Assembly: GCF_028561275.1 (NCBI RefSeq)
Contig: NZ_JAQQTF010000004.1
Span: 868,001-932,000, forward strand
DNA from: Aureisphaera galaxeae
GTDB lineage: Bacteria; Bacteroidota; Bacteroidia; Flavobacteriales; Flavobacteriaceae
Direction: 5' to 3'
DNA: 64,000 nt
Positions 1 to 64,000 of this stretch are shown here, piece by piece; positions within the stretch are counted from its first letter, which is position 1, and every line of letters starts with the position of its first letter. Position numbers and translations under genes: made by a program. Below the pieces are notes generated by a model that was not told the DNA's origin, did no database searches, and saw nothing but the letters and a program-made list of their open reading frames with translations.

Positions 1-501
1 GGGCAAAAGCGTACACAAGTCCTATACGATAAGATCCTTCGGGAAACAGCTCCGGAGGATCCTATTGAAGATTGTCCGCGATGTCCTCAATTGGCAATGA
101 CACAGTTTACGGTCACAAATATGAATCCGAAGGTGATTAATTTGCTGGAGCGATCGGTACTGACGGAGGATTCCATTTCGGTACGCTTATATGCTATTGA
201 TACCGATTACAAGCATTTCGACAATATCCTCGACTTACTCGAACAGACCATTGTAGACAATCTGAAACACAACATGGCCGAACTTCGTGATAAACACGAA
301 TGGTTCGCAGGTTATGTAAGCAGAAGGGAATGCAATGCCGACTGTGAAAATTATTTTACCAAGAGTGCCGATTTTCGGAATCGTGTGGCCTATGCTGAGC
401 TGTTGAATGTATTCGCCTACAGTCAAGAACTGAATAATTTTCAAGGGAGAATCCGGGAACATATCGGTGCTTTGGAAGGAATACTTCAAGAAGCAGAGTA
501 G
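1..501 (+). CDS. Unrecognised protein, 5' end outside the window
   Basis: The reading frame is open from the first base, so the gene begins upstream of the window; the first possible internal start (TTG at 91) is probably not the real one. The visible 166 residues contain a CPRCP motif near residue 27 and further cysteines in RRECNADCE, which could bind zinc, followed by a mostly helical, charged C-terminal half without membrane segments. I do not recognise the family. A strong hairpin terminator follows at 717-747, so this appears to be the last gene of its transcription unit and separate from the metallopeptidase-like gene at 855. Confidence 0.6.
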   Translation, partial: GQKRTQVLYDKILRETAPEDPIEDCPRCPQLAMTQFTVTNMNPKVINLLERSVLTEDSISVRLYAIDTDYKHFDNILDLLEQTIVDNLKHNMAELRDKHEWFAGYVSRRECNADCENYFTKSADFRNRVAYAELLNVFAYSQELNNFQGRIREHIGALEGILQEAE

Positions 502-716
502 GGTCTGTAGGAATAATTTTACAAGTATTTTTTAGGGTCTATCGGGATTTTTCTGTCCGAGGTTGTTTTAGTAGTAAAAGCAGCAAAGTTGTTATGCTAA
601 ATGAAACATAAAGTAAACACACCTAAAAGAGTGTGTCCCTAAAAAGAAACATTTCCCTATGAGAGCTTAACCTGTATTTGTTTAATCCCAACAAGATGTT
701 TTGGTATTGTTGCAAG

Positions 717-755
717 AACCATTCTGGATAGCCCCTCCAGAATGGTTTTCTGTTT
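717..755 (+). terminator. Intrinsic terminator
   Basis: Twelve-base perfect inverted repeat (717-728 with 736-747, seven-base loop) followed by a T-rich run. It lies in the 353-base gap 502-854, which otherwise holds no gene I can support. It probably ends the transcript of the gene at 1-501. Confidence 0.75.
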
Positions 756-854
756 TATGATCTCAAGGATAGGGGAAAACACTCCATAAAAAAGAGGGAA
801 ACAACTATTATATGTATTTGGTAATCAGCTATATTTATAGAAAATAATCTGAAT

Positions 855-1499
855 ATGGCGGAGCGTTGGAATGCTTCTGGTAGAATTAAAGCAAAGTTTG
901 GGGATATTGCCTGGAACTATTCTTTTGTAGTCACATATCATCCAGACAAATGCAGAGTTACTTTCCGGCCTAAAGTACAACTAACCTTTCCTTCGAGTTT
1001 CAAACAAGCAAAAAAAGACAAATATGTCAAGGCCTGGTCTGAGGCTGTTGCCAAAGCCTTTAATAACAAATGGAAGTTGGTACCTGTAGATCCTCAGCGC
1101 TGCGAACAATGTAAAGATGGTATCGATATCCGAGTTCGGGTTAAGTTTGTAACTTCATGGACGTGGACCGATGATCAGGAAGTAACTGTACATGAAGGTG
1201 AGGATAAGGGAAGCAATATGACCAATTGGTATTTGGAGGATGGTGATTTTGGAACTACGGGCAAGATAGGAGGAGTGGTGCATGAAGTATGTCATATGCT
1301 CGGATTGGAAGATGAATATTTGAATGAAAAGCATTATCCAGGTAAAAAAGAAAGTGACTTACCACCAGACCATGCAGATGGTATTATGGACGATCCGAAT
1401 AAACCTGTGTTAGATAGGCATATGGAAATAATGGCATTCAATAAAGCCAAGGTAAACGACCATTTACCCTGTCCAACATATAAATTGGCAAAACAGTAA
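855..1499 (+). CDS. HExxH zinc metallopeptidase-like protein, possible toxin/effector
   Basis: A 214-residue soluble protein without a signal peptide. Around residues 143-153 it carries HEVCHMLGLEDE, a zinc-metallopeptidase signature (HExxHxxGxxD/E) in which the two histidines and the downstream acidic residue would bind zinc and the glutamate would be catalytic. Four cysteines (DKC, RCEQC, PC) may add structural stability. The N-terminal half looks like a beta-rich domain I cannot name. The ATG at 855 is the first start after the terminator at 717-755. The next gene starts 15 bases after the stop and encodes a small acidic protein, an arrangement like secreted metallopeptidase toxin/immunity pairs of polymorphic toxin or contractile-injection systems. 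That role is inferred from gene order only; an ordinary intracellular protease is equally possible. Confidence 0.6.
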   Translation: MAERWNASGRIKAKFGDIAWNYSFVVTYHPDKCRVTFRPKVQLTFPSSFKQAKKDKYVKAWSEAVAKAFNNKWKLVPVDPQRCEQCKDGIDIRVRVKFVTSWTWTDDQEVTVHEGEDKGSNMTNWYLEDGDFGTTGKIGGVVHEVCHMLGLEDEYLNEKHYPGKKESDLPPDHADGIMDDPNKPVLDRHMEIMAFNKAKVNDHLPCPTYKLAKQ

Positions 1500-1514
1500 T
1501 CTAATAATCACAAC

Positions 1515-1910
1515 ATGCAAATAGCCACTTTTATAGATAGTAGAGATGCCACGGCCCAATTTACCTATGGTTTTGGACCGGATGGAAGTGTGTTTGTAGC
1601 CATAGATGATGGAAGTGGAGGTTATACATATAAAATGTTCACTATACGAAAAGTACCAATTCTAGACATCTATAGTTGGCCTATGACGTATGGTGTAGTG
1701 ATGCAACCCGTGAGTCCAGGATCATCCTTGATATTTCAGACCTACGATATTTGGGAAGATCATTTAGAACAATTTCATTTCTTGGACGGACAACCTTTAT
1801 TAGAGAAGCGTGCCGATGCCTTAAAAGCCATTGCTATCGCAGATGCCGATTATTTGAGACCTGCTCCAAAGTGGGTAAGCCTCTATATGGCTGACTTATT
1901 CGGACTGTAG
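1515..1910 (+). CDS. Small unrecognised protein, candidate partner/immunity protein
   Basis: A 131-residue protein with no signal peptide or membrane segment, acidic overall, with an aromatic-rich beta-like N-terminal half (GSGGYTYKMF) and a helical C-terminus. It starts 15 bases after the metallopeptidase-like gene and is almost certainly cotranscribed with it. I do not recognise the family. Size, acidity and position fit an immunity protein, but no diagnostic motif is visible. Just after the stop the nine bases GAGTCCATA occur twice in tandem (1911-1919, 1920-1928). Confidence 0.5.
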   Translation: MQIATFIDSRDATAQFTYGFGPDGSVFVAIDDGSGGYTYKMFTIRKVPILDIYSWPMTYGVVMQPVSPGSSLIFQTYDIWEDHLEQFHFLDGQPLLEKRADALKAIAIADADYLRPAPKWVSLYMADLFGL

Positions 1911-2016
1911 GAGTCCATAGAGTCCATAGTACTTCCCGTTAAATAATAGTTAATTGGCTATTTGTTACTTCTAAAGCAGAATATCTTTAATGATGTTTCC
2001 TGCTAAATGATTCGCA

Positions 2017-2670
2017 ATGAACTATTTTCTTCGATTTTCTGTCTTGATTATGGCACTTTTCATATCGTCTTCCGGGATCTGTCAATATGTTGAAAGCGAA
2101 TGGGAGGATCGTGATACTTGGATGGATGTCAATTTTATTTTTGATCAGGTTGGAATTGAAAAAGGCAGCTATGTAGCAGACATTGGTTGTCATGAAGGAT
2201 ATTTAAGTGTGCATCTTGCCAGAAGAGTAGGGGACTCCGGTAAAATTTATGCGGTAGATGTTAGGGAAGACCGCTTGGAAACGTTACGTGAGAATCTACA
2301 AGACAGAAAGTTGCGTAATGTTGAAGTCATTCTGGGTGACTACGACGATCCTAAACTACCTCGAAATGCGTTGGATGTGGTCATCATCATGGATACCTAT
2401 CATGAAATGGACGATTATAGGACCATTTTAGATCATGTCTACAGTTCGTTAAAACCCAACGGAAAGATTGTCATTGTAGAAAAACTCAAGACACGCATTA
2501 TAGGAAAGTCACGGGATGCGCAAACCAATGCCCATAGTTTGGGAACTGAATATGTGACTGAAGAATTACGGGATGCCGGTTTCCGGGTTATCTACGAAAA
2601 CAATGATCTGGGCGATTGGGAAAATGATACCGACAAGGTGATATGGATGCTGATAGGCAGAAAAACCTAA
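2017..2670 (+). CDS. Secreted class I SAM-dependent methyltransferase
   Basis: A 217-residue protein with an N-terminal signal peptide (about residues 1-23, ending near GICQ), so it is probably periplasmic or membrane-associated. The methyltransferase core follows: SAM-binding motif I is VADIGCHEGYLSVHLA (about residues 53-68), motif II ends in the acidic VDVRED, and motif IV/post-I is VIIMDTYHEM. This is the Methyltransf_11/25 type fold; the substrate cannot be told from the sequence. Exported SAM methyltransferases are common annotations in Flavobacteriia, though SAM supply outside the cytoplasm is puzzling. It converges with the cyclase gene, leaving only 12 bases between the stop codons. 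Confidence 0.8.
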   Translation: MNYFLRFSVLIMALFISSSGICQYVESEWEDRDTWMDVNFIFDQVGIEKGSYVADIGCHEGYLSVHLARRVGDSGKIYAVDVREDRLETLRENLQDRKLRNVEVILGDYDDPKLPRNALDVVIIMDTYHEMDDYRTILDHVYSSLKPNGKIVIVEKLKTRIIGKSRDAQTNAHSLGTEYVTEELRDAGFRVIYENNDLGDWENDTDKVIWMLIGRKT

Positions 2671-2682
2671 GTTTGCTACGTT

Positions 2683-3765
2683 TCAGGAATGCATCAGGGT
2701 GTAGATATTCACTTTGTTTTCTTTTCCTTTTAGCAGTACGTTGCCCATATGTTTGGCTACAAAATTGTTTTGCATACTCAACTGGTCCTTAAGGCTTTCT
2801 GAAATTAATATGGGAACTTCATAGGTATTGCATTCTGCCTGAATTCTTGCCGACGTATTGATGACATCCCCGTGAAAGGCCAATTCTTTTTTCACAACAC
2901 CGACTTCGGCCACCATTAAGGTTCCACCATGCAAACCCGCCTTAAATAGGGGAGTTAGGCCATATTTTTCATTGTAATATGCAGCTTTACTTGCCAAAAA
3001 AGCAGCAAACTCAAAGTACATCTGTACGCAGTTGTTATTGGCCAGCCCTTTTGCATACGGCCAGCTTAATACCGCTTCATCGCCCACATATTGATAGATT
3101 TCTGCAGCGTATTTGGGTACAATTTCATTAAGATCGTAAAAACAGTCCTGAATGAGCTGACTGTATTTAAAATGCCCCAGCTTTTCGGCTATGGTGGTAG
3201 AAGATTGTAGATCTAGAAACATAAAGATGCGTTTCTCTTCCTGAGGTTTTTTATAACGACCTAGGAGCATTTTAAGGAAAACGCCTTTCCCGAATTTCTC
3301 ATTGGCAATTTTAATGAAGGAGAATACGATAGAAACCAATAGTACATATAGCAGTGTGGACATAAAAACTTCATCTTCCCACAAAGGACCTGCGGTGTTA
3401 TCCACATCGATTCCGAATCTCAATTGAATGAGGGATCGAACCAATTGAGAGACTGCGGTAATCGTAAACAGGTATAAGAATGTTTTAAAAAGAATTAAGA
3501 ATCCTATTGACAATCGCTTAGAGGCATATTTCTCGAAAAAATATTCGATATGGGCAAAGAGAAACCCCATAAGGAGTCCGGAAAATGTGAACAATCTTAA
3601 AATGTGTGGCATTTGTAAAATCTCCTGAAAATCGCTGTTTACACTAACGCCTTGGAATTCTGAAAGCCCATAAAACCGGAATATGGAATACAGTACCAGT
3701 GCGATGCACCAGAACACCATGGATCGGATGACTTGCTTGCCGTATTCTTTTAATGACTTATACAT
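2683..3765 (-). CDS. Membrane-bound adenylate/guanylate cyclase (class III)
   Basis: A 360-residue protein with four predicted transmembrane helices (about residues 15-34, 55-77, 86-109, 133-153) and a C-terminal class III nucleotide cyclase domain (about 178-350). Metal-binding aspartates lie in FMFLDLQSS and YVGDEAVLSW, and the region HGDVINTSARIQAEC matches the catalytic NxxxR segment of the family. It should make cAMP or cGMP at the inner face of the membrane in response to an unknown membrane signal. It is transcribed alone. The purine-specifying residues cannot be assigned with certainty by eye, so ATP versus GTP is open. Confidence 0.88.
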   Translation of the reverse strand: MYKSLKEYGKQVIRSMVFWCIALVLYSIFRFYGLSEFQGVSVNSDFQEILQMPHILRLFTFSGLLMGFLFAHIEYFFEKYASKRLSIGFLILFKTFLYLFTITAVSQLVRSLIQLRFGIDVDNTAGPLWEDEVFMSTLLYVLLVSIVFSFIKIANEKFGKGVFLKMLLGRYKKPQEEKRIFMFLDLQSSTTIAEKLGHFKYSQLIQDCFYDLNEIVPKYAAEIYQYVGDEAVLSWPYAKGLANNNCVQMYFEFAAFLASKAAYYNEKYGLTPLFKAGLHGGTLMVAEVGVVKKELAFHGDVINTSARIQAECNTYEVPILISESLKDQLSMQNNFVAKHMGNVLLKGKENKVNIYTLMHS

Positions 3766-3847
3766 TTCACCAAAATCAAATATGGCTTCAAGTTACGATT
3801 TAATTATCTAGAAGGAAATGGAGAGATTGACTCATATTCCTTTATTT

Positions 3848-6358
3848 CTAGTATTTCAAGATCTTTTTCACCTGCGTGGTTCCATTGTCAAAATGAATTT
3901 TAGCCAAATAGAGTCCAGCCGATAATTTACTTAGGTCAATGTTGGTTTGGTTCTCCCAGGTGCCTATAAACTGTCCTTGCGTATTACTCAAATCTATACG
4001 CATAATTCCGCTCTGGGAGTTAAAAGAAACCATGTCACGGGTAGGGTTGGGGTAAAAGGAAAGATTGATGAAGGATGCATCCTCAACACCCAAGAAATCA
4101 AGATTTCTAAACCAAGAGACCTCACCGCTTAGATACGCTGCAGTAACTACATCGGGTCGAGCGTCGCCGGTAACGTCCCTAACATCCAAGGCGCTATATT
4201 CATCTCCCCAAGCCACATTTTGAATAGGACCAAAGGTTCCATTCCCGTCTGTATTTTCATACCAACTCAGATAATATTTTTTCAAGAAGACTATGTCCAG
4301 ATCCCCATCCACATCAATATCTTCGACCTTAAAGTCGACCTCTATCCAATAGTCGCCCGGTTCTGAAATGGGCCTTCTATCGGATTCAAAAGTACCATCG
4401 GCATCAAGGTGTTTCACCCAAAATAGGGAGGGAGGGGTTCCGTAAACAGTTCTTGTTGCTATTAAATCCTTAATTCCGTCGCCATCCATATCTACCATAT
4501 CCCATACGTCAAGCCCCCAGATTATGGAACCTGTTAGTAATAAGGAGGGTGCGGCAAAATCCCCTTGGCCCAAATTTTCCATTACATACAGATCATCTTC
4601 ACCACGGTCTACATACATTATATCCAGATCGGTATCATTGTCATAGTCGAATGTCTTAACCCTAAAAACACCAAAGGGAACCTCCCTTATAATTTGACTT
4701 TCACTAAAATTGCCCTGTCCGTCAAGGTTTTCAAAATATATCATTTCTACAGGGTTGTTATCGGATAAGCTTAGAATATCTAAATCTCCATCGCCTTCAA
4801 TATCCATGGGTACCATGCGATGAAAAGCACGCACGTTATCATCTAGTTCTACGAAATCCCCCATGGTGCCTTGCCCGTCTGTATTGAGAATATATCCAAT
4901 GCGATCATTGTCATAAGAGCTAACCACGAGATCTAAATCATTGTCTGCATCGAGATCTGCAGCAAAAACCTTGGATGGGGAAGGGGTACTTTCAATGTAA
5001 GAGGCCGCTGCAAAAGTTCCATTGCCATCTAAATGCTCCATATAGAATACGCTGCTGGCTTCAGATACCCCAATAATATCCTCATCTCCATCTCCATCAA
5101 GGTCTACCCAAGCTACATCCGTTGTTTCTGTGGTTTCCAGAACCAAACTTTGGGGGTCTTCGAAAGCGGTGCCATTGTTTCTATATAAGTTTATATCGGA
5201 CCTCAAAACGCCGCTCGTACCGCCATCAAAAAATGTATTGACAACATCTAAAAAGCCATTGTTATCCATATCACTAATGGCAAGGTGGTATGGAGCGTTT
5301 TCCGAGTCTAGTTGATCGAAGAGTTCAGGACTACTAAAGGTGCCATTTCCATCGGTATTTATAATTTGATAGATTTGAGATGTTTCCCAGGTGGTATGAA
5401 GAATATCTAAATCGCCATCGTCATCCAAATCGTTTATTTGAAGTTCATCAATTACTGAAAACTGTGATTCTATCTCGGTGGGGGCACTAAAATTACCATT
5501 GCCGTCATTCGCTAACCAAAATAAACCTCCATCGTCAAAGCTTGAAGAAAAGTAGAAAAGATCATCAAAACCATCGCCATTAAAATCTTCGAGCCTAACG
5601 ATGCGTACACGGGTATTGGAAGAAAGGATCATAGTGCCGGAGTCAAAATTTCCAGAACCATCACCCTTAAATATGCGTACACCAAAAAACCCATCATCAT
5701 CAAAGGCAGTTACAATGTCTAGGTGACCGTCATAGTCGGCATCGCGAACCGCAAAGCGGGAATCGAAGTAGAAACCTTCTTCTTGTTCTATAATATCCCT
5801 AGGGGTCCAAGAAGTTCCGGTTCCGTCAGTATTTTCTAGCCATAAAAAATCATTGGGATCTTCGCCAATATCTGCTACGAGATCCATGTCGCCATCTTCA
5901 TCAATGTCTGCGGCCACAATATCATTTCCCCTTGAGCTTCTAAAAACTAATTGTTGCGCATCCCCAAAAGTACCTTGTCCGTCCATATTTTCCCAGATAT
6001 AAACTCTCTGGCTTTCAAAATCGGTACTAACCAAGCTGTAAACATCGAGATCATTGTCCCCGTCAAGGTCCGCAGCGCCAACGCTTTCGCCAACATGCTG
6101 TCTGTCTATGCTATGAACAGCTATAATTTGACCATTACCATGGTTTTCTAGCCATCGTATGGTACTATAACCCTCGGCGGTTATAAGATAATCTAGATCG
6201 CCATCTCCATCCATATCATAGGTTTTTATATCCCTAGGACCATCGATTAGGTAATCTGGAGATGTGAGTTGATTTTTTTCGAAGTCGGTTTGTGAAAATG
6301 TGGTAAATGGAAATAGTAGAAGTACGGCAAGCGCACACAGGAATTTAGAATGAATCAT
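3848..6358 (-). CDS. FG-GAP/VCBS-repeat secreted protein with T9SS sorting domain
   Basis: An 836-residue secreted protein. Signal peptide at residues 1-22, then about fourteen FG-GAP/VCBS-type repeats, each with a calcium-binding-like DxDxDGDxD loop (for example DMDGDGDLDYL near residue 48) and a phrase resembling ENxDGxGTF. Together these suggest a beta-propeller-like adhesin or carbohydrate-contact surface. The C-terminal 70 residues are a type A T9SS sorting domain (FYPNPTRDMVSF ... GLYLAKI ... KKILKY), so the protein is exported by the Bacteroidota type IX system and probably anchored on the surface. No catalytic domain is visible. It stands alone, and the 242 bases before it (6359-6600) show no other gene. 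Confidence 0.9.
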   Translation of the reverse strand: MIHSKFLCALAVLLLFPFTTFSQTDFEKNQLTSPDYLIDGPRDIKTYDMDGDGDLDYLITAEGYSTIRWLENHGNGQIIAVHSIDRQHVGESVGAADLDGDNDLDVYSLVSTDFESQRVYIWENMDGQGTFGDAQQLVFRSSRGNDIVAADIDEDGDMDLVADIGEDPNDFLWLENTDGTGTSWTPRDIIEQEEGFYFDSRFAVRDADYDGHLDIVTAFDDDGFFGVRIFKGDGSGNFDSGTMILSSNTRVRIVRLEDFNGDGFDDLFYFSSSFDDGGLFWLANDGNGNFSAPTEIESQFSVIDELQINDLDDDGDLDILHTTWETSQIYQIINTDGNGTFSSPELFDQLDSENAPYHLAISDMDNNGFLDVVNTFFDGGTSGVLRSDINLYRNNGTAFEDPQSLVLETTETTDVAWVDLDGDGDEDIIGVSEASSVFYMEHLDGNGTFAAASYIESTPSPSKVFAADLDADNDLDLVVSSYDNDRIGYILNTDGQGTMGDFVELDDNVRAFHRMVPMDIEGDGDLDILSLSDNNPVEMIYFENLDGQGNFSESQIIREVPFGVFRVKTFDYDNDTDLDIMYVDRGEDDLYVMENLGQGDFAAPSLLLTGSIIWGLDVWDMVDMDGDGIKDLIATRTVYGTPPSLFWVKHLDADGTFESDRRPISEPGDYWIEVDFKVEDIDVDGDLDIVFLKKYYLSWYENTDGNGTFGPIQNVAWGDEYSALDVRDVTGDARPDVVTAAYLSGEVSWFRNLDFLGVEDASFINLSFYPNPTRDMVSFNSQSGIMRIDLSNTQGQFIGTWENQTNIDLSKLSAGLYLAKIHFDNGTTQVKKILKY

Positions 6359-6600
6359 AGCGGTATTTTTTTCTCTTACGCGGATATCATCTGAGTAAGA
6401 GATGGTTGGTTTCTTTTTACTTAAAGGTAAGAAATTTTTGGATTCGTAATAGGGAAGGATACACGAGCGGCTAGAATGGAACTGTGAAATACCGAAAATC
6501 TGATATGAGCAGGGGATTGTGAAAAAGTCTATTTTACATAATGTAAATTATAGAACAATAAGTGCTTACCCAATTCCCAGTATTATGGCGACTTCTTGGG

Positions 6601-8325
6601 TTATACTGCGATTTCCACATACACCTCATTGTTATTCATTTTTGGGTCTCCAAAATTTGGCTCTTGGCTATCGGTCTCCACCTTTTTAATTCTCCTATTG
6701 ACCAGTACTTTTCTTATTTCTTCCAACTTATTTACATCATAACCGGGAAGTAAAATAGAATTAGTGTACTTTAAAATACTTTCTATATCCTCATCATTTC
6801 TGAACATGGTATCCAATTTTGAGAACTGTTGCTCTGAAATTTTATCTGAATATGGGATCGCTAAATTCTTAAACTCATTAGGGGTTAATTCTAGAACTCC
6901 TCCTCCATAAAACCTTCCTTCCAATTCAGCTAAAACAAAGGTTAAAGAATTATAAAAGGAAAATACAATTTTCCTTATATCATATTCATCTTTAGCATTT
7001 ATTCGATAAAATGAATCTGTAGCCAAAGCCTCAGATTCATTTACAAATATTTTTGGGTAGAGATGACTTCTTTTAATAAACATACCTTCAGAAGCCCATA
7101 CGGAAGGAACATTATACCAGTGTTCCCGTTTTTGCATTTTATATCTTTTGTGAAGTTCCCCTTTACCATCTTCTCTTTCTTCCTCTCCCTTGTAAAAGTA
7201 TTGATTTGCTATTTTACCAAATCTTTTCTTTGGTTGATTTGGGAAGTGTAAGAAGTTTACATTCTTGTTTTCATTTTTCAACTTAGCGAAATCCAAATGA
7301 CAAAAAGAAACTAGATTGGGCACAACATATCCTTTAGGTAATATTGGCTTTACTATATTTTTAAGTCTATTGAGTTTGTAATTAATTAGTGTTTCATCAT
7401 TTACTATAAAATAATCATTCGCAGCTGACACAATTCCAACTTGAGCAGTAGCTGAATAATATTTAATGGAACGAAATGCTTTTTGATAACCATCAATAAA
7501 ATTTAACTCTTCATCCGTTAAAATATAATTTGTCCATTTATCTAATGTAGTTCGATGAATATTGCTATGCTTTTCTGTAAACCTTGGTTCTTTCAAGTCT
7601 TCTAATTCATCCACTTGATAAAAAGAAAATCCATGCTCTTTAGTATTATCGATTCCTTTAATTCCTATTAATGCAACTACATCTTGTTGGATTCCTTCAA
7701 AGATCAATTCATTGAAAGCGAAAACCTCTACTCTATCAAATTCATTAACAATTATAGCTCTTAATTCTTTTGCATATTTAACCTGTAAAACTTCAGAAGG
7801 AATAACGAAACAGAGAATACCATTCCGATTTAAACTCATTATTGCAGCTTCAACGAAGGCAATCCAAATGTTATTAACTTTTCCCTTCGAAGTTATTAGA
7901 TCATTCGAATCTCTAAATTTTTCATGGACTTCATCACAACTTTTAACTTGTGCTTCTTGAAGATTCTTTCTTTTTACATAAGGTGGATTTCCAATGATTA
8001 AAGAATATTTTTTATGTTTTTCTAAAAAAAACTTTAAATAATTTTTACAATACGCTTTAGCTTGAATTTTCCCTGATCTAGGTATTAGATCCAAAGCTTT
8101 ATTTAATTCCTCTTTATTTATATCCAGTAAGTCAATACTTAAATTATGATTAGAATTTAAACTAATATTATCTAATAAAGAAGAAATAAACCGGCCATCT
8201 CCAGAACTTGGCTCTAAAATAGAAATATTGGTTTCCTCTAAGTAATTTTGAGTAATATGCTTTGTCAAAAAATCAGAAAGAATTTTTGGAGTATAATATG
8301 AACCAGTATTTTTTTTGTTAGACAT
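6601..8325 (-). CDS. N6-adenine DNA methyltransferase (TaqI/Eco57I-like), restriction-modification
   Basis: A 574-residue DNA methylase. The N-terminus has the GSYYTP phrase typical of gamma-class N6-adenine methylases. SAM-binding motif I is LEPSSGDGRF (about 37-46) and catalytic motif IV is NPPYVKR (about 113-119). The long C-terminal part (about 270-574) would be a target-recognition domain, with VLELTPNEFKNL near 478-489. I see no PD-(D/E)xK nuclease motif, so cleavage is probably provided by the HNH protein encoded 7 bases upstream. It is the last gene of a five-gene minus-strand operon and should methylate adenines in its target site to protect host DNA. The gene is visibly richer in A+T than the flanking flavobacterial genes, consistent with horizontal acquisition. 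Confidence 0.9.
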   Translation of the reverse strand: MSNKKNTGSYYTPKILSDFLTKHITQNYLEETNISILEPSSGDGRFISSLLDNISLNSNHNLSIDLLDINKEELNKALDLIPRSGKIQAKAYCKNYLKFFLEKHKKYSLIIGNPPYVKRKNLQEAQVKSCDEVHEKFRDSNDLITSKGKVNNIWIAFVEAAIMSLNRNGILCFVIPSEVLQVKYAKELRAIIVNEFDRVEVFAFNELIFEGIQQDVVALIGIKGIDNTKEHGFSFYQVDELEDLKEPRFTEKHSNIHRTTLDKWTNYILTDEELNFIDGYQKAFRSIKYYSATAQVGIVSAANDYFIVNDETLINYKLNRLKNIVKPILPKGYVVPNLVSFCHLDFAKLKNENKNVNFLHFPNQPKKRFGKIANQYFYKGEEEREDGKGELHKRYKMQKREHWYNVPSVWASEGMFIKRSHLYPKIFVNESEALATDSFYRINAKDEYDIRKIVFSFYNSLTFVLAELEGRFYGGGVLELTPNEFKNLAIPYSDKISEQQFSKLDTMFRNDEDIESILKYTNSILLPGYDVNKLEEIRKVLVNRRIKKVETDSQEPNFGDPKMNNNEVYVEIAV

Positions 8326-8332
8326 TATAGCA

Positions 8333-8962
8333 CTATAAACTATTGTAATAATCCATTAAGTCTTTATGAATCAGAACATATTTAAAACTTAAATCTTTGG
8401 CTTTTTCTTCTAATGCCCTATAATCATTCGATTGTTCGTCCATTTTTGATAGTTGCTCAGAATAAGCGAAAATTAGTTTTCGTAGTTGATTGACTTCCCA
8501 AAGAAGTTTTATGGCATAATTTCGTTCATCAAACTTAAATGCTGTATTCCACATCCACTTACCTAATTCGGTCTTCCACATGATACTGCCGTTATTCATT
8601 CTGTAAAGATGATTATCATAATCCGAATTACAAGGATCGATGAATCCCTCATTCTTGTAATTAGGAATATTTACATCCCCTGATGGCCACTTTGATAATT
8701 TGTTGTTATTACAAAACTTGCATGAATAAACTAGGTTTGAATATTCTTCTGTAGAAATTTGACCTAATGGTTCAAAGAGGGACTTCGGAATAAAATGATC
8801 AACTTCATACCAAGTATGTCTATATCCATCATAGGAACCACAATAACCACAATGACAGTGAAAATCTTCCCTTAAATCCGGTTTGTGCTGTGACCATTTT
8901 CCCTTCTTCGGAACTTTTGTGGGATTCTCTCGCCTTTTAGGAAGCTTCTCTCTTACCTTCAC
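8333..8962 (-). CDS. HNH endonuclease, probable restriction enzyme of the operon
   Basis: A 209-residue protein with an HNH nuclease core: CGYCG (C38, C41), EVDHFIPKS (about 53-61, containing the catalytic DH), and CKFCNNNK (about 81-88). The two CxxC pairs would bind a structural zinc. The basic N-terminal 30 residues (KVREKLPKRRENP) may contact DNA. It starts with GTG at 8962, and that GTGA overlaps the stop of the receiver-like gene by four bases, so translation is coupled. With the downstream methylase it makes a plausible two-protein type II restriction-modification pair, although HNH proteins are also effectors of other defence systems. Confidence 0.85.
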   Translation of the reverse strand: MKVREKLPKRRENPTKVPKKGKWSQHKPDLREDFHCHCGYCGSYDGYRHTWYEVDHFIPKSLFEPLGQISTEEYSNLVYSCKFCNNNKLSKWPSGDVNIPNYKNEGFIDPCNSDYDNHLYRMNNGSIMWKTELGKWMWNTAFKFDERNYAIKLLWEVNQLRKLIFAYSEQLSKMDEQSNDYRALEEKAKDLSFKYVLIHKDLMDYYNSL

Positions 8963-9636
8963 TTTTCTTTGTTCTTTTTAATCAGAGATTTCAAGAAATC
9001 TTCTGCCTTTTTCCTGGTTTCAGAAAGATCTTCTAATTTTTCCGAAGAAATTAACTTCTCTGGAACCTCATTTCTTTTAGTTTTATCAAGATCACCAAGT
9101 TCTCTCTGTAGCTTAATCAAATTATCTTCATCAACTATGTTTAGACCTTTTTCTTCTCCTTTTTTTAATATTTCTGATATCCTATTTTTTCTATTATCAA
9201 TACGACCTTTATAACGAACTACACTACTAATTAAGATCTTAATAAAACGCTCTGTTCTATTCCTATCATATTCTTCATCCTCTTTACTTGGGATTTCATC
9301 TTTACTAAAAATTATCTTCAAATCTTCAACATAGTTCTCAGCATCATCCCTTTTATTTGTAAAAATTATACAAGGGAACAAAGGTCTTTTATCATATATT
9401 TCTTTTTCTACTTCTTCTCCATTAAAGAAAACTTTATTTGATTCGTCCAATTTATAATCGATTAATAATAAATCGATATCGGAATTGTAAACTTGCTCCA
9501 TTAATTGATGCAAAGTCATTCCTTCAAAAAAATCATAACCTATAATTTCAATTCCGAATTCACGAAATCTACGTTTGTACTTTCTTACTTGATGCTCATC
9601 CTCATCAATATATCCGAACTTAAGCTTATTTTCCAT
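8959..9636 (-). CDS. Receiver-domain (response-regulator-like) protein without DNA-binding domain
   Basis: A 225-residue protein. Residues 1-120 resemble a divergent CheY-like receiver: an acidic cluster YIDEDEH (about 9-15), a candidate phospho-acceptor D60 in LLLIDYKLDE, a switch-like T in IIFTNKRDDA, and a lysine in FSKDE. The rest (about 120-225) is highly charged, probably coiled coil, and no HTH or other output domain is visible. It overlaps the kinase-like gene upstream by 11 bases and the HNH gene downstream by four. I infer that the double-GHKL protein phosphorylates or otherwise gates it and that it in turn controls the nuclease or methylase. The receiver assignment rests on motif positions read by eye. 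Confidence 0.7.
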   Translation of the reverse strand: MENKLKFGYIDEDEHQVRKYKRRFREFGIEIIGYDFFEGMTLHQLMEQVYNSDIDLLLIDYKLDESNKVFFNGEEVEKEIYDKRPLFPCIIFTNKRDDAENYVEDLKIIFSKDEIPSKEDEEYDRNRTERFIKILISSVVRYKGRIDNRKNRISEILKKGEEKGLNIVDEDNLIKLQRELGDLDKTKRNEVPEKLISSEKLEDLSETRKKAEDFLKSLIKKNKEK

Positions 9637-12070
9637 GTTTCTTTTTACGTATTGGGAAGGATATCAAAACCGAAAACCCCATTTCAGCATCCAATATATT
9701 AATTGTTCCATTATTGTCATCTACAACAGATTTGACAAGATACATTCCAAGACCTGTCCCAATTTCTTTACCTTTCCGATCTTTTTTTGATGTTGTGAAT
9801 GGGAGAAATATTTCATCCTGATCATCTTCAAAGATTTTATCTAGGCCAACTCCATTATCTGAATAAATAATCTCAATAAATTCACCTTTAATACCAATCT
9901 CAATTTGTATATTTCGCTCCTGAGATTTGGTCAAATTGTCAAAAGAATCAATTGAATTATTAATTAAATTGGTAAATATTGTTGACATATCCATTTCGAA
10001 AGCCCTAAAATTGTAATCAACCTTTTCCAATTGATCTATAATATTTAGACTTATGCCTTTTTTCTTAAATATTCTGGCCCAGGATAATTCTAATGATTTT
10101 AGGAAAGGAGAAAATTCGAACTTTGCTCTCTTCCTTTTATCTTTTCTTATAGCTGTTAAGGCATAATCTACCCAATGAATTACTTTATCGGAGTTTTCAA
10201 TCAACAAATCTATAATGTCAACACCGTCATTATATTCTTCGGATGACTTTTTATCTTTAGCAACAATTTCTCTAAATATTTTTTTTAAGTCCTTTACTTC
10301 GACAGCATTATCCTTTATTTCTTTAAGTTCATGGGCAAATGAAGATACTACTAGGCCTAAACTGGCTAATGACCTAATTTGAACTATCTCTTGATTTTCC
10401 TTTTGATCTCTTTCCTTTTCTAAAGCTTCAAGAATTCGTCTGAAAACTTCTTCATATGTTTTCCTTTCCTGATTTATCCTTTCATTTTCAAATAAATTTG
10501 CTATTTTTTTTCCATAAAATAATTCTTCTACCTCCTTTCTCTGTTCTATCATTTCCAAAGCCATTTCTTTTGCTTTTTCGTTAAGCTCTCTCTCTTTCTT
10601 AGTTTCCTTATCCTTTTTTATTTTAAGAAAAAGAGGATTTAGTACTTTAGTTCTATCATACTCGAACTCATGGATTACATTAACAATGATTTTTTTAAAT
10701 GTTTCAAAAGCATCATTTTCCTGTAGGGAACCTCTATCAGATTTATCAATTAATAATGGATTGTTTTTTCTTGTAATAGAAATAATCCCAGCAGTCTGCT
10801 CAGGTCTGACTCTCCAATCTCCTATTCTTTGACCAGCACCAGCAGGACTTTGCGCAACTCTAGCCCCTAATCTCAACCAATCGTTAGTAGGATCTCCATA
10901 AGGCCTAACTCTAAAAGAATCACGGTAGATTTTAACACCACCGAACCTATTTAATGTTGATCTTCGTTCACTTGCAATGACAGTTTTAAATGGATATCCT
11001 TCTTTAACGGAATTTGAAAATTTTAAATAGTAAAATGTTAATTCAAAACTACCTACATCTCTTAGTAATTTTCTTTTATCATAATTTAGCTTCCATTTCA
11101 ATACTTTATCTATTGACTTTGAATATTTAAACGTCCTTTTTTCTATTGTCTTTAGATCATAGGGTTTTTTCTGTCCTTTATAAACATCAGGAAATTGTTT
11201 CTTTAATTTACTAATGTCAATTTCGTTTCTCGTTATTTCAAAATCAACTTTTAACTCTTTTGAATCATAAGAAGCCTTTAATTTATAATCAAAATCATTA
11301 AAAAAAGCTGTTTCTACCTTACCATATTTTTTTGGCATTTGGAAATGCTTGAAAAATACCTCAAAAGGTATCTCCAACTCTTTTGGCGGAATTAATGCCT
11401 CTAGACTATTGAATACAGAAGAAATGTCATCATCAAACCAATCATCTTTTAATTTTGATATTTTAATTATTGTACCATTTTGAAAACTTAATTTTTTGAG
11501 TAACTCATCTGCCGAAATATTACTTTTAGTTAATTCTCGAATCTTAGCTTTCAAATCAATTTTCACAGTCTCAAGTTCAGCTTCAATCTCTGATATTGAC
11601 TTATCGGATTGATCAAATTGATTCCAATCCATTTTCCAATAAGAGCCGGTTTTATCCTCTGATTTTTTAGATAGTGTCCACATTTCTGTTTCAAATCCAA
11701 GCCTGTCCAGCGCAAATCTTCCGATTCCTTTTGCTCCAGTTTTAGTTCTTTTTGCGTCAGATATATAGTCCTTTTCTTTATTGCCTGTACCAATCTTCAT
11801 CCAATGGTTTTTTATTACCTTTTCGGTCATGCCCTCTCCATTATCAATAATGTATATGAAGCTTTTCTCTTTAATAGGATGATGGTGCTTTATTTCGTCA
11901 ACTTTAGTTTCACTCTTTGTTTCAATATCAAAAATAACAATGCACTGCTTAGCATCTGCATCGTAGGAATTTTTCACCAATTCTATAATAGCTCCACTTG
12001 GATTCGAGAAATTTTCTCGCCCCATCAATTTTCCAGCTCTTGCAGATACTTTAAACTGTACTTTAGCCAT
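9626..12070 (-). CDS. Histidine-kinase-like protein with two GHKL ATPase domains
   Basis: An 814-residue cytoplasmic protein. The N-terminal GHKL (Hsp90/MORC-type) ATPase shows an N box ELVKNSYDAD (about 30-39), a DNGEGM box and a GAKGIGRFALD lid motif. A long middle region ends in charged coiled coil. The C-terminus resembles a classical sensor kinase: SFAHELKE (H-box-like histidine), N box NLINNSIDSF, SDNGVGLD and GTGLGMYLVKS. There is no membrane segment, so the signal is intracellular. I choose ATG at 12070 (MAKVQF) rather than the TTG at 12097, because the ATG overlaps the stop of the upstream XRE gene in ATGGCTAA, typical of coupled genes. It is followed by receiver, HNH and methylase genes, suggesting a sensor for a restriction system. 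Similar ATPases occur in defence islands; the exact subfamily is unknown to me. Confidence 0.82.
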   Translation of the reverse strand: MAKVQFKVSARAGKLMGRENFSNPSGAIIELVKNSYDADAKQCIVIFDIETKSETKVDEIKHHHPIKEKSFIYIIDNGEGMTEKVIKNHWMKIGTGNKEKDYISDAKRTKTGAKGIGRFALDRLGFETEMWTLSKKSEDKTGSYWKMDWNQFDQSDKSISEIEAELETVKIDLKAKIRELTKSNISADELLKKLSFQNGTIIKISKLKDDWFDDDISSVFNSLEALIPPKELEIPFEVFFKHFQMPKKYGKVETAFFNDFDYKLKASYDSKELKVDFEITRNEIDISKLKKQFPDVYKGQKKPYDLKTIEKRTFKYSKSIDKVLKWKLNYDKRKLLRDVGSFELTFYYLKFSNSVKEGYPFKTVIASERRSTLNRFGGVKIYRDSFRVRPYGDPTNDWLRLGARVAQSPAGAGQRIGDWRVRPEQTAGIISITRKNNPLLIDKSDRGSLQENDAFETFKKIIVNVIHEFEYDRTKVLNPLFLKIKKDKETKKERELNEKAKEMALEMIEQRKEVEELFYGKKIANLFENERINQERKTYEEVFRRILEALEKERDQKENQEIVQIRSLASLGLVVSSFAHELKEIKDNAVEVKDLKKIFREIVAKDKKSSEEYNDGVDIIDLLIENSDKVIHWVDYALTAIRKDKRKRAKFEFSPFLKSLELSWARIFKKKGISLNIIDQLEKVDYNFRAFEMDMSTIFTNLINNSIDSFDNLTKSQERNIQIEIGIKGEFIEIIYSDNGVGLDKIFEDDQDEIFLPFTTSKKDRKGKEIGTGLGMYLVKSVVDDNNGTINILDAEMGFSVLISFPIRKKKHGK

Positions 12071-12275
12071 TATTATATTGTGCTTTATTAGAAACAATTA
12101 AATCTTTAATATCTATGTTCAAAATATCAGTAATGAGATTCAAATCTTCAAGACTTGGCGGTCTTCTATTTTGGACATAAGAATTAACCATATTCTAACT
12201 CTTTTTTAACTTTTCTGCGAACCAAACTTGTTTTAAACCTTTCTCTCCAAATACCTCTTTAATGCGATTTATCAT
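12063..12275 (-). pseudogene. XRE-family HTH regulator interrupted by an in-frame TAG
   Basis: Read on the minus strand from ATG at 12275, this frame gives an XRE/Cro-type helix-turn-helix protein of about 70 residues: MINRIKEVFGEKGLKQVWF, AEKLKKS, then a TAG stop (12195-12197), then NMVNSYVQNRRPPSLEDL and DIKDLIVSNK up to TAA at 12063. The residues on both sides of the stop form one continuous HTH domain, so a single change (for example TAT or TAC for tyrosine to TAG) explains the break. Small regulators of this type commonly head restriction-modification operons in Bacteroidota, acting like C proteins. Its stop overlaps the ATG of the kinase-like gene by 8 bases. It is either a true pseudogene, a sequencing error, or a recent loss-of-control mutation. 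Confidence 0.8.
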
Positions 12276-12305
12276 ACTAATCAAGTTCAATAATAAAAAT
12301 AGCAT

Positions 12306-12350
12306 AATCATTTAATTTTATATCATGTTTTGAGATAAAATTAAATCATT
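12306..12350 (-). promoter_or_regulatory. Inverted repeat upstream of the XRE/restriction operon, candidate operator
   Basis: A 16-base inverted repeat with one mismatch (arms 12306-12321 and 12335-12350, 13-base spacer) sits 31-75 bases upstream of the XRE start codon. Position and symmetry suit an operator for the XRE regulator that controls the operon. The arms are very A/T-rich and lack a T-tract terminator context for the neighbouring genes. Confidence 0.5.
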
Positions 12351-12642
12351 ACCTGACTTATACATTCCACACCTATTCCCCTTCCCCCTACGTCGTTAAG
12401 GAAAAGAGTCTTGCCTTACTTTGTTAAAGAATCCGAAGGGATAAAAATTTTCCGAAAAAACTTTAGTGCAAACTTTCACTTTTATCCAAAGCTCAGGTTG
12501 CATTAGCGCAAGAGCATTATAATACAAACTGCATTATATCATAATTCGACATTATACTGAATCGCTTTGATGTGTCGTACTGAGTGCCATAACCCTAACA
12601 ACTTGCAAATAAACATAAGGGTGTGTTAACAACGAAAAGATC
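12351..12642. other. Intergenic stretch without a recognised gene
   Basis: About 290 bases between the operator-like repeat of the restriction operon and the terminator of the esterase/beta-lactamase gene. I see no convincing coding frame or RNA gene; the operon-proximal side may hold the rest of the promoter. It probably marks the right-hand junction of the acquired A+T-rich block, but no direct repeat or tRNA attachment site is visible. Confidence 0.5.
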
Positions 12643-12673
12643 AAAAAAACAACCCCAGGACAAGCTCGGGGTT
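12643..12673 (-). terminator. Intrinsic terminator of the esterase/beta-lactamase gene
   Basis: On the minus strand a short AACCCC/GGGGTT stem (12651-12656 with 12668-12673) is followed by a run of seven Ts, about 50 bases after the stop codon of the gene at 12720. Confidence 0.6.
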
Positions 12674-12719
12674 ATCACAAATTTTGCCTAAGTTATGTTA
12701 GCTTAGAAAGAACCGATTA

Positions 12720-14714
12720 CTATTTAGCAAATGCAGGAACGACGGTTTCAAAAATGGGTTTCATGATCTTGTCATCGTCCCGGTCATAACCCATAATGAC
12801 AATGGTTAAATCAAGTTCTTCTACAACCATAACCCGCTGGCTACCACCTCCCCAGGCCAGTGTCATATCATAGCTTTTGTTACCAACGGTTACTGGTGTG
12901 TAGTACCAAAAATATCCATATAAATAATTCTTGGGCATCCAATCTATGGCAGGCCGTACAATCCCGCGGGTAGCTTCTTCCAGATAGGCAGCAGAAATAA
13001 ACTGTTCTCCGTTTAATTTTCCCCTGTTTTGTACCAAATGCCCTAATTTTAGCATGTCACGAGATTTCATTTTTACCATCCACCCTGCCTGCGGTAGCCC
13101 ACTTACATGTTTGGACCATTCATAATCGGTAATACCAAGAGGATCTAGTAGCTCATTTTTAATGAAGGCCTCAGCCGATCCCGGCACTACAGCATCAATT
13201 ACCGTCATCACCAACATGGGATTAAAATTTCCGTACAAATAAGTCTGCGTCTCATCGGTAATAGGCTCGCTACGTTCCAAAAGCGTCTGCACCAGCCCCT
13301 GCCCTTTCAAACGAACGGAATCATTTTCAATTTCTTTCCATTGTTCCCTGTCGATCGTCAATCCACCTTGCATGGTTAATGCCTTGTGAAGTGTGATTTT
13401 TTCGTATCCTTTGGTGAATTTCTTAGGGTCTACATCTTTCAAGAAATGAGTCAAAGGCTTGTGGAGATCGTCCATACTTAAATATCCCATCTCAATAGCC
13501 CGTCCCAATACCAAACTGGTATACCCCTTTACTGCGGAGGCTTGCCCATGCGGCACATTGACACGCCCCTTGTTGTAATAGGATTCATATACCAATTGGT
13601 TCTTATGTGAAATAAGTAACGCATCGTAATGACCATATTTGCCGTCAAAAATCTCTTGCGAGACCTTTTTGATTGCGTTTTGGTCTTCGCTACTCACCGC
13701 TAAAGTATCAACCATTATTCCATCTTTTCTGTCCTCTGGAGTGGTCGTGACAAATGCCTTATTGAGTCGCGGAGTCGACCAGAATGAGGTCTCATTGCCA
13801 AGGCTTGAAACCGGGTTCAATATAGACGACAACCAGGCTGCGCTGCGAACGGCTGTTGCAGGAAATGCAGTACTATGGTTCCCATCGATCACTTCTTTAT
13901 ACACGGATAAACCAAGATCTCTTCGATCGTTTAATAATTTGATGAACGATTCCATAGGCGCAACCACTCTCTCTTCTTCCAATGAGCCATAGGCAATAAA
14001 AACATTGGCATTTAGACTCGAGTTCTTATTTGAGGCCTCATAAGGCCCAAATTGAGTATTCATTTCGGTTAACATATCGACTTCTCCCCTAACCGTTGGA
14101 CTGCCAATAATGTAGTTGTTAAAGGTATCCGGTTGCTTCATTAGAATATACGCACCAAATTCCCCACTCAGTGAGTATCCGAAATACGTGCGACTGTTTG
14201 GGTCCGTGCGGTAGGTTTTGTCCACATAGGTAATAACATCATTGCGAACAAAATCGAGATGCTTATGGGCCTGTCCTAATTGAAATTTTGCTTGAACTTC
14301 CGGATTGCTGTGTTCTCTTATCGAATAATCCCGAAACCTACTCACATGCGCTCCTACTTCTTTTTTTAAGTCTTCATCGATGTCTAATTGATACGAAATT
14401 CCAACTAGAATCACATCTTCAATAATGAATTCCTGACAGGTAGATAGTACTTCAAGATGCCACTTAGCATCTGTATAATAAAGGACAGGATACCTTTTAG
14501 TAGGGTTTTCAGCATAATCTCCTGGCAACTCTATATACAGTTCATAGTTTCTTTCTGTTTTTGTGTCCTTTATGGGGACTACCCGAATTTGTGGTGATTC
14601 TAAAGAAGATCCTACTACAGGTGATACAATTTCCTTTACACTATTTTCCTGTGCAAAGGCATTATTTGTTAGTATAAGAAGAAGTAATAGTAGACCTTTG
14701 GTTAAGCTTTTCAT
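12720..14714 (-). CDS. Periplasmic esterase fused to a beta-lactamase-type serine hydrolase
   Basis: A 664-residue exported protein with a signal peptide (1-21). The N-terminal part (about 45-300) is a putative-esterase alpha/beta hydrolase (PF00756, IroE/esterase D-like) with the nucleophile elbow FGYSLSGEFG and a terminal histidine in DGNHSTAFP. The C-terminal part (about 335-664) is a class C beta-lactamase/penicillin-binding-like serine hydrolase with SxxK in ASAVKGYT, YxN in LYGNFNPM and the third motif region in WGGGSQR. Two different serine hydrolases on one chain suggest a two-step hydrolysis of an ester or amide substrate in the periplasm; the substrate is unknown. It is divergent from the LytS/LytTR pair at 14894-16584, which may regulate it. 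Confidence 0.85.
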   Translation of the reverse strand: MKSLTKGLLLLLLILTNNAFAQENSVKEIVSPVVGSSLESPQIRVVPIKDTKTERNYELYIELPGDYAENPTKRYPVLYYTDAKWHLEVLSTCQEFIIEDVILVGISYQLDIDEDLKKEVGAHVSRFRDYSIREHSNPEVQAKFQLGQAHKHLDFVRNDVITYVDKTYRTDPNSRTYFGYSLSGEFGAYILMKQPDTFNNYIIGSPTVRGEVDMLTEMNTQFGPYEASNKNSSLNANVFIAYGSLEEERVVAPMESFIKLLNDRRDLGLSVYKEVIDGNHSTAFPATAVRSAAWLSSILNPVSSLGNETSFWSTPRLNKAFVTTTPEDRKDGIMVDTLAVSSEDQNAIKKVSQEIFDGKYGHYDALLISHKNQLVYESYYNKGRVNVPHGQASAVKGYTSLVLGRAIEMGYLSMDDLHKPLTHFLKDVDPKKFTKGYEKITLHKALTMQGGLTIDREQWKEIENDSVRLKGQGLVQTLLERSEPITDETQTYLYGNFNPMLVMTVIDAVVPGSAEAFIKNELLDPLGITDYEWSKHVSGLPQAGWMVKMKSRDMLKLGHLVQNRGKLNGEQFISAAYLEEATRGIVRPAIDWMPKNYLYGYFWYYTPVTVGNKSYDMTLAWGGGSQRVMVVEELDLTIVIMGYDRDDDKIMKPIFETVVPAFAK

Positions 14715-14893
14715 CGTTTCATTATTTATAAATACACGATAAAAGTATTGGATAAACCCGACCAGAAATGGTAAACAGGATAAGCATGGCGTTTAAATGA
14801 TGAAATCACTTCATCATGGATATAGGCCTTTTGTAAGAAATTATGAAAGTTTGTGTTTTAACACAGTACTTTTGCAGGTAACTAATAGAGCTC

Positions 14894-15886
14894 ATGATAC
14901 AAAAGTCTTTAAAGAATACCCTACTCATCAACCTCGGGGCATTTTTGTTAGTGCTACTCCTTGAGCTATTTAGTAATTTGATCATTAAAGACAAATTAGG
15001 TTCCGATTATGCGCTGTTCGTTCACAGTTTGAGTTATACCGTACACATCATGGGAATCATTTGGGTCAATCATTTCTTTCTCATTCCTTATTTCCTAGAT
15101 AAAAAGCGCTATCTGCTATTTTCCATATTTCTCCTTGCCACCATCTTTGCTGCAATATCTACCAAAATAAACTTCGAATATGGTTGGATCGCTATTTCCA
15201 AATTCTTCTTCTTCTTTTTATATACCACCGGAACTGGAATGGCCGTTTTCTTTTTGAGAAGAAACATACGCATACAGAGAGAAAACAGTGAAAAGGAAAA
15301 GTTGCAAAGAGAGCTCGAATTGAACTACCTAAAGGAACAGGTAAACCCTCATTTTTTATTTAATTCATTGAATAGTATTTACGCCCTTTCAAGACAGCAA
15401 TCTAGCGAAACACCTGAGGTTGTCATGCAACTTTCGGAATTAATGCGATATCAACTGGAAAGCGCTAAGAAAGACCTTGTTTCCTTAAAAGAAGAGTTGG
15501 AGTTTATAGAAAATTATTTATTGCTTGAAGAAAAGAGGTTAAGCAAACGCTGTACGATCGAATTTTTAATTGAAGGAGAAGTATCGAATTATAAAATAGC
15601 GCCCATGTTACTCATTCCCTTTGTGGAAAACGCGATTAAACATGGTGCACAAGCCACTAATGAGCAGAGTACGATTGATGTGAATGTTTCCATAAAAAAT
15701 TCCAAGCTTCATCTTCATGTTGTAAATTCAAAACATAAAACGGTTGCCCAATCCACAAGAACGGGAATGGGGCTCGAAAATGTGCGGCGGCGATTGAATC
15801 TTTTATATCCGAATGCCCATGTATTAGAGATCAATGATATGGAGAAAGCGTATCATGTAAATTTAACCATTGACATAACAGATTAG
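14894..15886 (+). CDS. LytS-type sensor histidine kinase
   Basis: A 330-residue membrane kinase of the His_kinase (PF06580) family. Four transmembrane helices fill residues 8-125, a short coiled coil follows, and the phospho-acceptor histidine lies in QVNPHFLFNSLN (about 151-162). The ATPase part has an N box PFVENAIKHG and a G box GMGLENVRRRL. It lacks an extracytoplasmic sensor domain, so it probably senses membrane or cell-envelope state. Its partner regulator starts two bases after the stop. The gene is divergent from the esterase/beta-lactamase gene across a 179-base shared promoter region. Confidence 0.92.
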   Translation: MIQKSLKNTLLINLGAFLLVLLLELFSNLIIKDKLGSDYALFVHSLSYTVHIMGIIWVNHFFLIPYFLDKKRYLLFSIFLLATIFAAISTKINFEYGWIAISKFFFFFLYTTGTGMAVFFLRRNIRIQRENSEKEKLQRELELNYLKEQVNPHFLFNSLNSIYALSRQQSSETPEVVMQLSELMRYQLESAKKDLVSLKEELEFIENYLLLEEKRLSKRCTIEFLIEGEVSNYKIAPMLLIPFVENAIKHGAQATNEQSTIDVNVSIKNSKLHLHVVNSKHKTVAQSTRTGMGLENVRRRLNLLYPNAHVLEINDMEKAYHVNLTIDITD

Positions 15887-15888
15887 GA

Positions 15889-16584
15889 ATGATTAAAATT
15901 GCCATTGTTGATGATGAATTGCTAGCACGTGAAGTGTTAGAGGAATACTGTTCTAAAATAAACAACTTTGAATTGGTCCTAAGTACCGGGAATCCCATTG
16001 AATTTGTGAATTTTATGCAGCAAAATGAAATTGATCTTGTTTTTTTGGATATAGAAATGCCAGAACTCAATGGAATGGGAATTTTACGTTCTATGATAGC
16101 GTCACCGAAAGTTATATTAACGACGGCATACTCCGAGTATGCATTAGAAAGCTATGACTTTGGCGTGGTAGATTATTTATTGAAACCGATAAAACTTGAA
16201 CGCTTTTTGCAAGCGGTAAACAAAGTTTCGGCTTTGCAAATAACAGCACCCAAAACGACTCACAAAAAAGAAGAACTTACCATAAAGCATGACGGATTAC
16301 CACTTTCGATTCCATTTAAATCAATTCTCTATATTCAAAGTTTCGGGAATTATGTAAAGATTTTTACGGATACCAGAATGTATCTTATCTCCGAGACACT
16401 TATTAATATCACAACCTCGTTATCTGGAAATTTTCAGCGAACCCATAAATCCTATATTGCCAATTTGAACAGAGTTACAAAGGCTACCCGAACCCATGTA
16501 TTGATTGACGATAAGAAGGTGCCTGTAAGTGCCATGTATAAGGTTGTTGTTTTTGAAAAATTGGAAGCTTTGGCGAAGCTATAA
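15889..16584 (+). CDS. LytTR-family response regulator
   Basis: A 231-residue regulator: N-terminal receiver domain with acidic pocket IVDDE, phospho-acceptor aspartate in LVFLDIEMPELNG (about residue 55) and K in LLKPIK, then a C-terminal LytTR DNA-binding domain (about 130-231; ILYIQSFGNYVKIFT and RTHKSYIANL). Partner of the kinase encoded two bases upstream. LytTR proteins bind direct repeats upstream of target promoters; the divergent esterase/beta-lactamase gene is the nearest candidate target. Confidence 0.93.
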   Translation: MIKIAIVDDELLAREVLEEYCSKINNFELVLSTGNPIEFVNFMQQNEIDLVFLDIEMPELNGMGILRSMIASPKVILTTAYSEYALESYDFGVVDYLLKPIKLERFLQAVNKVSALQITAPKTTHKKEELTIKHDGLPLSIPFKSILYIQSFGNYVKIFTDTRMYLISETLINITTSLSGNFQRTHKSYIANLNRVTKATRTHVLIDDKKVPVSAMYKVVVFEKLEALAKL

Positions 16585-16761
16585 AATACGCACTCTAATT
16601 CTAAGTCATTCCACACACAATTGCTCCACTACTCTACCTTCTTGGCTCGTAGAATGCACGCCCACCGGCAGGTAATACAAAAATATTATATGGCAACTTT
16701 AAAGATGGAATTATTCAGTTTATGAATTCATATTTGAAGCAAGCTTAACATCCAAGTATGA

Positions 16762-17073
16762 ATGATTATTTTTAACTTTAGGGTTAACAATAATAATTAT
16801 GCTATTGATATGGGAATTTCAAGTGGTTGGTACGATATAGAGTATTTAAGAACGGATCACACAGGTGATATAATGGAATTTAATCTATCGTGTCCGCATG
16901 GAAACTTTCTCATTATATACTATGTATCTACTAATACTTGCGATATAAACCCTGTCCCTAATCCGGAATTAGTTTATTATATAGTCAATAAATTAGGAGA
17001 GATGAGACATTGTGGTTTATCCCCGCAAGACTTAAGTTTTAGAATTACTTCGAGAGATTCTGATACTTTTTAG
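16762..17073 (+). CDS. Hypothetical protein, 103 residues
   Basis: A small acidic protein with alternating hydrophobic residues (IDMGISSGWYDIEYL) and two cysteines, no signal peptide or membrane helix. I do not recognise it. It lies alone, 177 bases after the LytTR gene, with unremarkable flanking sequence on both sides, and could be a small immunity-like or accessory gene. The codon pattern looks coding, but support is only moderate. Confidence 0.5.
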   Translation: MIIFNFRVNNNNYAIDMGISSGWYDIEYLRTDHTGDIMEFNLSCPHGNFLIIYYVSTNTCDINPVPNPELVYYIVNKLGEMRHCGLSPQDLSFRITSRDSDTF

Positions 17074-17201
17074 TATCAATTCTTTTACCATGACGTTGCT
17101 TCACACTATGCTGGCTTCGCAAGGGTGTACTCCAGGCACTTGTATCGTATCTTAAGCGACTCACGGCCACATTTTCTTCAGGTGACTATTGGTATTATTC
17201 C

Positions 17202-19373
17202 CTAAAAATCCAATCGATAATTCACCTTCAACGCCACACCCCAATTGGTACGTTCCAATTGCTCGTTAAAATTGTCGGTAATGACCAAAAACACATAGGA
17301 AAGCGGTTTGTATTCCCATTGCAGTCTGCTATTGAAGTTTAGGTTGTCGTTCTGTGTGCTGTATTGTATATAGGTGGTCCAATTAAGGCGATTGGTGAAA
17401 AATACTTCCCCGGTAAACTGTGCCAAATGAAAGGTTTCTTGTCCCAATTCATTTAGATCTAAATCGTCTAGCTGATAGCTCACCAAAAGATTGGCGTAAG
17501 GGAGCAATCGGTAATTAACGGTTCCTCCAAGGGTGGTATTCAAACCACTATAAAACTGTCCATATTGGGCATAGGCATTGTACACAAAACTCTTGTTTCG
17601 GGCTGAATTATACCCTGCTCTCGCCCTAACGTAGTTATAAGAATCTGGTACCAACGGATTGCCATTGCTCAGGGGATCGAAAGCATATTTTAAATTTACG
17701 TAGTCGTAGTACAAATTGAGATACACTGCCGACAGTTCTTTAAAGAATAAAGCGGTATTATAAAAGGAAGAAGACTGTTGCAACTTGCCGGCCTCATCCC
17801 AATAGGTATTGTTACTTCCAAAGAAATATCGGTATTGATTTATGCTTTCAGAATTTGTGGGGAAATGGTTTAAGGTCCCTTCCACCCTACTCTGTGTATA
17901 GCCTTCACGGACCGTAACTTCTTGTTCGGCATCAAAATTAAATAGCCGTGGTGTAAAACCAACATCCGCCACATAATTACGCTGCACATGCCGTATAGAA
18001 GCACCAAAATCTGCACCCCGTACGTTGTAAAACATGCCTATATTATAAAAACCATCCTTCCCTGATACATTCGAGGTAAAACTCTTGGCGGCATTGGCCA
18101 CTCCGGTCCATTTTCTGTCGATGGATTTGTAATTAAGGTTTAGCCCGGTAACACGATTGTAATCATCCTCAAAGCCGAAACCTTCTGTTTCTTGCCTATT
18201 TACAAGAAATCCCGTTGCGGTGAAGCGTTTCGATAATTGATGCTCCCCTACCAACACGCCAAAGTTTTGAGCAGGATCGTCACCTTCTGCTTCCGTTTGT
18301 GCATTGAGTAACCCAATACGGGTTTTAGGGCTAAGGTTTCCAGAAAGCTTCACTCCAAACTGCATCGCGGTAGCTGCCCCAATACGCCTCGAGTAAAATG
18401 GATTGACATCGGGCAGACCTAAATTGGAAAACAGATCTGCATTCTCCAAAAAGAAGTTACGGCGCTCTGGAAAGAAGACCGAAAAGCGGGTGAGGTTGGT
18501 TACCTGTTGGTCCACATCGATTTGGGAAAAATCGGGATTGATAGTAGCATCCAATTTTAAGGAGGAACTTACATTGTACTGAACATCCAGACTAGGCACA
18601 AAGGAGGTTTCATCGGTGTCATTCAGTACATCATTGCTATAATTTACCGTGGTTGAGGGAATGACGGCAAAGCGTGCATCCGTTGTTTTAGGCAGTTGGT
18701 CGATTTTAAAAGGCTGTGTGAACCGCAAATCGAATAGTCTATAATTACGGCTTAGGTCGGTGAAGATAGTCCAAGAATTGTTCTTAATATCGCGTACATA
18801 GGTTTGTATGGCAATGGCTTCATTATCTTGATTAAAGCTCAAGTTTTTAAAGGGAATGGCGATCTCGTATTGTTTTTTGGTACCATTCACCTGTGTCGCT
18901 GCCTTCCAAACGGTATTCCAATTACTACTCAAGGTAAAGCCTTCATTAATGCGCTCTACCAAACCGTCCACCTGCGTTCCTCCCATATTTACGGCAAAAT
19001 AGTAGGCGCTTTGTTGTTGCAATTGGGTGTCCATAATGAATATAAAGGTTTCACTTTCAGCCACAGAATTCCCAATATCATCACGCTTTAAAGAACTTAG
19101 TTGCACCTTGCTGGTGGTATCATTGTAAATAGCTGAAATGACTAACTGCTCTCCATTATGAAATAGCCTGACTTCCGTTTGATTTTCGGCCAAGCCTTCG
19201 TCGGTGGGCAGGTAATTATGAAAATTGGTGTAAACGGGTAAGGTCTCCCAAACAGATTCCTCTAATTTTCCATCTACTTCAATAGTCTCATTTACAAATT
19301 TAATTTCCAAGGGTGTCTGGGCCCAACCAATCGCCGATAAGCTCAGCCCAATAATTAGAATACAAAATCTCAT
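17202..19373 (-). CDS. CBM9-like/DUF5916 outer-membrane protein
   Basis: A 723-residue exported protein with a signal peptide (1-18), an N-terminal CBM9-like beta-sandwich (about 25-215; IEVDGKLEESVWETLP is the usual start of this domain), and a large C-terminal DUF5916 beta-barrel (about 230-723) ending in an aromatic (NYRLDF), as expected for outer-membrane barrels. SVFFPERRNFFLENADLF is the conserved DUF5916 signature. The function of the family is unknown; members are widespread in Bacteroidota. It is divergent from the second LytS/LytTR pair, with two perfect palindromes between them. Confidence 0.9.
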   Translation of the reverse strand: MRFCILIIGLSLSAIGWAQTPLEIKFVNETIEVDGKLEESVWETLPVYTNFHNYLPTDEGLAENQTEVRLFHNGEQLVISAIYNDTTSKVQLSSLKRDDIGNSVAESETFIFIMDTQLQQQSAYYFAVNMGGTQVDGLVERINEGFTLSSNWNTVWKAATQVNGTKKQYEIAIPFKNLSFNQDNEAIAIQTYVRDIKNNSWTIFTDLSRNYRLFDLRFTQPFKIDQLPKTTDARFAVIPSTTVNYSNDVLNDTDETSFVPSLDVQYNVSSSLKLDATINPDFSQIDVDQQVTNLTRFSVFFPERRNFFLENADLFSNLGLPDVNPFYSRRIGAATAMQFGVKLSGNLSPKTRIGLLNAQTEAEGDDPAQNFGVLVGEHQLSKRFTATGFLVNRQETEGFGFEDDYNRVTGLNLNYKSIDRKWTGVANAAKSFTSNVSGKDGFYNIGMFYNVRGADFGASIRHVQRNYVADVGFTPRLFNFDAEQEVTVREGYTQSRVEGTLNHFPTNSESINQYRYFFGSNNTYWDEAGKLQQSSSFYNTALFFKELSAVYLNLYYDYVNLKYAFDPLSNGNPLVPDSYNYVRARAGYNSARNKSFVYNAYAQYGQFYSGLNTTLGGTVNYRLLPYANLLVSYQLDDLDLNELGQETFHLAQFTGEVFFTNRLNWTTYIQYSTQNDNLNFNSRLQWEYKPLSYVFLVITDNFNEQLERTNWGVALKVNYRLDF

Positions 19374-19404
19374 AACACCCCAAACCTATTACAATAACAC
19401 ACTC

Positions 19405-19435
19405 CTATTTTTAAAAATAGACCAACCTAGGTTGG
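19405..19435. promoter_or_regulatory. Two adjacent perfect palindromes in a divergent promoter region
   Basis: A 16-base A/T palindrome (19405-19420) and a 14-base palindrome CCAACCT/AGGTTGG (19422-19435) lie side by side between the DUF5916 gene (minus) and the LytS gene (plus). They are candidates for regulator binding sites. Neither is followed by the T-run expected of a terminator. Confidence 0.45.
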
Positions 19436-19566
19436 GCGTATACAAAAATGGAAAAGCGGGTTTATAGACCCAAAAACACTGTTTGTAGCCCGTTACTATG
19501 GGTTTTGTAGAAAATGGATGCAGGTCATTCAGAGAAATGATATTTTTGAGGATTGGATATGTTTCT

Positions 19567-20631
19567 ATGAAAGCCTTTTTTACATCTCGGTTTGCCCAGC
19601 ACCTCTTATTTTGGGTATGCGTATTCACTTATTTCATCATCACATCCAGTATGGTGTTCTTTAGGGATTACAAGCATCTTACCGAGAGCACATTTACCAT
19701 CATTGTACCACAGATCATCTTAGCCTACGTGTTGCTCGACTTTTTGATACCAAAATTTCTTAACCAGAAAAAGTATGCACTATTCATTGCCAGCACACTT
19801 TTCACACTCATCATTATATTTATGTGTTATGTGGCCGTGAGACAATATTATTTTGATGTAGAATACATTGATACCTATAATGAAATAGCCAAAGGCTTCG
19901 CCCTACGTTCCTATGGCGAACGACTAATGGACATGAATATGTTCTTTAGCAAAACGGTAAAATTCCTCACCCCAGCAGCCTTGCTTTTTACATATCGTTT
20001 ATTCAAAAATCAACAAAGCCTGCTGCAATTGAGGGAACAAAAACGCCTTGCAGAATTAAGTGCCTTGAAAAACCAATTGAACCCCCATTTCTTATTTAAT
20101 ACGTTGAATAATTTATACGCCCTAGCGATTGAACGTTCCGATAAAACCCCTGAAGTCATTGAGCGACTTTCCGAGATGTTAGATTATATGCTGTATAGAT
20201 GCAAGGATGACTATGTATCGCTGGAAAAAGAAGTCAATTTGATCGAGAATTATCTAGCCTTGGAAAAAATCCGTTATGGAAAACGGGTAGCCATTGAATT
20301 TGAAAACAATAGCAATGGTAATGTGAAAATTGCCCCTCTGATTTTACTTACCTTTATCGAAAATGCCTTTAAGCATGGGGTGAGCCAAGAGTTGGACCAA
20401 GCAAGCATAAGAATACTATTGAATTCAAATGATGAGGAAATCTCCTTTATGATTACCAATACTAAACCCAATACCATCGTCCAAAACAAGAATGTAAGTA
20501 GTGAGGCTTTGGGGCTTGAAAATGTTACGAAACAACTTAATTTGTTATACCCAGAGGCTTACGAACTCGTGATAAATGATTTGTCCAATTCTTATGAAGT
20601 CCATCTAAGTATCCCTTCCTATGTTGTATAA
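19567..20631 (+). CDS. LytS-type sensor histidine kinase (second copy)
   Basis: A 354-residue kinase of the His_kinase (PF06580) family with about four membrane helices in residues 8-140, the histidine motif QLNPHFLFNTLNN, N box FIENAFKHG and G box GLENVTKQL. The ATG at 19567 (MKAFFTSRF) is preferred to the ATG at 19498, because the extra 23 residues precede the first membrane helix and look unlike a protein. It overlaps the following regulator gene by 11 bases. It is a paralogue of the kinase at 14894, which suggests duplication of the two-gene module with different divergent partners. Confidence 0.88.
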   Translation: MKAFFTSRFAQHLLFWVCVFTYFIITSSMVFFRDYKHLTESTFTIIVPQIILAYVLLDFLIPKFLNQKKYALFIASTLFTLIIIFMCYVAVRQYYFDVEYIDTYNEIAKGFALRSYGERLMDMNMFFSKTVKFLTPAALLFTYRLFKNQQSLLQLREQKRLAELSALKNQLNPHFLFNTLNNLYALAIERSDKTPEVIERLSEMLDYMLYRCKDDYVSLEKEVNLIENYLALEKIRYGKRVAIEFENNSNGNVKIAPLILLTFIENAFKHGVSQELDQASIRILLNSNDEEISFMITNTKPNTIVQNKNVSSEALGLENVTKQLNLLYPEAYELVINDLSNSYEVHLSIPSYVV

Positions 20632-21322
20632 ATGCCTGATTGTAGATGATGAAGAGTTGGCCCGAAGATTACTTGTTAATCATCTGTCACAACTTGAAAA
20701 TTTTGAAGTGGTTGCCGTTTGTGAAAGCGCTATTGCCGCAAGCAAAGTGCTAAAAGAGCAAGCCGTGGATCTGTTATTTTTAGATATTGAAATGCCCATC
20801 TTAACAGGGGTCGATTTCTTTAAGAATCTTATAAAGAAACCCAAGGTAATTTTTACGACGGCCTATCGTGATTTTGCTGTAGAAGGGTTCGAATTGGATG
20901 CCGTAGACTATCTTCTAAAACCCATTACGTTTGCGCGTTTTTTTAAGGCCATTGAAAAGTTTGAGAATCTTCAAAAACCCAATACACCAAATGCATTGAG
21001 TAAACCTACACAAGATGACTTTATCTTCATCCGAAAAAACCGGAAGCAAGTAAAAGTTTCATTCGACACTATTTTGTTCGTGGAAAGCTTAAAGGATTAC
21101 ATCAAGATTCACACAAAAGAGGGTAACCATACCATTAAATATAGCATCACTTCGTTCCATGAGTTATTGGATGAACGTTTTTTACGCACGCATCGTAGCT
21201 ATCTTGTAAACCGTGATAAGATAACCGCCTATACCGCACAAGATGTGGAAATAGAAGCTATTGAGATTCCCGTGGGCGAAAGCTATAGAAAACACATTCA
21301 AGTACTATTGGGCGGGAATTAA
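20621..21322 (+). CDS. LytTR-family response regulator (second copy)
   Basis: A 233-residue receiver-LytTR protein: IVDDEELA, phospho-acceptor in LLFLDIEMPILTG, LLKPI, and the C-terminal LytTR domain (ILFVESLKDYIKIHT, RTHRSYLVN). Translation is coupled to the kinase by an 11-base overlap. It converges with the dienelactone hydrolase gene. The likely target is the divergent DUF5916 gene or its own operon. Confidence 0.93.
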   Translation: MLYKCLIVDDEELARRLLVNHLSQLENFEVVAVCESAIAASKVLKEQAVDLLFLDIEMPILTGVDFFKNLIKKPKVIFTTAYRDFAVEGFELDAVDYLLKPITFARFFKAIEKFENLQKPNTPNALSKPTQDDFIFIRKNRKQVKVSFDTILFVESLKDYIKIHTKEGNHTIKYSITSFHELLDERFLRTHRSYLVNRDKITAYTAQDVEIEAIEIPVGESYRKHIQVLLGGN

Positions 21323-21367
21323 TGTATCACCTCGACTCCCTTTTCTCTCAAGTTCTGTCCTACCCTT

Positions 21368-22219
21368 TTACTCTCCAGAATTGTTGTTAAATACATCATT
21401 CAACAACGTTTGCAGGCTTGTCCATGATTTTTCATCGGCTTCTGCATCATACGCCAAAGGCAGGTTGAATTTCTCTCCGTTGGCATCGGCTGCTTTAGAA
21501 GTAAAACTGTGTTTCACCCCTGGATAAGAAATGTATTCATATTTAGCTCCCAAGGAATCCATGGCAGCTGTGAATGCAGTTACCGATTCTGGATTTATAA
21601 ATGGATCATCAGCACCATTGCATACCAATACGCGTGCTTTTAAATCTTCATTGGGCATGACTGGCAATGCCACACCACTGTGAAATGCAGCCACGGCATC
21701 CAAATCGGCACCACTATTAGCCATGGTTAAGGCCACACTGCCTCCAAAACAATAACCTATCGCTGCTATTTTTTCCGAATCAACCGATTCCTGCGATTTC
21801 AATAGTGCTAACGCGGCATTAAAACGTGCTTTTGCTTCCGGTAAATTGGAAAACACAGCACCTGCAAATTTTCCGGCATCTTCGGGATGGTCCGCCTGTT
21901 TCCCATCTCCGTACATATCTATGGCCATGGCTGTATATCCAAGTTCAGCCAACATATCCGCTCGTTCGCGTACATAATCATTATGCCCCCACCACTCATG
22001 CACGATCAAAACTCCAGGTTGTTTCACTGTACTGTTCTCATCATAGGCAATATATCCTTTGAGGTTGGTCGAGTCCGTGGCATAGGTGACTTCCACACCC
22101 TTTACTTTCATAGGAAGTGATTCTTCTGTGGTAGTAACGGTTGGTGTCTCTTTCTTTTCCTTACAGGATATACCGAAAACGAGGGAGAGTAATAGAATAT
22201 AGATAAGTGATTTTTTCAT
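21368..22219 (-). CDS. Dienelactone hydrolase-family lipoprotein
   Basis: A 283-residue alpha/beta hydrolase exported as a lipoprotein: signal peptide with lipobox FGISC (Cys20), then a charged linker. The catalytic region shows the DLH-type nucleophile elbow GYCFGGS (cysteine nucleophile), an aspartate in ADDPFI and a histidine in GVKHSFT; HEWWG forms the oxyanion side. Periplasmic or outer-membrane location is expected. Substrates of these envelope DLH proteins are not known. It is transcribed alone or after the BNR gene, from which it is separated by a terminator on the upstream side. Confidence 0.88.
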   Translation of the reverse strand: MKKSLIYILLLSLVFGISCKEKKETPTVTTTEESLPMKVKGVEVTYATDSTNLKGYIAYDENSTVKQPGVLIVHEWWGHNDYVRERADMLAELGYTAMAIDMYGDGKQADHPEDAGKFAGAVFSNLPEAKARFNAALALLKSQESVDSEKIAAIGYCFGGSVALTMANSGADLDAVAAFHSGVALPVMPNEDLKARVLVCNGADDPFINPESVTAFTAAMDSLGAKYEYISYPGVKHSFTSKAADANGEKFNLPLAYDAEADEKSWTSLQTLLNDVFNNNSGE

Positions 22220-22270
22220 GATGGTTTATTTTCGAATTGACATAAAGGTAGTGATTGTTAAAGCATAAAA

Positions 22271-22298
22271 AAAGTGACCACGGTAACGTGATCACTTT
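22271..22298 (-). terminator. Intrinsic terminator after the BNR-repeat gene
   Basis: An 11-of-12 inverted repeat (22271-22282 with 22287-22298). On the minus strand it is followed by a T run, 25 bases after the stop codon of the gene at 22323, so it should separate that gene from the hydrolase gene downstream. Confidence 0.7.
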
Positions 22299-22322
22299 CT
22301 ACTAAACTATTTTTTCTGAATG

Positions 22323-25300
22323 CTAGTCTTCGTAATCTTGACCTCGACCTGGTGTGTAAGGCGCACCAGAATTGATTAGTTTTTGCTCCAGGGTCTTTAT
22401 GTCTGTGTTGAAAATACGCTCCATCTTCACCTTTATAGCCGTTATCTCTTCCTTGGCTATGGCATAACTATCGCGATGCGTTTTTGTAGGTGTTGCTGTG
22501 GAGTATTTCTGCTCCCAACCAATAGATCCTAAACGACTTGCGGGTGATGGTGGTTGACCCACATCCAATCTACGTTTTACGGCATCGCCATACATGGACA
22601 ATTGAACTTCCTTTAACTGATTTTCTATGGCTTTTACATCTGCCATTAAACTACCCACAGGTTGTTCCGAACGCTTTATAGCGGCCTTCATATACTTCAA
22701 CTTGTTTCTGGATTCTGACATTAGCCTCTGTGCAATACCGAAATCTGCTTGCAGTTTGGCCACTTCCTTTTGGAAGGCTACTTTTTCCGCCCTGTTTTCA
22801 GCAGGCATTTCTGCATTATCCAAGGCTTTTACCTCAAAACTAACTGGAGTTGTTAGCGACGTTATTACACCATCCTCAAGTAAGCCCATCTCTACGGTGT
22901 ATGAGCCAGGATTAACCAATGTACCTACATCTTGCCCAGCAAAGGGATTATAAAAAGATGGTTTGCTTAAATCAATCGGATTTTGAAGCGTATACCGTAG
23001 ATTCCAATGAAAGCGCTGAACTCCTTTTTTAGCGGGTTTAAATTCTTTCTTCACTGTTTTTCCACTGGCATCTTTGATAGTGAATACCAATTCGGCTTTG
23101 CCCTCTTCAGTTTCCGCTTTTAGATCGTCGTAACTAGGATAAGGAGTGTCTTTCCCATCTTTAATAAGTTTCTTTTCTCTCTTTTGGCGCTCACTTTTCA
23201 GTGATTTATGTTCCGAACCATAGTAATAAGTTATGATCGCTTCAGGGCCCAGATTGGGGGCGGCATAGTAATTATCACCCTGAAAGGATTTACCGGGCAG
23301 TCCCAAAGGACTACTTTCTTCCCACATTAAAGCGGTTCGAATCTCATAAATTTTGGCTTCTTCGGCGGGTTTCGAATTTTCAATATCTCGCAATACAGAA
23401 TAGTCGTCCATAACATAGAAGCCGCGTCCAAAAGTTCCCAATACCAAATCGTTTTCACGTTCTTGAATAGCGATATCCCTAACGGCTATAGTAGGTACCC
23501 CATTTTTCAACTGTTTCCAATTTCCGCCCTGATTGGGCGTAAAGAACACGCCGAATTCCGTACCTACAAAAAGTAAATCCTTATCTACATGATCTTCTTC
23601 AATAGCATACACACTCCCCCGTTCGGGAAGATTAGACTGTATAGCTGTCCAGCTTGCTCCTTTGTTCGTAGACTTAAATACATAGGGTTTGAAATCGCCA
23701 TATTTATGATGGTTAAAGGCTACATAAATGACATTCGCATCGTGTTTGGATAAATACACACTGTTTACATAAGACTGTGTAGGTGCTCCCGCAATGTTTG
23801 AAATTTTATTCCATTCAATCCCGCCGTTTTCAGAAATGTAAACAAGTCCGTCGTCGGTTCCGGCAGCCAATAAATCTCTATTGATGGGTGATTCTGAAAA
23901 CGCAACCACACTTCCGTAAGGCGAAGTAGAACCATTCTTCATGACGGCATCGATACTCACTACCCTATCATATACTTTTAGCGTATTTCTGTCGATTTGT
24001 TGGGAAAGATCATCGCTAATAACCTCCCAGCTATTCCCGTAATCATCGGACCTAAAGACTTTGTTCGCCGAAAAATACAATCGACCGGGAACATGCCTGC
24101 TTACCACTAACGGGGCATCCCAATTGTAGCGATAGGCATTCTCACCTTTTCTTGCCTTGGGTTTGATTCCCACCGTTTCGCCACTCTTTTTATCAAAGCG
24201 AACCAATCCTCCATATTGGGATTGGGCATATACGATATTGGGATTGTTAGGATCTATTTGAGATTCAAAACCGTCACCACCATTGGTAATATACCATTCT
24301 GAATTTCGAATGCCATGATTGGTTAATACTCGGGAAGGCCCACCCATACTGAAGTTATCCTGGGTACCTCCATAAATATTGTAGAAGGGTGCATCATTAT
24401 CTACGGCAACTTTATAGAATTGGGTCACGGGTAAGTTCTTCTTAAAATCCCATGTCTTTGCCGCATCGAAAGTTTCATAGATACCACCATCACATCCTAC
24501 GACCCAATGTTTATTGTTGTGAGGATTAATCCACATACAGTGGTTATCCACGTGCTTGGTATCCTCACCTACGAATTTAAAATTTTTACCTCCATCATGT
24601 GTTACCGACATCCAGGTATCCATGGAATACACCGTATGTTCATCTACAGGATCGGCAATAATTTCCTGATAGTAATTTCCACTGGTAACATGGGAACTTC
24701 TCTTTTCCCAGCTGGCACCTCTATTGGTAGAGGCAAAGAATCCGCCTTTTCCATTGGCCGCTTCCACAATAGCATATATAATTTCTGGATTAGCCGGGGA
24801 AATGGCCAGTCCAATACGTCCTAATTCTACACCGGGCAATCCTTTATTGATCTTTGTCCAAGTTACTCCCCCATCAACACTTTTGTGCATGGCAGATCCA
24901 GGGCCACCACCCACATACGTATATACATGTCTGCGTCTCTGATGCGTAGAAGCATAAAGAACATTAGGATCTCTAGGGTCCATAACTACATCGTTTACCC
25001 CAGTATGCTCATCGACCTCTATGATCGAATTCCAAGTCTTTCCACCGTCTTCTGTCTTATAAAGCCCTCTGTCTCCGCCTTTGTTCCATAATGGGCCAAT
25101 AGCCGCCACATATACGACGTCAGAGTTTTCTGGATGCACTATGATTTTCCCAATATGTTCGGAATTTTTGAGTCCCATATGTTTCCAGGATTTACCGCCG
25201 TCCAAAGACTTGTATACCCCATCGCCATAAGCCACCGAACGCTGGTTATTATTCTCTCCGGTTCCTACCCAAATCACGTTGGAATTGTTAGGGTCCATGG

Positions 25301-25628
25301 TAACACAACCAATGGAATACGAACCTTGTGAATCGAAAATAGGTTCATAGGTAACGCCAGAATTTACGGTTTTCCAAACACCACCTGATGAAGTGGCCAC
25401 ATAATACTCAAATGGATTGTTGGGATTAAAAGCGAAATCAGATATACGTCCCGAGGTTAATGCAGGACCCACACTACGCCATTTAAGGCCCGAAATACTT
25501 ATGGAATCCAATGGAGTTTTTGCATCGGTATTCTTCTTTGATTTTCTCTGAGCATCACACACTTGGGCAAAACCGAGGATGAGGCAAAGTGCGACAATGA
25601 ATGATGTTTTGGTTTGTTGGTATTTCAT
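22323..25628 (-). CDS. Giant sortilin/BNR-repeat beta-propeller protein
   Basis: A 1101-residue exported protein (signal peptide 1-26) of the VPS10/sortilin-like WD40/YVTN/BNR family. Many Asp-box repeats SxDGGxxW are visible (KSLDGGKSW, KTEDGGKTW, KSVDGGVTW, ISENGGIEW), arranged as two beta-propellers over about residues 45-740, followed by an Ig-like segment and a helical C-terminal region (about 950-1050). No sialidase catalytic set is evident, so a binding or structural role on the cell surface is more likely than hydrolysis. It lacks a T9SS domain, suggesting periplasmic location. Proteins of this type are common, uncharacterised and conserved in Bacteroidota. Confidence 0.85.
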   Translation of the reverse strand: MKYQQTKTSFIVALCLILGFAQVCDAQRKSKKNTDAKTPLDSISISGLKWRSVGPALTSGRISDFAFNPNNPFEYYVATSSGGVWKTVNSGVTYEPIFDSQGSYSIGCVTMDPNNSNVIWVGTGENNNQRSVAYGDGVYKSLDGGKSWKHMGLKNSEHIGKIIVHPENSDVVYVAAIGPLWNKGGDRGLYKTEDGGKTWNSIIEVDEHTGVNDVVMDPRDPNVLYASTHQRRRHVYTYVGGGPGSAMHKSVDGGVTWTKINKGLPGVELGRIGLAISPANPEIIYAIVEAANGKGGFFASTNRGASWEKRSSHVTSGNYYQEIIADPVDEHTVYSMDTWMSVTHDGGKNFKFVGEDTKHVDNHCMWINPHNNKHWVVGCDGGIYETFDAAKTWDFKKNLPVTQFYKVAVDNDAPFYNIYGGTQDNFSMGGPSRVLTNHGIRNSEWYITNGGDGFESQIDPNNPNIVYAQSQYGGLVRFDKKSGETVGIKPKARKGENAYRYNWDAPLVVSRHVPGRLYFSANKVFRSDDYGNSWEVISDDLSQQIDRNTLKVYDRVVSIDAVMKNGSTSPYGSVVAFSESPINRDLLAAGTDDGLVYISENGGIEWNKISNIAGAPTQSYVNSVYLSKHDANVIYVAFNHHKYGDFKPYVFKSTNKGASWTAIQSNLPERGSVYAIEEDHVDKDLLFVGTEFGVFFTPNQGGNWKQLKNGVPTIAVRDIAIQERENDLVLGTFGRGFYVMDDYSVLRDIENSKPAEEAKIYEIRTALMWEESSPLGLPGKSFQGDNYYAAPNLGPEAIITYYYGSEHKSLKSERQKREKKLIKDGKDTPYPSYDDLKAETEEGKAELVFTIKDASGKTVKKEFKPAKKGVQRFHWNLRYTLQNPIDLSKPSFYNPFAGQDVGTLVNPGSYTVEMGLLEDGVITSLTTPVSFEVKALDNAEMPAENRAEKVAFQKEVAKLQADFGIAQRLMSESRNKLKYMKAAIKRSEQPVGSLMADVKAIENQLKEVQLSMYGDAVKRRLDVGQPPSPASRLGSIGWEQKYSTATPTKTHRDSYAIAKEEITAIKVKMERIFNTDIKTLEQKLINSGAPYTPGRGQDYED

Positions 25629-25832
25629 GATTGGCTTAGTTTTCTATACTTTGAATTGATCGTATGCATATTAGTAATTTTTTAGGTGTTAGCCTTTAGA
25701 TTTAACAAGGACTTAAGCTTCTGTTATGCTTTGTCACCATTAAAAGATCAATAAAGAACTATGGATATATGCTAAATGTAATTAAGCTTTCTTATTTTAG
25801 CAACCGAGTTGCATTAAGATATCTATTTCTTT

Positions 25833-26351
25833 ATGAGGAAACTATTCATCCTAACCCTTTTATTTGTGGGTATATCCATTAATTACTCCGCAGCGGATCA
25901 CCCAATAAAATTAACATCGTCGATGATTAAATACGACGCGAAGACCAAAAGTATTCGTGTAGAGTGCAAAGTTTTTTTCGATGATTTTGCGCCAGTAATA
26001 AGCGCATCCTTAATCAAAAGTATCAATCAGTCCAACCTAACAAAGGATGATTTGAGAAGAATCGAAAATTATTTTATTGAGAAATATAAAATCACCATAA
26101 ATGGCAAAACATTACCATGGGAAATTAAATCATATGACATTGCTAAGCGGGAAACTATATTGACACTAGTATTTACTCATAGTAATATTACCCTTAACAA
26201 AGGAGACCAAATACATATTGAAAATGCCCTGCTTTTTGAAGTGTTTGGGGATATTCAATCCAATTGGATGACTTTGCGCTTCCCTCCTTTTCTTAAAAAT
26301 GAGTATTTCGAATGTACCACCTTCAATCAGAAATACTCCCATACCCTTTAA
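25833..26351 (+). CDS. DUF6702-family exported protein
   Basis: A 172-residue exported protein with a signal peptide (1-21, before AADHPIKLT). The body is beta-rich and matches the DUF6702 pattern of Bacteroidota: HPIKLTSSMIKYD at the mature N-terminus and VFFDDFAP. Its function is unknown. It lies 12 bases upstream of a HupE/UreJ-type membrane protein, a pairing often seen in flavobacteria, which suggests a shared metal-related or envelope role (inference). Family naming is from memory of the motif. Confidence 0.75.
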   Translation: MRKLFILTLLFVGISINYSAADHPIKLTSSMIKYDAKTKSIRVECKVFFDDFAPVISASLIKSINQSNLTKDDLRRIENYFIEKYKITINGKTLPWEIKSYDIAKRETILTLVFTHSNITLNKGDQIHIENALLFEVFGDIQSNWMTLRFPPFLKNEYFECTTFNQKYSHTL

Positions 26352-26363
26352 CCTATTCACCAA

Positions 26364-26939
26364 ATGATTCAATTAAACACTTTTTTTGTAAACGGCTGGG
26401 AACATATCGTCGACATCAATGCCTATGACCATTTGTTGTTTGTAATGACCTTATGTGCCGCGTTTAAAATATCCCAATGGAGACAAGTATTAGTGATTGT
26501 TACCGCTTTTACCATTGGTCATAGTGGCACTCTTATTTTAAGTGCTCTAGATATTATTCCAAGCAATCCGCAGTTGATAGACTTATTAATTCCCTTTACG
26601 ATAATGATAACGGCCATTGCTAATATCATTTATTACGGTAAAGAAGGTAAGTTTTCAAGCAACAAATTAAAGTATGCCATTGCCCTTATTTTTGGATTGA
26701 TTCATGGATTGGCTTTTGCAAGCAATTTTAAGTTCATGATGTTTGGGGACAGTATCATAATGCCTTTGTTTTTATTTAACCTAGGTATTGAAGTAGGACA
26801 GTTGTTTATTGTACTTCTTTTTATGATTGCTTTATGGCTGTATACCAAAGTGATTAATGGCGAGCATTTAAAATGGAATTTATTCGTTTCGGGAGCGGGT
26901 TTTGGAATCGCAGCTACTATCTTCTTAAATGCACTGTAA
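26364..26939 (+). CDS. HupE/UreJ-family membrane protein
   Basis: A 191-residue integral membrane protein with about six helices. Histidines within or next to helices (AYDHLLFV, TIGHSGTL, IHGLAFA) match the HupE/UreJ family of candidate nickel/cobalt or other metal permeases. There is no hydrogenase or urease gene nearby, so the metal role is not supported by context. Cotranscribed with the DUF6702 gene. A bidirectional hairpin follows at 26971-26996. Confidence 0.8.
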   Translation: MIQLNTFFVNGWEHIVDINAYDHLLFVMTLCAAFKISQWRQVLVIVTAFTIGHSGTLILSALDIIPSNPQLIDLLIPFTIMITAIANIIYYGKEGKFSSNKLKYAIALIFGLIHGLAFASNFKFMMFGDSIIMPLFLFNLGIEVGQLFIVLLFMIALWLYTKVINGEHLKWNLFVSGAGFGIAATIFLNAL

Positions 26940-26970
26940 GAGCAGGATAACAAATTCAATTATATTGAAA

Positions 26971-26996
26971 AAGGTGACCCTATAAAGGATCACCTT
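26971..26996. terminator. Bidirectional terminator between convergent genes
   Basis: A 9-of-10 inverted repeat (26971-26980 with 26987-26996) lies in the 62-base gap between the HupE gene and the convergent PcfJ-like gene. It can serve both. Confidence 0.65.
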
Positions 26997-27001
26997 CCCG
27001 T

Positions 27002-28369
27002 TTAATTGCTCATTAGGGCCTTCATAATTAGATAACCGATCCAGAGAACTATACGGACGATCCATCCTATTTCTATATCGTTATCATTATTTCGAGCCCT
27101 TCTGTGCGCTACGTTCACCATTTGCGCTTGCGCTTGGTATGGTGCTTCATAACCCACTTCGTTCTTTCTTTTCACTTGGGTTTGCTCCATCCAAAGATTG
27201 AGCAATTCCTGTGATTTACGATCGGGCTCTGCGTTGTACTTTGCTTTCGCCTGAACAAGCTCATACTCCGGCAAACTCACTTCAAGGGTTGCCAAACGTT
27301 TTACCGGCTCACCGGCTACCTCCTTCTGTAGAGAGAAAATGGCAGCTTCACCGTCATGACAATCCGTATCATATTCGGCAACGCAGTGTTGCATTTCATT
27401 TCCTTCGTCATACAGTTCGGCAGAGTTCAATAACTCAACAGTTTTAAAAACTACCTTTTTGTCATCGACGAATTCTTCAACATACAAAGGCTTGATCCCT
27501 GTTCTACTCCAGGTTAGGAAATTTTCCCTTTTCCTAAGGTGAACGTCACGGTGCCACTCATGAGTTTGTTGCAGCAGGGCATTAACCGTTCGGTTCTTCA
27601 TTGAAAATGAGTTGTCTTCGCGGTATTTAAACGTGAGATAGTCTACCATCAAATCTACATCGCGAACATTCAAATCTTCCTCTTTAGCGAAGAAACGAAC
27701 TACTGTCGCCCAAAAGGGCTCCTGCTCTTCACGAATGATAGACAACCTTGAAATAGCGATCAATTTTGCCGTCTTCGTAGAAGCTCCAAAACCAACAGCT
27801 TGTGCGTATCGCAATGCTTCCGTAATCGATAAGAACGAAGGGGCATTCCGAAAGGCGTGTGCCATTTTGTGGGTAAGTTGTATAGGCATTTGCGACAAAT
27901 CCTTGACGCTCTTCCCCTTCCCTAGCTGAACATACCAAAGCATGTTTCTTTTTTCAGCACTATAAAATGAAGCCTCTAAAAATTCTGGGGTCTCATATTT
28001 GGCAAAGCAGTGCTGTATCAAAGAACTGAGTTGCTCATTTTGGTGCGAAGAAGGCTTTTTCCAATCTTCGATAGGACGTACCAACTTATTTCCAAAGGAA
28101 CTTATATTGTGCAAAACAGCTACATGATTGTAGTTTCGCAGTAAGGCATAGCACTTCTCATTGTACAAGTGAATCAAGAGATCCTTAAATACGTTTCGTT
28201 TCCAAGTATATTTATACTTACTGGTTTTGGAAAAGAATTCACGTAGCATAGACTCTATGGTTCCCTTATAGTGCATGGGCTTATTGTCTTCGTTGTAAAT
28301 TCTTTCAACTAACTTCTTGTAGTTGCTGTATTTTAATTTCTGTTGCTGTAGTAGCTCATTTGTTTTCAT
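27002..28369 (-). CDS. PcfJ-like protein
   Basis: A 455-residue protein resembling the PcfJ family first named from a conjugative plasmid. The recognisable part is the C-terminal third: GNEMQHCVAEYDTDCHDGE (histidine and cysteines about residues 345-362) and KRLATLEVSL followed by QAKAKYNAEPD. The N-terminal half is helical and basic. A final hydrophobic helix (VRIVLWIGYLIM) may tether it to the membrane. I prefer ATG at 28369 (MKTNELLQQQ) to the ATG at 28420, whose extra residues (YIDHHHVKT) look non-coding. No PcfK, relaxase or other conjugation gene is nearby. Biochemical function is unknown. Confidence 0.75.
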   Translation of the reverse strand: MKTNELLQQQKLKYSNYKKLVERIYNEDNKPMHYKGTIESMLREFFSKTSKYKYTWKRNVFKDLLIHLYNEKCYALLRNYNHVAVLHNISSFGNKLVRPIEDWKKPSSHQNEQLSSLIQHCFAKYETPEFLEASFYSAEKRNMLWYVQLGKGKSVKDLSQMPIQLTHKMAHAFRNAPSFLSITEALRYAQAVGFGASTKTAKLIAISRLSIIREEQEPFWATVVRFFAKEEDLNVRDVDLMVDYLTFKYREDNSFSMKNRTVNALLQQTHEWHRDVHLRKRENFLTWSRTGIKPLYVEEFVDDKKVVFKTVELLNSAELYDEGNEMQHCVAEYDTDCHDGEAAIFSLQKEVAGEPVKRLATLEVSLPEYELVQAKAKYNAEPDRKSQELLNLWMEQTQVKRKNEVGYEAPYQAQAQMVNVAHRRARNNDNDIEIGWIVRIVLWIGYLIMKALMSN

Positions 28370-28606
28370 TTTTACTGTCTTTACATGATGATGATCTATG
28401 TAAAGCCACTTACATTCCATAGGTTTCTTATCGTTATATACAAGTCTATATATGCTTTGCTTTGGCTTTATCTGTTATATACATACGTTGGGTTTGGCCA
28501 ACAGAAGGTCTAATCCCGATAAAGGGATGTAAGGTCAAATACGTGTTATTAAGGTTTTGATGTTAGGTTTCGGAAGTATCTTGCTGTGAAACCAAAATGG
28601 AATTAC

Positions 28607-28643
28607 AAAAAAAGTCCGAAACTTTTGGGCTTCGGACTTTTCT
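28607..28643 (-). terminator. Strong intrinsic terminator of small unit 1
   Basis: Perfect stem AAGTCCGAA/TTCGGACTT (28612-28620 with 28631-28639) with T runs on both sides. On the minus strand it ends with seven Ts. It follows a small transcription unit rather than a long gene. Confidence 0.75.
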
Positions 28644-28659
28644 CATACCTGTATATAAT

Positions 28660-28795
28660 CTAATGTATATGGAAAGTAGTCACGAAGCGGGTGCATAAAG
28701 AATCCTGTTCTCCACGCCATACGATATGTGATTCAATAAAATACATAGTTGCTTCATTTAGTGTTAATGCAATGATTTATTGCGGTGCAAATATG
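28660..28795 (-). ncRNA. Small transcription unit 1 (short RNA or short peptide gene)
   Basis: On the minus strand a -7-like element CATATTTGC (28787-28795) is followed by about 170 bases that end at the strong terminator 28607-28643. Inside are two short overlapping frames: ATG at 28746 to TAG at 28660 (28 residues, starting MYFIESHIVW) and an ATG 11 bases further upstream giving 25 residues starting MKQLCILLNH. Neither is a known peptide to me. It may be a small regulatory RNA, a leader peptide or a small protein. It lies upstream of the PcfJ-like gene on the same strand. Confidence 0.35.
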
Positions 28796-28970
28796 AAATC
28801 AATTTTACAAATTCACAAGAAAAATATGATTTTATTTAATTGATTATCAATTATTTAAGTGCAATTTTGGGTAATAGAATCTCTGTCCGCTATAGGCAGA
28901 TTTCGTAACGCATTGTAGTTCTGTGCGCTAACGCTTTTGGCATACTTCTTTTTCCTGGAAAAATAATCAC

Positions 28971-28996
28971 AAAAAAAACGCCCAATTTCTTGGACG
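28971..28996 (-). terminator. Intrinsic terminator of small unit 2
   Basis: On the minus strand a stem CGTCCAA/TTGGGCG (one G-U pair; 28979-28996) is followed by eight Ts (28971-28978). No long gene ends here, so it points to a short transcript. Confidence 0.65.
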
Positions 28997-29027
28997 CCGC
29001 TCTTCATTTATATCTTTTATAGGGTTT

Positions 29028-29137
29028 TCAACTATAGCACCAAGGCATACATTGAATTTCGGCATCCGTTTTGTAATATGTTTTAAAAAGGTGAATCATA
29101 TAAAACCGTCATTTATTTTTTTGACAATGCAAATATG
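29028..29137 (-). ncRNA. Small transcription unit 2 (short RNA or short peptide gene)
   Basis: A second minus-strand unit with the same -7-like element CATATTTGC (29129-29137), about 155 bases long and ending at the terminator 28971-28996. It contains a 23-residue frame (29028-29099, MIHLFKTYYK ... MPWCYS). Sequence identity with unit 1 is low apart from the promoter. Its shape (promoter, short body, terminator) repeats that of unit 1. Confidence 0.35.
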
Positions 29138-29291
29138 GATAAAAAAGAGGCATACTTCCAAAATCATTCATAAAAATTGAAGTTTATGCACTTTTGAGGC
29201 TACTAAAACTGAGTCTCCCCTCCTATTTACAAATTATATTTACCTTGCATGAAGTACTTAAAGCTTAATTCAACTTATAACCTTAAATAAG

Positions 29292-29618
29292 ATGCGTATT
29301 AAAAATTCACTCATTATTGCGATTACCCTTTCACTCATTTTTTCTGCCTGTAAAGGCAAATCGGAAGCCGTTTCCGACGCGAAAAACAATTCCTTTCAGG
29401 ATGCTATCATAAGAAATTATGGAGATGTGGCTTTAGACGGATGCGGTTACGTTGTCGATGTATCCTCCACCATTTACATGCCAAAGAACTTATCTTCCGA
29501 ATTCCACAAAGATGGATTGGAAGTGAGAATTAAGTTCAAGGAATTGGACCGCGTTAATTGTGGATTGGTTAAGGATGCGCATTTGGGGATGCTTATTGAG
29601 GAGATCGAGATGAAGTAG
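29292..29618 (+). CDS. Small lipoprotein
   Basis: A 108-residue lipoprotein: signal peptide with lipobox LIFSAC (Cys20), then a compact beta-rich domain with two more cysteines (DGCGYVV, VNCGLV) that could form a disulphide. I do not recognise the family beyond small flavobacterial lipoproteins. It is monocistronic, ends at a strong terminator, and is divergent from the small units at 28660-29137. Confidence 0.7.
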   Translation: MRIKNSLIIAITLSLIFSACKGKSEAVSDAKNNSFQDAIIRNYGDVALDGCGYVVDVSSTIYMPKNLSSEFHKDGLEVRIKFKELDRVNCGLVKDAHLGMLIEEIEMK

Positions 29619-29663
29619 TTATACTCTTTCTCAAAAGCAATCACCCGTATTTTCCAGCATATA

Positions 29664-29696
29664 AAAAGGGCCGTCTAGGTTATAGACGGCCCTTTT
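29664..29696. terminator. Strong bidirectional terminator
   Basis: A 13-base perfect stem (29664-29676 with 29684-29696) with A and T runs at both ends, between the convergent lipoprotein and M12B-like protease genes. Confidence 0.85.
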
Positions 29697-29715
29697 ATTG
29701 TACTTAAAAGTACTA

Positions 29716-31788
29716 TTATCTTATAATTAACTGCTTCACAACCTTACCTTGTGCACCTTCAATGATGGCAAAGTAATTGGATTGAGACAGTTGGGAAACG
29801 TCGATAGATCGCTCAACACCCATTTGGTTAAGGTCAACCGACTTAATAAGTCTTCCGGTCATATCGTAAATGGACATGGATTCCAATTCTAAGTTTTCAG
29901 GATTGCTTAGATACAATGTTTCAACCGTTGGGTTTGGATGTAGTACAAGACTGGATAGTACATTGTCCTCCAATCCTAGTGACTCTTCTACAGTAACTTC
30001 GAAAGTACAAGAATCTACGCTACCATCGGTAAGCAATACGTTGATGGTAATTACGTGTACGCCAATTTCCAATTCGGTTCCAGGACTTGGTGATTGGAAT
30101 GTTGCATCGAATGGTGCGTTCGCACAAATTTCTGAAGCAACTTCCAATTGATCTTGGAAGTCCTCAAGCGTATAGCTACCTCCCGCAGGAACGCCTACTA
30201 CTTGATCATCCGGACAGGTAATGGTGATATCGGTTCCATCAATTACCTCTACGTATGCGATACACGTACTAGTTAATCCATCATTATCCGTTACCGTTAG
30301 GGTTACATTATTAAATCCAATGTTATCACAGGTAAAGGTATCCATATCGATAGTCGTGGAAACGATCGTACCGTTATCATAACTTCCTCCTTCAACGTCG
30401 GATACATCGATTGTTACAGATCCAGAAGCATCCATAGTCACCACATGTGTTTTACAAACAGCTACTGGCGGCTCTGTAGTATCTTCTTCGTCAAGACAGT
30501 TTCCAACTTCTTCAATGTTATTAAGAATTACGGCCAATGGTTGTGGTCCAAATCCTAGGTTGAAGTTGATCCCTACCGAAGTATTAGCACAGTAACTCAT
30601 GATAGTTCCTCCCTCTGAAGGGTTTCCTGGCAATGCACAACTTCCTTCTGTGAAGCCAGCACAACCATCGATAGCGGTGTTGTTTCCATTCCATACACAA
30701 GCGTGCGTATGTCTTGAACCTAATAAGTGACCCATTTCGTGAGAAATAAGGAATACGTTAAAGGAATAAATCGGTACATCTGGTACAGAAGTTCCTACCA
30801 AACCTGAGTAGCACAAGCTATTGTCTGAATTTCCTGGGCAGATTCCCGAGAATCCAGCTGCTACCCCACCGTAGTTCTGCATCATTACCAAATGCCCTAG
30901 ATCTCCATTTAAGAAATCTGTTTGAGTCGCAAAATTGCTTAACTGCGCAGAAGAGTTTGTTCCTGTATATGGGTCTGGATTCACCCAGATCAACATATTA
31001 GAGGTACGTGCTAAGATTCCGTCGTTGGCATACAATACATAGCTTTGTGTAAACAATGCTGTTAAGAAAGCAACAGTATTAGGAAGGTTTTGACCAAAAG
31101 TGTTATACACACTGCGTCCTGCTTCGATGTAGATATCTACCTCGTCTCCTGGGTCCATTTCGGTTTGAGAAGGAGTTAATTGCTCTACCGTGTAGCCAAC
31201 ACCATCATCTTCTGTAGCACAGCTTAGGTTAGGCTCAGAAATGTCTAGATCGGTATCCTTGTAAATGATGTGATCAGTGTCCGAAGTTCTAATCTTACCC
31301 AAGGTATGGTTTCCGTCATGATTGGATATAAAACCACTAATTTGTGACTCATAAATACTGATAGCTACAAGTGAGTGCTCATCTCCAGAGATCACACCTC
31401 GATAGTGCTTTCCGAAATCTACTTCGTTGGTAATATCCTGCCCAGTATCGGTAACTGCTTTAAAACCGGGAGCAAAAACTTCCATTTGGATGAGATCCAA
31501 AGAAACTGTTTGACCATTGGTAAACGGTACATTAAGACTCATTTGCTTTGGGTTTTCGGCCAAAAGATTCTGGAGTCTTGTTTGGTCTAGGGTGAAAACA
31601 ACCCCATCGTTTACGCTTTTAGAATAATCTGCCGTGGCACTTTTAGTAATTGGATTGTGAATTTCAAAAGATTGAAATGCACCGTGCTCGGCTTTTGCCT
31701 CTGTAATAGCTTCAGCAACTTTACCCGTTCTGTGTTGGGCAAATGCTATTACCGGCATTAATAGGAATAGAATAATAATTTTTCTCAT
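29716..31788 (-). CDS. Secreted M12B-like zinc metalloprotease with T9SS sorting domain
   Basis: A 690-residue secreted protease: signal peptide (1-17), a long propeptide-like region, and a reprolysin-type catalytic domain with the full zinc motif HEMGHLLGSRHTH (about residues 352-364; three histidines and the catalytic glutamate), followed by cysteine pairs. After it come HYR/PKD-like beta domains (ITCPDDQVVGVPAG) and a type A T9SS sorting domain (LHPNPTVETLYLS to KQLIIR). It should be exported by the type IX system and degrade extracellular protein. Transcribed alone. Confidence 0.92.
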   Translation of the reverse strand: MRKIIILFLLMPVIAFAQHRTGKVAEAITEAKAEHGAFQSFEIHNPITKSATADYSKSVNDGVVFTLDQTRLQNLLAENPKQMSLNVPFTNGQTVSLDLIQMEVFAPGFKAVTDTGQDITNEVDFGKHYRGVISGDEHSLVAISIYESQISGFISNHDGNHTLGKIRTSDTDHIIYKDTDLDISEPNLSCATEDDGVGYTVEQLTPSQTEMDPGDEVDIYIEAGRSVYNTFGQNLPNTVAFLTALFTQSYVLYANDGILARTSNMLIWVNPDPYTGTNSSAQLSNFATQTDFLNGDLGHLVMMQNYGGVAAGFSGICPGNSDNSLCYSGLVGTSVPDVPIYSFNVFLISHEMGHLLGSRHTHACVWNGNNTAIDGCAGFTEGSCALPGNPSEGGTIMSYCANTSVGINFNLGFGPQPLAVILNNIEEVGNCLDEEDTTEPPVAVCKTHVVTMDASGSVTIDVSDVEGGSYDNGTIVSTTIDMDTFTCDNIGFNNVTLTVTDNDGLTSTCIAYVEVIDGTDITITCPDDQVVGVPAGGSYTLEDFQDQLEVASEICANAPFDATFQSPSPGTELEIGVHVITINVLLTDGSVDSCTFEVTVEESLGLEDNVLSSLVLHPNPTVETLYLSNPENLELESMSIYDMTGRLIKSVDLNQMGVERSIDVSQLSQSNYFAIIEGAQGKVVKQLIIR

Positions 31789-31999
31789 AGAACTTAGTTA
31801 AAAAAGTTGTTAAATATATCCATAAATACCCGATTTATGGGTAAAAGGATATATATTTTATAAGCAAAAATAGTTTTATGGTGTAAAAGTGCACGTTTTA
31901 TGAGATTAATTGGAGATTTTTAAATAGTATCGACGATACTATAGTAACCTGTTTACTACCCTTGCCATTATACCTTCTAAAACTATGTCTATAAAGGAA

Positions 32000-33748
32000 T
32001 TATCTTCGTTTTGCAATCATTTGTTCCCCACTTTCAAACAATGTAAAACTCTCTATTTCCGAAGTATCGCTTTTATTGAATACTAAAGCTGCATCCCTAT
32101 TACCAATAGTGAATTTAATGGTAGACATTGGGGTTAGCTTCATAGCAAATCTTCCCGGAAACTCTACGAAAAGATCACCTTCATTTTCTATTATCTTTAT
32201 GGTATGCCCGGATGGTATTTGATAGTCGCCGACGTAACTTTTCAATGTTTGAATGTCTAGCATAATTTCCTTTTCAGGTATATCATCTATTAAAACACCC
32301 AATTCTGACAATGAATTTCTGGAAGCAGAGATCGAGGGATCTAACGCAAGGGCTTTTTTGTAGGATTTAACTGCATTTTCTTTATCATTCCTATTCTTGT
32401 AGCCATCGCCTAGGGAATCCCAAAGGTTGGCATTGTCCGGAAATAATTGAACATTCAATAGGAACAATTCTAAAATCCAATCGGAAGTCTTGTCATTCTC
32501 CAATAACATATACCCTATTCGGTTGAAAAGATTGGGGTCTTCGAAATCATTCCCATACGCTTCTTTTAAAAGCGCTAACAATGCTGAGGATTGCTTTGGA
32601 TTGTATTTTTCAATGAAGTCGAGGACTATAGTATAGGGATTCTTTTTAATTGGCTTTGGGTCATAACTTGGATCAAATACCATTTTTTCCAATTTCCATA
32701 TTACTTCCACTTCTGGACTGTACCCATTTGTAGAAAATAGCAAGACCACATCTTCTTCGGGTAACCACATGAACTCGTGGAAAAAGATCCCATTAGAGCC
32801 ATTATGCGTTACGATTTTGGTTTTCCTTTTCGAATTAAAAATGGCCCATCCATATGCATAGTAGCTTTCATCACTTCCTTCTTGTTCTTGTATATAGGGT
32901 GTCGTTAAGAGATTCATGGAGGATTGGGTTAAAATAGTATTGGACTTGAGTGCCTTATACCATTTAAACATATCTTCTTGTGTGGATTGAATCCCTCCAT
33001 TGCCCTTCAGTGCCCAAGATATCTTCCCAGCGTTTTGAAAACGGGGAATCATGGCTCCCCAATGTCTAACACCCCTAATATAACCATGTGCCAACATGTT
33101 ATCCTTCCATTCGGGCATTAGATAACCGGTTTGTGTCATTCCTGAAGGTTCAAACAGGTGTTTTTGAAGGAATGCTTCATAATCCATTTCTGAAACCAAT
33201 TCAACGATACGTGCCAAAGCGCTATAACCAGCATTAGAATATTGATGCTTTGTTCCTGGCTCGTAGCGTAATTCTGTGGTAAATAAGGTCTCGAAATAAT
33301 CCTTAGTTGATATATAATCAAAGTCACCATCGCCTACAGAACCTACCAAACCAGAAGAATGCGTTAGTAATTGATGTAGTGTAATATCCTTTTTGTCCTG
33401 AGGAAGTCCTTCGAAAAAAGTACTGATTGCATCCGTAAGTTCCAATTTCCCCATTTCTGCCAGCTTAAGGATAGCCGTAGCCGTAAATTGCTTGGTTACT
33501 GAACCTGTGGAAAAAACCGTTTTAGGCGTGTTGGGCCGTTTCGTTTCCTTATGAGCCAAACCATAGCCTTTATTTATGATGATATCTCCTTTCCTTGCTA
33601 TTAAAACGGCGCCCGAAAATCCATTTTTTGAACCTTCAGTGAGGTAGTGGTCTATTTTTTCTCTGAGTATTTCATCCTTTTGAACTGTTTGCGCATAACT
33701 CAAATAGGGTAACAATAGGATACAAATTAGCCTTACAATTGTGTTCAT
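32000..33748 (-). CDS. Beta-lactamase-type serine hydrolase with TPR-like tail
   Basis: A 582-residue exported protein (signal peptide 1-19). The serine hydrolase domain (about 25-350) has SxxK in TGSVTKQFT, YxN in YQYSNAGYS and an HNGSNG third motif. The C-terminal part has a tetratricopeptide-like segment (NLWDSLGDGYKNRNDKENA) followed by a beta-rich DUF3471-like end. It is likely a periplasmic peptidase or esterase rather than an antibiotic-resistance enzyme. It lies 69 bases downstream of the ECF sigma gene pair and could be part of that operon. Confidence 0.85.
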   Translation of the reverse strand: MNTIVRLICILLLPYLSYAQTVQKDEILREKIDHYLTEGSKNGFSGAVLIARKGDIIINKGYGLAHKETKRPNTPKTVFSTGSVTKQFTATAILKLAEMGKLELTDAISTFFEGLPQDKKDITLHQLLTHSSGLVGSVGDGDFDYISTKDYFETLFTTELRYEPGTKHQYSNAGYSALARIVELVSEMDYEAFLQKHLFEPSGMTQTGYLMPEWKDNMLAHGYIRGVRHWGAMIPRFQNAGKISWALKGNGGIQSTQEDMFKWYKALKSNTILTQSSMNLLTTPYIQEQEGSDESYYAYGWAIFNSKRKTKIVTHNGSNGIFFHEFMWLPEEDVVLLFSTNGYSPEVEVIWKLEKMVFDPSYDPKPIKKNPYTIVLDFIEKYNPKQSSALLALLKEAYGNDFEDPNLFNRIGYMLLENDKTSDWILELFLLNVQLFPDNANLWDSLGDGYKNRNDKENAVKSYKKALALDPSISASRNSLSELGVLIDDIPEKEIMLDIQTLKSYVGDYQIPSGHTIKIIENEGDLFVEFPGRFAMKLTPMSTIKFTIGNRDAALVFNKSDTSEIESFTLFESGEQMIAKRR

Positions 33749-33817
33749 GATCGTTTTTTGATTGATTTGATTGAATGATTTATATCTTATGACAATGATT
33801 TTTGTGATTCGGTTACA

Positions 33818-34159
33818 TCATTGTTTGGAATTCTTGCCTTTAAAAAGTCCCAATATCTTTTTGGGTATGCTCGCAATGAAGGTGATAACCTTCTTCATAA
33901 AGTCTTTTTCAAACTCACTGACCGAGCGTTCAATTTTGGCAATATCCTTTTTAATGGTCTCCTTTTCGAATTGACTCACAGCATCTTTAATAAGTTGTAC
34001 ATCTCTTTTTATGGTGTTTTGCTCAAACGAAGTGGTCCATTTCTTTAATTCTACCATAAGTTCGGACATCGCAATCTTTATTTCTTGGTCTTGAGCTGAT
34101 TCATGCCAGATGTCTTCTATCGTATTCCAAGATTCTTGTTGTTCTTTATTATCCCACAT
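33818..34159 (-). CDS. Coiled-coil partner of the ECF sigma factor, possible regulator
   Basis: A 113-residue highly charged, helical protein with a repeat-like coiled-coil pattern (two similar segments, DAVSQFEKETIKKDIAK and RSVSEFEKDFMKK) and a short hydrophobic stretch near the C-terminus (ITFIASIPKKILGLF). Its start overlaps the sigma factor gene by 11 bases. Position suggests an anti-sigma-type partner, but the zinc-binding HxxxCxxC motif and a clear transmembrane helix are absent, so the role is uncertain. Confidence 0.6.
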   Translation of the reverse strand: MWDNKEQQESWNTIEDIWHESAQDQEIKIAMSELMVELKKWTTSFEQNTIKRDVQLIKDAVSQFEKETIKKDIAKIERSVSEFEKDFMKKVITFIASIPKKILGLFKGKNSKQ

Positions 34160-34667
34160 ATGCTTTTATTTTAGGTGTAATACAATTAAGTAAGGCTTTA
34201 CGTATCCGTTTCATTTTCACGGCGACATGATTTTCGGACAAGCCTGTTATCTCCGAAATTTCTTTATAAGCCAACCCTTCGAGCGAAAGAATAACAATAG
34301 ATTTGTCTATTTCCTTCAGGGTTAGAATGCAACTCTGTAAAGCCTTGTACTTTTGATCTTCATAGTCATTCGCCATACGCTCTTCTGAAGCAAATTGAAT
34401 GGAATCCAATCGCATGGTCTTGTCATTTTTTTTATCAAGTCTCCCTTTTGATCGAAGACAAACATTAAGCGTGATCCTATAAATCCATGAGCTGATACTG
34501 GATTTTCCCTTAAATGAGTCATACGATTTCCAAATTTGAACGACCGTTTCTTGAAACAAATCTTCTGGCTCTATGGGGTTGACCGCATAAATTCTACAGA
34601 TCCTGTAGATCCTGCCTTTATTGGCCTCAATGATTTCTTCAAAGGTTTGTTTTGGTTGATTTTGCAT
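34149..34667 (-). CDS. ECF-type RNA polymerase sigma factor
   Basis: A 172-residue sigma-70-family protein with region 2 (about 10-80; PEDLFQETVVQIWKSYDSF) and region 4 HTH (about 110-165; LEGLAYKEISEITGLSENHVAVKMKRIRKAL). It recruits RNA polymerase to a small regulon, probably including its own operon and the serine hydrolase downstream. The 173 bases upstream contain no convincing housekeeping promoter, consistent with self-activation. Confidence 0.92.
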   Translation of the reverse strand: MQNQPKQTFEEIIEANKGRIYRICRIYAVNPIEPEDLFQETVVQIWKSYDSFKGKSSISSWIYRITLNVCLRSKGRLDKKNDKTMRLDSIQFASEERMANDYEDQKYKALQSCILTLKEIDKSIVILSLEGLAYKEISEITGLSENHVAVKMKRIRKALLNCITPKIKAYVG

Positions 34668-34840
34668 GTAGTATGTTTTTCCTTCTACTCTGTTAGTGAC
34701 AGGAAGTTTGTAAATATGACAGAAAATGTAAAATAATTATTTGCCGAAGCGTAATTCTAGTTGATTTTGTATGCGTGTCGGCACTTAGACAAATAGGTTA
34801 CCAGATAAAAACCTGTACTTTTATAAAAACGTTACTTAAT

Positions 34841-34969
34841 ATGATGCATTTAGCAATCGGTCCTTGGCAAATTTTATTACTTATTGCCATAGCCTTTATG
34901 ATACTATTCCCCGTTATTTTATTGATTGTTTTATTGAGGAGGAAGAAAAAGAAGGAGGATCCTAACTGA
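34841..34969 (+). CDS. Small membrane protein, 42 residues
   Basis: A short protein (MMHLAIGPWQILLLI...) made of one long hydrophobic helix and a strongly basic cytoplasmic tail (RRKKKKEDPN). I choose ATG at 34841 because the 22 residues encoded upstream look non-coding. Small membrane proteins of this shape with an N-terminal GPWQ(I/L) phrase are common in Bacteroidota; the function is unknown to me. Confidence 0.65.
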   Translation: MMHLAIGPWQILLLIAIAFMILFPVILLIVLLRRKKKKEDPN

Positions 34970-35031
34970 GATAATAGTTTATTTAGTCCTATGCAATTGT
35001 AAAGATGGAACATTTTGTCCCCGACAAATAA

Positions 35032-36114
35032 CTAATTAAGAATGTACATCAGTCGGAAATCCATATGATCGGCCACTTTACCATAGGCGATCATAGAGCC
35101 GCCAATCGTCCATCGTTTAGATTTCCCGAAGCTGTACCATAAGGAATACCGTTGGTACAGCCATCTAGGCTGAATGTTCTCAGGGCGTGTCACATAGATA
35201 CCAAATTGCTGTAGAAAGTAGAAATTCCCCACCTTAAAATGATGCCCCAAAGTTATGGCAGAAGAAAAGGCAGAATCATCTAGCATATCACGTCGGGCAA
35301 TTTCCTCATCGGAATAATCATACCATAGTTCAATCCCTCCGTTCACTCCATTGATCACCGATAAAGGTTGTAACACCCCAGCATTAAGTCCAATAAGCAA
35401 ATGATTGGTTGCCTCGGCTTCCCTACTGGAAGATCGTAGGCTATAAAAAGAGCCTAGATAATATTTTCTGGATCTACTATGATCCCGTAATTCGTCGGGT
35501 TTGGGTTGTAGGGGCTCAAAATCGATCATTCGATCTATCCCTACAGACAAGGTTGGAAAGTTCATTCCCTTGTTGGGCTGTTTTTGTCCACCATTAGAAA
35601 TATGGTTGTAGTTAGCCGATAAATTGATGGCATATTTATTATTGAGATGATAACTTAGATTAAGTGACAAGGCCAAATAAAAACTGAAATGGGAACTAAA
35701 CAGCAAATTCTCGGGATTGGTTTCGGCATCAAATGTTTTATCTAGATACGTAGCGCCTATAGATCCCCGTAGGGAAAATTTTAAGGGTCCTTTGTAGGCA
35801 AAATAGGGTTCTACGAAGTAGAGCAAGTTGTAGGAGCTCCCCAACACATCGGGATTGGCATAATTGAAATACGCAAAGGACAAACCGGTACGTCCATAAC
35901 AATAACAGGTTTTCCAGGCTTTGTCACTGATTTTAAGCCGGCTGTATTCCAATTGAATCCCCCAGGGATTGGTTTGGGAAACGGGTTTTACTTCTTCGGA
36001 ATGGGAAATGATAAATCCATAATGGGATTTCAGGCTATAAAAACTGGGGTTTTCCTGCCCATAGGTGAAAGGGAATGTTAGAAGAAAGGCTATAAATCCA
36101 ACATACGTTTTCAT
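35032..36114 (-). CDS. PagL-like lipid A deacylase (acyloxyacyl hydrolase)
   Basis: A 360-residue outer-membrane protein. Signal peptide (MKTYVGFIAFLLTFPFTYG) with start at ATG 36114; the 14 residues upstream of it look non-coding. Beta-barrel pattern throughout. The motif NYNHISNGG (about residues 183-191 of this start) matches the catalytic His-Ser of PagL-family 3-O-deacylases, which remove an acyl chain from lipid A. The protein is longer than enterobacterial PagL (about 170 residues), with extra barrel-like sequence at the C-terminus, as in other Bacteroidota members. Confidence 0.8.
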   Translation of the reverse strand: MKTYVGFIAFLLTFPFTYGQENPSFYSLKSHYGFIISHSEEVKPVSQTNPWGIQLEYSRLKISDKAWKTCYCYGRTGLSFAYFNYANPDVLGSSYNLLYFVEPYFAYKGPLKFSLRGSIGATYLDKTFDAETNPENLLFSSHFSFYLALSLNLSYHLNNKYAINLSANYNHISNGGQKQPNKGMNFPTLSVGIDRMIDFEPLQPKPDELRDHSRSRKYYLGSFYSLRSSSREAEATNHLLIGLNAGVLQPLSVINGVNGGIELWYDYSDEEIARRDMLDDSAFSSAITLGHHFKVGNFYFLQQFGIYVTRPENIQPRWLYQRYSLWYSFGKSKRWTIGGSMIAYGKVADHMDFRLMYILN

Positions 36115-36271
36115 ACCTCTTAAGCTACGAAAAAAATACGGAATGATTAATAACACCAGCCAAAAGCTTTCTCCTCTTCAAGTTTTCCAAACCGCTACAA
36201 CGTCAAAATAAATTATATCTTTAGTTTATTGATCCTTAATAATTTAAGTTAATCCTTCGGATATATTGAAG

Positions 36272-38491
36272 ATGAGCAAAAAGCCGCATAAATTTGGTAC
36301 ATTTTTAGGTGTTTACACACCCAGTATCCTCACCATTTTAGGACTGATTATGTACTTGCGGTTTGGCTGGGTCGTAGGAAATGTGGGCTATATGAAAACA
36401 GTCCTCATTGTTTTAATGGCCAGTTCCATTACCTTCATAACGGGCTTAAGCGCTTCGGCCATTGCTACAAACATTAAAGTAGGTGTGGGTGGTGAATACT
36501 ATATGATCTCCAGAAGCCTTGGTTTAGAACCCGGCGGAGCCATTGGGATTCCCTTGTATTTGTGCCGTACCCTGAGTGTAACTTTTTATTGCTATGGTCT
36601 TTCTGAAGCCATATTGGCATTATGGCCGGAAAGTCGAGATATGTTTCAAGGCTACTCTTTACAAGGCTTAACCATTCTATTCATTGTGCTCGTAACTGCC
36701 TTATCCGGGAAAAGTGCCAAACTGGTATTAAAATCACAAATCCCAATCATGATCATTGTAGGTGCCTCTATTCTGGCTTTGGTTATTGGTGTGCTAACCA
36801 AAGACCTACAAGCTCCAACAACTGCAGCCACCTATAGTACGGCGCCCAAAGGGTTTTGGTATGTATTTGCTGTTTTCTTCCCTGCAGTTACAGGTTTTAC
36901 AGCCGGAATTGGTCTAAGTGGGGATTTAAAGGACCCACAAAAATCCATTCCAAGAGGCACACTCGGCGCTGTGGTTTCAGGCGCATTGATTTACTTAATT
37001 GTTCCACTGTTATTGGCTATTACAGGAGCGCTTACGCTAGAGCAAATGGCCGATCCCGAAGCGGGTGTCACCATTTGGACTCGCTTGGCTGTATTCGGAC
37101 CTTGGATTATTTATCCAGCCGTTTGGGGTGCGGTGTTATCTTCCGCCTTTGGAAGTATTTTAGGAGGCCCAAGAATACTTCAAGCGTTGTCCATGGACGG
37201 ATTGGTGCCAAAATTCTTGGCAAAACTCTCACCCTCTGGCCAGCCCACCATCGCTACTTGGATTAGCGGGGCCATTGCTATAGGTGCCGTTTTTCTTGGT
37301 GGATTGAATACCATTGCCCAATATGTTTCTGTCCTCTTTTTAACTCTTTACGTAGCTGTGAATGTTAGTGCGGCGGTCGAACAACTCATTAAGGAACCCT
37401 CCTATCGACCCAAAATCCACGTACCTTGGTTTGTGTCACTATTGGGTGCTGCGGCAGCCATGTTAGTAATGTGGCTCATTAATCCCTTGGCTTTCATTTT
37501 CGCTTTGGGTCTTGAAGCCCTAATCTTTATTTATTTAATGAGTAAAAAGTTGGAACAACAATGGGGAGATGCCTCTACCGGAATATGGATGCACTTGAGT
37601 CGGTTTGCCTTGCTGCGATTGAATACCAAAAAAGTCCATACCCGTAACTGGCGTCCAATCATTATTCTTTTTGTTCGTGAATTAAAAGGACATATGCAAT
37701 TGGTGAAGTTTACGGAAATGCTTGGACAGAATAGCGGGTTATTGACGATCTCCAAACTGATCACCTTTAAAAATAGAGAAGAACTGGTGAGACGAAACGA
37801 GATCGCTTTCGAAATGCAGAAAGATCTAGCCGCCGAAGGCTTACAGGCGTTGACCGAGGTGAATGTCGTGAGCGATCTAAAACAAGGAATGTATCAAGTA
37901 GCAGCCTCGCATGGAATGGCGGGCGTTAAAACCAACACTGTTGTATTTGGATGGTCCCGAACCGAGGAGGGTAGAATACAAGAATTGCAAGTGATTCAAG
38001 AGCTCGCAAACTCAAGGAAGAATATTTTAATGGTGCATTGTAACAAGCCTTTTCCCAAACGACAGAAAAAGCGGATCGATATATGGTGGCGTGGTGAAGA
38101 CCGAAATGGGGATCTTATGTTGCTCCTCTCCTATTTAATAAGTTTAAATAGAAAATGGAAGAAGACGGTGATTAATATATTTTCGGTGGTTCATTCTGAT
38201 GCCGAAAAAAATCGCAGGGAACATCATATACTGTATTCTCTCAAGGAAGCTCGAATCCAAGCCAAAATTCATGTCCTTATTAAGGATAGTGAGGACATCG
38301 TAGGAATCCTTATTGGCAAAAGTGCCAAAGCCGATCTTGTTTTTTCGGGGTTGGCTCGCGGTAATAGTGATTTCGCTTCACGAATAGCAGTCCTAGAACG
38401 TATAGCGAACCACTTAAAAGTCGTTGTCTTTGTACAAAACAATGGGATGGAAACCGAAACCCCTGTCATTTTTAGTCCATCGAAAACATAG
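36272..38491 (+). CDS. SLC12-like amino acid/cation-chloride permease
   Basis: A 739-residue inner-membrane transporter of the APC superfamily. About twelve helices fill residues 10-420; the first carries GVYTPSILTILGLIMYLRFGWVVG, as in cation-chloride cotransporters and amino acid permeases, and the sixth carries FPAVTGFTAGIGLSGDLKDP. The C-terminal 300 residues form a soluble domain with universal-stress-like segments, resembling the regulatory tail of SLC12 proteins. The ATG at 36272 is preferred to the in-frame TTG at 36266. The substrate (amino acid or K/Na with chloride) cannot be told. Confidence 0.88.
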   Translation: MSKKPHKFGTFLGVYTPSILTILGLIMYLRFGWVVGNVGYMKTVLIVLMASSITFITGLSASAIATNIKVGVGGEYYMISRSLGLEPGGAIGIPLYLCRTLSVTFYCYGLSEAILALWPESRDMFQGYSLQGLTILFIVLVTALSGKSAKLVLKSQIPIMIIVGASILALVIGVLTKDLQAPTTAATYSTAPKGFWYVFAVFFPAVTGFTAGIGLSGDLKDPQKSIPRGTLGAVVSGALIYLIVPLLLAITGALTLEQMADPEAGVTIWTRLAVFGPWIIYPAVWGAVLSSAFGSILGGPRILQALSMDGLVPKFLAKLSPSGQPTIATWISGAIAIGAVFLGGLNTIAQYVSVLFLTLYVAVNVSAAVEQLIKEPSYRPKIHVPWFVSLLGAAAAMLVMWLINPLAFIFALGLEALIFIYLMSKKLEQQWGDASTGIWMHLSRFALLRLNTKKVHTRNWRPIIILFVRELKGHMQLVKFTEMLGQNSGLLTISKLITFKNREELVRRNEIAFEMQKDLAAEGLQALTEVNVVSDLKQGMYQVAASHGMAGVKTNTVVFGWSRTEEGRIQELQVIQELANSRKNILMVHCNKPFPKRQKKRIDIWWRGEDRNGDLMLLLSYLISLNRKWKKTVINIFSVVHSDAEKNRREHHILYSLKEARIQAKIHVLIKDSEDIVGILIGKSAKADLVFSGLARGNSDFASRIAVLERIANHLKVVVFVQNNGMETETPVIFSPSKT

Positions 38492-38583
38492 GTTTTATCT
38501 GCCCATAGGTTAAAAGGAATGTTAGAAGAGTGGCATTGATTGTATAAGGAAATAAATTTTCCATATAAATAAAGTGAGAATAT

Positions 38584-39639
38584 TTATGATTTATTCGCAA
38601 TTTGTAAAGTCCATTGAACAAACGGACCAAAGGAAACTTCATCTTTAATACCTTCAAAATTCTGAATTGGGATTCCTACACGAAATTGAGTTTTCGGTGT
38701 TATCTTAAAATCCAAAAAAGGCGTAATCACGTTTTTCCTAATTATTCCATCTTTTGCAAACTCCTTGTTTTCCTTGGCCTCCTGATACTCAAAAGAAGCT
38801 CCCAACAAAATTGCTGGTTTGAATAGGGCCGTAAGATAGTCTTTAGAATCCTCATAATTTTTGTTTAGCGAAATAATTTCATGAGCAATAGATAAAGACC
38901 CTCCTATGTAAAGTACCCTCTCTTGATCTCCCTTAGGGTTAGAAAACTTATCAGAAATATGCCCGGAAATACTTATGGCAGTTTCTGAAGAAAAAACATA
39001 TGTGAAATTGACAGAATAATTGTGACTTTCCACTTTGTTAGCATTATCGATTATGTTATCCATATCCAGATCCACTTCATCTCCCCCAATTATTTCAAAT
39101 AATGATATATTGTATGCCAATGTAAATTTATAACTGTTCTTCAATAGATCCTCATAGAATTTTGCATATTTCCTACTTTGTTTCTTATAAAAATTAGACT
39201 TAAAAGACTCATATTCATGATCCGCCTCTCCAGCATTTTTAGGTCTAAGAGAATTAAAAGAAATATTATTGAAAAGTCTATCAGCTTTTTTTCCAAAGGG
39301 AGATGAACTGTCATATCCAAAACCTAATCCAAAGGTAGTAATACCATTTTTTTGTACAATATTAATACGTGTTTCCTCTAAAAAACCTAAAGCTCCAGAA
39401 GAGTTAATAAGCTTTAATGGTGCAAAAACAATTTTTTGGATATTATTTTTCTCTGAAAACTGAATATTTGTTGATAAAAGCTCATAAGTGTTTAAATTGA
39501 TATCATTGAATATTACAGGTTCACTATTTGGACCAACTACAGAACTATAAATATTGCTTAGTTCAGGACGATCGAACTGCTGCCCAATTATTTGTTGAAA
39601 AAACAATAAGACAAAAATTAAAGTAATGATCTTATTCAT
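38584..39639 (-). CDS. Unrecognised exported protein, beta-barrel-like
   Basis: A 351-residue protein with a signal peptide (1-19) and a beta-rich, alternating hydrophobic pattern (TTFGLGFGYDSS, HNYSVNFTYVFSS, TQFRVGIPIQNF), which suggests an outer-membrane barrel. There is a charged, helical insertion (about 130-180). I do not recognise the family. It is last in a three-gene minus-strand operon of unknown proteins. The gene is A+T-rich compared with the SLC12-like gene next door. Confidence 0.6.
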   Translation of the reverse strand: MNKIITLIFVLLFFQQIIGQQFDRPELSNIYSSVVGPNSEPVIFNDINLNTYELLSTNIQFSEKNNIQKIVFAPLKLINSSGALGFLEETRINIVQKNGITTFGLGFGYDSSSPFGKKADRLFNNISFNSLRPKNAGEADHEYESFKSNFYKKQSRKYAKFYEDLLKNSYKFTLAYNISLFEIIGGDEVDLDMDNIIDNANKVESHNYSVNFTYVFSSETAISISGHISDKFSNPKGDQERVLYIGGSLSIAHEIISLNKNYEDSKDYLTALFKPAILLGASFEYQEAKENKEFAKDGIIRKNVITPFLDFKITPKTQFRVGIPIQNFEGIKDEVSFGPFVQWTLQIANKS

Positions 39640-39647
39640 AATTTTAG

Positions 39648-40082
39648 TTATTTAACATTGTATTTAATATTACCTTTTAATGGAGGCGTTCCTCTTTCTA
39701 TTTTTTGAGTGTCACCTATTTTTTTTGGAAGTACTTGAGTAGCTTTCTTCTGATTATTTTGGTAAATGACAGCTACAATATTCGGTACTGCTGTAACCCC
39801 AAGTATCTCAAATTTTATCTCCAAATCCTTATTAGGTTCAAATTCTCCTAATTGTATTACTAGATTCCCATTGGATGATTTAATGGCTTTACCATCAGAT
39901 AATAGATTTCGGGTCTTACCATCTACTTTAACATAAAGTTGGTAAAGGACTATTTTTCTTCGCTTTGTAAATGAGAACGACAGATATACAGACGAGGTAA
40001 TTAAGTTTTCATTTACTAAAAGATCTAAGGAAGTTTGATCAAAATTGTTTAAATCGAGGTTTCTAAATATGCTCTTTATCAT
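39648..40082 (-). CDS. Unrecognised beta-rich protein
   Basis: A 144-residue soluble protein without signal peptide or membrane segment, beta-sandwich-like in pattern (KIVLYQLYVKVDGK, NLVIQLGEFEPNKDLEIKFEI). The family is unknown to me. It is the middle gene of the operon 40787-38584, eight bases before the barrel-like gene. Confidence 0.55.
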   Translation of the reverse strand: MIKSIFRNLDLNNFDQTSLDLLVNENLITSSVYLSFSFTKRRKIVLYQLYVKVDGKTRNLLSDGKAIKSSNGNLVIQLGEFEPNKDLEIKFEILGVTAVPNIVAVIYQNNQKKATQVLPKKIGDTQKIERGTPPLKGNIKYNVK

Positions 40083-40115
40083 TTTAAGTTAATTTTTTTA
40101 GAATTTGTACTAGAA

Positions 40116-40787
40116 TTAATCCTCTTTGACATCAGTTGGAATACTATATTCGACACTATTTAAAGTGACTTTTAATATTGGAGGTATCCTCTTGCCTTTA
40201 TCAGACTGATTAGTCTTATTTTCAACAATGAATAAAATACAGTTTAACTCAAATTGGGTATTGCCGGATTCCTTCTTACCCAATTTTATATCTAAAGCAT
40301 TGTACTTTTCTTTCCAAGTATCTTTGTTTTCAGCAATTGCCTTTTGAATCACCAAAGCTGAAACACTTTTGAGCTTTTCATCTAAAGCTTTGTCCTGGAA
40401 TACATCTTTGGCAATTTTACTTCCTTGCTCAGTAGCTTTAATACCAAAATAGAATGATGAAATTGCAGTTACCAATACACCAATAATGGCCAGTACGTTT
40501 TCTGCCATATCCTTTTGTTCAGTTTTCATATTGTTAAAAAAGAAAAGAGAGAGTAGAACAAATAGAATAACAATTGATAAGGCCATCGTAGCCCTTATGG
40601 ATCCAGCAGGCAAGCCGAGGGGATGTGGATCATTGTTGTTGCTTCTTTTACCCGAATAAATGGCGAATCCTATTACAGCAAAACCAATTATAATGATGCT
40701 AGATAGTATCCAGGAATTTAAGGAGTTAGTGTTTGGTGTTATACTTTTTATTTGACTATAAAGTCCAATAATTAAATATGTTTTCAT
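40116..40787 (-). CDS. Membrane protein with GLPxGSxRA motif
   Basis: A 223-residue protein with three predicted transmembrane helices (about residues 28-47, 68-88, 98-117) and a soluble C-terminal half. Between helices 1 and 2 is HPLGLPAGSIRATMAL, a phrase I have seen in diverse uncharacterised membrane proteins. The C-terminus is helical and then beta-rich, and may be cytoplasmic. First gene of the unknown operon; 33 bases separate it from the next. Confidence 0.55.
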   Translation of the reverse strand: MKTYLIIGLYSQIKSITPNTNSLNSWILSSIIIIGFAVIGFAIYSGKRSNNNDPHPLGLPAGSIRATMALSIVILFVLLSLFFFNNMKTEQKDMAENVLAIIGVLVTAISSFYFGIKATEQGSKIAKDVFQDKALDEKLKSVSALVIQKAIAENKDTWKEKYNALDIKLGKKESGNTQFELNCILFIVENKTNQSDKGKRIPPILKVTLNSVEYSIPTDVKED

Positions 40788-40955
40788 GATAAAATTATTT
40801 CCAATTATTACATATGGTTATTGATTTCAAAGTTGAATCAGTCCAATGATTATTTAAATAGGGAACGTCCTAAAGCTTAAAGAAGAAAATCCTTGAGACG
40901 AGCAAGAAAAGACCTAATTATCTGTTTATTAATATTTTAAAATCTTTTTAAAGGT

Positions 40956-40963
40956 TAGGTTTG
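40956..40963 (+). promoter_or_regulatory. Bacteroidota -7 element (TAnnTTTG)
   Basis: TAGGTTTG is an exact match to the TAnnTTTG consensus, 31 bases before the ATG at 40994. It lies across the TTG at 40961, which argues against that codon as start. No clear -33 TTG element is seen. Confidence 0.55.
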
Positions 40964-40993
40964 GCTATTATTAATCTTAAAAATTTTTATATT

Positions 40994-41518
40994 ATGTCAA
41001 AAGTTGAATTTGGAAGACCAATTAATTTGGTAACCGCTGAAGCGTTACTTAAAAGATATAATGATCTTTCTGAAGCGGTGGAACGAAGACCATTAGGAAC
41101 GGACCCTGGTGGTAGAGATGAGTTTATTAAAAACAAGAAAAATGCTTTCATATTTTCGAAGAAGTCTATGTTAGATTTGATAGTCACAAAAGAAGCTGAT
41201 TATGTCTTAGTTGCTCTTGGTGCTCATACTACGAACGAAGGGGGTGGTAAAATAAAAGAAGGGGAATTCACCGTAATGACCATTGGCTATGTGAAAGATG
41301 ACACTTGGAAAGGACAAGGGGTTAAATTAAAAATTATAAGTGACTTAGATCCGGGATATCAATATCCTCCAAAACAGGTTGTTGACGATCTTAACTATGT
41401 TCAAGTCAGCGAACTTATTCAATCTGAAGGTAAAATGAATATAATGGTGCCACCGCCACCCAATAATATTCATGACAATGCGGGAGTTGAATTAATGAAA
41501 GAACTAATAATGCTATAA
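40994..41518 (+). CDS. Unrecognised cytoplasmic protein
   Basis: A 174-residue protein without a signal peptide. Residues 10-60 are helical and charged; about 65-125 is a beta-rich core (YVLVALGAHTTNEGG, FTVMTIGYVKDD), followed by a proline-rich MVPPPPNN segment. I do not recognise it. The ATG at 40994 is preferred because the TTG upstream overlaps a -7 promoter element. It precedes a membrane protein, histidine kinase and LuxR-type regulator, so it may belong to that signalling operon, and it is divergent from the unknown three-gene operon. Confidence 0.6.
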   Translation: MSKVEFGRPINLVTAEALLKRYNDLSEAVERRPLGTDPGGRDEFIKNKKNAFIFSKKSMLDLIVTKEADYVLVALGAHTTNEGGGKIKEGEFTVMTIGYVKDDTWKGQGVKLKIISDLDPGYQYPPKQVVDDLNYVQVSELIQSEGKMNIMVPPPPNNIHDNAGVELMKELIML

Positions 41519-41607
41519 TTCTATTCAATATTCAAAACTCATTTAATCAAATATCCATCTGGAGCTGCATAGTTCCGCTTATTGTCGGGCTTATTTACCT
41601 AAATAAG

Positions 41608-42207
41608 TTGGACAAAAGCTCCCGATGGATATTTTTATTGATCATTGCTTCCTGTATTGCCCAAATTACCCGTGCCGTTGTTGGCAAAGGGAACCCACTA
41701 CTCCCCTACTTTTATAATACCCATATTTGTTTAGAGCTTTGTTTTCTTTTTATGTTTTTCAATAACATCATTAAGACAAAAATCTACAAAACCATTTTAC
41801 ATATATCCTTAGGGATAGGTGTTGCCCTTGGACTATTATTTATTGGGTCCGATGGGTTTGGGAATCGCTTTCTCCACGAATGGGTCTGCTTTAATAATAT
41901 ACTTTTTACCGCATGGATTCTATTGTATATCTACGAGTTGTACCAAAGGGATCTTGGTAATCGGAGACTATTAAACTCAAATTCCATTTTTGTAATAGGG
42001 TTATTTTTCTATACTACCTGTACCATTTTTGTATATGCCCTTTGGGGCTTTATCACAAATCAGCAGGAAATCTACCCCAAATTGTCAGGTATTTGGCATA
42101 TACACCATGTTTTCAATATTGCAAAGTTTCTACTAATTGCATTTGGTTTTATCTTTATTGGTAGAGGAGACATTAAATTAACGACGGAGGTATCCTATGA
42201 ACAATGA
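41608..42207 (+). CDS. Polytopic membrane protein of a signalling operon, start uncertain
   Basis: From TTG at 41608 the protein has 199 residues and about six helices. The same frame stays open back to 41491 and the residues just upstream form a good membrane helix (SIWSCIVPLIVGLIYL), but no ATG, GTG or TTG is present there. The true start may therefore be a rare ATT (for example 41530). It overlaps the histidine kinase gene by 11 bases, so it is probably the membrane sensor partner of that kinase. Confidence 0.65.
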   Translation: MDKSSRWIFLLIIASCIAQITRAVVGKGNPLLPYFYNTHICLELCFLFMFFNNIIKTKIYKTILHISLGIGVALGLLFIGSDGFGNRFLHEWVCFNNILFTAWILLYIYELYQRDLGNRRLLNSNSIFVIGLFFYTTCTIFVYALWGFITNQQEIYPKLSGIWHIHHVFNIAKFLLIAFGFIFIGRGDIKLTTEVSYEQ

Positions 42208-42985
42208 AAATAATACAGACTTCATCATAGCCATAATAGCAGGCTCTCTCCTTCTGTTTGTGTTAAGCACTTTTATCGTTGCCTTTACTACATTGTACTT
42301 TAAAAGGCGTAGGGAATACAAACGGGAACGGGAATTACTTCAGTCCGAATTTAAATCCACCCTCTTTAAATCCCAACTCGAAATAAAAGAGCAAACCATG
42401 CAGTTCCTGTCTGAAGAATTGCATGACAATATTGGCCAAATTGCCAGTGTTATAAAAATCTACCTTAGTACACTAAATCTTGATAAAAAAGAAGAAGCGG
42501 AAGATAAAATTGAAGAATCTTCCAAGCTCATAAAGCAACTACTAAAAGACCTTAAACTATTATCGCTAAGTCTTAACAGCCAACACGTTACCCAATATGG
42601 GTTATTAGAAGGATTGAAGCTGGAAGCAGAGCGACTGAATAAAATAGACAACTTTGAAGCCAACCTTCAAGTTAGTGGTAAGCAGTTGAATTTAGACCCC
42701 GATAAAGCTACCATCCTATATCGGATGTCCCAGGAAATTATCAATAATACCCTAAAACATAGCAATGCTAAAGTATTGCAAATGAATATATCGATACAAG
42801 AAAAATTCCTTACATTAGTATTTAATGACGACGGTATTGGATTCAATTTGAGGGAGAAATTGGACGAAACCGGTTCCGGCTTAAAGAATTTGCACCATCG
42901 TGCAGAACTTATAGGAGCCAATCTTCAGATTATTACCTCTCCAAAACAACAGGGTACAGCTGTTATCATTACGTTGCAACTTTAA
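42197..42985 (+). CDS. NarL-type sensor histidine kinase
   Basis: A 262-residue kinase with one N-terminal transmembrane helix (about 10-32), a dimerisation and phosphotransfer region with histidine in SEELHDNIGQIASV (about 72-85), an N box QEIINNTLKHS and glycine motifs DDGIGF and GSGLKNL. It has no input domain of its own, so sensing is likely done by the six-helix protein whose gene it overlaps. The cognate LuxR-type regulator follows after two bases. Confidence 0.9.
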   Translation: MNNENNTDFIIAIIAGSLLLFVLSTFIVAFTTLYFKRRREYKRERELLQSEFKSTLFKSQLEIKEQTMQFLSEELHDNIGQIASVIKIYLSTLNLDKKEEAEDKIEESSKLIKQLLKDLKLLSLSLNSQHVTQYGLLEGLKLEAERLNKIDNFEANLQVSGKQLNLDPDKATILYRMSQEIINNTLKHSNAKVLQMNISIQEKFLTLVFNDDGIGFNLREKLDETGSGLKNLHHRAELIGANLQIITSPKQQGTAVIITLQL

Positions 42986-42987
42986 TT

Positions 42988-43662
42988 ATGTCTGTTACTA
43001 AGGTCGATTCAATCAAACTGGGGCTGGTTGATGATCACAATCTTTTCCGCAAAGGGCTCATGAGTCTTATCCATGGGCTCAATGGTAACTATTCTATTTT
43101 ATTCGACGCTGTTAGCGGGGAAGATCTACAGCAAAGAATAAACCCTGCCATACTTCCCGATATTGTGCTACTCGATATCAATATGCCGGGAATGGACGGT
43201 TTCCAAACGGTTAAATGGTTGCACAGTACCTACCCTTCTGTAAAAGTACTTGTAGTAAGTATGATAGGCCGTGAACGAACCATGATACAAATGCTTCGTT
43301 TGGGTGTAAAAGGATATTTAAGCAAGGATGTAGAGCTAAAAGAACTTGGGGAGGCGTTGACAGCTATCCACGAAAAAGGCTTCTACTACACCGATTTCAT
43401 TACCGGTAAATTGGTGCATTCCTTTCAATACGGTATTCCGGAAATGGACTCTTACCTGCAGTTTCATGAACTCAAAGAGCGGGAACAGGTTTTCATCAAA
43501 CATGCCTGTAGCGAATTGACCTATAAAGAGATTGCCGATATCATGTGTGTAAGTGAAAAGTCTGTCGATGGTTATCGCAACTCCGTTTTTGAAAAGCTAG
43601 GCACCAAAAGCCGCGTGGGTCTTGTCATCTACGCTATTAAAAGAGGCTGGGTGGATATTTAA
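42988..43662 (+). CDS. LuxR/NarL-family response regulator
   Basis: A 224-residue regulator: receiver domain (GLVDDHNLFR, phospho-acceptor in VLLDINMPGMDG, K in GYLSKDV) and a C-terminal LuxR-type HTH (about 160-220; LTYKEIADIMCVSEKSVDGYRNSVFEKL). It forms a two-component system with the kinase just upstream. Targets are unknown; the divergent operon of unknown proteins at 38584-40787 is the nearest candidate. Confidence 0.93.
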   Translation: MSVTKVDSIKLGLVDDHNLFRKGLMSLIHGLNGNYSILFDAVSGEDLQQRINPAILPDIVLLDINMPGMDGFQTVKWLHSTYPSVKVLVVSMIGRERTMIQMLRLGVKGYLSKDVELKELGEALTAIHEKGFYYTDFITGKLVHSFQYGIPEMDSYLQFHELKEREQVFIKHACSELTYKEIADIMCVSEKSVDGYRNSVFEKLGTKSRVGLVIYAIKRGWVDI

Positions 43663-43697
43663 TATCTATTTCCGAACCACTTCTCTTCCTCACTTTA

Positions 43698-44012
43698 TCA
43701 CACCTTCGCCAACCATTTCAGTAAATATTCTGTTTGAATAGGATCTATTAAGATAATCGGTTCCGAGTACAACAAAGGCGTTCGTTCTGCATACTTTTCG
43801 CGGAGTTTATGATTGATTTTCCGAAATAATAAGGATTTAGAAATCGCCTTTAAATGGTATACTCCCGTATCAGTGATCTTATCTCCTTCATTGATTTTAT
43901 AGATTGCTTCCCCACTAATCAACGCATTGGCGATTAAGTGTTCATCCAACAGAAAATCAGCGACTTCCTGTAGTAATTCTCGGTCTTCGGAAACAACTTG
44001 TAGTGACATCAT
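43698..44012 (-). CDS. CutA-like protein
   Basis: A 104-residue protein (start ATG 44012, MMSLQVVSED; the ATG at 44060 would add an unlikely extension). Length and layout resemble CutA1: a helix with LLDEHLIANALISGEAIYKI, and a C-terminal strand-helix ending PIILIDPIQTEYLLKWLAKV. CutA proteins form trimers and are linked to divalent-cation tolerance. The resemblance is distant and the assignment tentative. It is divergent from the TetR gene. Confidence 0.5.
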   Translation of the reverse strand: MMSLQVVSEDRELLQEVADFLLDEHLIANALISGEAIYKINEGDKITDTGVYHLKAISKSLLFRKINHKLREKYAERTPLLYSEPIILIDPIQTEYLLKWLAKV

Positions 44013-44104
44013 AGTGTAAGGTTTTGTTGATTCAAAATTATCGAATCGACACCCATACACTCATAAAAATTAGTTAAACTTTTATATATTGATAGTATTA
44101 CTAT

Positions 44105-44112
44105 TAAATTTG
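44105..44112 (+). promoter_or_regulatory. Bacteroidota -7 element before the export operon
   Basis: TAAATTTG matches TAnnTTTG exactly, 20 bases before the TetR start at 44132. A -33 element is not obvious. Confidence 0.5.
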
Positions 44113-44131
44113 TTTTCAAATCAACTAAACA

Positions 44132-44800
44132 ATGGACAGATTAGGAATTCAGATTACCATTAACCCACTACTCTACTCAAAGGATCCTGAGTCTTCAGAG
44201 TTAGGTCGTAGAATTGTTTCCAAAAGCATCGAAATGATGGCCGAAATGGGCTTCGAGACTTTCACATTCAAGAAACTAGGAGTCGCTATCGGTTCCAACG
44301 AAAGTTCCATTTATCGCTATTTCGACAGCAAGCACACCCTCCTTATCTATCTTGTAAATTGGTATTGGAGCTGGATGGAGTATCATCTCGTTTTTATGAC
44401 GCATAGCATGACAAGCCCTGTGGAAAAACTCCGTACGGCCATAGAAATGCTTACCAAGAGGGTTACTCAGGATCAAAAGTTTTCCTATATCGACGAGGTC
44501 CTCCTATATAAGATCATCATAGCCGAATCGAGCAAGGCCTACCTTACCAAAGATGTGGATGCTGAGAATGAAAAAGGCTTCTATAAAACCTACAAACGAG
44601 TTGTGCAGCGTGTGAGCGAAATGGTATTGGAGATAAACCCTTCTTTCGAGTTTCCACATATGCTTATATCTACCGTAATCGAAGGTTCCCATCACCAGCG
44701 ATATTTCTCCGAACACCTCCCCTCACTTACCGATTTTGAAGAAGGGAAAAACAATGTAGTTCGATTCTACACGGACTTGGTTTTTAAAACAATCTCATAA
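44132..44800 (+). CDS. TetR/AcrR-family regulator
   Basis: A 222-residue protein with an N-terminal TetR HTH (about 28-75; EMGFETFTFKKLGVAIGSNESSIYRYFDSKHTLL split over helices 2-4) and a helical ligand-binding part. First gene of an operon with an ABC protein, an HlyD-type adaptor and a TolC-type channel, so it probably represses that export system until a ligand binds. Confidence 0.9.
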   Translation: MDRLGIQITINPLLYSKDPESSELGRRIVSKSIEMMAEMGFETFTFKKLGVAIGSNESSIYRYFDSKHTLLIYLVNWYWSWMEYHLVFMTHSMTSPVEKLRTAIEMLTKRVTQDQKFSYIDEVLLYKIIIAESSKAYLTKDVDAENEKGFYKTYKRVVQRVSEMVLEINPSFEFPHMLISTVIEGSHHQRYFSEHLPSLTDFEEGKNNVVRFYTDLVFKTIS

Positions 44801-44812
44801 CAAATACTGGCT

Positions 44813-46474
44813 ATGGAAAACGGCACTATGACCCCCTGGCAACGCTTCGTGGGGCTCTTAAAACTGGATAGAAGGGATATTCGGCAAATTATATTTTACG
44901 CCATCTTCGCAGGTCTGGTAGCACTCTCATTACCCTTAGGAATTCAAGCGATTATCAACCTCATACAGGGGGCGCAGTTAAGTACGTCTTGGATTGTGCT
45001 AGTGATTCTAGTTACTATTGGCGTGGGCTTTCAAGGTGGATTACAATTGATGCAAATTCGCATTCTGGAAAATATTCAACAGAAGATATTCATGCGTAGT
45101 TCGTTTGAATTCGCCTATCGTTTTCCCAAAATAAAAATGAGCGAAATCCGAAGCTATTACCCTCCAGAGCTGGCCAATCGCTTTTTCGATACGCTCACCG
45201 TACAAAAAGGGTTGTCTAAAGTATTAATTGATTTCCCTGCCGCGGCCTTGCAGATCATCTTCGGACTGTTGCTCCTATCCTTCTATCACCCGTTTTTTAT
45301 CATTTACGGAATACTATTGGTAGCGCTCATTTACTTTCTATTCCGATACACCGCAAAACGCGGGTTGGCAACGAGTTTGGCCGAAAGCAAGGCCAAGTAT
45401 AAGGTGGCGCATTGGATTCAGGAAATTGCCCGATCCTTGGTAAGCTTCAAGCTTTCCGGCAAGACCCATTTGGCTATGCAGCGTAACGACGAGCATACCG
45501 CCACTTATCTGGACGCTCGGGAAAGCCATTTTAAAGTACTGCTACTTCAATTTTCCCAAATGATCGGGTTTAAGGTTCTGGTGACGGCAGGTCTACTGCT
45601 TATTGGTGGACTATTGGTCATTAACCAACAAATGAATATAGGTCAGTTTGTAGCGGCCGAAATAATCATACTATTACTCATAGGTTCAGTTGAAAAGCTT
45701 ATCACGGGGCTAGAAACCTTTTATGACATCCTAACCTCCTTAGAAAAGATTGGACAGGTAGTAGACAAGGATTTGGAACCCCAACAAGGGCTAGATCCGT
45801 TATCACATTCAGACTCCTTAACCATAGAGCTTAGGGACGTAGACTATATAACACCAGAAGGGAAAACGATCCTTAAGGACATTTCCATAAGCTTTACTTC
45901 TAAAGAACGAATTGTATTGTCGGGAGGATCTGGATCCGGGAAGACTACCTTGCTCAAAATGCTATCAGGGCTTATCATGCCTACCAGTGGAAGTTTCTAC
46001 ATTAATGACAATGCTATTGAAGGGGTGCATACCAATGCCTTCCGATCGGTCGTAGGTCAGGTATTGCCAGAACAGCTTCCTTTTGAAGGCACCATCATGG
46101 AAAATATCACCTTGAATGATCCCAGTATCACCATGGAACGATTGAATGAAGTGATTCATGCCGTGGGATTGATGGACTTTGTGAAAGATCAGTACAAAGG
46201 ACTGCATACTATGATGTACCCGGAAGGGCAACAGATACCCCATACCATTTCTAAACGTATTGTGTTGGCACGGGCAATCATTAATGAACCCAAATTACTG
46301 CTGCTCAAGGACCCTTTGGAATATTTTGAACAAGAGGAAGTAGAAAGAATTATTAACTATCTCATTGCCCCTGGACATCCTTGGACCCTAATTGTATCCA
46401 GTAGAAATCCACTTTGGAAAACCAAATGTAATCGCACCTTTTTATTGAAGGATAAAACACTTTATAACAAGTAA
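44813..46474 (+). CDS. ABC transporter permease-ATPase with degenerate ATPase motifs
   Basis: A 553-residue protein: ABC type 1 membrane domain (about 20-330, six helices) and a nucleotide-binding domain (about 340-553). Walker A is intact (GGSGSGKTTLL), but the other motifs are altered: the signature LSGGQ is replaced by HTISKRIVLARA, Walker B reads LLLLKDPLEY instead of LLLLDEP, and the switch histidine is missing in SSRNPLW. ATP binding is plausible, hydrolysis doubtful unless it pairs with another subunit. Gene order (ABC, HlyD, TolC) is that of a type I secretion or efflux system, and no peptidase C39 domain is present. Confidence 0.85.
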   Translation: MENGTMTPWQRFVGLLKLDRRDIRQIIFYAIFAGLVALSLPLGIQAIINLIQGAQLSTSWIVLVILVTIGVGFQGGLQLMQIRILENIQQKIFMRSSFEFAYRFPKIKMSEIRSYYPPELANRFFDTLTVQKGLSKVLIDFPAAALQIIFGLLLLSFYHPFFIIYGILLVALIYFLFRYTAKRGLATSLAESKAKYKVAHWIQEIARSLVSFKLSGKTHLAMQRNDEHTATYLDARESHFKVLLLQFSQMIGFKVLVTAGLLLIGGLLVINQQMNIGQFVAAEIIILLLIGSVEKLITGLETFYDILTSLEKIGQVVDKDLEPQQGLDPLSHSDSLTIELRDVDYITPEGKTILKDISISFTSKERIVLSGGSGSGKTTLLKMLSGLIMPTSGSFYINDNAIEGVHTNAFRSVVGQVLPEQLPFEGTIMENITLNDPSITMERLNEVIHAVGLMDFVKDQYKGLHTMMYPEGQQIPHTISKRIVLARAIINEPKLLLLKDPLEYFEQEEVERIINYLIAPGHPWTLIVSSRNPLWKTKCNRTFLLKDKTLYNK

Positions 46475-46478
46475 TAAG

Positions 46479-47837
46479 ATGCTGAACATAACCCATAATA
46501 ATGTAAATAAACAGGTAACCCTTAAGGGATATAAAGCCTTTTCTAAGGCTCATAAACCCGATCACTACCCATACTTCAATAGGTTTTTGATCGCGTTTTC
46601 TGTGATCGCAGTTGTTATCCTGTTCCTTCCATGGACCCAAAACGTAACGGGGAATGGTTATGTAACCACGCTGACACCAGATCAACGACCGCAGACCATC
46701 CAATCCCCTATTCCCGGGCGGATTGAACAATGGTATGTACGCGAAGGTGACTTTGTTCAGAAAGGGGATACCATACTGCATATTTCAGAAATAAAAACGG
46801 AATATCAGGATCCCAATTTGGTAGATCGTACCCTTCAACAACAAGAAGCCAAAACACGTTCGGTAGGTTCTTATGAAGAAAAGATCAATGCTTTAGACAA
46901 TCAGATAGGAGCTTTGGGACGTGAACGTGGATTGAAGCTAGAACAGGCAAGGAATAAAGTGCGCCAGACCGAATTGAAAGTGGTTTCGGACAGTATTGAC
47001 CTGGAAGCGGTTCGAACCAATTATAAAATTGCAGAACGTCAATACGAGCGTACGGTTCAATTGCAAGAAGAAGGTTTGAAGGCCATTACCGATGTAGAAA
47101 CCAAGCGATTGAAGCAGCAGGAAATGCAGGCTAAACTTATTTCGCAAGAGAATAAGTTAATGACCAGTCGTAACCAATTGATCAATGCACAAGTAGAAGT
47201 AAGCCGAATCACAGCGGAGTATGCCGATAAGATTGCCAAAGCTCAAAGTGAGCGAGCCACGGCCGCTTCATCCAAATTTGAAACGGAGGCAGAAGTTGCT
47301 AAACTAGAGAATCAGACAACCAATTATCGTATTCGGAGTTCCATGTATTATGTCACGGCTCCACAAAGTGGATTCATCAATAAAGCATTGCGAGCTGGAA
47401 TTGGGGAAACCTTTAAGGAAGGTGAAAAACTAGTCAGTATTATGCCTGCAGAATACGACCTGGCCGTTGAGACCTACGTAGAACCATTAGACCTTCCCCT
47501 ACTCCATTTGGGAGAAAAGGTGCGTATTCAGTTCGATGGATGGCCCGCTATCTTCTTCCGTGGGTGGCCCAATGCTTCCTATGGAACCTTTGGAGGTGAG
47601 ATTGTTGCTATTGAAACCTTCATTAGTGACAATGGAAAATTCAGGGTACTTATCGCTCCGGATGAAACGGAAGGGGTTTGGCCTGAAAATGTGCGTGTCG
47701 GATCGGGGGCCTTCACTATGGCACTTTTGGACGATGTTCCTATTGGATACGAAGTTTGGCGAAAACTGAACGGATTTCCACCCAACTATTATGTTCCCGA
47801 AAACAATAAAGAAACCTCCAAATTGGATAAGAAATGA
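46479..47837 (+). CDS. HlyD-family periplasmic adaptor
   Basis: A 452-residue membrane fusion protein: one N-terminal helix (about 42-60), lipoyl half-domains (QSPIPGRIEQWYVREGDFVQ near 76-95 and its partner YYVTAPQSGFINKAL near 288-302) flanking a long coiled-coil hairpin, then a beta-barrel domain. It links the inner-membrane ABC protein with the outer-membrane channel encoded next; its stop overlaps the channel gene start by four bases. Confidence 0.9.
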   Translation: MLNITHNNVNKQVTLKGYKAFSKAHKPDHYPYFNRFLIAFSVIAVVILFLPWTQNVTGNGYVTTLTPDQRPQTIQSPIPGRIEQWYVREGDFVQKGDTILHISEIKTEYQDPNLVDRTLQQQEAKTRSVGSYEEKINALDNQIGALGRERGLKLEQARNKVRQTELKVVSDSIDLEAVRTNYKIAERQYERTVQLQEEGLKAITDVETKRLKQQEMQAKLISQENKLMTSRNQLINAQVEVSRITAEYADKIAKAQSERATAASSKFETEAEVAKLENQTTNYRIRSSMYYVTAPQSGFINKALRAGIGETFKEGEKLVSIMPAEYDLAVETYVEPLDLPLLHLGEKVRIQFDGWPAIFFRGWPNASYGTFGGEIVAIETFISDNGKFRVLIAPDETEGVWPENVRVGSGAFTMALLDDVPIGYEVWRKLNGFPPNYYVPENNKETSKLDKK

Positions 47838-49234
47838 TGCGTTTCGTACAGCACCTACTATTACTGATTTTTTTGGCTTCTTCATTACCCGTATTGACAC
47901 AAAGTCAATCCAATGTCTTGTCGTATGAAGAATACATTGGCTATTTAAAGGAGCACCACCCTATTATGAAACAGGCGAATCTTCGTCTCACCGAAGGTGA
48001 GGCCACTTTGTTGAAAGCACGTGGTGGTTTCGATCCTAAGATTGAAGTGGATTATGACCGCAAGGAATTCAAAGGGACAGAATATTGGGACATCCTGAAT
48101 ACTACCTTCAAAATACCGACATGGTACGGATTGGAATTCAGGGCTGGTTTTGAACAGAATACTGGCAACTTTTTGAATCGACAATTGTCCGGAACCGAAG
48201 ATGGATTGTACAGTGCTGGGGTTTCTTTGGACCTAGGAAAAGGATTCGTCATCAATGAACGAATGGCCAATTTGAAGAAGGCAAAGTTCTTTAGGGAGCA
48301 AACCAAAGCCGACAGGGATGTACTACTTAACAATCTCATCTTTGAAGCCACCAAAGCTTATTTGGATTGGATGGAAGCCTACAACGAAGAACGCATTTAT
48401 GATTCCTTTTTAAACAATGCCCTACAACGATTTGAAGGTGTGAAAGTGCGTGTTAATGCAGGTGATATTGCGGCCATAGATAGTACTGAAGCACGTATAA
48501 CCTACCGAAACCGATTGCTTAATTTAGAGGCTGCCCGCCTAAAACGATTGCAAAAAGCTTTGAAGGCCAGTACATTTCTGTGGTTGGAGGATGTGCCTTT
48601 GGAAATTCAAGAGAATGTAATTCCCGAAATGCCATCCATGGAACTTTTAGAGACTTCTTTGAATCTTATAAATACTGAAGATATAGATGCCCTTATCGCT
48701 AGTCATCCGAAACTGCGTAGCATGGACGAAAAAATTAAAGGACTGGAAGTAGATCGTTCCCTGAAACGTAACAAGTTACTACCTACACTACGCTTGGAAT
48801 ACAATTTCCTTACAGAAGAAACCGATAATCTCAATACCATTAATACCGGCGAATATAAAGGAGGGCTTACCTTTCGATTGCCCTTGTTCTTGCGAAAGGA
48901 ACGTGGGGATGTTCGCTTGGCGAATGTGAAATTAAACGGTGCCAATTTGGATAGAATGAATACTTCCTTGGTGCTTCAGAATAAGATCGTAGCTGCCAAT
49001 CAAGAAGTGTCCTCCTTAGAGAGACAGCGGACATTGATTACCGATATCGTTACCGATTACAGGACTTTGGTCAGCGCCGAAGAACGGAAGTTCGAATTGG
49101 GCGAAAGCTCACTCTTTCTTATTAATTCCAGAGAGCAGAAACTTATAGAAGCTAGTTTAAAAGAGAATAATCTTCAAATTAAATCCTTGAAAGCGTTGGC
49201 CAAACTGTATAATGCTATAGGCATTTCAATATAA
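47834..49234 (+). CDS. TolC-family outer-membrane channel
   Basis: A 466-residue exported protein (signal peptide 1-22) of the outer-membrane efflux family, with the paired helical hairpin repeats typical of TolC (for example GEATLLKARGGFDPKI, about 55-70, and LESSLNLINTEDIDALIASH-like second repeat start). Last gene of the TetR-ABC-HlyD-TolC operon. A bidirectional terminator follows. Confidence 0.9.
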   Translation: MMRFVQHLLLLIFLASSLPVLTQSQSNVLSYEEYIGYLKEHHPIMKQANLRLTEGEATLLKARGGFDPKIEVDYDRKEFKGTEYWDILNTTFKIPTWYGLEFRAGFEQNTGNFLNRQLSGTEDGLYSAGVSLDLGKGFVINERMANLKKAKFFREQTKADRDVLLNNLIFEATKAYLDWMEAYNEERIYDSFLNNALQRFEGVKVRVNAGDIAAIDSTEARITYRNRLLNLEAARLKRLQKALKASTFLWLEDVPLEIQENVIPEMPSMELLETSLNLINTEDIDALIASHPKLRSMDEKIKGLEVDRSLKRNKLLPTLRLEYNFLTEETDNLNTINTGEYKGGLTFRLPLFLRKERGDVRLANVKLNGANLDRMNTSLVLQNKIVAANQEVSSLERQRTLITDIVTDYRTLVSAEERKFELGESSLFLINSREQKLIEASLKENNLQIKSLKALAKLYNAIGISI

Positions 49235-49236
49235 AA

Positions 49237-49265
49237 GTGAGGACCCAATCATAGTAGGTCCTCAC
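49237..49265. terminator. Bidirectional terminator
   Basis: A perfect nine-base stem (49237-49245 with 49257-49265), located between the convergent TolC-type gene and the hydrolase gene at 49286. Confidence 0.75.
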
Positions 49266-49285
49266 CTTTCAATTTGTTTTATTTC

Positions 49286-50722
49286 TTAAAGATTCTTTTG
49301 AAAGAAAGTGCTGGTTTTTTGAACCGCCAAGCTTACTTCCGCTTCTTGATCGTAAAAAGCGAACTGATGCATGGGAGAATCCAAGTCGGTCGGTACCCAA
49401 ACCAATTCTTTGTTACCTGATGGAATGGTTTCGAAGTACTTCTTGGTATAATCTGGTAATACACAACCATCGCTATGTACCATGAATACCGGTTTATTAA
49501 GATTTTTGGCCGATGGAAACGGATCCAATGTTAACCAATCTTCCCAAGTAGCTACAGCAAACTGATCGGCGTTCCATTGGGGAATGGCCCCTCGATTAGG
49601 GTTTAAATAGTAATCGAATTCCCCGTACATGGCCGCCGTTTCATCGGTAGTGGAAATGGTCTTGATATAGGTGAATTCTCCTGTTTCTGCATACTTCTTT
49701 TTGGCTTTCCTTGCCATTTCAATCTTGTTTTGAACTCCTTCTTCCCCGCCGTAAAACCATTTTACGGCTTCCGCATCGTGTAACCAGGAAGCGGTCGTGG
49801 CCACAGCTTTAATATCATCATTCTCTGCCGCAGCCATCAAAGTATACATGGAGCCTGCGCAGACACCAAAAGCTCCAATGTTCGTATTATCTACCTCTGG
49901 CAATGTCTTTATGTATTCAATGGCATTATTAATGTCTTGGATTTTCATTTCAGGATTTTCCCAAGATCTTGGCACCCCTTCACTTTCACCAAAATTTCTA
50001 AAGTCGAATGCAAGAGTAATGAAACCATTTTGAGCAAAGCGTTCCGCATATAGTCCTGCCATTTGTTCCTTTACCGTGGTCCAACTTCCGGAGCATACAA
50101 TAGTTGGGTATTGCTTTCCTTCTTCGTAATTGGCAGGATAGTATAAATTCCCTACGATATTTAATCCTTCGCTTTTAAAATTTACTTTTTTCATCTTATT
50201 GTCTGTTAGTTTAATTTGATCCAACAATCCGAAGCCCTTGGCAGCGACTATGGGATTGAATATTTCTACATATTCTGTAATCTCACCTTCCGTATTGAAC
50301 TTGAAAGTGGAATAATATTCGTTACTGTATACTCCTGCTCCATCTTTCAGTTTTATATTCCCTGTATATTGAACAAAGACCATCGTCGGATCTTCCATCG
50401 CATGGATTTGCTCAATGGGAAAGTTCATTCCATCAAAGTTTGGAAATACAGGTGTCCAATAGGCTCGTATGCCTTCTTTTCCGTTGGCTCCTTTCGGAAA
50501 GATATCCGAATGGTATGGATTGATATGTTTGGCATCTTCAGCAAATAGAGCCACCAAATCGTCTACGCTTTCATCTTCAAGAGCTTTGAAAAATGCTTTC
50601 ACCGATGCCTTGTTCTTTGTTGCTATTTCGTTATTCATAATTAATTGATTCGCTTGCTTTTCTTCCCATCCTGAACATGCGAAAAGCAGCATGCTTAATG
50701 TTATAAGGATTCCTTTTTTCAT
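49286..50722 (-). CDS. NTF2-like/alpha-beta hydrolase fusion lipoprotein
   Basis: A 478-residue protein with a lipoprotein signal (LLFACSG, Cys16). Residues about 35-170 form a SnoaL/NTF2-like fold (NKASVKAFFKALEDESVDDL, IFNPIVAAKGF). Residues about 180-478 form a YcjY-like alpha/beta hydrolase with the elbow GVCAGSMY, where the usual serine is replaced by cysteine, and the terminal histidine in DSPMHQFA. The two domains act on small molecules in other families, so a fused enzyme-plus-binding module is possible. The stop of the NTF2-like gene upstream lies one base before this start. Confidence 0.85.
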   Translation of the reverse strand: MKKGILITLSMLLFACSGWEEKQANQLIMNNEIATKNKASVKAFFKALEDESVDDLVALFAEDAKHINPYHSDIFPKGANGKEGIRAYWTPVFPNFDGMNFPIEQIHAMEDPTMVFVQYTGNIKLKDGAGVYSNEYYSTFKFNTEGEITEYVEIFNPIVAAKGFGLLDQIKLTDNKMKKVNFKSEGLNIVGNLYYPANYEEGKQYPTIVCSGSWTTVKEQMAGLYAERFAQNGFITLAFDFRNFGESEGVPRSWENPEMKIQDINNAIEYIKTLPEVDNTNIGAFGVCAGSMYTLMAAAENDDIKAVATTASWLHDAEAVKWFYGGEEGVQNKIEMARKAKKKYAETGEFTYIKTISTTDETAAMYGEFDYYLNPNRGAIPQWNADQFAVATWEDWLTLDPFPSAKNLNKPVFMVHSDGCVLPDYTKKYFETIPSGNKELVWVPTDLDSPMHQFAFYDQEAEVSLAVQKTSTFFQKNL

Positions 50723-50723
50723 C

Positions 50724-51248
50724 TTATTTATTCTTTACATTTTCAATGGCCTTTTCAACCAATTTTCCATTTCCGTCCTGGTATTTGTAATGAAAGGTCA
50801 TAGCGCTAATCTTCCAATCGTTTTCTATTTTTTTCAAGTCGAAATCATAACTACCCACTACGGTCCATAGACTTCCATTTTCATCTTCTAGGTAATGCGT
50901 GGCGGTTCCGTAACAGGAAGATTTCGCTTCATCTTCATCTACTTTGGTTATAAAGTTTCCTATCTGGTGGTGTGTATGGGAGAAACCGGGCAGCACTGTT
51001 TTCCATGCAGTAGTGATCTCCTTCGGTGTTACTTCGGCAGCTGTGTTCCCCGTCATCGAGGAGTAATCCAATAGTACTTTCGAAGCAAATTGGGCTTCCA
51101 CTCCATTCCAATCTCTATTGTCCGAGCCAACAAACAATTTTGTAACGGTCTCTTGTATTCTGCTTGTTTCATCCATAGTCATCGCTGTTTTTTGTGGATT
51201 CTGACATCCCAATAGGAATATCATCATCATTGTCACTGTTTTCATCAT
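50724..51248 (-). CDS. SnoaL/NTF2-like lipoprotein
   Basis: A 174-residue lipoprotein (lipobox FLLGC, Cys15) with one SnoaL/NTF2-like domain (about 28-165; SRIQETVTKLFVGSDNRDWNG is the typical start). No catalytic residues can be assigned by eye. It is one base upstream of the fusion gene and probably cotranscribed, with an AraC regulator 77 bases further upstream. Confidence 0.8.
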   Translation of the reverse strand: MMKTVTMMMIFLLGCQNPQKTAMTMDETSRIQETVTKLFVGSDNRDWNGVEAQFASKVLLDYSSMTGNTAAEVTPKEITTAWKTVLPGFSHTHHQIGNFITKVDEDEAKSSCYGTATHYLEDENGSLWTVVGSYDFDLKKIENDWKISAMTFHYKYQDGNGKLVEKAIENVKNK

Positions 51249-51325
51249 TCATTGTGTTTTACAGTGCAAAGATGCGATCGCCTTACTCGAAAGGGATTAT
51301 GGAATCAAACCAAGAAGTATAAAAA

Positions 51326-52240
51326 TCAAAGATGTTGGGTTTTCCGAAAGGAATTTGGGGTCTGATTTGTGTTTTTCTTGAAAAAACTGCTGAAGTTGTT
51401 AGGGGCTTCGAAGTGTAAAGAATAAGCAATCTCTTTTACGCTCATATCGGTTTGCAGTAGTCGTGATTTTGCCAAACGCAAGATGTGTTTGTTAATGTGC
51501 GCCTTCGCGGTATGTCCTGTGATCTGCTTTACGATGGCATTTAAGTGATTGGGGTGTACAGCTAACAATTCGGCATAATAGCTAGGAGAATGCGTCTTTT
51601 TTGAAAAAGTATCCGAATTATAAAAACTGGTTTCTATAGCGGTTTGAAATCGGGATAGTAAATGAATGTCCGCCTTTCGAAATTCTTCTAAGGCTTCTTC
51701 TTTATTGGTTTGTGCATTGAAAAACCGTTTTACGAAGTTCAGTAAAACCAATACCTGAGCCTCGATAATAGCCAAAGAATCTTCTTTCAGAGTTCTGTTT
51801 TCTTCATAAATGGCTTCGTAAACAGAGAGCAATTTTGAAACTTCCTTGGATTTCACCTCGAAGGGGATGGATCTGTCGATCTTCAAAAAGGGAAACTCCA
51901 TAAGCAATTGTTGTAGATGCTTGGATTGGGTAATAAATTCCTTCGAAAAGATAAGGTAGTACCCTTCCCAATCGGGCAATATATCCCATGAAATGATTTG
52001 AAAGGGTGAATTGAAAAACACAGTGGCGCCATCAGGAAAATTGGTATGGTGTCCGGATATTGCCTTCCCCGATCCCTCTACCTTGATGGCAATGGCAAAG
52101 AACTCGTGTTTAAATGGCTCCATATTGGCCACAACAGTAGGCATGTTCTCTTCAAAACTCCGAATATCGAAATAGGGTTGCTTGGGAGGAGCAATCTGGA
52201 TCGCCTTACAATAGTCCTCTATGGTCTTGAAGTGTTGCAC
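51326..52240 (-). CDS. AraC-family transcription regulator
   Basis: A 304-residue regulator with an N-terminal cupin-like ligand domain (about 20-160) and a C-terminal AraC double HTH (about 200-300; KEIAYSLHFEAPNNFSSFFKK is the second helix-turn-helix). It probably controls the two genes downstream, which follow on the same strand. Confidence 0.9.
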   Translation of the reverse strand: MQHFKTIEDYCKAIQIAPPKQPYFDIRSFEENMPTVVANMEPFKHEFFAIAIKVEGSGKAISGHHTNFPDGATVFFNSPFQIISWDILPDWEGYYLIFSKEFITQSKHLQQLLMEFPFLKIDRSIPFEVKSKEVSKLLSVYEAIYEENRTLKEDSLAIIEAQVLVLLNFVKRFFNAQTNKEEALEEFRKADIHLLSRFQTAIETSFYNSDTFSKKTHSPSYYAELLAVHPNHLNAIVKQITGHTAKAHINKHILRLAKSRLLQTDMSVKEIAYSLHFEAPNNFSSFFKKNTNQTPNSFRKTQHL

Positions 52241-52360
52241 ATATCAAATCTACATTTTCTTTTTTAGTAAAGATATTTCGCTTATTGGATTCTATGCAAC
52301 TGATGACATTTTTGAAGTGTTTCGATGTATTGGAAACGATACTAACTAATACACCATACC

Positions 52361-52960
52361 ATGAAATGTTTAACCCATATTTTGATCATTTGTACGTTAC
52401 TTATCGTTACTCCCCTGTCCGCCCAAGAGGATACATCCTCCGGCAGTTTCTTTAGCGGATGGGAATTTGGAGCCAAAGCAGGCATTAACCTTTCCAATAT
52501 GTATGGCGACGTTGGGGATAATTCCTTCCTCTTTTTTGCCAATGCCGGTGCAGTAATTGACAAAAAGGTAATCGATCCATGGAGCTTGAGCGTAGAACCC
52601 CATGTGTCAGGGGAAGGACAGAACCTAAATGAAGGCTACGAACGAGTCATATACTTGAATCTCCCTTTCCTCGTTAAGTATCAAGTTGCTGAACCTTTGA
52701 GTATAGATGGTGGAATCCATATGGGTGTTAAGATTGCTGAGCGAACAAAATTCTCTAATGGAGATACCAAAAATAGAAACCGTTTTAAGAGAATTGCTCC
52801 TGGATTCACTGCTGGTGTTACTTATGACGTTACTCAAGATTGGTTTGTACAATTCAGGACTAATTTAAAACTCTCTGACGTGATTAGATACGATGCCGGT
52901 GATACCGAAGGTTCTACGATACTTGCTTTTCAATTCTCTGTAGGTCGATGGTTTAACTAA
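52361..52960 (+). CDS. PorT-like outer-membrane beta-barrel protein
   Basis: A 199-residue exported protein (signal peptide 1-22) of the OMP_b-brl_2 (PorT-like) family: WEFGAKAGINLSNMYGD starts the barrel and the last residues FQFSVGRWFN end in an aromatic and N. Function unknown. Divergent from the AraC gene, and its stop lies six bases from the convergent EEP gene. Confidence 0.85.
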   Translation: MKCLTHILIICTLLIVTPLSAQEDTSSGSFFSGWEFGAKAGINLSNMYGDVGDNSFLFFANAGAVIDKKVIDPWSLSVEPHVSGEGQNLNEGYERVIYLNLPFLVKYQVAEPLSIDGGIHMGVKIAERTKFSNGDTKNRNRFKRIAPGFTAGVTYDVTQDWFVQFRTNLKLSDVIRYDAGDTEGSTILAFQFSVGRWFN

Positions 52961-52966
52961 ACGTGT

Positions 52967-53815
52967 CTATCGATTATCATCAGATCGGATTTTTACCATG
53001 GTCTTGATCAAATAATGATCGGATAAGTATGTATCGTGAGCCAAGGGACTCGCGGCGCGCAAAATGTATTGCCTGCTATACCAGAATGCCTTTCTCTCTT
53101 CAGATTGGGGAATAAAAATCCTATCAAAAGGTGCTTCGTTTCCACGAACGAAAGTAGGGATGTCATCCTCGTTTAAATCCTCGAAACCACCCTTAACAAA
53201 TGCTTGTATGGCCTCTTCGCTTCTGGATTTACAATTCGTATCTCCTAGAATAACAATGTCTTTATCATTCAATTTGTCTACTACATTTCCAATATTATCA
53301 ATCAAAGTTTCAGCCTCATATTTTCTCTTCAGAATTACTTCGTGCCTTCTCCCTACATTCGATTTCATATGAATAGGGATCACCACCAAATCGGTTTTGC
53401 CAGGTTCTGTAGCGAACTTAACCGCATGCGGAGTTCGATCCCATAACCCCAAGCGCTTGCCTTCATGCATCACATGAGTTTTTACAGGAATCTTATAGGT
53501 CTCCTCCTTGGTCACCCGAGCTGTGTTCCATGCAACCCCGCACAGCTGACTTTTATCACCAGCATTCTTATTCGGGAATATCTCGTATTCCCAAGAATTA
53601 CCTGTGTGTTCTTCAATCAAGTCTAAGGCCTTCCTTAAATGTCTGTTCTCCATGTTGGTGGAATCGGTAATATATAGTTCTTGCAATGCTAGAATATCTA
53701 CGCCCGAAAGTTCAATATGCTCTGCCAATGCGTACTCATTCTCATCATTATCATCGGTAGACTTGCCATAGTGTTCTATATTCCAACATCCTACATTTAA
53801 ATATCTCGAATTCAT
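52967..53815 (-). CDS. Endonuclease/exonuclease/phosphatase-family protein
   Basis: A 282-residue EEP-fold protein without a signal peptide. Visible family motifs: GCWNIEHYGK at the N-terminus, LALQELYIT (metal-binding glutamate), VIPIHMKSN, VILGDTNCKS (catalytic DxN) and SDHYLIKT at the C-terminus (catalytic histidine). These enzymes cleave phosphodiesters or phosphate esters in DNA, RNA or lipids; the substrate is not known. Same strand as and 36 bases after the subtilisin gene, so the two may be coexpressed. Confidence 0.88.
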   Translation of the reverse strand: MNSRYLNVGCWNIEHYGKSTDDNDENEYALAEHIELSGVDILALQELYITDSTNMENRHLRKALDLIEEHTGNSWEYEIFPNKNAGDKSQLCGVAWNTARVTKEETYKIPVKTHVMHEGKRLGLWDRTPHAVKFATEPGKTDLVVIPIHMKSNVGRRHEVILKRKYEAETLIDNIGNVVDKLNDKDIVILGDTNCKSRSEEAIQAFVKGGFEDLNEDDIPTFVRGNEAPFDRIFIPQSEERKAFWYSRQYILRAASPLAHDTYLSDHYLIKTMVKIRSDDNR

Positions 53816-53851
53816 AGTTCCATGTTTTAATAATTAAAAAATACACCCGGC

Positions 53852-55300
53852 TTAAAAGAACCGTACTGTTTGATCATCGAATGAATAAGCCATCTTCTTG
53901 GTCTCCATAATATCTAGACAAGCACTTAACTCTCCAATAGAATTGAATTTTAGTTCTTCTTTTAGCTCCTTTTGTTTGAAGTATAGGTTGATGAGGTAAA
54001 TCTGTGCGGATTCATTGATCACGGCATCATAGGAAGTTACCATCGCTTCGGCTTGTGTCGGTACCGCAATCTGTTTTACCGATTTCCTTGCATTAACACG
54101 TCCTTCACCTATAGGTTTATTTTGATCTGAATAATGGGGATCTACAGTTTGTTGCAGCAGTTTCATGAGGGCAGTTCTCTTTATGTCCGGTTCCATAGAT
54201 TTAATAAGTGCGGCCAAACCCGCTACATGTGGACAAGCCATAGAAGTACCACTTTTTACGGAATACATATTGCCCCCATGCTGCAAGGATTTAATGGAAA
54301 CACCGGGAGCAGAAACATCGACCTTAGTGCCGAAGTTAGAGAAAGAAGCGCGAGAATCACGTCGGTTCACAGCAGCGACTGAAATGACACGCGTATTACC
54401 GGCTGCCATATCTGGCGTCACTTTCATATTGGCATTTCCCGCCGCAAAAAGAGTGATTACCCCTTTTCTATCGGCATACTCGATCGCATCCCTTACACTT
54501 TGTGATCTACCAGGACCCCAACTGTTATTGATGATATGGGCGCCATTGTCTACGGCATATTTAATACATCGTGAAAGGTTTAAACTGGAGCCACCCGATG
54601 GGGAAAGCCCTTTAACCGCCATAATCTTTGCCTTAGGCGCTACTCCAACAATGCCGATGGAATTATTTCCCGTAGCGGCTATAGTCCCAGCCACATGGGT
54701 GCCATGACCATCATCGTCCATGGGATCTGGAGTATTGTTTACAAAATTATACCCAAACTCTCCGTTTGCATTGGTCCACATATTAGACTGTATGTCGGGA
54801 TGATTGTAGTCTACACCGCTGTCTACCACCGCCACTATGACGTTTTCTCCTTCTGTTTTTTTCCATGCGGTAAGGCATTCCAACTTTTGTAAACCATATA
54901 AGTCATTGAATAAGGGATCGTTCGGAATCTCCCCATCCATAACCACTTCTTCCTTATAGTTTATCTCATCCAATTCGGCATAATGAACCATATCATGGTC
55001 ATTGAGATACTTTATAAGTTCTTCTACATCGATTCCGTTGGGTAAGTCGAGCTCAAAAGTGTTATACAGCCTTTTTTCATAGTTAGGCATTTCTTTGAGT
55101 ATCTGAGTCAGCAATTCTTCATCGGAAAATCCAGTTAGGGAATTAACAGCGTTCCGCTCGTTCATGAATTCCTTCATTTTATCAGATAGATCGTACAGTC
55201 TTTTTATTCCTATTTGTTGCTGATTGGAAGCAGGAAGGTTGGGTAAGATGTCATTGATATTTACATCTTCTTTTATAGAACAGATTACTTTAGAATTCAT
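53852..55300 (-). CDS. Subtilisin-like serine protease (S8)
   Basis: A 482-residue protease without an obvious signal peptide. The N-terminal 120 residues resemble an inhibitory propeptide; the S8 domain (about 150-400) has all three catalytic motifs: VAVVDSGVDYNHPD (Asp), DGHGTHVAGTIAA (His) and SGTSMACPHVAGL (Ser), plus the oxyanion N in IINNSWGPG. The last 70 residues are helical. An intracellular or non-classically exported protease is suggested. It is the first gene of the pair with the EEP protein. Confidence 0.92.
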   Translation of the reverse strand: MNSKVICSIKEDVNINDILPNLPASNQQQIGIKRLYDLSDKMKEFMNERNAVNSLTGFSDEELLTQILKEMPNYEKRLYNTFELDLPNGIDVEELIKYLNDHDMVHYAELDEINYKEEVVMDGEIPNDPLFNDLYGLQKLECLTAWKKTEGENVIVAVVDSGVDYNHPDIQSNMWTNANGEFGYNFVNNTPDPMDDDGHGTHVAGTIAATGNNSIGIVGVAPKAKIMAVKGLSPSGGSSLNLSRCIKYAVDNGAHIINNSWGPGRSQSVRDAIEYADRKGVITLFAAGNANMKVTPDMAAGNTRVISVAAVNRRDSRASFSNFGTKVDVSAPGVSIKSLQHGGNMYSVKSGTSMACPHVAGLAALIKSMEPDIKRTALMKLLQQTVDPHYSDQNKPIGEGRVNARKSVKQIAVPTQAEAMVTSYDAVINESAQIYLINLYFKQKELKEELKFNSIGELSACLDIMETKKMAYSFDDQTVRFF

Positions 55301-55420
55301 GGCTTAGATTTTTGAAATTGATAGGGTAAATATCTATTTCAATCATAAGCACAGGAATACCCAATACAGGGTATATTTATCAATACCAACTTCTTTGAGT
55401 TTTTGAAAACATGTTGAAAA

Positions 55421-55437
55421 CTACGGTTTTACCGTAG
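55421..55437. promoter_or_regulatory. Inverted repeat upstream of the biosynthetic operon
   Basis: A perfect seven-base inverted repeat with a TTT spacer (CTACGGT/ACCGTAG). It lies in the 304-base gap between the subtilisin gene and the biosynthetic operon and may be an operator. That gap contains no gene I can support. Confidence 0.4.
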
Positions 55438-55542
55438 CGGTTTATGGGTTTTATTCCTTACTTTTATAGAACACTTCCCCATCGATTCGGTCCTTACCCA
55501 ATTGATTTTTTAGTTCTAGTTATTATACCCAATGAATCTTAT

Positions 55543-55559
55543 GTCATATTGTATATGAC
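55543..55559. promoter_or_regulatory. 17-base palindrome 46 bases before the biosynthetic operon
   Basis: GTCATAT/ATATGAC with a three-base centre, perfect arms, located 46-62 bases before the first possible start of the operon. A good candidate operator for the AraC-type regulator at 61672 or another factor. A weak -7-like sequence (TACTTTTTG) follows at 55599. Confidence 0.45.
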
Positions 55560-55604
55560 TATGATTCTGTCTTATTCATATGAAAATTTTAAAGTGGATA
55601 CTTT

Positions 55605-56144
55605 TTGTGCCCGATAAAACAAATATTGACAGAACCCATTCATTCGGATATAGCCGAAAAGAATTATGACGATTTCACTTTTCGCCCCCCTCGCCCATCA
55701 GATGCCGCCAACATACATCATTTGGTGAGCGCTTCTGGAGTATTGGATATAAATTCTACCTACTGCTATATGCTAATGGGTGCGCATTATGCACAAACAT
55801 GTACAGTGGTCGAAGATGGAGAAAAGATGATCGGAGCGCTATGCGGATATATTCCTCCAGAAAAGGAAGATACCTTGTTCGTTTGGCAAATCACTACCGA
55901 CAAGCAGTACAGGCGATTAGGTGTTGCTGAAGCCATGATCGAAAGTATCATCGCTAGGTTATCTCCTACGGCTAAGTTTCTTGAAGCCACAGTATGTCCT
56001 GGAAACCAAGGTTCCCTTGCTTTTTTTGAAGCCTTTGCGGCTAAGCGAAGTACCACTGTGGTGAAATCGCTCCTATTTCCTGCATCCCTATTTAGGGAAG
56101 CATCCCATGAAGACGAATATTTATTAAGGATAGGTCCCTTATGA
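55605..56144 (+). CDS. ectA-like: EctA-like diaminobutyrate acetyltransferase (GNAT)
   Basis: A 179-residue GNAT-family protein closely resembling EctA: FRPPRPSDAANIHHLVSASG, then LDINSTYCYMLMGAHYAQTC, LFVWQITTD, and the acetyl-CoA loop RRLGVAEAM, ending with SHEDEYLLRI. EctA acetylates L-2,4-diaminobutyrate in ectoine synthesis. Here ectB and ectC are absent and the neighbours are biosynthetic genes, so it more likely acetylates a diamino acid or amine for this pathway. There is no ATG; start is TTG at 55605 or 55626. Its stop overlaps the next gene by four bases. Confidence 0.85.
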   Translation: MCPIKQILTEPIHSDIAEKNYDDFTFRPPRPSDAANIHHLVSASGVLDINSTYCYMLMGAHYAQTCTVVEDGEKMIGALCGYIPPEKEDTLFVWQITTDKQYRRLGVAEAMIESIIARLSPTAKFLEATVCPGNQGSLAFFEAFAAKRSTTVVKSLLFPASLFREASHEDEYLLRIGPL

Positions 56145-57028
56145 AAAAGGAAGCACAATCAAATATAGAAGCCAAAGCGGCCAAGACCATGCAAAAACTG
56201 GTTGGCCAGAGTATGGAAAGGGAGTACAATCCCTACAAAGATTTTAATTGGTCCGAATCCCTTCCAAACGATCAAGTATGGATGAGTCCAGAGCTTTTGT
56301 CCATTTATAAGGTAATTCCTTTTGATACTATAGACGACACTCAATTCATGGCTCTTTGTAAATGGGAGAGTCTTAATTTTTACAGTATCAATGTTCATGG
56401 GATACGGGAGTTATTAACTGCTGTACTTCAATACATATATCAACCAGGCTTTGAGGAATATTCGGATTATTTAAATCACTTTTTGGGTGAAGAAAATGAG
56501 CATATGTGGTTTTTTGCCCAATTCTGTCTTCGCTACGGAGGAGAGATTATGCCGTATAAACGATTCCGATTCGATTCATCCTACCCTGCCGAAATCCAAC
56601 GGTTCATCACCTTTTCACAGATTCTGATTTTCGAAGAGATCGGGCATTACTACAATAAATATATGATGAAGGACAGTCGGTTACCTGAGATTGTACAAAG
56701 TATAAACCGCGTGCACTACGAGGATGAGAGTCGGCATATTAGTATGGGGAAAGTATTGACCGAAGTATTCTACAATGAACTTTTGCAGAAGCATTCCAAA
56801 AAAGATATGAAGAAAATTGAAGCATATCTGGTTCGGTACATTCAATTTAGTTTGGAAGGTTTCTATAACCCCACTTGTTATCGCAATGCGGGATTTAAGG
56901 AACCCCTCAAACTCAGGAACCGTTTACTCGAACATCCTGAGCGGAAAGCTTTTCATAGAACGGTTTTAAAGCATACCCTTCACTTTTTTGAAGACAGGCT
57001 AGGGTTTACAGCAACTATAAATATTTAA
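56141..57028 (+). CDS. AurF-type diiron oxygenase
   Basis: A 295-residue ferritin-like diiron enzyme resembling AurF (p-aminobenzoate N-oxygenase family). The iron ligands of the family can be read: glutamate in KWESLNFY, ExxH in EENEHMWFF, glutamate and histidine in FEEIGHYY, and the pattern HYEDESRHISM. These enzymes oxidise amines to hydroxylamine or nitro groups; related proteins act in pathways that make N-N bonds (established knowledge). Its ATG overlaps the EctA-like stop by four bases; the carrier protein follows after three bases, so an amino acid bound to that carrier is a possible substrate (inference). Confidence 0.85.
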   Translation: MKKEAQSNIEAKAAKTMQKLVGQSMEREYNPYKDFNWSESLPNDQVWMSPELLSIYKVIPFDTIDDTQFMALCKWESLNFYSINVHGIRELLTAVLQYIYQPGFEEYSDYLNHFLGEENEHMWFFAQFCLRYGGEIMPYKRFRFDSSYPAEIQRFITFSQILIFEEIGHYYNKYMMKDSRLPEIVQSINRVHYEDESRHISMGKVLTEVFYNELLQKHSKKDMKKIEAYLVRYIQFSLEGFYNPTCYRNAGFKEPLKLRNRLLEHPERKAFHRTVLKHTLHFFEDRLGFTATINI

Positions 57029-57031
57029 GGC

Positions 57032-57280
57032 ATGCTAACATTAACGCATCAAAAAACACTAGATACCCTAAAGACTTGGTTACTTCAATTGGATGCCAAT
57101 GAAGGCGTTGAAGACATTTCTCCAAATGAAGACCTTATAGACGGTGGCCTTATCGATTCGCTAGAATTTGTGAGCTTTTTAATGCTAATAGAGGATCTAA
57201 GGGGAGCCGAAATTACTTCCTTCGAAATGGAATTGGATAAGTTTAGAACCCTCAACTCAATCATTAAAAACTTCTTCTAA
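57032..57280 (+). CDS. Acyl/aminoacyl carrier protein
   Basis: An 82-residue four-helix protein with the phosphopantetheine site GGLIDSLEFVSFL (serine about residue 45). It ends with a helix starting TLNSIIKNFF. It is too small to carry any enzyme domain, so it would hold the intermediate as a thioester for the other enzymes. Next gene starts at the following base. Confidence 0.88.
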   Translation: MLTLTHQKTLDTLKTWLLQLDANEGVEDISPNEDLIDGGLIDSLEFVSFLMLIEDLRGAEITSFEMELDKFRTLNSIIKNFF

Positions 57281-58132
57281 ATGGAAACGCAATTATCAAT
57301 TTCCGAAGAAAAAAGTCAAGTGTTAGACGAGGCATTATTGCTGGTAAATGAGGCAGATAAAACACTCATGGATTTACTGGAGCAGTGTTTCCTTGTTTGG
57401 GGGAAGAAAATGAAAACTGTAGAAATAAGCTTCCCTCCCATTATCTCTATAAAAGACTTGGAGACGATCAACTATTTTGAAGATCACCCAACGCAGGCCG
57501 TTTTCCTATCGGCTATACCTTCTTACACGAATCCATCCGAGGGTAGTTATGCAAACAACGCGGAGCCATTACAATACGCCCTAAACCCAGCAGCGTGCTA
57601 TCACGCCTATATATCGCAACGGGATCAGGAAATTGATGAAATGGTCCGGATTTCGACACAGACAAAATGTTTCCGAAATCAGCCTCCCTATTCGTCCACA
57701 GGACGTATGTTCACATTTACACAGCGAAAATTTGTGTTCATGGGCGGTTCTCAAGAAGTACGGAATGCTCTCAAATCCTCCGAAAAATTCGTGTATGAGC
57801 TGGGAACAGCATTGGGATTGGAGTTAGGAGAACAGCCATCGCAAGCCCCGAACTATATAGAAGATCCAAAATTGGGTAAGGTAAAAGCCTTGTTTTTGGC
57901 TGACAAAGAATTCATGTATAAATCTTTCCCAGCATTATGCCATACCAATTTTCATCGTAATTATTTCTGTAAACGGTTAAACGTAAAACTATCCAACGGA
58001 AGATACGCCTTTGCTGGTTGCTTGGGAGTCATCCCAGAATACTGGCTGCTTAGCCTAAAGGACAAGTATGGCTCCGATATGACCACCATTACTCAATTGT
58101 TAAATAACTATCTCAATATTAATGCTCAATAA
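57281..58132 (+). CDS. Amino acid:[carrier protein] ligase-like protein, class II synthetase fold
   Basis: A 283-residue protein resembling the small seryl-tRNA-synthetase-like ligases that load amino acids on carrier proteins. Recognisable: AACYHAYIS (about 104-112), motif 2 TKCFRNQ (128-134) with FTFTQRKFVFMG after it, CHTNFHRNYF (about 221-230) and GCLGVIPEYW (near 250). In the ligases I recall the last motif reads CVGFGLERW and motif 2 FRHE; here the motif 3 arginine is replaced by tyrosine and the motif 2 glutamate by glutamine. Activation of an amino acid may therefore be lost. Directly follows the carrier protein gene. Confidence 0.78.
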   Translation: METQLSISEEKSQVLDEALLLVNEADKTLMDLLEQCFLVWGKKMKTVEISFPPIISIKDLETINYFEDHPTQAVFLSAIPSYTNPSEGSYANNAEPLQYALNPAACYHAYISQRDQEIDEMVRISTQTKCFRNQPPYSSTGRMFTFTQRKFVFMGGSQEVRNALKSSEKFVYELGTALGLELGEQPSQAPNYIEDPKLGKVKALFLADKEFMYKSFPALCHTNFHRNYFCKRLNVKLSNGRYAFAGCLGVIPEYWLLSLKDKYGSDMTTITQLLNNYLNINAQ

Positions 58133-58133
58133 T

Positions 58134-59006
58134 ATGAACGAAGCAACAAACTATCAGGAAAAAGACCTTGTAAGATTCGAAGATTTATTCGAAAATGCAC
58201 TTATCGGACTCCATATCGTAGGAGGCGATGGTATTATAAAAAGAGCCAATAAGGCAGATTATACGCCGATTGGTCTAGAAAACGACCCTGCAAGCTATAT
58301 TGGCAAACACATTGCTCAATTTCATTCCGAACAGGCTGTCATTGAGGATATGCTGGATCGATTAATACACGATCGTCCTCTGGTGAGTTACAAGGCAAAT
58401 CTTAAGTCTGTTGAGGGAGATGCCGTTCCCGTGGCGATTTATTCCAACTCATTAATGGATGGAAGTGACTTTGTAAATACACGCTGTTTTACAAAACCTG
58501 TTGCGGAGTCCATTCAGGATTTTTCAGAAAAACAAAAAGCAAACCCTGTCAACGTTAATGATCTCCTTGCTGGCTTGAACGAGGATGAAAAAAAACGCCG
58601 CTTTACCGAACTGGAGGATTTCTTCATGCAGGGAAGTATTCCCGTTCATATAGTAGGTCCCGACGGTACTATTCTTTGGGCCAACCAAGCAGAACTGAAG
58701 TCCATGGGATATGAAGATGCACCAGAAGAGTACATTGGCCAGCCCATTATGAAGTTTCATGCAGATCAGGCAGTCATCGAAGAAATGCTTACCCGACTGT
58801 TGGATAATCGCCCCTTGGTGAATTTCAGCGCGAAGTTGGTGCGTAAAGATGGAACTACTTTCCCGGTGAGTATTTGTTCCAATTCAAGGATGGAAAATGG
58901 TGAGTTTATTAATACCCGATGCTTTACCTATCCTTTGGATACGACGACTGAAACATCTACGACAAATGGATTTGTATGGCCGAGAAATGAAGATATACAG
59001 GCATGA
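58134..59006 (+). CDS. Tandem PAS-domain protein without output domain
   Basis: A 290-residue soluble protein made of two similar PAS domains (about 15-130 and 160-280) that share phrases such as FHSEQAVIEDML/FHADQAVIEEML and VNTRCFT/INTRCFT. No kinase, cyclase or DNA-binding domain follows. It may bind a cofactor, light-sensitive ligand or small molecule. Start at ATG 58134 (one base after the preceding stop) is preferred to the ATG at 58122. Stop overlaps the GAF gene by four bases. Confidence 0.85.
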   Translation: MNEATNYQEKDLVRFEDLFENALIGLHIVGGDGIIKRANKADYTPIGLENDPASYIGKHIAQFHSEQAVIEDMLDRLIHDRPLVSYKANLKSVEGDAVPVAIYSNSLMDGSDFVNTRCFTKPVAESIQDFSEKQKANPVNVNDLLAGLNEDEKKRRFTELEDFFMQGSIPVHIVGPDGTILWANQAELKSMGYEDAPEEYIGQPIMKFHADQAVIEEMLTRLLDNRPLVNFSAKLVRKDGTTFPVSICSNSRMENGEFINTRCFTYPLDTTTETSTTNGFVWPRNEDIQA

Positions 59007-59695
59007 AATTAGCTACAGCGAGCCATACCAAACAAGAATTCTGGAAACAGACCATGACCTACATTGTGGGTCGCAAAAAAGTTGAGGAGTTTTTGGGTTT
59101 TTTAGTAGAGAGTAGCAAAATACTCATGAGCGATACGAGCTTCTACGATACATTCCCAAAGTTAGGTGAAATCGCAGTCCCTTATTTAGGGGATTGGTTT
59201 AGTATCGACTTGTTCTTTGGACCGGGAAGGGTTCAAAACGTGACTGAACAGCATATGGCGGGGCTCGACCCAGCTATGAATATAAAAATTGGTGAGGCCT
59301 TTAGACCGTATACGCAAAAGGATGCTGGAGGCAAACGGAGCATAGTGGCTTCAAAAACACCAAGAATTTATAAGACAACTCCTCAAAATACAAATGAGGG
59401 GCCTGAATCTATTCTATCCAATTTAGGGGTGCGGTCGGCACTTATTGTACCCTTAGTGTTACCCAGTGGTTGCATTGGAACCATGGAGATATTGTCGCTC
59501 GAAAGCAGTGAAGAACGTCTTTATGGACCTGCAGAGATGGCATTGGCCGAAGAATTGGGAAGAAGGGTGAGCCTGGCGGTAGAACGCAGTGTATTATACC
59601 ATGAAAATCAAAGATTTAAAAACGAGAAAGCCAGAAAAATTTCAACCTTCTACAAAGAAGGTCACAATACATACAATCATAGTTATAAAATTTAA
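59003..59695 (+). CDS. GAF-domain protein
   Basis: A 230-residue protein with one GAF domain (about 25-205; LEILSLESSEERLYG-like end region EILSLESSEERL) and no output domain. It is coupled to the PAS gene by a four-base overlap, so the two probably form one sensory unit in the biosynthetic operon. The ligand is unknown. Confidence 0.8.
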   Translation: MKLATASHTKQEFWKQTMTYIVGRKKVEEFLGFLVESSKILMSDTSFYDTFPKLGEIAVPYLGDWFSIDLFFGPGRVQNVTEQHMAGLDPAMNIKIGEAFRPYTQKDAGGKRSIVASKTPRIYKTTPQNTNEGPESILSNLGVRSALIVPLVLPSGCIGTMEILSLESSEERLYGPAEMALAEELGRRVSLAVERSVLYHENQRFKNEKARKISTFYKEGHNTYNHSYKI

Positions 59696-59706
59696 AACTA
59701 AGCAAT

Positions 59707-60072
59707 ATGAGTAAGCAAGATTTAGGACAAAAAGTCCCAGGAGCTGACAACACCTATGCAAAAACCTTGAGTCAAGGGGCAGATATGGAAGTGCAGCGAG
59801 TTACGATTTTAAATGGAGGAAATATTCCTCTACACTCCCACCCATTTGGGCAATCCTATGTAGTTATTGCAGGAGAAGGTGCGATAGTTACACCTAGTGG
59901 AAAGTCTGCGGTTGGACCAGGTGCAGCGGGATACTTTAAGCCCGAAGAACCACATGGATGGGAAAGCGAAGGAGGCGAACTGGTTTTTGTTTCTTCCTCG
60001 GCAAGTGAAGATGGAATCTACGAGGCCAATGAGGTTTCTGGGGGAAAATGGAACATTCACTACCATAGCTAA
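59707..60072 (+). CDS. Cupin-domain protein
   Basis: A 121-residue single-domain cupin with metal ligands readable as H43, H45, Q49 and H83 (LHSHPFGQSYVV ... EEPHGW). Such small cupins can be dioxygenases, isomerases or metal-binding proteins; in some pathways they catalyse N-N bond formation together with a synthetase-like domain (established knowledge). Its 3' end overlaps the adenylation gene by 44 bases. Confidence 0.85.
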   Translation: MSKQDLGQKVPGADNTYAKTLSQGADMEVQRVTILNGGNIPLHSHPFGQSYVVIAGEGAIVTPSGKSAVGPGAAGYFKPEEPHGWESEGGELVFVSSSASEDGIYEANEVSGGKWNIHYHS

Positions 60073-61588
60073 AAAGGCGTCCGAAACCACAGATTTTCTT
60101 CCTGTTCACCTGCAATTTGAAAAGGTAACCTTTTCCCATCCGGATAAAGTTGCCCTTATTGATGGTGCTGGGAAGGCTATGTCCTATGCACAGCTGCTGG
60201 AACAAGTTTATCATTTAAGTGCTCTCTTACTTGATAAAGGGGTAAAGAAAGGCGATGTAGTAGCCTTTCGAAGCTCTCATAATTCAAATCTAATCGTAGG
60301 CATACTAGGTATTCTAGGCGCAGGTGGCGTAATGCTTCCCATTTCTCTAGAGATGCCTAATGAAATGGTATCAGCACAACTCGAAGATTGCAAGGTTCGG
60401 TTTATTCTTACTGAAAATGGAGCAGTATCTCCAGAAACCAAGGGCTTCGTCCAAATTCAGATGAATGTACCATTTACCCCTGTAAATGGCTCGTTCAAAT
60501 TACTTTCAGGTAAGCACGCCTATATCATTTACACCTCAGGATCTAGTGGGAAACCCAAAGGGGTCAGGGTTTCCCATATGGGTATTGCCAATCTATGTCA
60601 TTGGTATCGGGAATTCTGCCATATCGGGCCATCGAGCAGGACCTTGATCATGATTCCGTTTACTTCCGATGCAATGTATAAAAACATTTTCGGCACCCTC
60701 TGTTCCGGGGGAACCCTTGTCATGAGTGATAAGGCAGGATACCATCCTTTACGCATTTTAAAGCGAATTCAAGATGAACAAATAACCCACATTAATTGTG
60801 TTCCAAGAGCCATTTATCAAGTATTATATCTGGCAAGTCGAAATGAATACAAAGGGCTAAATTCTTTAAAGGCCTTGATTTTGGGAGGAGAAACCATAAA
60901 TCCCGCGCATTTGGCCGATTGGTTTCAGAAAAAAGAATCCTCCTGCTCTCTATATAATATGTACGGCCCTACGGAATGCACCGATATCTCCATCGCTACC
61001 CAACTAAAGCATTCACAATTAACGGCTGGGACATCTATTCCAATAGGTAAACCCATACAGGGTATGAAAGCATATATCGTAAATGACGATGGGGTATTAC
61101 ATCCTAATGGAAGGAAAGGTGAACTCTGGATTTCCGGTGTTGGTGTTACCCATGGCTATATCAATAATCATATACTAACTGCTCATAATTTCATCCCGGA
61201 TCCATTTTCAGAAAAGGAAACGGTGTATAAAACTGGAGATTTATGTTCCCGGGATGAGAATGGCAATATATATTTTCATGGTAGAATCGACCGACAGATC
61301 AAAATTAAGGGATTCAGGGTAGAACTGGAAGAAATAGAATTTCGGTTGAAAGAGGTTCAAGGCGTATTACAGGCTGTCGTACTTCCAACGAAAGCGAACG
61401 GAGAAATAGACAAGTTGAAAGCATTTGTCGTTATGGAAGATGAACTTAAAATGGACGTTGTGAGGCTTCAAATCCATTTGATGAAATACCTACCCAAGTA
61501 TATGATTCCGAACATAATAGTACAAATAGATAGTATCCCCATCGCTTCCAATGGAAAAACCGATTTTAAACAATTGGCGATGAATTAG
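60029..61588 (+). CDS. Free-standing NRPS-type adenylation enzyme
   Basis: A 519-residue AMP-forming enzyme (start ATG 60029, inside the cupin gene; ATG 60011 possible). Adenylation motifs: IIYTSGSSGKPKGV (A3), YNMYGPTEC (A5), YKTGD (A7), GRIDRQIKIKGFRVELEEIE (A8) and NGKTD with the catalytic lysine (A10). The aspartate that binds the substrate amino group appears conserved (PFTSDAMYKN). No carrier or condensation domain is attached, so it should load an amino acid on the separate carrier protein at 57032. Confidence 0.88.
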   Translation: MRFLGENGTFTTIAKKASETTDFLPVHLQFEKVTFSHPDKVALIDGAGKAMSYAQLLEQVYHLSALLLDKGVKKGDVVAFRSSHNSNLIVGILGILGAGGVMLPISLEMPNEMVSAQLEDCKVRFILTENGAVSPETKGFVQIQMNVPFTPVNGSFKLLSGKHAYIIYTSGSSGKPKGVRVSHMGIANLCHWYREFCHIGPSSRTLIMIPFTSDAMYKNIFGTLCSGGTLVMSDKAGYHPLRILKRIQDEQITHINCVPRAIYQVLYLASRNEYKGLNSLKALILGGETINPAHLADWFQKKESSCSLYNMYGPTECTDISIATQLKHSQLTAGTSIPIGKPIQGMKAYIVNDDGVLHPNGRKGELWISGVGVTHGYINNHILTAHNFIPDPFSEKETVYKTGDLCSRDENGNIYFHGRIDRQIKIKGFRVELEEIEFRLKEVQGVLQAVVLPTKANGEIDKLKAFVVMEDELKMDVVRLQIHLMKYLPKYMIPNIIVQIDSIPIASNGKTDFKQLAMN

Positions 61589-61671
61589 GTGTATGGCACG
61601 CAGTATTAATGTTGTCTTAGAGGCATTCCCATCCCCTCCAATTCCTTATTTTTAGGCTTTATTACGATCCA

Positions 61672-62835
61672 TTGGAGAGTCTACAGCACATCATAGATCA
61701 GATACCCATTCGCCACGATCTGGCTTCGCACATTATGTTTTTGGGAATTGTACAGGCGTACTTTCTAAGTTTAGTCATTTTTGTGCGCTCTAAGGCAGGA
61801 TCGGCCATTCGCATTTTTGGTTGGGCATTGCTCATTCAAGCCATCGTTTGTACGGACACCTATCTCTGCTATACGGGGCTTATGAAATATACCCTACATG
61901 CAAATGATTCCACGGAACCTTTGGTACTGCTTATCGTACCTTCCATCTATTTCTTTACATATGCCTTGTTAGAGCGTAAACCGATACGCTTAAAAACACA
62001 CTGGATGCACTTTTTGCTGCCAGTACTATACATGCTCACTCAGATTGGATATTATACGAGTCCTTTGGAAGTCAAGCTCAATGCCTACCTAGATGCCTAT
62101 CATGATGCTATCCCTATGGTAGCCGTCCCCGAAGGTACTACCTATAAATATCAATTAATTAAAAGTGAATTCCGCTGGTTGATCCTTATTAGCGTTTCAG
62201 TTTATATAGTGCTCTGCATTTTACTCCTTGTGAAAAAGCGAAAAACAATAAAACCTGCTACCCAAAAGGTGAAGGTCGATAAATATGTATTTACCCGGAA
62301 CTCGGTCTTATCCCTCGTTCTGCTGCTTGGGGTATTGCTCTTCATCTTTCTGCGTTACGACGACGATGCAGGGGATCATTACATTGTGATTTTTATGGCT
62401 GCACTCACCTTTGTAAGTTCAGTATTCATTCTTTCAGAATCACGGTTCTTCGAGAATTCTTGGATCGCCGATAAATATGAAACCCTTACTTCTAATGGGG
62501 TGGACTTTGTAGACATTGAAACGTATTTGCAGGAGGGACTTTCCTTTCTCTCTTCAGAAATGTCCCTAAAATCCTTGGCTTCACATTTGGATGTAAATGC
62601 CAATGCTGTTTCCAAAATCATCAACACAGAAACAGGATATAATTTCAACGATTATATCAATCAGAAGCGTATCGAAGTGGCCAAAGGTAAGCTGTTGGAT
62701 TCCCAGTATGCTCATCTAACGGTCGAGGCCATTGGACAATCGGTAGGTTTCAATTCTAAATCTACTTTCTACAATGCCTTCAAAAAACATGTGGGCATAT
62801 CCCCTACCCAATTTATGAAGCAAAATAAGGGATAA
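61672..62835 (+). CDS. AraC-family regulator with multi-helix membrane domain
   Basis: A 387-residue protein: about seven N-terminal helices (20-270) and a C-terminal AraC HTH (about 285-385; LASHLDVNANAVSKIINTE and VGFNSKSTFYNAFKKHVG). The membrane part would sense a signal directly. It starts with TTG at 61672; no ATG is in frame. It lies 83 bases after the biosynthetic operon on the same strand and may regulate it. Confidence 0.88.
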   Translation: MESLQHIIDQIPIRHDLASHIMFLGIVQAYFLSLVIFVRSKAGSAIRIFGWALLIQAIVCTDTYLCYTGLMKYTLHANDSTEPLVLLIVPSIYFFTYALLERKPIRLKTHWMHFLLPVLYMLTQIGYYTSPLEVKLNAYLDAYHDAIPMVAVPEGTTYKYQLIKSEFRWLILISVSVYIVLCILLLVKKRKTIKPATQKVKVDKYVFTRNSVLSLVLLLGVLLFIFLRYDDDAGDHYIVIFMAALTFVSSVFILSESRFFENSWIADKYETLTSNGVDFVDIETYLQEGLSFLSSEMSLKSLASHLDVNANAVSKIINTETGYNFNDYINQKRIEVAKGKLLDSQYAHLTVEAIGQSVGFNSKSTFYNAFKKHVGISPTQFMKQNKG

Positions 62836-62937
62836 AACTCTCCAATTTCTCCACTATTGTAATTCCGAACGGATGTGAGCCCTTAAAATTAGGCAGTTTA
62901 CGACGCACATCTCAATTTTGTCGAAAAATAATTCATC

Positions 62938-64000
62938 ATGCAAAAAACAATTAGAAGACACGATTTAGACTGGTTACGGGTACTGGTATTTGGACTATTA
63001 ATTTTATATCATGTAGGGATGTTCTTTGTTCCTTGGGACTGGCATATCAAGAACAATATAATCTATGATTGGTTACGTTGGCCGATGATCTTTTTAAATC
63101 AGTGGCGCCTTCCCATCTTATTTGTTATATCTGGAATGGGAACATATTTCGCACTATCAAAAAGGAATCTGGGGCAATTCAATTTAGAGCGTTATCTGCG
63201 TTTGGGAGTTCCTTTGTTATTCGGAATGTTGATCATTGTTCCTCCACAGGTATACTTTGAGCGATTAACAACGGGCGAATTTGTAGGATCCTATTGGGAG
63301 TACTATACTACGGCTTCTTTTGCCGGAGGTCCTTATCCAGAAGGGAATATCACCTGGCACCACTTATGGTTTTTACCTTATCTATTTCTCTTTTCTTTGG
63401 TTTTATCTCCTCTATTCATCTATTTGAAACGAAACAAAACACGTTTTGTAGAATGGATCAAAAAAGTAATTTCGAAACCTTTCGGTTTCTATATTTTTAT
63501 CATTCCACTTTTTTTGGTTGAAGTATTTGTTGAACCCTTCTTCCCTACTACCCACGCTCTTATTGGCGATTGGTTTACGATCTCGTTTTATATTATTTTG
63601 TTTTTCTATGGCTTTGTGCTGATTGCCACAGGAAATGTCTTTTGGGAATCTTTAGAGCGCATTAAAAAGAAAGCCTTGATCTTAGGAATCATTTCATTTA
63701 CACTTTTAATCCTTAGATGGTTATTTATTGAAGCCGATGATTGGCCTCAACATTTAGGAGAAGGCGCCTTGAAGATTATTAATCTTTGGTCGTGGATACT
63801 GGTATTGTTTGGTTATGCAGCACAATATCTCAATAAACCCAGTCGTCAATTAAGTTATGCGAATCGCGCGGTGTATCCTTTTTATATCCTACACCAAACG
63901 ATTACTATTGCCTTGGGCTTTTATCTTATGAATTTGGAATGGAATTTCTTTATCAAGGCAGGGCTCATGACCTTAGGTACCTTCTTGATCAGCTGGATGA
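62938..64000 (+). CDS. Acyltransferase-3-family membrane protein, 3' end outside the window
   Basis: The 354 visible residues, starting with ATG at 62938 (MQKTIRRHDLDWLRV), show many membrane helices and the family start RHDLDWLRVLVFGLLILYH, including the conserved histidine. These enzymes transfer acyl groups to sugars or lipids across the membrane. The gene continues past the window edge. Whether it belongs to the biosynthetic cluster is unclear. Confidence 0.85.
   Translation, partial: MQKTIRRHDLDWLRVLVFGLLILYHVGMFFVPWDWHIKNNIIYDWLRWPMIFLNQWRLPILFVISGMGTYFALSKRNLGQFNLERYLRLGVPLLFGMLIIVPPQVYFERLTTGEFVGSYWEYYTTASFAGGPYPEGNITWHHLWFLPYLFLFSLVLSPLFIYLKRNKTRFVEWIKKVISKPFGFYIFIIPLFLVEVFVEPFFPTTHALIGDWFTISFYIILFFYGFVLIATGNVFWESLERIKKKALILGIISFTLLILRWLFIEADDWPQHLGEGALKIINLWSWILVLFGYAAQYLNKPSRQLSYANRAVYPFYILHQTITIALGFYLMNLEWNFFIKAGLMTLGTFLISWM

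Follow-up and report, generated by a model that had tools for sequence, protein, structure and literature searches.

What might Aureisphaera galaxeae make with an operon that places a carrier protein (CP) beside an AurF-type oxygenase, an acetyltransferase and two proteins with sensory folds? We addressed this question within a stretch of 64,000 nucleotides of its genome (the window). An earlier note had claimed eight genes at this place, and we could confirm all eight open reading frames on the + strand. They are listed here together with a regulator gene downstream.

55605..56144, + strand: GNAT acetyltransferase of the EctA (L-2,4-diaminobutyrate N4-acetyltransferase) type (NCBIfam TIGR02406)
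56141..57028, + strand: nonheme diiron oxygenase of the AurF type, predicted to N-oxidise an amino acid bound to a carrier (PF11583)
57032..57280, + strand: stand-alone CP with the DSL serine for phosphopantetheine (PF00550)
57281..58132, + strand: class II SerRS-like homologue of amino-acid:[carrier protein] ligase, probably dead (NCBIfam NF005479)
58122..59006, + strand: PAS-PAS protein, no recognised output domain (PF13426, TIGR00229)
59003..59695, + strand: GAF protein, no recognised output domain (PF01590)
59707..60072, + strand: small Cupin_2 protein (PF07883)
60029..61588, + strand: stand-alone amino acid adenylation enzyme (TIGR01733)
61672..62835, + strand: AraC/HTH_18 regulator downstream, a putative cluster member at most (PF12833, 61.9 bits)

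The tight packing described in the earlier note applies to most junctions, which show gaps or overlaps of 0 to 4 bases, but not to three others at 11, 11 and 44 bases. The ligase and PAS genes share 11 bases (provided that the PAS gene does not start at ATG 58134), an 11-base gap separates the GAF gene from the cupin gene, and the adenylation gene sits 44 bases inside the cupin gene if it begins, as is most likely, at ATG 60029 to encode 519 aa. For the acetyltransferase, inspection by eye found only TTG (55605 or 55626) ahead of the conserved part and no in-frame ATG. An exporter is missing from the eight genes, as are thioesterase, condensation and reductase domains, which leaves product release unexplained. 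Two matches to the PPTase family score above cut-off in the same genome. Neither RNA families nor tRNAs were found in the window, promoter-like sites were as frequent as in shuffled sequences (17 against 17.6), and the one window match to a Bacteroidota-type promoter pattern (2.4 expected) lies at 26015, far from the cluster. Terminator-like sites in the window numbered 10, compared to 6.1 (sd 2.5) in shuffles, counting both strands and positions inside genes.

The product of 56141..57028 is predicted from its sequence to be an AurF-type diiron oxygenase acting on a carrier-bound amine. This protein matches PF11583 with 98.8 bits (cut-off 29.6), and residues E76, E117, E118, H121, E165, H192, E196 and H199 are invariant in 17/17 aligned members. 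By analogy with AurF, these eight positions are the likely diiron ligands. A structure model (pLDDT 91) found CmlI and AurF as the closest solved folds (E ~4e-4); these two proteins account for the top eight rows of the PDB fold search, albeit as weak matches (four at E <=0.001, TM 0.49-0.62). A sequence-profile search of the PDB with the AurF profile gave no match. Homology supports the proposal of the earlier note that one operon combines an amine oxygenase of the AurF type with an amino acid bound to a carrier protein.

The candidate CP scores just below the PP-binding cut-off of PF00550 (20.6 against 20.8 bits), with the DSL serine present in the alignment. The adenylation enzyme exceeds the cut-off of TIGR01733 (333.7 against 317.4 bits, scored for the longer frame that starts at 59897) and has intact core motifs. 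Its specificity string, read at presumed positions, is DAKNIGMDIK, for which we know of no close match. A D-alanine (Dlt) system was rejected because the adenylation enzyme and the CP fall under the DltA and DltC cut-offs.

The SerRS-like protein has no Pfam match and reaches 57.9 bits with NF005479, far below the cut-off of 357. It consists of a class II SerRS-like core without a tRNA-binding domain. In both sequence and fold, its closest relative of known structure is the glycine:[carrier protein] ligase Bll0957, whose entries make up all ten best folds found with the model (pLDDT 83; TM-score 0.78). The protein keeps two cysteines, the motif-2 arginine and the N of NFHR. Q134, K150 and Y254 occupy positions where 85, 85 and 84 of 85 relatives have E, E and R (E161, E176 and R286 in Bll0957, by a numbering that assumes a tag offset of 20). 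Because of these three losses, the SerRS-like protein is probably catalytically dead, with the intact adenylation enzyme loading in its stead. The same changes argue against taking the synthetase-like ligase of the earlier note for a working one.

To place this operon among its relatives, we compared 79 loci, that is, the best 80 of 230 genome-scan matches minus one duplicate (L025, the same record as L003). Since some genomes contribute more than one of these loci (for example L016/L075 and L050/L071), the counts below refer to loci and not to species. Across the best 80 of 230 loci, AurF is 41-48% identical to the window protein. Within 4 kb of AurF (midpoints) and on the same strand, we found a ligase in 75 of the 79 loci, a CP in 75 and both in 74, with the gene order AurF-ligase-CP in 69. 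An adenylation domain lies near AurF (4 kb, midpoints) in 4/79 loci, by a measure that overlooks the NRPS adjoining AurF in L054, where NRPS genes flank the cassette on both sides. In L012, L035 and the plasmid loci L006 and L008, AurF has an adenylation domain nearby instead of a ligase, while L051 contains AurF and neither of the two was found. Two Acidobacteriota loci (L102, L103) contain AurF, CP and ligase without PAS and GAF. The co-occurrence of the trio in 74/79 loci, together with an AurF-CP-PAS-GAF-adenylation group in a locus from another phylum, indicates that the grouping is more than chance. Judging by sequence, the cassette of AurF, CP and SerRS-like ligase is one that already occurs elsewhere and is conserved in other phyla. 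No product of such cassettes was found in open-licence PMC papers.

The locus from another phylum is L012, from an Acidobacteriota genome (Holophagales UBA5704), and it is the only one of the 79 with PAS-PAS and GAF modules lacking an output domain beside AurF. The PAS-PAS protein of the window is identical to the PAS-PAS part of a single L012 protein at 115/286 positions, and the GAF protein, which just passes PF01590 (22.5 bits, cut-off 22.4), to the GAF part of the same protein at 46/197. The PDB sequence search with this L012 protein gave no match. In the AurF tree, the window and L012 form a sister pair (support 97/89) on two long branches. The adenylation enzyme of the window matches an NRPS domain of L012 (194 bits) slightly better than the stand-alone enzyme of L012 (167 bits), so the two stand-alone enzymes are not clearly orthologous.

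Closer to home the picture is different. AurF of this protein family was found in none of 396 other members of the bacterial family (1/397, the own genome only) and in none of 391 other members of the phylum, which means that relatives do not share the set. The complete set of eight was present in no other genome or locus examined. Asked, as in the earlier note, whether the genes stay together in relatives, the answer is mixed: they do not within family and phylum, but the core trio does in other phyla, and so does the AurF-CP-PAS-GAF-adenylation part in L012. The remark in the earlier note that it knew of no described pathway with exactly this set agrees with the open-licence PMC papers searched, where none turned up.

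The acetyltransferase passes the NCBIfam equivalog TIGR02406 (160.6 bits, cut-off 120.6) and is identical at 63/155 aligned residues to EctA 3D3S and at 52/156 to EctA 6SJY. The genome also encodes EctB (577.8 bits, cut-off 552.2; 0/14 control genomes above cut-off), but no match to EctC (PF06339) was found in it at E up to 1. Ectoine synthesis was therefore rejected, and the cupin of the operon is not EctC. No second EctA was found in this genome and none in 59 other relatives, in a search that had no positive control, since EctA was found in 0/14 control genomes. Given the EctA cut-off passed, EctB in the genome and no EctC, N4-acetyl-diaminobutyrate may be the building block of the pathway. 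The EctB gene is flanked by NRPS genes of a separate NRPS cluster, which implies another use for diaminobutyrate. In the dob pathway, as described in PMC13061610, acylation by a GNAT enzyme precedes loading and oxidation on a CP.

The cupin matches PF07883 with 31.1 bits and contains, by eye, an HxH...Q...H stretch. Its best NCBIfam match is mandelonitrile lyase, yet at 24 bits against a cut-off of 140, and this assignment was dropped. Matches to solved structures are weak (best 8AWP, E 2e-5), and among the 16 PDB matches at E <=0.01, a search of solved structures only, none is named as an N-N cupin (SznF, cupin/MetRS hydrazine synthetase). A plasmid collection gave no match at E up to 1e-6. 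As neither the cupin nor the EctA-type gene has a BLASTP counterpart near AurF in the 79 loci, their place in the pathway is without comparative support.

We consider N-oxidation on a CP, as reported for fragin, the best reading of this operon. Accordingly worded, the operon would encode a small thiotemplate pathway in which the AurF-type enzyme oxidises a carrier-bound, probably acetylated amino acid; we hold this view tentatively, at somewhat less than an even chance. In the order of steps that we infer, the EctA-type enzyme would acetylate the side-chain nitrogen of L-2,4-diaminobutyrate, which the EctB-type transaminase encoded elsewhere in the genome could supply. The stand-alone adenylation enzyme would then activate this acetylated amino acid, or alternatively another amino acid whose side chain bears a carbonyl, and load it onto the CP. 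There the AurF-type enzyme would oxidise the remaining free alpha-amine to a hydroxylamine, oxime, nitroso or nitro group, and the cupin would act further on the oxidised nitrogen before release. The SerRS-like protein would once have been a loading ligase, would no longer catalyse its own reaction and, if it works at all, would be retained for binding to the carrier. The PAS-PAS and GAF proteins would be built-in sensory modules with a small molecule or cofactor as ligand, serving the pathway as regulators or as a scaffold.

Several other readings have to be weighed against this proposal. An acquired cluster in decay, with the ligase as an early casualty and nothing made, would fit the changed ligase residues and the restriction of this AurF to one of 397 family members. 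We find it very unlikely, given that the eight closely packed frames are all open, that the likely diiron ligands and the adenylation motifs are intact, and that the G+C content is 0.415 for the cluster and 0.388 for the window. The intact reading frame, the fold kept in the model and the retained cysteines, arginine and asparagine would also be compatible with a SerRS-like protein that is still an enzyme with changed chemistry, for example one that transfers the loaded or oxidised acyl group from the CP elsewhere, or one that loads but dispenses with the usual contacts. Against this stand the three altered positions that nearly all relatives keep, one of which we take to be a zinc ligand. The amino-acid:[carrier protein] ligase family is reported to be zinc-dependent (PMC9437257), and we regard such a changed enzyme as unlikely.

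The PAS and GAF proteins might instead be the receptor side of the operon's own signal, sensing the N-oxidised product or the redox or metal state, with the AraC regulator or the N-oxygenase under their control. Both PAS and GAF folds are sensory and bind ligands, operons of two phyla contain the module, the annotated plasmid relatives of its PAS part among the matches listed are PAS domain S-box proteins, and valdiazen is described as a signal (PMC5878181). Since the eight genes include neither an output domain nor a kinase, and the promoter scans were not above shuffles, we see in this a rather unlikely option. It is doubtful, too, that the AurF-type enzyme yields a carrier-bound N-hydroxy amino acid in which the cupin, by itself or together with the ligase-like protein, forms an N-N bond, so that the product would be a signal or metallophore of the diazeniumdiolate or hydrazine type, by the logic of ham (fragin/valdiazen) or alanosine. 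The ham operon likewise has a cupin and an AurF homologue, along with an NRPS-like protein that is loaded with valine, which is oxidised there (PMC11659414, PMC5878181), and the N-N step of alanosine has been proposed for a cupin protein (PMC11705231). But the ham cupin HamB is reported as non-essential for valdiazen, and its mutant still yields fragin (PMC11659414); the N-N formers proposed for ham in PMC11705231, heme-oxygenase-like and HamE-type proteins, are absent from the eight genes, as is any nitrite-, NO- or nitrosuccinate-forming enzyme; and the solved-structure matches of the cupin include none named for N-N chemistry. The parallel drawn in the earlier note, a cupin with a synthetase-like protein, refers to class I MetRS-like hydrazine synthetases and does not carry over to a class II SerRS-like protein. 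A link to nocuolin was also set aside, since PMC5333925 describes the similarity of NocN and NocO to AurF as only distant.

Returning to N-oxidation on the CP, one bolder version would be that an exchange of loading enzymes is under way here. The class II ligase would now be a non-catalytic CP-handling subunit, the NRPS-type adenylation enzyme would load, the PAS-PAS and GAF proteins would form an allosteric or redox subunit of an N-oxygenase complex, and the product would be N-oxidised N4-acetyl-diaminobutyrate as a signal or metal ligand. We put this forward as speculation that is unlikely to hold in full. The locus links the AurF-ligase-carrier cassette of several phyla to a variant in which replacement of the loading enzyme may be read from the sequence, and it offers N4-acetyl-diaminobutyrate as a testable substrate. 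It also places sensor folds that lack an output domain within biosynthetic operons of two phyla, a setting in which PAS and GAF proteins may act as pathway subunits.

How does this operon compare with known systems? With the AurF, amino-acid:[carrier protein] ligase and CP cassettes, mostly from Streptomyces, it shares an AurF-type protein and, on the same strand, a CP and a SerRS-like protein. Those cassettes differ in that their ligase residues are intact, that PAS and GAF occur only in L012, and that a cupin or EctA-type protein occurs in 0/79. The L012 operon resembles ours in having AurF (48%), CP, PAS-PAS-GAF and a stand-alone adenylation enzyme, in that order. In contrast, its PAS and GAF modules are fused, its 20.8 kb contain no match to the SerRS-like, cupin or EctA-type proteins, and after it comes an NRPS whose domains are carrier, condensation, adenylation and reductase. 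The EctABC ectoine pathway is alike in its EctA-type acetyltransferase, with EctB elsewhere in our genome, and unlike in the absent EctC. The ham/pvf/mgo clusters for fragin, valdiazen and relatives are alike in an AurF-type N-oxygenase, an NRPS-like protein that loads an amino acid on a carrier, and a small operon linked to signalling, with a cupin in ham (PMC11659414, PMC5878181). By the description in PMC11659414, they are set apart by a multidomain NRPS with reductase and by heme-oxygenase-like and cyclase genes, none of them among the eight genes here, which encode SerRS-like, EctA-type, PAS and GAF proteins instead. What is unusual here is a ligase with lost residues, an EctA-type enzyme without EctC, and PAS-PAS and GAF modules without output domains.

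The earlier note had described eight tightly packed genes on one strand and had assigned a protein family to each of them. This layout stands, and family searches returned the same families.

55605-61588, + strand: cluster of eight genes, coding for an EctA-type GNAT acetyltransferase, an AurF-type diiron oxygenase (AurF), a carrier protein (CP), a SerRS-like homologue of amino-acid:[carrier protein] ligases, a PAS-PAS protein, a GAF protein, a cupin and an adenylation enzyme
60029, + strand: ATG, most likely the start of the adenylation gene, inside the cupin gene
from 61672: AraC-type regulator, after the cluster

The G+C content of the cluster is 0.415, compared to 0.388 for the window. Searched by tblastn with the AurF protein, 19 of 72,556 plasmid records matched, six of them with at least 33% identity. 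Genome contigs from 84,980 species were also scanned, by a method that detects only sequences with either of two conserved peptide patterns and may miss the window's own genome; this gave 230 stretches with AurF relatives. The best 80 of these 230, less one duplicate (L025), gave 79 loci for a count of neighbors, defined as same-strand, stop-to-stop frames with midpoints within 4 kb of AurF and a BLASTP E-value up to 1e-3. By this rule, 75 of the 79 loci contain a ligase, 75 a CP, and 74 both; the order AurF-ligase-CP occurs in 69. An adenylation domain was found in four loci, and PAS and GAF matches in a single one (L012, from the Acidobacteriota Holophagales UBA5704); BLASTP detected neither a cupin nor an EctA-type protein (0/79 each). 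The AurF-ligase-CP trio also occurs on plasmids of Tistrella, two Streptomyces and Agrobacterium vitis, and, with NRPS genes on both sides of it, in a Blastocatellia genome (L054); the later of these NRPS genes carries a thioesterase. This recurrence argues that the three proteins act jointly on a carrier-bound amino acid. By analogy to the fragin pathway, for which PMC11659414 reports that HamC oxidizes tethered valine, the cassette would oxidize the tethered amino acid. Among open-licence papers we found neither a description of the eight-gene set nor one of the cassette with a product.

Three plasmid loci (L003, L004 and L007) have an annotated nitronate monooxygenase beside the cassette, which suggests that those pathways pass through a nitro or nitronate form; a fourth (L005) has none beside it. 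Several neighbor families are common to many of 83 AurF loci from genome contigs and plasmids; counted on the same strand, these family clusters recur in 19 to 56 of them. In the example of L017 (5979-20409) they comprise methyltransferases, a MaoC-type dehydratase, a Cys/Met-metabolism PLP enzyme, MetK, a PfkB kinase, methionine synthase, SAH hydrolase and also a PPTase, a set that we read as methylation and SAM recycling.

The ligase family is present in 85 of the 89 loci examined. In an alignment, the window protein carries Q134, K150 and Y254 where its relatives keep E (85/85), E (85/85) and R (84/85). L060 is the sole exception at the arginine position; it has a changed cysteine too, and at that place either the alignment or the sequence itself may be faulty. 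The window protein retains two cysteines, the motif-2 arginine and an asparagine. By HMMER alignment, the changed positions map to E161, E176 and R286 of Bll0957, a glycine:[carrier protein] ligase of solved structure, if the tag adds 20; we take E176 to be a zinc ligand and E161 and R286 to be ATP contacts. Ligases of this type are described as zinc-dependent in PMC9437257. In the AlphaFold2 model (mean pLDDT 83) the ligase fold is retained, and the ten best solved structures are all Bll0957. Judged from its residues, the window ligase looks catalytically dead.

The adenylation enzyme of the window has its core motifs. L012, L035 (Myxococcus eversor) and the plasmid loci L006 and L008 contain no ligase near AurF, but an adenylation domain. 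Because neither ligase nor adenylation domain was found in L051, and L069 is truncated where its contig stops, we regard this pattern, an adenylation domain where the ligase is missing, as no more than suggestive. By eye, a single frame in L035 (7898-13691) joins reductase-like and alpha/beta-hydrolase-like regions to AurF, and behind it lie the adenylation enzyme and a gene resembling a PLP decarboxylase. The adenylation domain near AurF in L006 (Nostoc plasmid, 5810-10870) has the string DLYNMSLIWK, presumably close to cysteine strings, and an N-oxidized cysteine pathway is possible for this locus.

Eight likely diiron-ligand positions of AurF are invariant in 17 of 17 aligned members, and the solved folds closest to its model (pLDDT 91) are CmlI and AurF, both distant (four matches with E at or below 0.001). 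The cupin contains, by eye, an HxH...Q...H stretch. It matches solved cupins weakly (8AWP, E 2e-5; TM1459, 1.5e-4; RemF, 1.7e-4), and none of its 16 solved-structure matches is by name an N-N cupin.

The acetyltransferase exceeds the NCBIfam cut-off for EctA, shares 63/155 and 52/156 positions with EctA enzymes of solved structure, and is the only EctA in its genome; 59 other relatives contain none. An EctB equivalog above cut-off (G000:C16:283681-284892; eight weaker genome matches fall below it) is flanked by NRPS genes, with TauD-type, Asp/Glu-racemase-type, Cupin_8 and, below cut-off, radical-SAM neighbors. Therefore, diaminobutyrate has another use in the cell. This separate NRPS cluster (G000:C16:276000-293000), which contains the EctB-type transaminase besides racemase-type, TauD-type and Cupin_8 genes, may make a diaminobutyrate-containing peptide. 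Since the acetyltransferase passes as EctA, EctB is encoded, and EctC is absent from the genome, the product of this enzyme is likely N4-acetyl-diaminobutyrate, which we infer to be used in the operon. The specificity string of the adenylation enzyme, read at positions that we assume to be the relevant ones, is DAKNIGMDIK; DAK is presumably common to glutamate-type strings, and the string lacks the acidic residue that we associate with diaminobutyrate- or ornithine-activating domains. This would suit a side chain that is acetylated, as weak evidence for one. PMC13061610 describes a GNAT, DobB, that acylates hydrazinoacetic acid prior to CP loading and oxidation, and this enzyme is a precedent for masking of this kind.

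In L012, a 474-residue PAS-PAS-GAF protein lies between CP and a stand-alone adenylation enzyme; the window proteins match it at 115/286 (PAS-PAS) and 46/197 (GAF) positions. The L012 AurF is the closest to that of the window among the best 80 of 230 (48%) and its sister in an 86-row tree (support 97/89), where two long branches join. Orthology of the two adenylation enzymes is not clear. The AurF family occurs in 3 of 347 sampled Acidobacteriota genomes including that of L012, which is the only one among 72 of its order. At the other two loci (L102 and L103) CP and ligase adjoin AurF, with no PAS or GAF match. Domain searches recognized no output domain in the PAS or GAF proteins. As the plasmid PAS relatives, where annotated among the matches listed, are PAS domain S-box proteins, the module probably derives from signaling proteins; our guess is a sensory or scaffolding role.

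Within its own lineage the cluster is rare, since AurF and the SerRS-like protein are nearly absent from relatives: AurF of this family is missing from 391 other sampled genomes of the phylum and from 396 other members of the bacterial family (E up to 1e-20), and the SerRS-like protein from the same number of phylum genomes (0/391, E up to 1e-6). One of 98 other close relatives encodes a SerRS-like protein (28% identity) in a different context (L002), where it adjoins a small protein resembling carriers and a gene that looks by eye like an acyl-CoA dehydrogenase. This rarity fits horizontal acquisition without proving it.

The closest known logic is that of the ham, pvf and mgo clusters, which share with the window an AurF homologue, a loader and a carrier. 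A cupin is common to the window and ham, but not to pvf or mgo, whereas the reductase NRPS, heme-oxygenase-like and cyclase genes of these systems have no counterpart in the window cluster. We file the cluster as a new version of carrier-tethered amine oxidation and do not count it among the diazeniumdiolate clusters.
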